In this document: positions 1 through 21,029 of the stretch, piece after piece | Position numbering within the stretch: position 1 is the stretch's first letter | Layout of the letters: the number at the start of each line of letters is the position of its first letter | IMG/VR virus record: IMGVR_UViG_3300033553_000108 | Span: 1 to 21,029 of that record | Direction: 5' to 3' (one strand) | Length of the DNA stretch: 21,029 nt | Origin: a virus | Notes under the pieces: generated by a model | Told to the model about the DNA's origin: nothing | The model's input: only the letters and a program-made list of their open reading frames with translations | The model's database searches: none | Program-made: the position numbers and the translations under genes

Positions 1-215
1 GCTTAGGGCTGGTAACATCCCTGGATAATAATGAAGTCAGCCATGGATCGCTGGCATCAGGGCATCACCCGCAGAGATCCCCACTATCTCCCCCCCACTT
101 CTTAGGGTATTACCCCCCCTATTCCCCCCTATGTTTAGATAGTAAAAGTCCTGGTAGTAGTACATAAACGTAGAACTTGGGGGGGACACTGTGACCCCTC
201 TGACGATCAGCCTGT

Positions 216-308
216 GTACCTTCATGTGTATCTTCATGTACCTTCATCACGTACTCCACACGTTATCCACAAGTACACCCATGGGTGCCTTCATGTACGG
301 GTTCATGG
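216..308 (+). repeat. 12-bp iteron-like repeats, consensus GTACCTTCATGT
   Basis: Tandem copies at 216-227, 228-239 and (degenerate) 240-251, followed by copies at 285-296 and (degenerate) 297-308. They flank the DnaA box at 263-271. Direct 12-bp repeats beside a DnaA box resemble iteron origins. The open frame crossing them translates the repeat as repeated Phe-Met and is not believable as a protein. Confidence 0.5.
263..271 (+). promoter_or_regulatory. Perfect DnaA box (TTATCCACA)
   Basis: An exact match to the consensus bacterial DnaA box. It sits between two groups of 12-bp repeats and near an AT-richer stretch. A second perfect copy occurs about 295 bp downstream in the same orientation. 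Two perfect 9-mers in one short non-coding stretch are unlikely by chance, so host DnaA binding is a reasonable inference. Confidence 0.6.
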
Positions 309-557
309 GGGGCTTTAAGGGCCGTTCCCCCCCTAGTTCGATGGAGTCAGAGCCGAACCTGGGGGGGAACCCTGCGGGTAAGGCTGGTCACAGTACTTCG
401 CGGGATGGTCACAACCCTTCCGAACCCGGTGGGGTGCTAGGGGGTGGATGCCGGGGATAACACCGACCTGTCGCGGGGGACTTGGGGGGGAAACGAGTCA
501 CAAGATCGGCCTGTGACTACCCCTGGCTGCCTGAAGAGTGCCGTCGAACCGCCGTAG

Positions 558-566
558 TTATCCACA
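558..566 (+). promoter_or_regulatory. Second perfect DnaA box (TTATCCACA)
   Basis: A second exact consensus DnaA box, in the same orientation as the one at 263-271, located 33 bp before the 16-bp dyad at 599-614. Confidence 0.6.
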
Positions 567-629
567 ATCAGGGCTGAGAACATGCCTCAAACGCTCCAGG
601 GATGGTCACATCCCACTAGGAACAGTTGA

Positions 630-713
630 AGATCGTCCAGAATGTACTCGGAATCTTGAAGAATCCGGTCAAGATCGTCCAGAATGTGCTCGGAATGTTC
701 CAGAATCCGGTCA
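630..713 (+). repeat. 42-bp tandem duplication
   Basis: Two adjacent 42-bp units, 630-671 and 672-713, identical at 38 of 42 positions. They are bounded by 16-bp dyads at 599-614 and 714-729; the second dyad begins exactly where the second unit ends. Each unit contains the words GATCGTCCAGAATGT and CTCGGAAT; a related GTGCTCGG word recurs at about 795. Because 42 is divisible by three the repeat keeps a frame open on the plus strand, but nothing else supports coding. Confidence 0.75.
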
Positions 714-823
714 GGGATGGTTACATCCCGCATTTACTGTTCAGAATGAGCGAGGCGCGGTGAAACTCACATCTGGGCGGTTATCGGGTCACAAGTGCTC
801 GGATACTCACCTGCGGCGGCCGG

Positions 824-839
824 GAGTGCTCGAGCACTC
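824..839. promoter_or_regulatory. Perfect 16-bp palindrome GAGTGCTCGAGCACTC
   Basis: A perfect two-fold symmetric 16-mer. Its half-site GTGCTCG is related to the word inside the 42-bp units and at about 795-801. Symmetry and relatedness suggest a binding site for a dimeric protein. No partner is identifiable. Confidence 0.45.
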
Positions 840-890
840 TGGGTGAACCGGCCCTGCTCGTACGGTTATCGGGCGTTTGGAGGTTCTGGT

Positions 891-908
891 GTTGTCAAGC
901 GTGACAAC
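891..908. promoter_or_regulatory. 18-bp operator-like dyad, GTTGTCA-N4-TGACAAC
   Basis: Perfect 7-bp inverted arms around a 4-nt spacer, about 105 bp upstream of the holin-like gene and followed two bases later by the last copy of the 16-bp dyad. The size and symmetry are those of a helix-turn-helix repressor operator. It could control the gene at 1015. The arms are too short and lack a T-tract for a convincing terminator. Confidence 0.45.
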
Positions 909-1014
909 AAGGGATGGTAATAACCCAGGAACACGAGACGCGTGACCGGATCCCGTCCAGTGAGTACCGTGCGCTCCGAAACACCTCAGACCCCTGAAGA
1001 ATGGAGCAGAATCC

Positions 1015-1398
1015 ATGATCGAACTTGACATGGCCACGCTCACGTTGCTCTCCGGGGCGGTCTTACCGCTCCTGATCAGCGTGTTCGTCAAGGCCAACGT
1101 CGCCAGCAACGTCAAGGTCGCCGCCAACGTGATCCTGTCGATGGCTGCCGGTGGCCTCGCCTTCCTGATCACGAACGACGGCTCGGCCCAGTGGCAGGAA
1201 CTGGTGAACGCCATGATCCTCGCCTATCTGGCTTCGAACGTGTCTTACCTGGGTACTTACAAGCCGACTGGGCTGACCGAAAGCATCAACGACAAGACCG
1301 CCAACCTGGGCATCGGAACTCGCCGTGCTCCGGAGGCCCAGCCCGACCCGTGGGAGCCTCCTCCCGATGGTCCGACCCCGCCCGACGACATCGAGTAG
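1015..1398 (+). CDS. Holin-like small membrane protein
   Basis: A 127-residue protein with hydrophobic segments at about residues 7-25, 33-54 and 63-80, and a proline-rich acidic C-terminal tail (about 108-127). Small phage proteins with two or three membrane segments and a charged tail are commonly holins, which open the host membrane at the end of infection; that is the likely role, but no family signature proves it. The ATG at 1015 is preceded by GGAG about 8 nt upstream; the later ATG at 1030 has no comparable site. A second small membrane protein follows and then a terminator, so the two probably form a short transcript. No endolysin is visible in the window. Other possibilities are an antiholin or a superinfection membrane protein. 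Confidence 0.7.
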   Translation: MIELDMATLTLLSGAVLPLLISVFVKANVASNVKVAANVILSMAAGGLAFLITNDGSAQWQELVNAMILAYLASNVSYLGTYKPTGLTESINDKTANLGIGTRRAPEAQPDPWEPPPDGPTPPDDIE

Positions 1399-1516
1399 CA
1401 TCAGGACTGCCTCTGTGACGGGGGCTTGCAGTACCCCGGTACCTCCGACGCACGACGACGTGTCCTGGTGCCGGGGTGCTGCTCTCTCTGGCCTCGGTGC
1501 AGTAGCGTCTCAGGGC

Positions 1517-1645
1517 ATGAAGATCAACGATGTCATCGTCGTGGCCGTGGTCACGGTCGTCGGGACCGTGACCGGCGCCACGATCCTGTGGCGGTCCACG
1601 TGCCGTGCCATCAGCAACGCCGTGACGGACTGGCAGACCCGGTAA
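1517..1645 (+). CDS. Small single-pass membrane peptide
   Basis: A 42-residue ORF starting at ATG 1517, with one strongly hydrophobic segment (about residues 6-26, VIVVAVVTVVGTVTGATILW) and a short polar C-terminus ending WQTR. It follows the holin-like gene by 118 bp and ends four bases before the terminator stem at 1649. Its ribosome binding site is weak (CAGGG close to the start). The open frame extends upstream to 1325 but that part overlaps the holin-like gene and has unlikely composition, so the short form is preferred. It may be a second holin, antiholin or spanin-like component, or an unrelated membrane peptide. Confidence 0.45.
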   Translation: MKINDVIVVAVVTVVGTVTGATILWRSTCRAISNAVTDWQTR

Positions 1646-1648
1646 GTA

Positions 1649-1689
1649 GAAAGGCCCGGTCAACCTGGCGGGAGGTTACCGGGCCTTTC
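1649..1689. terminator. Strong hairpin terminator between convergent genes
   Basis: The arms GAAAGGCCCGGT (1649-1660) and ACCGGGCCTTTC (1678-1689) pair perfectly over 12 bp. After a single bulged C at 1661 the stem continues with AACCT (1662-1666) against AGGTT (1673-1677), closing on a 6-nt loop. The hairpin follows the stop at 1645 by three bases and lies before the end of the minus-strand operon at 1766, so it can stop plus-strand transcripts. The A-rich left base would give a short T-tract on the opposite strand, so it may work in both directions. A weaker hairpin, CCGGTC (1723-1728) with GACCGG (1739-1744), lies between it and the minus-strand stop. Confidence 0.85.
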
Positions 1690-1765
1690 CTTGCTCGTCT
1701 GGGAGGGACGAACTCGTTGCTACCGGTCCAAGTTAGCAGACCGGCAACCAGCCGTCCAGACCATC

Positions 1766-3937
1766 TCAGGACGTTTCGTACGTGTCGCCGTCGTCGCTGT
1801 CGCTGGCCAACAGGTAGCCCGTCGCTGACGGCCCGGTCTTACCTGCCGCCTTGTTCTGAATCTTGACCTCTTTGACGACTCCAAGATCCAGCAGGATGTT
1901 GAGGCTGTTCCGGATGTCGGGCCGGGGGTACTTGTGTTTCAAGGCGTCGACCATCTGACGGGAACGGGCGGGCTTGGTACGGCGATCCAGGTACTTGATG
2001 ACGGCATCTTCGACTTCAGTTGAGAAGGTGCGGATGAAGTCCTTGTTGAGCAGGAACATCGAGCGCTTCAAATAGTCGGCCAGTTCGATCGCGCTGGCCA
2101 CGTGCCAGACCTCGATCTGTGATGACTTATCGTTGATCGCCAGCAGCAGGATCAGCCGCTTCAGCGTCAACTCCATGCGAGCCATGAACTGGTCGATCAT
2201 GTCGACATCTTCGGTCTTGCTCAACCGCATGATCGCTGGTGCGATCTCTTCGTGGTAGAAATCCGACCACGCCTCACGTGCGCCGTCGCTGTAGGGCACC
2301 AGTTCCGGCTCGTCGGCCCAGTCACGGATGGCCCGCAGCAGTCGTGTGGCGGCGCTCAGGTCACGTCGGGGCGGCTCGGCGGTCGGCATCCGGCGCGGTT
2401 GGCCGGTGGCGAACACCCAGCGGTTCAGGAAGCCGCTCATCACGTCGGTATCGGTGGTGTACTTGGCCAGTGCTCCAGGCTGAACGGCGGTGGTGACTTG
2501 GAAGAACTTGTCCTTGGCTTCGACTAGACCGGCACCGCGGCTGATTATCCGGGTGCTGTCGCTGGAGGTGCCCGTCGTCATATCGTGTAGATCCATGAGC
2601 ACGGTCTTGAGCGTGCTGCCGGTCCGGTTGGCGATCGCGGTCAGGCTGGCGAACTCGTTGTTGGACAACCAGTGGCGGGCCGGTTCGATCTCTTCGGGTG
2701 TGCTTCCTGACGTGATCTCAGACTTGACGCTCAGCGAATCGATCAACACCTCGCCGGAACCCGGTGTCGGCACGACGTTGACGCCGCGTTCGTGGTCCGG
2801 CCAGGGCAGGACATCCCGCAAGATCTTGGTCAGAGGCCCGATGGCGCGAGACTTGCCCGCTCCGGTGCCGCCGTACAGCACCACGAACAGCCCCGGCTTC
2901 ACCAGCGACACGGCATCGTCCAGTAGGCGGTTCATGCCGGTGGCGAACCCCAGCGCCTGTAGGCCGGTGAAGAACAGGTACTCATCCGGCGTGTGGTCGA
3001 CGCAGGTCGCTTTCATCCACTCCCCGAGGAACGTGCCATCCAGAGCCAGGTGCTCCCAGTCGATGAACAAGCCTGATTTCTTGAGTTCATCGAGGTCGAT
3101 GCGGGTCAGATCCTCGGGGATCGGCTCCGGATCACCGAAGATGTGGGTGACTGTGGCGGAGTCGTCGTCCGTTGTAGGGGCTGGGACACCTGAATCGTCG
3201 CGGGAAACTTCTGTGACATCGGTCACAATCGCTTTCGTTCCGGCATCGGATCGCGACAAACCAACGGGGGGCTCTGTGCTGTCGGCCGGAGACGGGCTAT
3301 CTTCGATTCCTTCGCTGGATTCTTCGTCCTCGATGTACGGCGCTTCCAGAATCTCGTGCCCGCCACGGGTGTACCGGACCGTGTAGCCCAGATCCTCGGC
3401 CATCTTCCGGCGCAAGTCGGGGAACGACTTGCCGATCTTGTAGCCAGGAACGTCGTAGCCGAAGTGCCAGGCGGCGATGTCGAACTTGTCCCCGCCTTCG
3501 AACCCGCACGTCCCGCAGACCCAGACCTGCTTATCAAGATTCACCCATGCGGACGGACGGGCGTCCGTGTGCCCCGGCTTTGGACACGAGATCTTGATGC
3601 TCTCGCGTTGACCCTGTGGGTCCGGCGTCATCTTGCCGCACCATCGGGCGTAGGCGTCGAGGATGTCGATGCCGTCCAGCAGAGAGTCGACCTCGTTGTC
3701 GGACTCCATCCGATCTTGGTCGCCCCCGATGTCGTCGGCGGTCACCAGCACGTCGTCCGGATGGTCGACCGTAGATGTCGGGAGTGCCTCGTTTCTGGAT
3801 TCGGCGCTCTCTTGTGCCGCCTGGCGCTTTCGCCAGGCGGCATCACGGGCGGTTTCGGAGTTGGTGTACAGCCTGATCAGCAGGTCGTCACCGTTGGCTA
3901 GGATCTCGATCTGTTCTTCGACGGATTGCTCCGTCAC
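1766..3937 (-). CDS. Replication ATPase/helicase with CHC2-like zinc finger
   Basis: A 723-residue protein. Near the N-terminus it has a primase-type zinc finger: C118 and H123 in CPKPGH, then C141 and C144 in WVCGTCGFEGGDKFD. A low-complexity acidic linker (about 200-275) follows. The ATPase domain has the Walker A motif GGTGAGKS at 356-363, an acidic NNEF segment near 426-429 as candidate Walker B, and a KDKFFQVTTA segment that may be a sensor. It resembles the DUF3987-type helicases of phages and mobile elements. The C-terminus (about 635-710) looks like a winged-helix DNA-binding domain. The GTG start lies four bases after the stop of the primase gene, so the two are co-transcribed and probably co-translated. 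Likely role: origin opening or helicase loading together with that primase. Unusually, the zinc finger is carried by the ATPase and not by the catalytic primase. Confidence 0.8.
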   Translation of the reverse strand: MTEQSVEEQIEILANGDDLLIRLYTNSETARDAAWRKRQAAQESAESRNEALPTSTVDHPDDVLVTADDIGGDQDRMESDNEVDSLLDGIDILDAYARWCGKMTPDPQGQRESIKISCPKPGHTDARPSAWVNLDKQVWVCGTCGFEGGDKFDIAAWHFGYDVPGYKIGKSFPDLRRKMAEDLGYTVRYTRGGHEILEAPYIEDEESSEGIEDSPSPADSTEPPVGLSRSDAGTKAIVTDVTEVSRDDSGVPAPTTDDDSATVTHIFGDPEPIPEDLTRIDLDELKKSGLFIDWEHLALDGTFLGEWMKATCVDHTPDEYLFFTGLQALGFATGMNRLLDDAVSLVKPGLFVVLYGGTGAGKSRAIGPLTKILRDVLPWPDHERGVNVVPTPGSGEVLIDSLSVKSEITSGSTPEEIEPARHWLSNNEFASLTAIANRTGSTLKTVLMDLHDMTTGTSSDSTRIISRGAGLVEAKDKFFQVTTAVQPGALAKYTTDTDVMSGFLNRWVFATGQPRRMPTAEPPRRDLSAATRLLRAIRDWADEPELVPYSDGAREAWSDFYHEEIAPAIMRLSKTEDVDMIDQFMARMELTLKRLILLLAINDKSSQIEVWHVASAIELADYLKRSMFLLNKDFIRTFSTEVEDAVIKYLDRRTKPARSRQMVDALKHKYPRPDIRNSLNILLDLGVVKEVKIQNKAAGKTGPSATGYLLASDSDDGDTYETS

Positions 3938-3941
3938 TGCT

Positions 3942-4781
3942 TCATTCCCATGGCGCGTCGCCTTCCAAGGCTCGAATCGGGTCCATCTCGATCACTCCAT
4001 CAAGACCGCGGATCCGAAGGAAGCGTGAGCGCTGTCCGGTGCGACGGTTGACCCCCAGGGGGAGACGGACGAGGTTGCCGAGATCCTTGCCTTCCAGCGA
4101 TGACTGCTTGGGAAAGACCTCGATAGTGATGTTCTCGTAGGAGAACTTGTGCTTGAAGAAGTTCTCGCCCCGGCTTGGGGCGAACAGTTCGTGGTGGTTC
4201 AGGGCGCCGAGCGCTAGATCCCGCACCGCAGCAGCGGGCCGGGTGCCGCACAGGCCGTAGACGTGGCAGCCCTTGCCCCCGCTGTCGGTGATCGCCACCG
4301 GAATCCCCAGCGTCTTGTCGATCATGTGGCCCAGGCCAAGCGCCAGCGCGTAGACCTGATGCCTGAAGTACTCGTGGCCAGGGTGCGTCGGGTCGTTCCA
4401 CGCCTCGCGTGGATTGCAGTTGACCCCGCCCTCCATGATCTGGTCGGCCACGCCATCGGTTTCGGACATATCGAGGTAATAGCCCTCTTTGTCCACATCG
4501 ATGTCGAAGAGGAAGAACTTGCAGGTGTCATCGGTGCCGAGGACGTAGTGCCCCAGCGTCAGATCGCCTGCCAAGTGTCGATTGAAGTCGTCCATCGTGA
4601 ACGGCAGGCGCTTGCCATCGGCTTTGCCGGTGTCAGTGGCTGGTCGCCACGCCCCATCCTTCCCCTCGATGGCTTTGACATTCTTCCGACTGATCAGTCG
4701 GCTACCAAGTAGCTTGATAAGCGGCGTATTATCGGTTGAAGAGGCGGACTTGTCCCCGCCTACGGCGTCGAAAAGAGACAC
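3942..4781 (-). CDS. DNA primase, archaeo-eukaryotic (AEP/PrimPol) type
   Basis: A 279-residue protein with the three AEP motifs in order: FLFDIDVD with D93 and D95 (metal-binding); SGGKGCH at 167-173 (nucleotide-binding, the sGxxxH form); and EVFPKQ from E221 followed by KDLGNLVRLPLG (232-243). This arrangement is typical of the PrimPol/TOTE-type primases of mobile elements. It should make primers, possibly also extend DNA, for phage replication. The start is set at GTG 4781, five bases after a GGGAGG site on the minus strand; the open frame runs upstream to 5102 but that part is arginine- and cysteine-rich and has no good start. It is the first gene of a two-gene minus-strand operon with the zinc-finger ATPase downstream. 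Confidence 0.85.
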   Translation of the reverse strand: MSLFDAVGGDKSASSTDNTPLIKLLGSRLISRKNVKAIEGKDGAWRPATDTGKADGKRLPFTMDDFNRHLAGDLTLGHYVLGTDDTCKFFLFDIDVDKEGYYLDMSETDGVADQIMEGGVNCNPREAWNDPTHPGHEYFRHQVYALALGLGHMIDKTLGIPVAITDSGGKGCHVYGLCGTRPAAAVRDLALGALNHHELFAPSRGENFFKHKFSYENITIEVFPKQSSLEGKDLGNLVRLPLGVNRRTGQRSRFLRIRGLDGVIEMDPIRALEGDAPWE

Positions 4782-4974
4782 CGGAACCTCCCATGCTCCG
4801 TGTCGGGTTGGACAGCAACGAGCGTCAGCGCATCGCCAACGAGTAGCGCACGGGAATGTAGCGGACCGGCCACCTGATGTCCACAGACTCGACTCGTGTC
4901 CTAGTAGGGACTCATCCCTGTCGATCCGCACTGGATGCTCGACTTTGCGGTGCTCGTCATGGCACCGTGTCGAC
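4782..4974. promoter_or_regulatory. Divergent intergenic region between replication and packaging operons
   Basis: Genes leave this segment in both directions, so it should hold a promoter on each strand; I see no clear consensus -35/-10 pair. It contains the small dyad AGGGA-CTCA-TCCCT at 4906-4919, which loosely resembles the GGGATG-GTNA-CATCCC family of the first kilobase and could be an operator. A minus-strand frame from GTG 4873 to the stop at 4760-4762 would encode a 37-residue peptide overlapping the primase start. It is not convincing, lacking a ribosome binding site. Confidence 0.45.
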
Positions 4975-6381
4975 GTGCCCGTGGAAGTCTTTGTTCGCAA
5001 CCCTCGGCTTTGCATCAAGGAGTGCCTTGAGGTCGGGGTCGAGAATGTCGCGTGGGATCGCGGGCTGCTTCGGAAGTTCCACGTCGACCCGGTGCGGTTC
5101 ATGAACCTGCACTACGGGGAGACAACGACGTGGCGTTCCTTGAGTATCGGAGATCAGGGCACAACCGAGTACGACCACACGTCTCGTGACCTGTCCGACC
5201 ATCGGGCCTGCTATCCGACGTGGGAGTACGGCGAGGACTTCAAGTCGCTGATCGCGATCATCAATGATCCGGCTGGCGAGAACCCGGACGCCTACTGGTC
5301 CGACGGCGAGGATCCGACGCTGCGCCCTGTGGAGGGCCAGGAGCACAAGATCATCATCACGAAGGTTCCCCCTGCTGGCACGGGTCCGGGCAGGGCCTTC
5401 TATCGGGAGTTGTCGTCGGTTCAGGACGATCATCCCGAGGTGACATTCCACCTTCACGGTCTGTACTCCTACGCCATCCTGTTCGGCCTGTCGTTCCGGT
5501 CGGTCGACATCGAGCCGCGCGACCTGGCGGCGCACGGGCGCATCACGTTCCCCAACGGCAAGAACCTGACCGTGGAGAAGGCTGCGGAATATCCTCAGTG
5601 GATCAAGATGTTGGGGATGCGGCCAGTCGAGTTGAAGATCCCCCGCAACCGGTGCATGTACAACATCCTGTCGGCGGGCTGGGCGGCGAAGCATTTCAAG
5701 GAGACGCCCCGCTTCTCGCTCTCGCGTGCGAAGCCGATCGATCCGGATTCGGCCCTGGCAACCATGCCGACCGATACCCGCATTATGCTCCGGAATGTCA
5801 AGGCACAGTCCCACGACAAGTGGCTGTGCGATTCTTGTAGTCTCCAGTTGGACTGCAAGTACTTCCGCGAAGGAGCCGTGTGCGCCGTGCCCGAGAGTGA
5901 ACCCGTCGAACTAGCCCATTTCTTCAAGACCCGCGACAGCGGGACGATCATCGACGGCCTGTCGACGTTGCTGGCGACCCAGACCCATCGGGTGCATCGC
6001 GCCCTTGAGGTGGAAACGGACACCTACGACGATCCGGAGCGTCCCGGCAGTCTGGACCCGGAACTGACCAAGGTGATCAACGGGATCTTCGATCGTGGCG
6101 TGAAGTTGGCCAAGTTGGTCGACCCGGCTCTGCGCGCCGGCCCCAAGGTGTCGATCAATACCAACTCCAACAATGTCATCGCCGGATCCAGCCCAGCGGC
6201 CCTGATGGCTGCCGTGGTCGAGGAACTGACCTCCCGTGGCGTTCCTAGAGATGAGATCACTCCGGAGATGGTGATGCGTATCGTGTCGTCCCCGGACGAC
6301 ATGCGTTCCCGTGCCATCGACGCCGCTGCAGTCGAGACGACCGACGACGACGACGAGGACGATGACTGGGGCGACGACTGA
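4975..6381 (+). CDS. Unknown phage protein with four-cysteine cluster, upstream of terminase
   Basis: About 468 residues from GTG 4975. The start is uncertain: GTG 4981 and ATG 5101 are alternatives and none has a clear ribosome binding site. Similar-looking protein sequence (from about FVRNPRLCIKECLEVG) extends upstream of ATG 5101, which favours the earlier GTGs. I do not recognise the family. Visible features are a conserved-looking core (about 140-240, with HLHGLYSYAILFG and IPRNRCMYNILSAGWA), a cysteine cluster C285-x2-C288-x5-C294-x8-C303 that probably binds zinc or an Fe-S cluster, and a very acidic C-terminus. It heads the operon containing TerL, the place often held by a small terminase subunit or DNA-recognition protein, so a packaging role is possible, but that rests on position only. 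Its stop overlaps the next start (TGATG). Confidence 0.65.
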   Translation: MPVEVFVRNPRLCIKECLEVGVENVAWDRGLLRKFHVDPVRFMNLHYGETTTWRSLSIGDQGTTEYDHTSRDLSDHRACYPTWEYGEDFKSLIAIINDPAGENPDAYWSDGEDPTLRPVEGQEHKIIITKVPPAGTGPGRAFYRELSSVQDDHPEVTFHLHGLYSYAILFGLSFRSVDIEPRDLAAHGRITFPNGKNLTVEKAAEYPQWIKMLGMRPVELKIPRNRCMYNILSAGWAAKHFKETPRFSLSRAKPIDPDSALATMPTDTRIMLRNVKAQSHDKWLCDSCSLQLDCKYFREGAVCAVPESEPVELAHFFKTRDSGTIIDGLSTLLATQTHRVHRALEVETDTYDDPERPGSLDPELTKVINGIFDRGVKLAKLVDPALRAGPKVSINTNSNNVIAGSSPAALMAAVVEELTSRGVPRDEITPEMVMRIVSSPDDMRSRAIDAAAVETTDDDDEDDDWGDD

Positions 6382-6554
6382 TGGACATCGACTCCAGGGA
6401 ACTCGATGACGTTTACAGCGATGGCCTGATCACGGGCGGGTGTGGAGAAGTTCCTGACCCTCCAATCGTGAGCAAGTACCATCGTTGGGCTTACTCGTCT
6501 GGCTACCTAGCCGGGGTCACGATCAGGAACCAGAAGAAGAACCGCGAATCATGA
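6381..6554 (+). CDS. Small hypothetical protein coupled to terminase
   Basis: A 57-residue ORF whose ATG overlaps the stop of the preceding gene and whose stop overlaps the terminase start (ATGA), so it fills the gap between them exactly. The sequence (starting MDIDSRELDDVYSDGL, ending NQKKNRES) is acidic at the start and basic at the end, with a central aromatic stretch KYHRWAYSSGYLAG. There is no recognisable domain. The double overlap and ordinary composition support translation; the function is unknown. The frame used by the terminase also extends back over this region, but the first methionine of that extension (6485) lacks support. Confidence 0.55.
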   Translation: MDIDSRELDDVYSDGLITGGCGEVPDPPIVSKYHRWAYSSGYLAGVTIRNQKKNRES

Positions 6555-8449
6555 CCGGCTTCCCCGCTTGGGATCCCGATCGGCTCCGCAAGGAACTGAA
6601 GTGGCTGAAGGACAACCCCCACTTCGATGAGCGGCCTGCCAGCATCGAGGAGTTCCTCGGGGAGGAGTACCTGGCGATCGAGGACAAGGTTCGTCCCGCG
6701 ATCATTCAGGAACTGCGGAACATCATGGGCCGCAAGGTCAACCCGTGGCGCATGAGCATCTTCCAGCGGTCGATGATCACGGGCGGCATCGGCATCGGCA
6801 AGACGACCATCGCATCGATCGTGCTGCCGTACCTGGCGCACTGGGTGCTGTGCCTGAAGGATCCCCAGGACTACTTCAACCTGCTTCCCGGCTCCCGCAT
6901 CGCCTTCATGCAGATGTCGACCTCGGGCAGCCAGGCCAAAGAGGTTGTGTTCGGGGACATCAAGGCTCGCATCGAACACTCACTCTGGTTCCAGAACAAG
7001 TATCCTTACGACAGGAACTTCAGGAACCAGTTGCGGTTCGAGAAGGACATCTGGATCCTGCCGGGTGACAGTTCGGAAACCACCTTCGAGGGTTACAACA
7101 TCCTTGGTGGAATCTTGGACGAAGCCGACTCGCACAAAGTAACTAAGAACAAGGACTACGCCGAGCAGGGCTACACGACGATCTATTCTCGTGTGAACTC
7201 CCGCTTCGGTGCGGTCGAGTGCGCCGACGGTGAGACTCGCCAGTTCGGATTCCTGCTGGTCATCGGGCAGATGAAGAAGGGCAACGGGTTCGCCGCCAAG
7301 AAGTACGAGGAGTTCCGGAAGGATCCGGAGGCGTACGCCGTCCGCATGGCCATCTGGGAGTCGTTCGGCTGGTCCCGGTTCACCAAGGAGGACGGGACTC
7401 GCGACTCGTTCTACTACGACCGGAAGCGCTTCGAGATCGTTACAAAGGAAATCGCTGAACTGGTCACAGCCAGCGACAACCTGATCGAGATCCCGAACAA
7501 CTTCAAGCAGGACTTCCTCAACAATCCGGAGAAGGCTCTGCGCGATCTGGCGGGCTTCCCGCCTGCGGTGGGCAGCCCGTTCATCTCGCTCTCCTACAAG
7601 ATCGATGAGGCCCGCGAGGCTTGGCTGGAACGCTTCGGCATGGAGACTGGGCCGGTCGACGGGCGTACAAACACAGTGGCCGACTGGTTCCAGGCCCGCG
7701 ACCCACTGAAGCGTGTCGCTCACATCGACATGGCGGTGTCTGGCGACGGCGACAGCGTGGGCATCGCGATGGGCCACGTGCCCGAGGTCGTGGAGATCGA
7801 CGGGGAGCGGAAGCCCTTCATCGTGATCGACATGATCATGCGTATCCACGCTCCGTCCGGCCAGGAGATCTTCCTGGGCGACGTGCGCCGGATCATCTAC
7901 GACTTGAAGTTCGATCGGCGCTTCAACCTCAAGGTCGCCAACATGGACGGCTTCCAGAGCACCGACACCAAGCAGCAGTTCCAGCGCAAGCGCATCTATT
8001 CGGAAATCGTGTCGGTCGATCGAACCCGCCTGCCCTACGAGGATCTGCGCGAGGCGCTCTACGAGAATCGAATCGCCCTGCCGCCGTACGCCGTCAAGGT
8101 TCGCGCCAGCGACACGGAACTCACAGAGATCGCCGTGAAGGAACTGACTGAGTTGATGGACAACGGCGACAAGATCGACCATCCTCCGGACGGCAGCAAG
8201 GACGTTGCCGACGCTATTGCGGGAGTCACTTATACGCTGATGGGCAACCGCGCCTACCACCGCAAGGTGGTCAGCATGGATCGATTCAAGGAGGAACGGC
8301 AGGAAGCCACCGGCACTGACGGCCCATCGCGAGCGATGACACTCGACCGTGCCATGCAGCATCCAGCCCTGAAGTCACTAGATGGGCTCCGCGCTCCGTC
8401 TGCCCCCACGAGTGGGAGCACCGGATGGAACCCACCACGACGACGGTAG
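6551..8449 (+). CDS. terL: Terminase large subunit
   Basis: A 632-residue DNA-packaging motor. The N-terminal ATPase has a Walker A-like GGIGIGKTT at 78-86 and Walker B ILDEAD at 188-193. The C-terminal RNase H-fold nuclease has candidate metal-binding aspartates at D393 (in HIDMA), D466 (in NMDGF) and D551 or D554 (in DVADAIAG). The enzyme translocates DNA into the prohead through the portal and cuts the concatemer. The ATG at 6551 overlaps the stop of the 57-aa ORF. Length and motif order are usual for the family. The basic, proline-rich C-terminus (about 615-632) may contact the portal. The portal gene follows after 19 bp. Confidence 0.93.
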   Translation: MTGFPAWDPDRLRKELKWLKDNPHFDERPASIEEFLGEEYLAIEDKVRPAIIQELRNIMGRKVNPWRMSIFQRSMITGGIGIGKTTIASIVLPYLAHWVLCLKDPQDYFNLLPGSRIAFMQMSTSGSQAKEVVFGDIKARIEHSLWFQNKYPYDRNFRNQLRFEKDIWILPGDSSETTFEGYNILGGILDEADSHKVTKNKDYAEQGYTTIYSRVNSRFGAVECADGETRQFGFLLVIGQMKKGNGFAAKKYEEFRKDPEAYAVRMAIWESFGWSRFTKEDGTRDSFYYDRKRFEIVTKEIAELVTASDNLIEIPNNFKQDFLNNPEKALRDLAGFPPAVGSPFISLSYKIDEAREAWLERFGMETGPVDGRTNTVADWFQARDPLKRVAHIDMAVSGDGDSVGIAMGHVPEVVEIDGERKPFIVIDMIMRIHAPSGQEIFLGDVRRIIYDLKFDRRFNLKVANMDGFQSTDTKQQFQRKRIYSEIVSVDRTRLPYEDLREALYENRIALPPYAVKVRASDTELTEIAVKELTELMDNGDKIDHPPDGSKDVADAIAGVTYTLMGNRAYHRKVVSMDRFKEERQEATGTDGPSRAMTLDRAMQHPALKSLDGLRAPSAPTSGSTGWNPPRRR

Positions 8450-8468
8450 ACGAGTCTACCGGAGGTAC

Positions 8469-10238
8469 ATGATGGATCAAGTATTCCCCAAGGCGGGCGC
8501 CCAGTTGCTGGGCGCTGACGGTCGTCCGATCTCGTCAGAGACGCAGAGTCACAAGAAGGCGGCACAGCCAGCGACCGGCCCAGCGTTCGGGCAGTGGTCA
8601 GGCCGGGACGTGTCGCTGTACACGATGCCCGGTGGCGGCGTGCTCACCTTCGATCTGTCGGCCCTGACGTTGGCCGACTACCGAGCGATGCGGCACCACC
8701 CGCAGATCAACGCGAGCCTGTCGGTCCTGACCTTCATGATTCACCAAGTGGATTGGCACATCGAGTGCGAAGATCAGGACATCGCGGACTTCGTTGAGAG
8801 CAACATGCGGGACATCTGGACCCGGCTGGTCCGGGCCATGTCGCAGGCGTTCTGGTCTGGTTACTCGCCGTCTGCTCTGGAATACGAGAACGACGTGCAG
8901 AATCGCAAGATCCGGATCTCCAAGGTCAAGGATCTGATCCCCGAGTCGTGTTCGGTGAACTGGAAAGAGGTCAAGGGCGCGCTGCCCCGCAACGCCCCGG
9001 CTGGAGCGATTCCCGAGAAGCATTACATCTACGACGGGATCAAGCAGTTCGGCAGTGCCTACCCCATCCCTCCGGAGAACACGCTGTGGTATCCGGTGCT
9101 GATGGAGAACGGTGACTACTACGGGCGCAACCTGCTCAAGGCAGCGTTCATGCCGTGGTACTTCTCGATCCTGATCCACCTGTTCGCCAACCGGTACTTC
9201 GAACGCTTCGGTGAGCCGATCATCTACGGGCGTGCCCCGTTCGATGAAGAGGTCATCATGCCTGATGGCTCCTCCAAGTCCGGCAAGGAACTGATGGAGG
9301 ATATTCTGGTCAACCTGCGGAACCGGTCGGTGATCACGCTGCCGTCCGATCGTGATCCTGCGGTGACTTCGGCTGGCGCCAACAAGGCTTACATCTACGA
9401 GGTCGATTACCTCGAGTCTCAGATGCGTGGAGCGGACTTCGAGCGGTACATGGAGCGGCTGGACGAAGAAATGTCGCTGGCGCTGTTCACGCCGTTGCTG
9501 CTGATGCGTACGGCGGGCGAAGGTTCGCACAACCTTGGAGTCCAACACACCCAGACCTGGCTCTGGTCGCTCAACGCCATCACGGGCGACATGAAGGAGT
9601 ACATCGATCGCTACATCTGCGAGCGATTGAAGGCGATCAACTACACGCCGAACGCTCCGAAGTGCGAGTGGGTGCCCCATCCGATGGGCAAGCACTCCAC
9701 AGAGACGCTGCGGGCAGTCATCACGGAGTTGATCCGCCAGAACAAGGTCGCCCCTGCCGATCTCGATGAACTCGGCACGGCCCTTGGGTTGTCGCTGAAG
9801 GAGATCAAGGAGGTCACAGAGGAACCGGCGACCGACTCTGCAGACGACGACTCCGGTGACTCTGATGTGGACGACCGGCAGCGTACGGAGCGGGATCGTT
9901 CCCGATCTGGGCCGCGTGGTGTGGGCGAGCCGCGTGCGACCGGCACGGAGATCGCAGCCCGAATCAAGGGGCAGAGCGAGAAGGCGTTCCGTCAGGGTCG
10001 CTTCGGTCCCGACTTCAAGCCGACGATGGGGTACCGCCGCCGTTTCGAGCAGTCCCTGATCAGCGAGGGCTTCACTGAAGAAGAAGCGGCAGAGCGCACT
10101 GCGAAGTTCTACTCGGCCATGGATAAGTGGCTCGAGATAGCAGTCAGCCTCGGCTCAGATGAATACACTGGCCACGCCGACTTCATCTCCATGTTCCAGA
10201 GACGACTCGACAGCGAGATCGAATCGCTCAAGAGTTGA
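8469..10238 (+). CDS. Portal protein
   Basis: About 589 residues. The segment MRHHPQINASLSVLTFMIHQ followed by a WHIECED stretch, and the long helical core, match the portal fold; it looks closest to the DUF935/Mu gp29-like group. The dodecameric portal forms the head vertex through which TerL pumps DNA and to which connector proteins bind. A GGAGG site at 8461-8465 serves ATG 8469 or, with better spacing, ATG 8472; the open frame reaches 8382 but overlaps terL without a site. After a low-complexity acidic then arginine-rich linker (about 460-505), the last 85 residues form a separate helical region, possibly a clip or wing extension. It directly follows terL, as expected. Confidence 0.88.
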   Translation: MMDQVFPKAGAQLLGADGRPISSETQSHKKAAQPATGPAFGQWSGRDVSLYTMPGGGVLTFDLSALTLADYRAMRHHPQINASLSVLTFMIHQVDWHIECEDQDIADFVESNMRDIWTRLVRAMSQAFWSGYSPSALEYENDVQNRKIRISKVKDLIPESCSVNWKEVKGALPRNAPAGAIPEKHYIYDGIKQFGSAYPIPPENTLWYPVLMENGDYYGRNLLKAAFMPWYFSILIHLFANRYFERFGEPIIYGRAPFDEEVIMPDGSSKSGKELMEDILVNLRNRSVITLPSDRDPAVTSAGANKAYIYEVDYLESQMRGADFERYMERLDEEMSLALFTPLLLMRTAGEGSHNLGVQHTQTWLWSLNAITGDMKEYIDRYICERLKAINYTPNAPKCEWVPHPMGKHSTETLRAVITELIRQNKVAPADLDELGTALGLSLKEIKEVTEEPATDSADDDSGDSDVDDRQRTERDRSRSGPRGVGEPRATGTEIAARIKGQSEKAFRQGRFGPDFKPTMGYRRRFEQSLISEGFTEEEAAERTAKFYSAMDKWLEIAVSLGSDEYTGHADFISMFQRRLDSEIESLKS

Positions 10239-10267
10239 CCGACCGGCACTGAAAGGATTCACCTCTA

Positions 10268-10693
10268 ATGGCGAACACCAAGATCGATCACGCAGCCGCT
10301 GCCGCAGCACTGGATGCCATCGTCGACACCCTCGATGCTGGCGCTGGCGCTGGCTACATCGAAATCCGCGTCGGCGCCCCGCCCGCTTCGGTTGAGGACG
10401 CCGCGACTGGCACGCTTCTCGGCACCCTGACCTGCTCCGACCCGGCCTTCGGCGCCGCCACCACCGCGGATCCGTCCGTGGCCACAGCGGGCGCCATCAC
10501 CGACGACACGAACGCTGATGCGTCCGGGGTTGCCGGTTGGTTCCGGGCTTACGACTCCACTGCGGTGGCCCGCATCCAGGGTGACATCTCGACCGTCGCT
10601 GCGGGTACCGGCGACCTCCAGTTGGACGACACCAACATCGTCGCTGGCGGCACGATCTCCGTGACCGGCTGGACGATCAGCCACCCCGCCTGA
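10268..10693 (+). CDS. Putative virion structural protein (small, Ala/Gly/Thr-rich)
   Basis: A 141-residue protein beginning MANTKIDHAAAAAALDAIVD, then a Thr/Gly/Ala-rich beta-type sequence with GTLLGTLTCSDPAFGAAT and GTISVTGWTI near the end. Similar small proteins with a short N-terminal helix and beta-rich body are common in phage structural modules, often with no assigned function. It lies between the portal gene and the repeat-fibre cassette, so it may be a neck, head-vertex or fibre-attachment protein. The ATG at 10268 has AAAGGA about 10 nt upstream. Identity as a virion protein is inferred from context and composition. Confidence 0.65.
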   Translation: MANTKIDHAAAAAALDAIVDTLDAGAGAGYIEIRVGAPPASVEDAATGTLLGTLTCSDPAFGAATTADPSVATAGAITDDTNADASGVAGWFRAYDSTAVARIQGDISTVAAGTGDLQLDDTNIVAGGTISVTGWTISHPA

Positions 10694-10745
10694 CCCTGTA
10701 CGTGGCGCACAAGGTGCGCCAAGAAGATAGGGAGGCGGTGTTCTC

Positions 10746-11234
10746 GTGGCAGCCACGTTCGGTGTTGCAGGCGTTGGCTTCGGCGCCCCTGGCGGTACGT
10801 TCGGTAATCTCGTACCGACCTTCGTTGGCACCGCCTCCCAGTCGGTCAGCGGAATCTCCCAGTCCGCGACCGGCACGATCGCAGATCCGGTCTACTCGGG
10901 CCAGATCGCCCAGTCGGTGGCCTCGGTTGGTCAGGACGCCACCGGCACCTTCCGCAACTTCCGTGGGCCGATCGTCCAGACGCTGGCGCCGGTCAGCCAG
11001 GACGCGACCGGCACGGCGGCCGATCCGGTCTGGTCAGGTTCGGCTTCACAGGTTCTTCAGCCTGTATCGCAGGATGCAAGTGGTGTTTCTTATCCGAACC
11101 AGTTCATGTATCCGAACGCCGATCTGGTGATCACGGGCTGGACGGATCAAACGGGTGGCACCACGAACTTGTGGGCGGCGATCGATGAAGAGATCCCCAG
11201 CGATGCCGACTACATCGAGGCGGTGCTGGTGTGA
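10746..11234 (+). CDS. Short repeat-containing fibre-like protein
   Basis: A 162-residue protein from GTG 10746 (GGAGG at 10731-10735). After a Gly-rich N-terminus it carries about four copies (residues 29-117) of the 24-residue repeat shared with the two large proteins downstream, with core IxQSVxxVxQxATGT. Its last 45 residues (from about MYPNADLVITGWTDQ to IEAVLV) resemble the beginning of a beta-sandwich module of phage fibre proteins, but the protein stops there. It may thus be a natural short form or a truncated paralogue. Its stop overlaps the next start (GTGA). Likely an elongated virion appendage component; the receptor or partner is unknown. Confidence 0.7.
   Translation: MAATFGVAGVGFGAPGGTFGNLVPTFVGTASQSVSGISQSATGTIADPVYSGQIAQSVASVGQDATGTFRNFRGPIVQTLAPVSQDATGTAADPVWSGSASQVLQPVSQDASGVSYPNQFMYPNADLVITGWTDQTGGTTNLWAAIDEEIPSDADYIEAVLV
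10830..11096 (+). repeat. About 4 copies of the 24-residue (72-bp) coding repeat
   Basis: The first and shortest block of the repeat family, inside the 162-aa protein. The units share an IxQ(S/T)xxxVxQ(S/D)A(T/S)G core with the larger blocks at 12013-12429 and 13427-16399. Two of the four units lack the PV(Y/W)SG ending. Confidence 0.8.
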
Positions 11235-11500
11235 GCGTCTGTCAAGGCAACGGTTCTGACCACTGCTGCTACGTGAACGGCGAGGTCTGTCTCTTCCTTG
11301 AGGAGAACACGATTCCCGGTCGGCGGTGGGCCTGCGGCCTGTTGCGCGAACTTGGCACTTGGCAAGCCGTGCACGCTGACCCCGGATACCAAGAGCATGT
11401 GCAGTCGGTCTGGGATCAGGTCGGCATCGAGTCCTGTGGCGCTTGGGGGCCAGGCTCCGATCAATGCTGCTTCAGTGAGACAACGGTAGGGGTAACCTGA
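11231..11500 (+). CDS. Small cysteine-rich protein within the fibre cassette
   Basis: An 89-residue protein from GTG 11231, overlapping the preceding stop and, through TGATG, the next start. It has eight cysteines, at about C4, C12, C13, C20, C35, C69, C79 and C80, with the segments CCYVNGEVC, IPGRRWACGLLRELGTW and SCGAWGPGSDQCC. No signal peptide is visible. The cysteine spacing suggests a small metal-binding or disulfide-stabilised fold. Its coupling on both sides to repeat-fibre genes suggests it helps assemble them or is a virion part. I do not recognise a functional family. Confidence 0.7.
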   Translation: MSVCQGNGSDHCCYVNGEVCLFLEENTIPGRRWACGLLRELGTWQAVHADPGYQEHVQSVWDQVGIESCGAWGPGSDQCCFSETTVGVT

Positions 11501-12633
11501 TGCCTGCTTTGCCCACGCTGCGCCCGACATCCTTCGTCTCGGGCACGCTCATCGGCACGTCGACCGTCGGCAACGTCAACGACAACAACGACGCCACGTT
11601 CATCGAGTCGGCTTCGGGTAACGGTGTCGACGGTCAGTGGATCTACGAGATCACCGACATGCCCGCCGACTTTGCGTCGATGGACTTGGCGCAGGTCACC
11701 CTGACGATCCGGGCTCAACTGTCGGCTACGGGAGACGACACCTGGCGGGTCCGCGGTGAGTTGACCGACGCAGCGGGTGTGGCCGTTTCCAACGTTCCGG
11801 CCTACGTCAACCTGGCCAACAACACCACGGTCCAGGAGTTCACGTTCGTCCTGACCATGACGGGCACGAACGCCAAGGCTCAGTGGAACGCGGTCAAGCT
11901 CCTCCTCGACTACCAGAACGTCAAGAACATGGCTGCGGACGGCAACGTCGTCCGCATCACCGACGCCTGGCTGACGGGCACCTACACCGCTGCATCTTCC
12001 AACCGCACTGGCTCGATCGCCCAGTCGGTTTCGGGTGTCAGTCAAAGCGCGACGGGCACGGTTGCTGATCCGGTCTACTCCGGTGCGGCCACACAGTCCC
12101 TTCAGCCGGTAAGTCAGGCCGCTACGGGCACGGCGGCGGGGCCGTCCTTCGATGGCCCGATCGATCAGACGCTGGCCCCGGTCGCGCAGGCGGCGACCGG
12201 CACTCACGTCGCTCCGTTGTTCTCGGGTGCGATCTCCCACTCGGTCGCCGGGGTCACGCAGTCGGCAGCGGGCACGGTTCGGAACCAGCAGGGGCCGATC
12301 GTCCAGACCCTGCAGCCGGTCACCCAGGCGGCGACGGGCACCTACGTTGAGCCGACCGACGCCGGTCCGATCGCTCAGACCCTGGAGCCGGTCACGCAGT
12401 CGGCAACAGGCACACACTCGGCGCCAGCCGTCGCGACTCCGTCGAACCTTGTGGCCACCGCTGTCGGCGGGGATCGCATCGACCTCACCTGGGACGCCGT
12501 GGCGGGGGTGGACGGCTACGACATCGAGCGTGACTCGGTGATCATCGAATGGAACCACCCGGTGAACAGTTACTCCGATACTCCGCTTTCGGCTTCGACT
12601 GAGTACTCTTATCGAGTCCGAGCGGTGGTTTGA
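11500..12633 (+). CDS. Fibre-like protein: beta-sandwich, six repeats, fibronectin III domain
   Basis: A 377-residue protein. Residues about 20-165 look like a jelly-roll/carbohydrate-binding-type beta sandwich and are paralogous to the N-terminal domain of the 1314-aa protein downstream (shared QW, NMA-DG and GTY landmarks). Residues 172-310 hold about six of the 24-residue repeats. Residues 313-377 are a fibronectin type III domain, with TPSNLVATAVGGDRIDLTW, GYDIERD and STEYSYRVRAV. Such architectures belong to phage surface appendages that touch the host or decorate the virion. It has no catalytic motif. The ATG overlaps the previous stop, and the next gene starts one base after its own stop, so translation is coupled. 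Confidence 0.78.
   Translation: MPALPTLRPTSFVSGTLIGTSTVGNVNDNNDATFIESASGNGVDGQWIYEITDMPADFASMDLAQVTLTIRAQLSATGDDTWRVRGELTDAAGVAVSNVPAYVNLANNTTVQEFTFVLTMTGTNAKAQWNAVKLLLDYQNVKNMAADGNVVRITDAWLTGTYTAASSNRTGSIAQSVSGVSQSATGTVADPVYSGAATQSLQPVSQAATGTAAGPSFDGPIDQTLAPVAQAATGTHVAPLFSGAISHSVAGVTQSAAGTVRNQQGPIVQTLQPVTQAATGTYVEPTDAGPIAQTLEPVTQSATGTHSAPAVATPSNLVATAVGGDRIDLTWDAVAGVDGYDIERDSVIIEWNHPVNSYSDTPLSASTEYSYRVRAVV
12013..12429 (+). repeat. About 6 copies of the 24-residue coding repeat
   Basis: The second block of the family, within the 377-aa protein, between its beta-sandwich and fibronectin domains. The unit core is IxQ(S/T)LxPV(T/A/S)QxATGT, ending in a variable PVYSG-like segment. Confidence 0.85.
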
Positions 12634-12634
12634 T

Positions 12635-15600
12635 GTGGCTGACCTGACCCCACTTTCGCCAGCGGCGCCACTGGACGCGTCGGACAACTCGTACCTCACC
12701 TTCACGGCGAGCACGACTGAAGTAGCAACATCACCTCTGGCCAACGTCCCGGCCGACTTCTTGTCGATGAGCACGCTGACCTGGCAGGTCGAGTCGTCCA
12801 TCACGCTCGCGGGCACGGACGACACCTACGACCTGGCGATCCGACTCATGGACGGCGCCACGGTCCTCGCTGCTGCCGACGCTGGCGGCACGTTCGCCGC
12901 TGTTCGTTCCTTGTCGGGCGCGCCGACGATGGATGTCGTCACTGGTCCGACAGGGTTTGCTTATGTGAACACTTCGGCAACCAAGACGCAGTGGGACAAC
13001 GCCTCGGTCGAGTTGCAGCAGACGCATGGCCAGAACATGGCAGGGGATGGCGCTGCCATCCGCGTCGACCACGTGGTCATCGACGGCACTTACGTCGGGC
13101 TTGTCGAAACCCCGGTGGCCAGGTTCGCGCTGACCGATCCCGGTCCCGTCGTGGCCGGGACGCGCACGATCCGCTACCGCGCCGCGATGATCGGCAACGC
13201 AGGCACGATGACGGTGGCCCTGCATGAGTCGGGCGGCGCCCTGGTTCAGTCGTGGACCGAGAATGTCGATGGAACGCCGACGACGTTTGAGCACGAGATC
13301 ACGAACTCCGTCTCGGACTACAACGGACTCGAACTGCGAGTCAGCGGCACGGGCATTGCGGGATCTTCTCTTCGTCTCTACCAGGCCGAACTGAAGGTAC
13401 CTGGCGAGATCGACCTTGGCGTTTCTGGGTCCATCGAGCAGAGCCTCCAGCCGGTCACTCAGTCGGCCTCGGGTGCGTTCACGGCGCCGGTCTACGAGGG
13501 CGACATCGCTCAGGGCCTGCAGCCGGTCACGCAGTCCGCATCTGGTGCGTTCGCGGCTCCGGTTTATGAAGGCGACATCGATCAGACCCTGCAGCCGGTG
13601 TCGCAGTTGGCAACTGGCGAGACGGTTTCGGTGTTCACCGGGTCGGCTTCACAGACACTTGAGCCGGTCACGCAGTCTGCTTCGGGATCAAAGACCAACC
13701 CGGTCTACACGGGCAGCATCGACCAGGGACTCCAGCCTGTCACGCAGGAAGTCGATGGCTCTTACTTCCGACTGACTTCACAGTGGGCCGGTCCAGTCTC
13801 AGCGACAACCGCTGGCACCTACACGGCCGAGATTGACCAGTCGGTCGCCGCTGTCGCTCAGTCTGCTTCTGGAACCTTCAAGGCAGTCTTTGCGGGCGAG
13901 ATCGACCAGAGCCTCCAGCCGGTCAGTCAGGACGCAACCGGCACAGTGATCGCGCCGGTCTTCGCGGGCGAGATCACGCAGGGCCTCCAGTCGGTCAGCC
14001 AGGACGCGACCGGCACGGCGGCGGCGCCGGTCTACGCGGGCGAGATCACGCAGGGCCTCCAGTCGATAAGCCAGTCGGCTACGGGGTCGACGGGCGTGCC
14101 TGTCTCGGCGGGCACGATCGTCCAGAGCCTGGCAGCGGTCACACAGTCGGCTACTGGAGTCCACGACGATCCAGACTTCATTGGTTCTGCTTCACAGACC
14201 CTTCAGCCGGTCGATCAGAGCGCGACGGGCACTTCGGCACCGCCCACCTGGGCGGGCGACATCGACCAGAGCCTGCAGCCGGTTACGCAGTCCGCTGTCG
14301 GCAAGGTTCCCGACATCGGGGTCATCGACCAGACCCTGGCGCCGGTCACGCAGTCCGCAACCGGTACGCACGCGGCCCCGGTCTACGCGGGCGTCATCAA
14401 TCAGAGCCTCCAGGCGATCAGCCAGGCCGCGGTCGGTGCCGTCGAGGTGCCGGTCTACGCGGGCGCCATCGACCAGGGCCTCCGGCCGGTCAGTCAGGCA
14501 GCGACCGGGGCGAACGTCAAGCCGGTCGATCAGGGTGCGATCATCCAGCACCTCCAGCCAGTCACGCAGAGTGCAAGCGGCTCTTTCTTCCGCCTCGTGT
14601 CGGCGTGGACGGCCCCGGCTTCGGCCACGACGGCGGGCACGCTATCAGGAACCATTGATCAGGATCTCCAGCCGGTCAGCCAGGCGGCGACCGGTGCAGT
14701 CAGCCCCCCGGTCTACTCGGGCGCCATCGACCAGACGCTTGCTGCAGTAGAGCAGGCGGCGACCGGCACGGCGGAAGCGCCAGTTCTCGCAGGCTCGATC
14801 GCGCAGACGTTGGCGGCGGTCACGCAGGCCGCGACCGGCACGACCACGGCGCCCGTCTACGCGGGCGCCATCGACCAGAGCCTCCAGCCCGTCACGCAGG
14901 ACGCCACCGGGGTCATCGCGGACCCGGTGGTCGCGGGCGCCATCGACCAGAGCCTCCAGCCGGTCAGTCAGAGCGCTACAGGCAAGGTTCCGGACACGGG
15001 CGCCATTGCCCAGTCCCTCCAGCCAGTCAGTCAGAGCGCCACCGGCACGGTTGCCGATCCGGTCTACGCGGGCGAGATCACGCAGAGCCTCCAGCCGGTG
15101 ACGCAAGGCGCCACCGGCACGGTTGGCGATCCGGTCCGGGCGGGCGACATCGCTCAGGAACTCCAAGCGGTCAGCCAGAGCGCCACGGGCACGCAGACCA
15201 AGCCGGTCGATGAAGGTGCGATCACCCAGCACCTTCAGCCGGTCAGTCAGGACGCGACCGGCACAGTCACGACGCCGGTCCTCGCTGGCTCCATCTCGCA
15301 AACGCTCCAGCCAGTTAGTCAGGACGCAACCGGCACGGTCGCTGATCCGATCTACGCGGGTGCGATCACCCAGAGTCTCCAGCCGGTCAGCCAGGACGCG
15401 ACCGGCTCGACGGCAACCCCGGTCCTCGCTGGCACCATTTCCCAGACCCTCCAGCCGGTCACGCAGGCGGCGACCGGCAAGGTCCACGACACCGGGTCGA
15501 TCGATCAGAGCCTCCAGCCGGTTACGCAGTCGGCCACCGGCACGGTCACGGCACCGATCTACAGCGGCTCCATCTCGCAGAGCCTGCAGCCGGTCACCCA

Positions 15601-16579
15601 GGACGCGACCGGCAAGGTTCACGACGCAGGCGAGATTCTCCAGAGCCTCCAGCCGGTTACGCAGTTCGCAACCGGCACCGTCACGGCGCCCGTCCTCGCT
15701 GGCACGATCGATCAGACGCTCCAGCCGGTAAGCCAGAGCCTTACTGGCACCTGGCAGGATCCGGTCGATTCCGGGTCCATCAACCAGACCCTTCAGCCGG
15801 TCACGCAGTCGGCAACGGGCACGGTGGTCGATCCGGTCGACTCCGGGGCCATCGTCCAGACACTCGCTTCGGTCAGCCAAGAAGCGACCGGCACAGTCAC
15901 TGCGCCGGTCGATGCGGGCGAGATCGCCCAGACCCTGATCCCGGTCACGCAGGCCGCGACGGGCGCCGTCACGGTCCCGGTCTACGCGGGCACGGTCAGC
16001 CAGACGCTGTCCCCGGTCACCCAGAGCGCCACCGGTACACACAGAGCCGCAGCGGCGGGCACGATCGCCCAGACGCTGGCCCCGGTCACGCAGGCGGCGA
16101 CGGGCACCCAGGTTCGTCCGGTCGACGCAGGCGCCATCAGTCAGTTCTTGGCGCCGATCTCCCAGAGTGCAACCGGTAGCGCAGCACCTCCGGTGTTCCC
16201 TGGCGTGGCCTCTCAGAGTCTCCAGCCGATCACGCAGTCGGCGTCGGGCACGGTCGCCCTGCCGACGTACCGAATGGTCATTGACCAGACGCTGGCGCCG
16301 GTCACACAGGACGCTTCGGGCGTCACGACGCGACCGATCTTCACGGGCGCCGCCATTCAGGTCTTGGCTGCCGTCACCCAGGCAATGGGGGGTGCTTCCG
16401 GTCGAGAGGTCTTGATCTGGATCTACGGCACGATCAGCGCCGAATCCCTGGTCGGCTCCATTCCAGAGCCTACGATCCTGCGTGGAGTGATTGACGAGGA
16501 TGAGATCGGGAGCGGTATTCTCTCTGAAGCCCTCATCGGCTCTACCACTCGACAGACCCTTACTGGAGAGATCTCCTAA
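12635..16579 (+). CDS. Giant repeat fibre protein, about 41 tandem 24-residue repeats
   Basis: A 1314-residue protein from GTG 12635, one base after the previous stop. Residues 1-155 are a beta-sandwich paralogous to the N-terminus of the 377-aa protein. Residues about 157-256 form a second beta-sandwich (RTIRYRAAMIGNAGTMTVAL, then SDYNGLELRVSG). Residues about 265-1255 are about 41 units with core I-x-Q-(S/T)-L-Q-P-V-(T/S)-Q-x-A-T-G-T and an ending like PVYAG. Residues 1256-1314 are a distinct C-terminal cap with looser I-x-G/L-x-G-x-I periodicity. The regular alternation of hydrophobic and Thr/Ser/Gln residues suggests a beta-solenoid or stacked beta-hairpin shaft. There are no cysteines, signal peptide or membrane segments. 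Probable role: a long virion fibre or whisker; a tape measure is less likely because it is beta- and not helix-rich. Confidence 0.8.
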   Translation: MADLTPLSPAAPLDASDNSYLTFTASTTEVATSPLANVPADFLSMSTLTWQVESSITLAGTDDTYDLAIRLMDGATVLAAADAGGTFAAVRSLSGAPTMDVVTGPTGFAYVNTSATKTQWDNASVELQQTHGQNMAGDGAAIRVDHVVIDGTYVGLVETPVARFALTDPGPVVAGTRTIRYRAAMIGNAGTMTVALHESGGALVQSWTENVDGTPTTFEHEITNSVSDYNGLELRVSGTGIAGSSLRLYQAELKVPGEIDLGVSGSIEQSLQPVTQSASGAFTAPVYEGDIAQGLQPVTQSASGAFAAPVYEGDIDQTLQPVSQLATGETVSVFTGSASQTLEPVTQSASGSKTNPVYTGSIDQGLQPVTQEVDGSYFRLTSQWAGPVSATTAGTYTAEIDQSVAAVAQSASGTFKAVFAGEIDQSLQPVSQDATGTVIAPVFAGEITQGLQSVSQDATGTAAAPVYAGEITQGLQSISQSATGSTGVPVSAGTIVQSLAAVTQSATGVHDDPDFIGSASQTLQPVDQSATGTSAPPTWAGDIDQSLQPVTQSAVGKVPDIGVIDQTLAPVTQSATGTHAAPVYAGVINQSLQAISQAAVGAVEVPVYAGAIDQGLRPVSQAATGANVKPVDQGAIIQHLQPVTQSASGSFFRLVSAWTAPASATTAGTLSGTIDQDLQPVSQAATGAVSPPVYSGAIDQTLAAVEQAATGTAEAPVLAGSIAQTLAAVTQAATGTTTAPVYAGAIDQSLQPVTQDATGVIADPVVAGAIDQSLQPVSQSATGKVPDTGAIAQSLQPVSQSATGTVADPVYAGEITQSLQPVTQGATGTVGDPVRAGDIAQELQAVSQSATGTQTKPVDEGAITQHLQPVSQDATGTVTTPVLAGSISQTLQPVSQDATGTVADPIYAGAITQSLQPVSQDATGSTATPVLAGTISQTLQPVTQAATGKVHDTGSIDQSLQPVTQSATGTVTAPIYSGSISQSLQPVTQDATGKVHDAGEILQSLQPVTQFATGTVTAPVLAGTIDQTLQPVSQSLTGTWQDPVDSGSINQTLQPVTQSATGTVVDPVDSGAIVQTLASVSQEATGTVTAPVDAGEIAQTLIPVTQAATGAVTVPVYAGTVSQTLSPVTQSATGTHRAAAAGTIAQTLAPVTQAATGTQVRPVDAGAISQFLAPISQSATGSAAPPVFPGVASQSLQPITQSASGTVALPTYRMVIDQTLAPVTQDASGVTTRPIFTGAAIQVLAAVTQAMGGASGREVLIWIYGTISAESLVGSIPEPTILRGVIDEDEIGSGILSEALIGSTTRQTLTGEIS
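13427..16399 (+). repeat. About 41 tandem copies of a 72-bp coding repeat
   Basis: Nearly all units encode 23-24 residues. Four are short (21 residues) and share a K-V-(P/H)-D-x-G ending, near 14300-14322, 14980-15003, 15478-15500 and 15612-15633. Two units carry the same longer insertion, (Y/F)FRLxSxW then P-x-SATTAGT, near 13753-13823 and 14575-14650. Synonymous and amino acid differences between units are common, so the array is old or under diversifying turnover and not a recent amplification. Confidence 0.92.
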
Positions 16580-16875
16580 TGAAGATCACAGCACTGGAGC
16601 AATCCACGGTCGAGGAGATCATTCGAGGGTGGGACATCGCCCCCACGGTCCCGACGACGATGACCTTCTACGCCAAGTCCCGCGATGGCGACATCACCAC
16701 GTGGACACAGGCATCCGGCGTCACGAACAACGACGACGGGACTGGCACGTGGAAGATCGAGGTCGATGACCTGCCGCCAGGCTCCTACACGTGGTGGGCC
16801 ATCGCTGATCTCGGCGTCAATGGCCTCAAGATTCCGACAGAGATGGAAGGCCCACTGGAGATTCGGGAACGATGA
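16579..16875 (+). CDS. Small Ig-like structural protein
   Basis: A 98-residue protein whose ATG overlaps the stop of the giant fibre gene (TAATG). Alternating strands (TTMTFYAKSRDGD, GTGTWKIEVDDLPPGSYTWW, PTEMEGPLEI) suggest an immunoglobulin-like beta-sandwich of the type found in phage head and tail accessory proteins. There is no catalytic motif. Coupling to the fibre gene suggests a partner or cap for the fibre, or a capsid-surface protein. Its stop overlaps the next start (ATGA). Confidence 0.65.
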   Translation: MKITALEQSTVEEIIRGWDIAPTVPTTMTFYAKSRDGDITTWTQASGVTNNDDGTGTWKIEVDDLPPGSYTWWAIADLGVNGLKIPTEMEGPLEIRER

Positions 16876-17141
16876 AGTCTGACGCGATCGACGTTCGCTG
16901 CTTCTGCAGAAACGAGCCATTGATCGCTGTCGCGGGCCGCGATGCCCGGTCTGGTGAGCCTTTCGTGCATATCAAGTCATGGAAGGGTGATCGACTGAAT
17001 GCCGAGGCTGTCGTTACGGCCGGAACGGTGCGGATTCGGTGCCGCGTCTGTATGCGCTGGCATCGCCTGACGATCGTGGATGTGGTCGAAAGCGCTCAGG
17101 AACCTCTACCGGTGGGCATCAAGTCAGCCATCTCGGCGTAA
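16872..17141 (+). CDS. Zinc-ribbon protein (Com-like)
   Basis: An 89-residue protein with a two-knuckle cysteine arrangement: C10 and C12 (VRCFCRNEPL), then C57 and C60 (IRCRVCMRWH), with FVHIKSWKGDRLNAEA between them. The layout resembles the small Com-type zinc ribbons of phages; in phage Mu, Com is a translational activator that binds mRNA. Here it lies between structural genes, so it may be an RNA-binding regulator or a small structural zinc protein. The ATG overlaps the preceding stop. The first knuckle is CxC and not CxxC, which is unusual, and H64 may contribute a ligand. Confidence 0.6.
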   Translation: MKSDAIDVRCFCRNEPLIAVAGRDARSGEPFVHIKSWKGDRLNAEAVVTAGTVRIRCRVCMRWHRLTIVDVVESAQEPLPVGIKSAISA

Positions 17142-17152
17142 AAGATGACGAG

Positions 17153-18442
17153 ATGATTGCTTTGAGGTGCACTGGCGCTGGTACTTTGCTGCCCGTGAAT
17201 GAGAAGTCTCCAGACCTCAGCACCTTCGGTGCCGTGATGACCGCACCCCGGATCGTCTCTTCTGGATCATTCTTCTCAACCCCCACGACCCGTCAAACGG
17301 ACAAGGGTACGCACATCATCGAGGGCCTCCGCATCTTCAAGGCGGCTACCTTCGCTGACTCCATGGGGATCGTTCGGACCTGGGAAGAAAGTCATCTCGA
17401 GCAGATGGCCTTCCACTTCCGGCTCCTCCGTGACGCTGGGACATTCCCCAACGTCCCGGTCCGTGTGGATCATTCATTCTCGGCGCAGAACGTCATCGGC
17501 TACCTCGTGGACGTGTACCGCGACCGCGAGGATTCGATGTTCCTGTCCGCAGACATCGAGATCACTGAGCCTGACGCCTACGAAAAGTGGGAGCGCGGTA
17601 CCTACCGTTCTCGTTCTCTAGAGGTCGGCATGTATGAGACAAATGACGAAGCGGCCTACTGGCCCGTCGTCATGGGTCTTGCCTTCGTGGACATCCCGGC
17701 TGTTGAGGGCCTGCACGCCAAGGGCCGTACGGCACCTCCGAACCCGTCCGAGGACGGGAAGGGTCGTGCGAACTTCAACTTCTCGCAGACGCTGAAGGAC
17801 GACGACAAGGAGACGAAAGTGGACGAAGAAGAGTTCCTCGCAGCGTGCGCCTACGCCGCATGGGTCGAAGCAGCCGAGTACGCCCAGCGTGCTGACGACT
17901 GGATCCGTGCCGCCGACTACGCCGCCGCCCTCGATGCCCATCAGGAGCAGGCACAGGCCCTCGGTCTGACCGCCAACCACGGTCGCCTCCCTGCCGCCAC
18001 GTTCCGCGTGGGTGGCCAGGAGGTCAGCGACACGGCCCAGGTGCAGCAGCACATCACGGCACTGGAAACCTTCCAGTCGGAGACAATCTCCACTGGTCGC
18101 TCCGACTTCGTGAACGATCTGGCCTCTGACGGTCGCATCGCTGCAACCCAGGTCGACTCCATGCAGGCGCTCGTCGCCACCATGAACGACACCCAGTTCG
18201 AAGCATTCAAGGGCACCTACGAGGGTGCCCCCACCAACAGCCTCTTCGGACAGTACGGCCAGAACCACGGTGGGGGCGGTCAGCCGCCCGCAGGCAACGA
18301 TGGTGCGGTCGATATCAGCGAGGTCGACACCCTCGAAGAGATCGTCGCCAACCACCGTCGCACCGGCAAGTCCCAGGAGCAGATCGAGAAGCTGGATAGC
18401 TTCAAGAAGCTCCAGCAACTCAAGCAGGCCCAGGGCCAGTAG
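17153..18442 (+). CDS. Prohead protease with C-terminal scaffold region
   Basis: About 429 residues from ATG 17153; other possible starts are GTG 17195 and ATG 17237, none with a strong ribosome binding site. Residues about 45-190 look like a capsid maturation protease: VPVRVDHS with H107, YRSRSLEVGM with S153 or S155 as candidate nucleophile, and GLAFVDIPAVEGL with D180. After a charged linker, residues about 230-429 are Ala/Gln/Glu-rich and helical, ending EKLDSFKKLQQLKQAQGQ, as expected of an internal scaffold. A protease-scaffold fusion directly before decoration and capsid genes is a common phage arrangement. The assignment of catalytic residues is tentative. Confidence 0.72.
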   Translation: MIALRCTGAGTLLPVNEKSPDLSTFGAVMTAPRIVSSGSFFSTPTTRQTDKGTHIIEGLRIFKAATFADSMGIVRTWEESHLEQMAFHFRLLRDAGTFPNVPVRVDHSFSAQNVIGYLVDVYRDREDSMFLSADIEITEPDAYEKWERGTYRSRSLEVGMYETNDEAAYWPVVMGLAFVDIPAVEGLHAKGRTAPPNPSEDGKGRANFNFSQTLKDDDKETKVDEEEFLAACAYAAWVEAAEYAQRADDWIRAADYAAALDAHQEQAQALGLTANHGRLPAATFRVGGQEVSDTAQVQQHITALETFQSETISTGRSDFVNDLASDGRIAATQVDSMQALVATMNDTQFEAFKGTYEGAPTNSLFGQYGQNHGGGGQPPAGNDGAVDISEVDTLEEIVANHRRTGKSQEQIEKLDSFKKLQQLKQAQGQ

Positions 18443-18454
18443 GAGGAAATCCAG

Positions 18455-18904
18455 ATGCCCCACTTCGATGCAGGCGGTGCTGCCCGGACTCCGTTCGGGA
18501 AGAACCAGTACCTCCGCTCCACGCAGGACATCAAGGTCGAGTCGTACACGTTCGCCAAGGACGGTATCCCGACCGAGACGATCGACGGCGATACCCAGAA
18601 GGTGCTCCAGCCCGGAACCGTGATCGCCAAGATCACCTCCGGTGCCGATTCGGGCAAGGTCGGCGTGTTCCAGGCCGGTGTGACGGACGGTCGTCAGACC
18701 TCCGCCAACATCGTCGGCGTGGTCGACACCTTCCTTCCCTGGCAGCTTCTCGAGCGTGATGTCGAAGTCGGCGTCACGTACGAGGCCGCCGTCAAGGAAG
18801 CCTGGTGCTTCGAGTACGACGGCGCTGGCGCTCGTGTCGCCCTGACCACCATCACCCGCGACGCGATCCTCGCCCTCGACGGCGTGGCGCTGCTGTTCAA
18901 GTAG
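18455..18904 (+). CDS. Head decoration protein (lambda gpD-like)
   Basis: A 149-residue protein with the feature order of the phage head decoration family: a flexible N-terminus, then VLQPGTVIAKITSG, then TDGRQTSANIVGVV, and a beta-rich C-terminus. It should bind the expanded capsid shell at the three-fold sites and stabilise it. A very strong AGGAGG site overlaps the stop of the protease gene, about 9 nt before ATG 18455, consistent with a highly expressed virion protein. The major capsid gene follows after 12 bp. Confidence 0.82.
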   Translation: MPHFDAGGAARTPFGKNQYLRSTQDIKVESYTFAKDGIPTETIDGDTQKVLQPGTVIAKITSGADSGKVGVFQAGVTDGRQTSANIVGVVDTFLPWQLLERDVEVGVTYEAAVKEAWCFEYDGAGARVALTTITRDAILALDGVALLFK

Positions 18905-18916
18905 GAGGAGTTCAAG

Positions 18917-20083
18917 ATGCCATTCCCGGCTCAGGACCGGCTCATTCGCAAGGAGGTTGCCCTTGGCACCCTTCGCGAACTCGAGCCTCCCAAGACCCAC
19001 ATCGGCACGCGGGTTCTCGCCCCGTTCCAAGAGGTCGCCACCGACGACGTGATCTTCGACTACGCGAAGGGTCTGACCGATGGTCTGGCCCCGGCCCGTG
19101 CCGAGGACGCCGAGTCCGAACTCGCACAGAAGGATCTCGCCTACGGCGGGGTCGGTCGAGCCGCCGTGCTCGACTGGGCGCTGAAGGACCACTACGTGGC
19201 CTCCGATGTGACCCGCTACCGCGAGGCGCTCCTCATCCAGGCCCGTGTTTCCGGTGACAACTCGATCAACCTCCCGCTGTCGGTGGGCAACATGGTCGAG
19301 GACTTCCGGGGCAAGGTCGCCCGTGACGACGCCCTTCGGCGTCGTAAGCTCGACAACCGGATCGAGTGGATGATCACGCAGGCCCTGGAGACGGGTGGCA
19401 TCACCTACGACGACGGGAAGATCAAGTTCACCGTCGACTTCGGTCGCCCCGGTGGCCAGTCCAACCAGGCCCCCGCTGGCGGTCTGTGGTCGGCCACCAC
19501 GTCCGATCCGATCGGTGACATCCTCGCCATGCAGGAGTTCATGTACGACACCTACGGTGTCCGCATGACTCGGGCAATCACGTCCCGCAAGGTGCTCAAC
19601 GCCATCCTCAACTCGGACCGGTTCGCCGCCCGATCTGGCATGGCGGTCGGCGGCTACGCCGTGACGGCTGGCGACACCGAGGTCAGTGGCACGGCCATCG
19701 ATCCCCGGTACCTGATCGACGGCTGGGGGCCTTCTGCGGCACAGGCCGTGCTGGAGCGTGCCACCAACGTCCAGTTCATCGAGTACGACTCGGTGTACCG
19801 GACCCGAGCGGTTGGCACCAACACGGTCGTCAACAACCGATTCCTGTCGGACAACAAGATCTTCTTCCTGCCGGACGCCGACGACGTGTCCGAACTGGAC
19901 GACGCGCTTGGGTTCGGCAAGACGCTGACCTCGCCCCACCCCGAGGGCAACTGGCAGGCCGGTTACTACGAGTGGGAGGTCGAGACGAAGGATCCTTGGG
20001 GCACTACCCGAGGAACCGGCATCAAGGCCTTCCCGGTGTTCCCGCACATGGATCTCACCTACACCATGTCGGCGCTGGCCTAG
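18917..20083 (+). CDS. Major capsid protein (lambda gpE family)
   Basis: A 388-residue protein resembling the phage capsid E family (HK97 fold). The landmarks are LAPFQEVATDDVIFDYAKG near the start, a helical spine around residues 125-160, the segment GGITYDDGKIKFTVDFGRP, and a C-terminal stretch with KTLTSPHPEGNWQAGYYEWE. It forms the icosahedral shell. A strong AGGAGG site lies about 7 nt before ATG 18917. It follows the decoration gene, as in lambda-like modules, and a terminator hairpin follows its stop, so its transcript can be separated from downstream genes. Confidence 0.9.
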   Translation: MPFPAQDRLIRKEVALGTLRELEPPKTHIGTRVLAPFQEVATDDVIFDYAKGLTDGLAPARAEDAESELAQKDLAYGGVGRAAVLDWALKDHYVASDVTRYREALLIQARVSGDNSINLPLSVGNMVEDFRGKVARDDALRRRKLDNRIEWMITQALETGGITYDDGKIKFTVDFGRPGGQSNQAPAGGLWSATTSDPIGDILAMQEFMYDTYGVRMTRAITSRKVLNAILNSDRFAARSGMAVGGYAVTAGDTEVSGTAIDPRYLIDGWGPSAAQAVLERATNVQFIEYDSVYRTRAVGTNTVVNNRFLSDNKIFFLPDADDVSELDDALGFGKTLTSPHPEGNWQAGYYEWEVETKDPWGTTRGTGIKAFPVFPHMDLTYTMSALA

Positions 20084-20099
20084 CCAGACGTTCAGAAGG

Positions 20100-20121
20100 G
20101 CGGGGGGAGCGATCCCCCCGC
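20100..20121 (+). terminator. Terminator hairpin after major capsid gene
   Basis: Perfect 9-bp arms GCGGGGGGA (20100-20108) and TCCCCCCGC (20113-20121) close on the tetraloop GCGA, a GNRA loop, and are followed by TTT. It lies 16 bp after the capsid stop and before the ribosome binding site of the next gene, so it probably reduces transcription into the connector genes or protects the 3' end of the capsid mRNA. Confidence 0.8.
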
Positions 20122-20140
20122 TTTCGGACAGGAGACAAAC

Positions 20141-20572
20141 ATGGACGACATCACAGACGAGGAGCGCCAGGAGAATCTGGCAGGTGTGCCCAAGCGCGCC
20201 AAGTTCCCGTACCACAAGGGTGGCGGCTGGTACGTCACCGAGGAGGGAGAGATCGTGCAGGGCGACCCCAGCGACGATGACGACACGCTCAAGACCGACC
20301 CCATCAACCCGGAGATCGACGCGCCGATCGGCGCGCCGGTGACCGAGGATTCTGCTGCTGCCCAGCGCGGCGAGCAGGCTGCCCTCGGCACGCCCCTCCC
20401 GGTCGAGACGGCCGATGAGGATCTGTCCGAGGTGGAGAAGCTCGCCAAGGAGCACCGCGAGCGCAACGCTCTCGCCAAGGTCAACCGTGCTGGGTACAGC
20501 CCGGACGCCCCGCATCCCAGCGAGCGCGAGCCGAACGAGGCGCACGGTCGCCGTAGCAAGAACGACGAGTAG
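20141..20572 (+). CDS. Acidic hypothetical protein downstream of capsid
   Basis: A 143-residue, highly charged, probably largely disordered protein. The N-terminal part has PKRAKFPYHKGGGWYVTEEG, a small beta-type motif; the middle is an acidic Asp/Pro/Ala-rich stretch; and about residues 90-110 are helical (EVEKLAKEHRERNALAKV). AGGAG precedes ATG 20141 at about 7-8 nt. Small proteins of this kind are common between capsid and head-tail connector genes in actinobacteriophages, with unknown function. No domain is recognised. Confidence 0.7.
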   Translation: MDDITDEERQENLAGVPKRAKFPYHKGGGWYVTEEGEIVQGDPSDDDDTLKTDPINPEIDAPIGAPVTEDSAAAQRGEQAALGTPLPVETADEDLSEVEKLAKEHRERNALAKVNRAGYSPDAPHPSEREPNEAHGRRSKNDE

Positions 20573-20586
20573 ACCGGAAGGTCGCC

Positions 20587-21029
20587 ATGCGATACTGTGA
20601 GGTAGAAGATCTCCTCATTGGCGACCTGATCCTTCCGGCTACCGTCAAGCCCGAGCGGTTCATCCAGTCGGCGTCGGACGAGATCGACGCCAAACTGGGA
20701 TGGACGTACAAGACCCCGCTGGCCCCACTGACGGTGCCAGCGGGGTCGGGCGATCTTGTGCCAGAGTTCAAGCACCTGCCCCGTCATGAGCGGCTGCTGA
20801 TCGTCAGTATCTGCGCTCGCCTGGCGTCCGGTCGTCTGATCATGACGCTGGACACCGCGGGCGAACAGACCACGTTGCACGCCTACGGCTTCCGTCTCGT
20901 CAAGGAAGCCCTGGATGAACTGCATACCGTCTCCAACGGCGCGGTCGAACTGATCGCCGCCAAACAAGATCCGTCCACGTTGGCTGGCGAGTCCGACACG
21001 GCCCCGTCAATCAAGAACTACGACGACGA
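20587..21029 (+). CDS. Head-tail connector/adaptor protein (partial, cut by window end)
   Basis: The frame starts at ATG 20587, with GGAAGG five bases upstream, and runs off the right edge after about 147 residues. The N-terminus MRYCEVEDLLIGDLIL and the helix FIQSASDEIDAKLGW, followed by helices HERLLIVSICARLASGRL and FRLVKEALDEL, resemble gp6-like head-completion adaptors, which are helical and bind beneath the portal. Position after the capsid gene supports this. The C-terminus is not seen. Confidence 0.7.
   Translation, partial: MRYCEVEDLLIGDLILPATVKPERFIQSASDEIDAKLGWTYKTPLAPLTVPAGSGDLVPEFKHLPRHERLLIVSICARLASGRLIMTLDTAGEQTTLHAYGFRLVKEALDELHTVSNGAVELIAAKQDPSTLAGESDTAPSIKNYDD

Follow-up and report, generated by a model that had tools for sequence, protein, structure and literature searches.

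A tandem-repeat gene cassette beside a garland-type protein gene in a tailed phage: a candidate beads-on-a-string appendage

Genomic context of the repeat cassette

The window, that is, the whole stretch of 21,029 bases analysed here, is a complete IMG/VR record and represents a portion of a tailed-phage genome. It contains a terminase gene (6485-8449), a Mu-type portal gene (8382..10238, plus strand; phrog_113 E 2.3e-74, Portal_Mu) and, further along the plus strand, genes for a head maturation protease (17039..18442; phrog_976 E 6.7e-38), a head decoration protein (18455..18904; phrog_5455 E 3.4e-49) and a major capsid protein of the Phage_cap_E family (18917..20083; PF03864 E 1.5e-14, phrog_29), which is about 51% identical to those of Gordonia phages such as MrWormie. 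Two long open reading frames on the minus strand (1766-3937 and 3942-5102) are positioned like the MrWormie primase and helicase genes to the left of the terminase. A search of the window for tRNAs and RNA families found none.

Between the portal and protease genes, all on the plus strand, lie three genes that share one 24-residue repeat: A162 (10746..11234, GTG start), a short string with four repeats and a C-terminal half of a sandwich-like module; B377 (11500..12633, ATG start), with an N-terminal jelly roll, six repeats and a C-terminal fibronectin III domain; and C1314 (12635..16579, GTG start), a long string with two N-terminal sandwich domains, 41 repeats and a C-terminal cap. An earlier note on this DNA described three genes in a row; the three repeat genes are present, but an 89-codon frame (11231..11500, GTG start), which contains Cys and overlaps the A162 stop and the B377 start, stands between the first two, and this frame may be a real small gene. 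The cassette extends beyond the repeat genes, taking in g141 upstream (10268..10693; phrog_3758 'virion structural protein', E 9.7e-27), a candidate bead protein predicted to have a garland/whisker fold, and g98 downstream (16579..16875), an Ig-like small protein and putative adaptor that closes the cassette. Its left edge is the portal gene and its right edge is g89 (16872..17141), a small protein gene that directly follows the portal gene in relatives lacking the cassette.

Most capsid-gene relatives in IMG/VR, including L003 with a 75% identical capsid protein, have the portal gene directly before g89 and/or the protease gene, and MrWormie carries in the same slot a single gene for a 742-aa 'minor tail protein'; the cassette of about 6 kb is therefore an insertion at a variable site. 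No g141-family gene was present among the capsid-relative loci, and a scan of 12 fuller capsid-relative records, run without a positive control, returned none. Two capsid relatives encode tandem-repeat proteins of their own, with repeats of 20-22 residues, downstream of the capsid gene (L024:5833-8079 and L044:14735-16363); no g141-family gene was found near them in the stretch covered, which in L024 excludes the upstream slot.

The slot itself has a counterpart in Shigella phage Sf14, whose gene order, TerL, portal, gp30, gp31, protease, decoration and Phage_cap_E capsid, is that of the window, so that the cassette and the Sf14 whisker genes both lie between portal and protease. In Sf14 the gp30 chain threads through the neck whiskers (PMC11821841).

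Layout and age of the repeat array

Motif counting gives four copies in A162, six in B377 and 41 in C1314, exactly 51 in all, which confirms the approximate counts of the earlier note; the open reading frames also lie where it placed them. The repeat core reads I-x-Q-[ST]-L-[QA]-P-[VI]-[ST]-Q-[SAD]-A-[TS]-G and consists of two short segments of alternating pattern, IxQxL and VxQxATG, with a proline turn between them and a variable PVYAG-like linker behind. Q10 and G14 occur in 51/51 copies, as the counting motif itself demands, Q3 is kept in 50/51, and A12 varies in three. Most copies are 24 residues long; variants of 21 residues (PVY deleted, three linker residues missing) and of 22/23 residues occur, and two C1314 copies carry a 14-residue insert. 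Self-similarity of C1314 at period 24 is far above chance (z ~270 against shuffles).

The array is old and maintained at the protein level, and not the product of a recent DNA expansion, because in 40% of cases residues that are identical across copies have different codons, and the mean core identity between copies is only 67% for DNA and 66% for protein. Relatives of C1314 were found neither in IMG/VR nor among phage records by tblastn, where the BLAST low-complexity filter may mask the repeats. A search of solved structures likewise gave no match for C1314, nor for the string protein of another locus, L098.

Domains flanking the repeats

The fibronectin III domain that the earlier note had recognized is borne out by Pfam at the C-terminus of B377, where fn3 barely passes its threshold (25.3 bits vs a cut-off of 25.0). 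For the N-terminal domain of B377 the prediction is a jelly roll of moderate confidence (pLDDT about 60-76), and comparison of the model with known structures finds resemblance to sugar-binding modules (Fbs1, CBM22, CBM15 and a TNF-like lectin); as a query, the same domain retrieved no relatives. The first N-terminal domain of C1314 aligns with it.

The C-terminal 48 residues of A162 look like a sandwich domain cut off abruptly after its first half, possibly a truncated module. The idea that A162 and B377 are mere truncated copies of C1314 is not favoured, because the flanking domains differ in each protein.

g141 belongs to a family with a garland/whisker-type fold

The earlier note overlooked g141, which stands just upstream of the repeat genes; in dozens of phages, members of its family are found together with repeats of this kind. 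The family, represented by a full-length alignment of 21 members, belongs to phrog_3758, and g141 matches over residues 10-136 a solved chain from Agrobacterium phage 7-7-1, PDB 9RKV_A, in an entry described as 'tail fibers' (E 2.7e-9; profile E 2.8e-19). The matched sequence is identical to 7-7-1_00103, which by gene numbering and length should be the garland protein gp014. The garland protein gp127 of Agrobacterium phage Milano is among the DNA-level matches of g141. A second solved relative of g141 is PDB 44nx_B (profile E 1.2e-8), and its other chains may reveal the partner of the bead.

A likely fold for g141 comes from a model of its family member in L099, whose bead was predicted by AlphaFold at pLDDT 91-97. 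Foldseek ranks 9RKV_A first for this model (E 3.9e-6), followed at prob 1.0 by the Bas63 connector and by neck chains of Sf14; the matched Sf14 chain, 9c39_K, is the whisker protein gp31. Similarity to A511 gp105 (6hhk) is weak, with prob 0.28 at best. These comparisons suggest that g141 has a bead fold of the garland/whisker class. Its likeness to the Sf14 whisker is one of fold and gene place without a sequence relation: hhalign of the g141 family against gp31 and gp30, each as a single sequence, gave probabilities of 0.7% and 0.2%.

Bead genes and tandem-repeat proteins occur together across phages

Relatives of g141 were retrieved without using the repeats, and a repeat detector was then applied to their neighbours. 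A protein with tandem repeats of 19-26 residues lies within 4.5 kb in 24/30 non-redundant g141 loci with enough flanking sequence in IMG/VR, compared with 3/35 control loci, all drawn from one phage group, the capsid-gene relatives (p = 4e-9). Antisense shadow frames account for 3 of the 24 matches at g141 loci and 1 of the 3 in controls, and their exclusion leaves 21/30 vs 2/35; at 6/30 g141 loci the detector found no repeat protein. The neighbouring proteins contain up to ~60 copies of 20-24-residue repeats, such as GSAALVAGEATLSASATFTAPVYT in L074 and ITGSGTPAAQASTVAGTAERS in L098, and many of the repeat sequences are unrelated to one another, having only length and pattern in common. In L074 an intein that contains a LAGLIDADG homing endonuclease domain splits the terminase (8116-10221).

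The association also holds in reverse. A scan using the repeat pattern alone led to g141 on 8/11 new contigs against 0/44 controls (p = 1.4e-7), or 7/10 with two similar contigs counted as one (p = 6.8e-7), and L062, likewise retrieved through its repeat, also carries g141. Repeat length, 24 vs 21-22 residues, clusters on the bead tree, with three changes where 6.6 are expected and 0/500 shuffles as low. Such clustering would follow from a mutual fit of bead and repeat, or from simple joint inheritance, and linkage alone could account for both the association and the co-clustering.

Several cultured phages have the same pairing, since 7-7-1, Milano, Atu_ph07, RHEph12 and Seuss each possess a garland-type gene with repeat proteins nearby. 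Mass spectrometry of 7-7-1 identified gp103, gp106, gp107 and gp108 as virion proteins, so that garland proteins and the repeat protein gp108 are both present in the particle (PMC3517404); gp106, judging from its size, is probably a second garland-type protein. In the same phage gp107 (L064:9385-10893), a 52-kDa protein, was most abundant in the first gel slice, slice 1, whereas the peak of a 61-kDa protein fell in slice 4 (PMC3517404), and this gel position may reflect an SDS-resistant or cross-linked assembly.

Discussion

The gene slot, the bead family and the repeats together are consistent with g141, A162, B377, C1314 and g98 forming a beads-on-a-string filament, most likely a whisker on the neck of a tailed phage resembling those of Gordonia, a reading to which we give somewhat better than an even chance. 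In such a filament, g141 would make garland/whisker-type dimers that serve as the beads, and each 24-residue repeat would be a short two-strand peptide (IxQxL, proline turn, VxQxATG) clasped by a bead; we infer that bead and repeat touch, with one repeat held per bead or per dimer. C1314 could then be loaded with up to ~41 beads, B377 with six and A162 with four. In this flexible necklace, the number of repeats would determine the length. If each bead is assumed to occupy 3-5 nm, 41 of them would span an estimated 120-200 nm. The jelly rolls and the fibronectin III domain may form carbohydrate- or surface-binding tips with weak binding to surface glycans, which would make the appendage adhesive, and g98 may be the adaptor that fastens the filament to the virion.

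The known systems nearest to this arrangement each share part of it. The Sf14 whisker (gp30, gp31, PDB 9C39) is like the window in gene slot, surrounding gene order and, by Foldseek, bead fold; it differs in that gp30 has 166 aa, one gp31 dimer sits on each whisker and no sequence relation was detected, and inspection of gp30 by eye noticed no tandem repeat. Milano (gp125, gp127) and 7-7-1 (gp014) offer the complementary likeness, with proteins related in sequence to g141 and short-repeat proteins encoded near the garland genes. In these two phages, however, the garland rings the baseplate, whereas the window gene follows the portal in a relative of Gordonia phages, and the repeat proteins of the window are much longer. 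The Milano authors liken the garland to the beads on a string of A511 and T4 but regard its own 'string' as unclear (PMC10811340). In A511 gp105 and T4 gp8, as described there, an extended baseplate-wedge chain runs across dimers, as proposed here, but each chain carries only three beads and tandem repeats are not mentioned (PMC10811340).

The main alternative, which we regard as unlikely though deserving of the closest comparison, is that the repeats fold on themselves into a beta-solenoid or a shaft of stacked hairpins, with g141 a co-transferred neighbour, for instance a baseplate or whisker protein encoded beside a fibre. The earlier note had proposed such a mechanism, with each repeat a hairpin, the largest protein a solenoid shaft and the two shorter ones its bases or tips. 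Regular repeats with conserved glycine and proline at the turns are compatible with it, and the monomer models of consecutive repeats do show two strands per repeat in both B377 (19-row alignment) and L099, the latter reaching pLDDT 60-68 without an alignment. Confidence in B377 is only 40-47, however, so that neither model amounts to a confident regular repeat fold, and Foldseek of the modelled repeat parts matched no known shaft; the solenoid, and with it the roles of base and tip, is left unsupported. A self-folded shaft would also leave unexplained the two-way link to one bead family across unrelated phages and the many unrelated repeat sequences that have only length and pattern in common. 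Modelling gave no confident bead-repeat contact either: in L099 the bead and the string are natural same-frame neighbours, and the pair, modelled as a single readthrough chain with stop codons read as Gly, reached pTM 0.42.

It is still less probable that A162, B377 and C1314 serve as flexible adhesins at the surface, in which disordered repeats act as spacers, holding the jelly-roll and fibronectin III domains off the particle without any beads. The sugar-binding resemblance of the B377 jelly roll, the presence of fibronectin III and the low confidence of the predicted repeats would all suit such adhesins; the strong conservation of Q3, L5, Q10, A12 and G14 over 51 copies despite diverged codons points instead to a specific structural role, and the tight link to the g141 family also speaks against a plain spacer. 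A capsid-surface or capsid-vertex fibre in place of a neck whisker is very improbable: the vertices of 7-7-1 bear flexible fibres not yet assigned to a protein (PMC12796354), and its virion includes repeat proteins as well as proteins of the garland type, yet the window slot matches that of the Sf14 neck whiskers, the structural 7-7-1 garland sits at the baseplate, and Milano, with the same genes, is reported without thread-like tail filaments and, in the portion of its description considered here, without capsid fibres.

As to where the beads-on-a-string filament would be attached, the neck is the most likely place for the window cassette, because its slot equals that of the Sf14 whisker. The position of g98 suggests an adaptor, a role in keeping with the gene that follows the string in two other loci, which matches PF23148, the fiber-tail adaptor gp77 of podophage GP4, above the Pfam cut-off in L116 and weakly in L062. 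The window g98 itself matched no protein family, PF23148 included, and as a query it retrieved one doubtful locus. The string is followed by a head-tail adaptor gene in L102 and by a connector gene in L051; L078 also has a connector as neighbour, and its string itself terminates in a tail-terminator domain, while the L081 cassette is placed after the tape-measure and minor tail genes. Given these adaptor and connector genes after the string in some loci and the tail genes before the cassette in L081, the module seems to occupy a neck position in some phages and a tail-tip position in others. The tail position in L081 and the baseplate garlands of 7-7-1 and Milano count against a fixed neck location, and the location may vary. 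The suggestion of the earlier note that these genes encode a head, neck or tail appendage fits both the neck-whisker slot and the presence of homologous neighbours among virion proteins.

It is tempting to extend the proposal beyond the window, and we put its chances at somewhat below even: in many unrelated tailed phages, members of a single bead family with the garland/whisker fold may be strung on tandem repeats of 21-24 residues to build a common modular appendage, and the repeat number would set how many beads are loaded and hence how long the flexible filament becomes. The 7-7-1 and Milano repeat proteins would then be the 'string' of the garland, and filaments of this type may account for flexible fibres that in some phages have no assigned protein. 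The earlier note knew of no described phage organelle with this composition; that appears to hold for the recurring module of bead plus multi-repeat string in the literature searched, although the bead half is familiar from the Milano and 7-7-1 garlands and the Sf14 whiskers, whose folds are already known. If the proposal is true, it would explain what a large class of phage repeat proteins, so far without annotation, does, and flexible appendages would have a simple genetic ruler that sets their length. In published structures the garland and whisker beads are visible and the string of the garland is not, and the pairing of bead and repeat genes offers a candidate for it.
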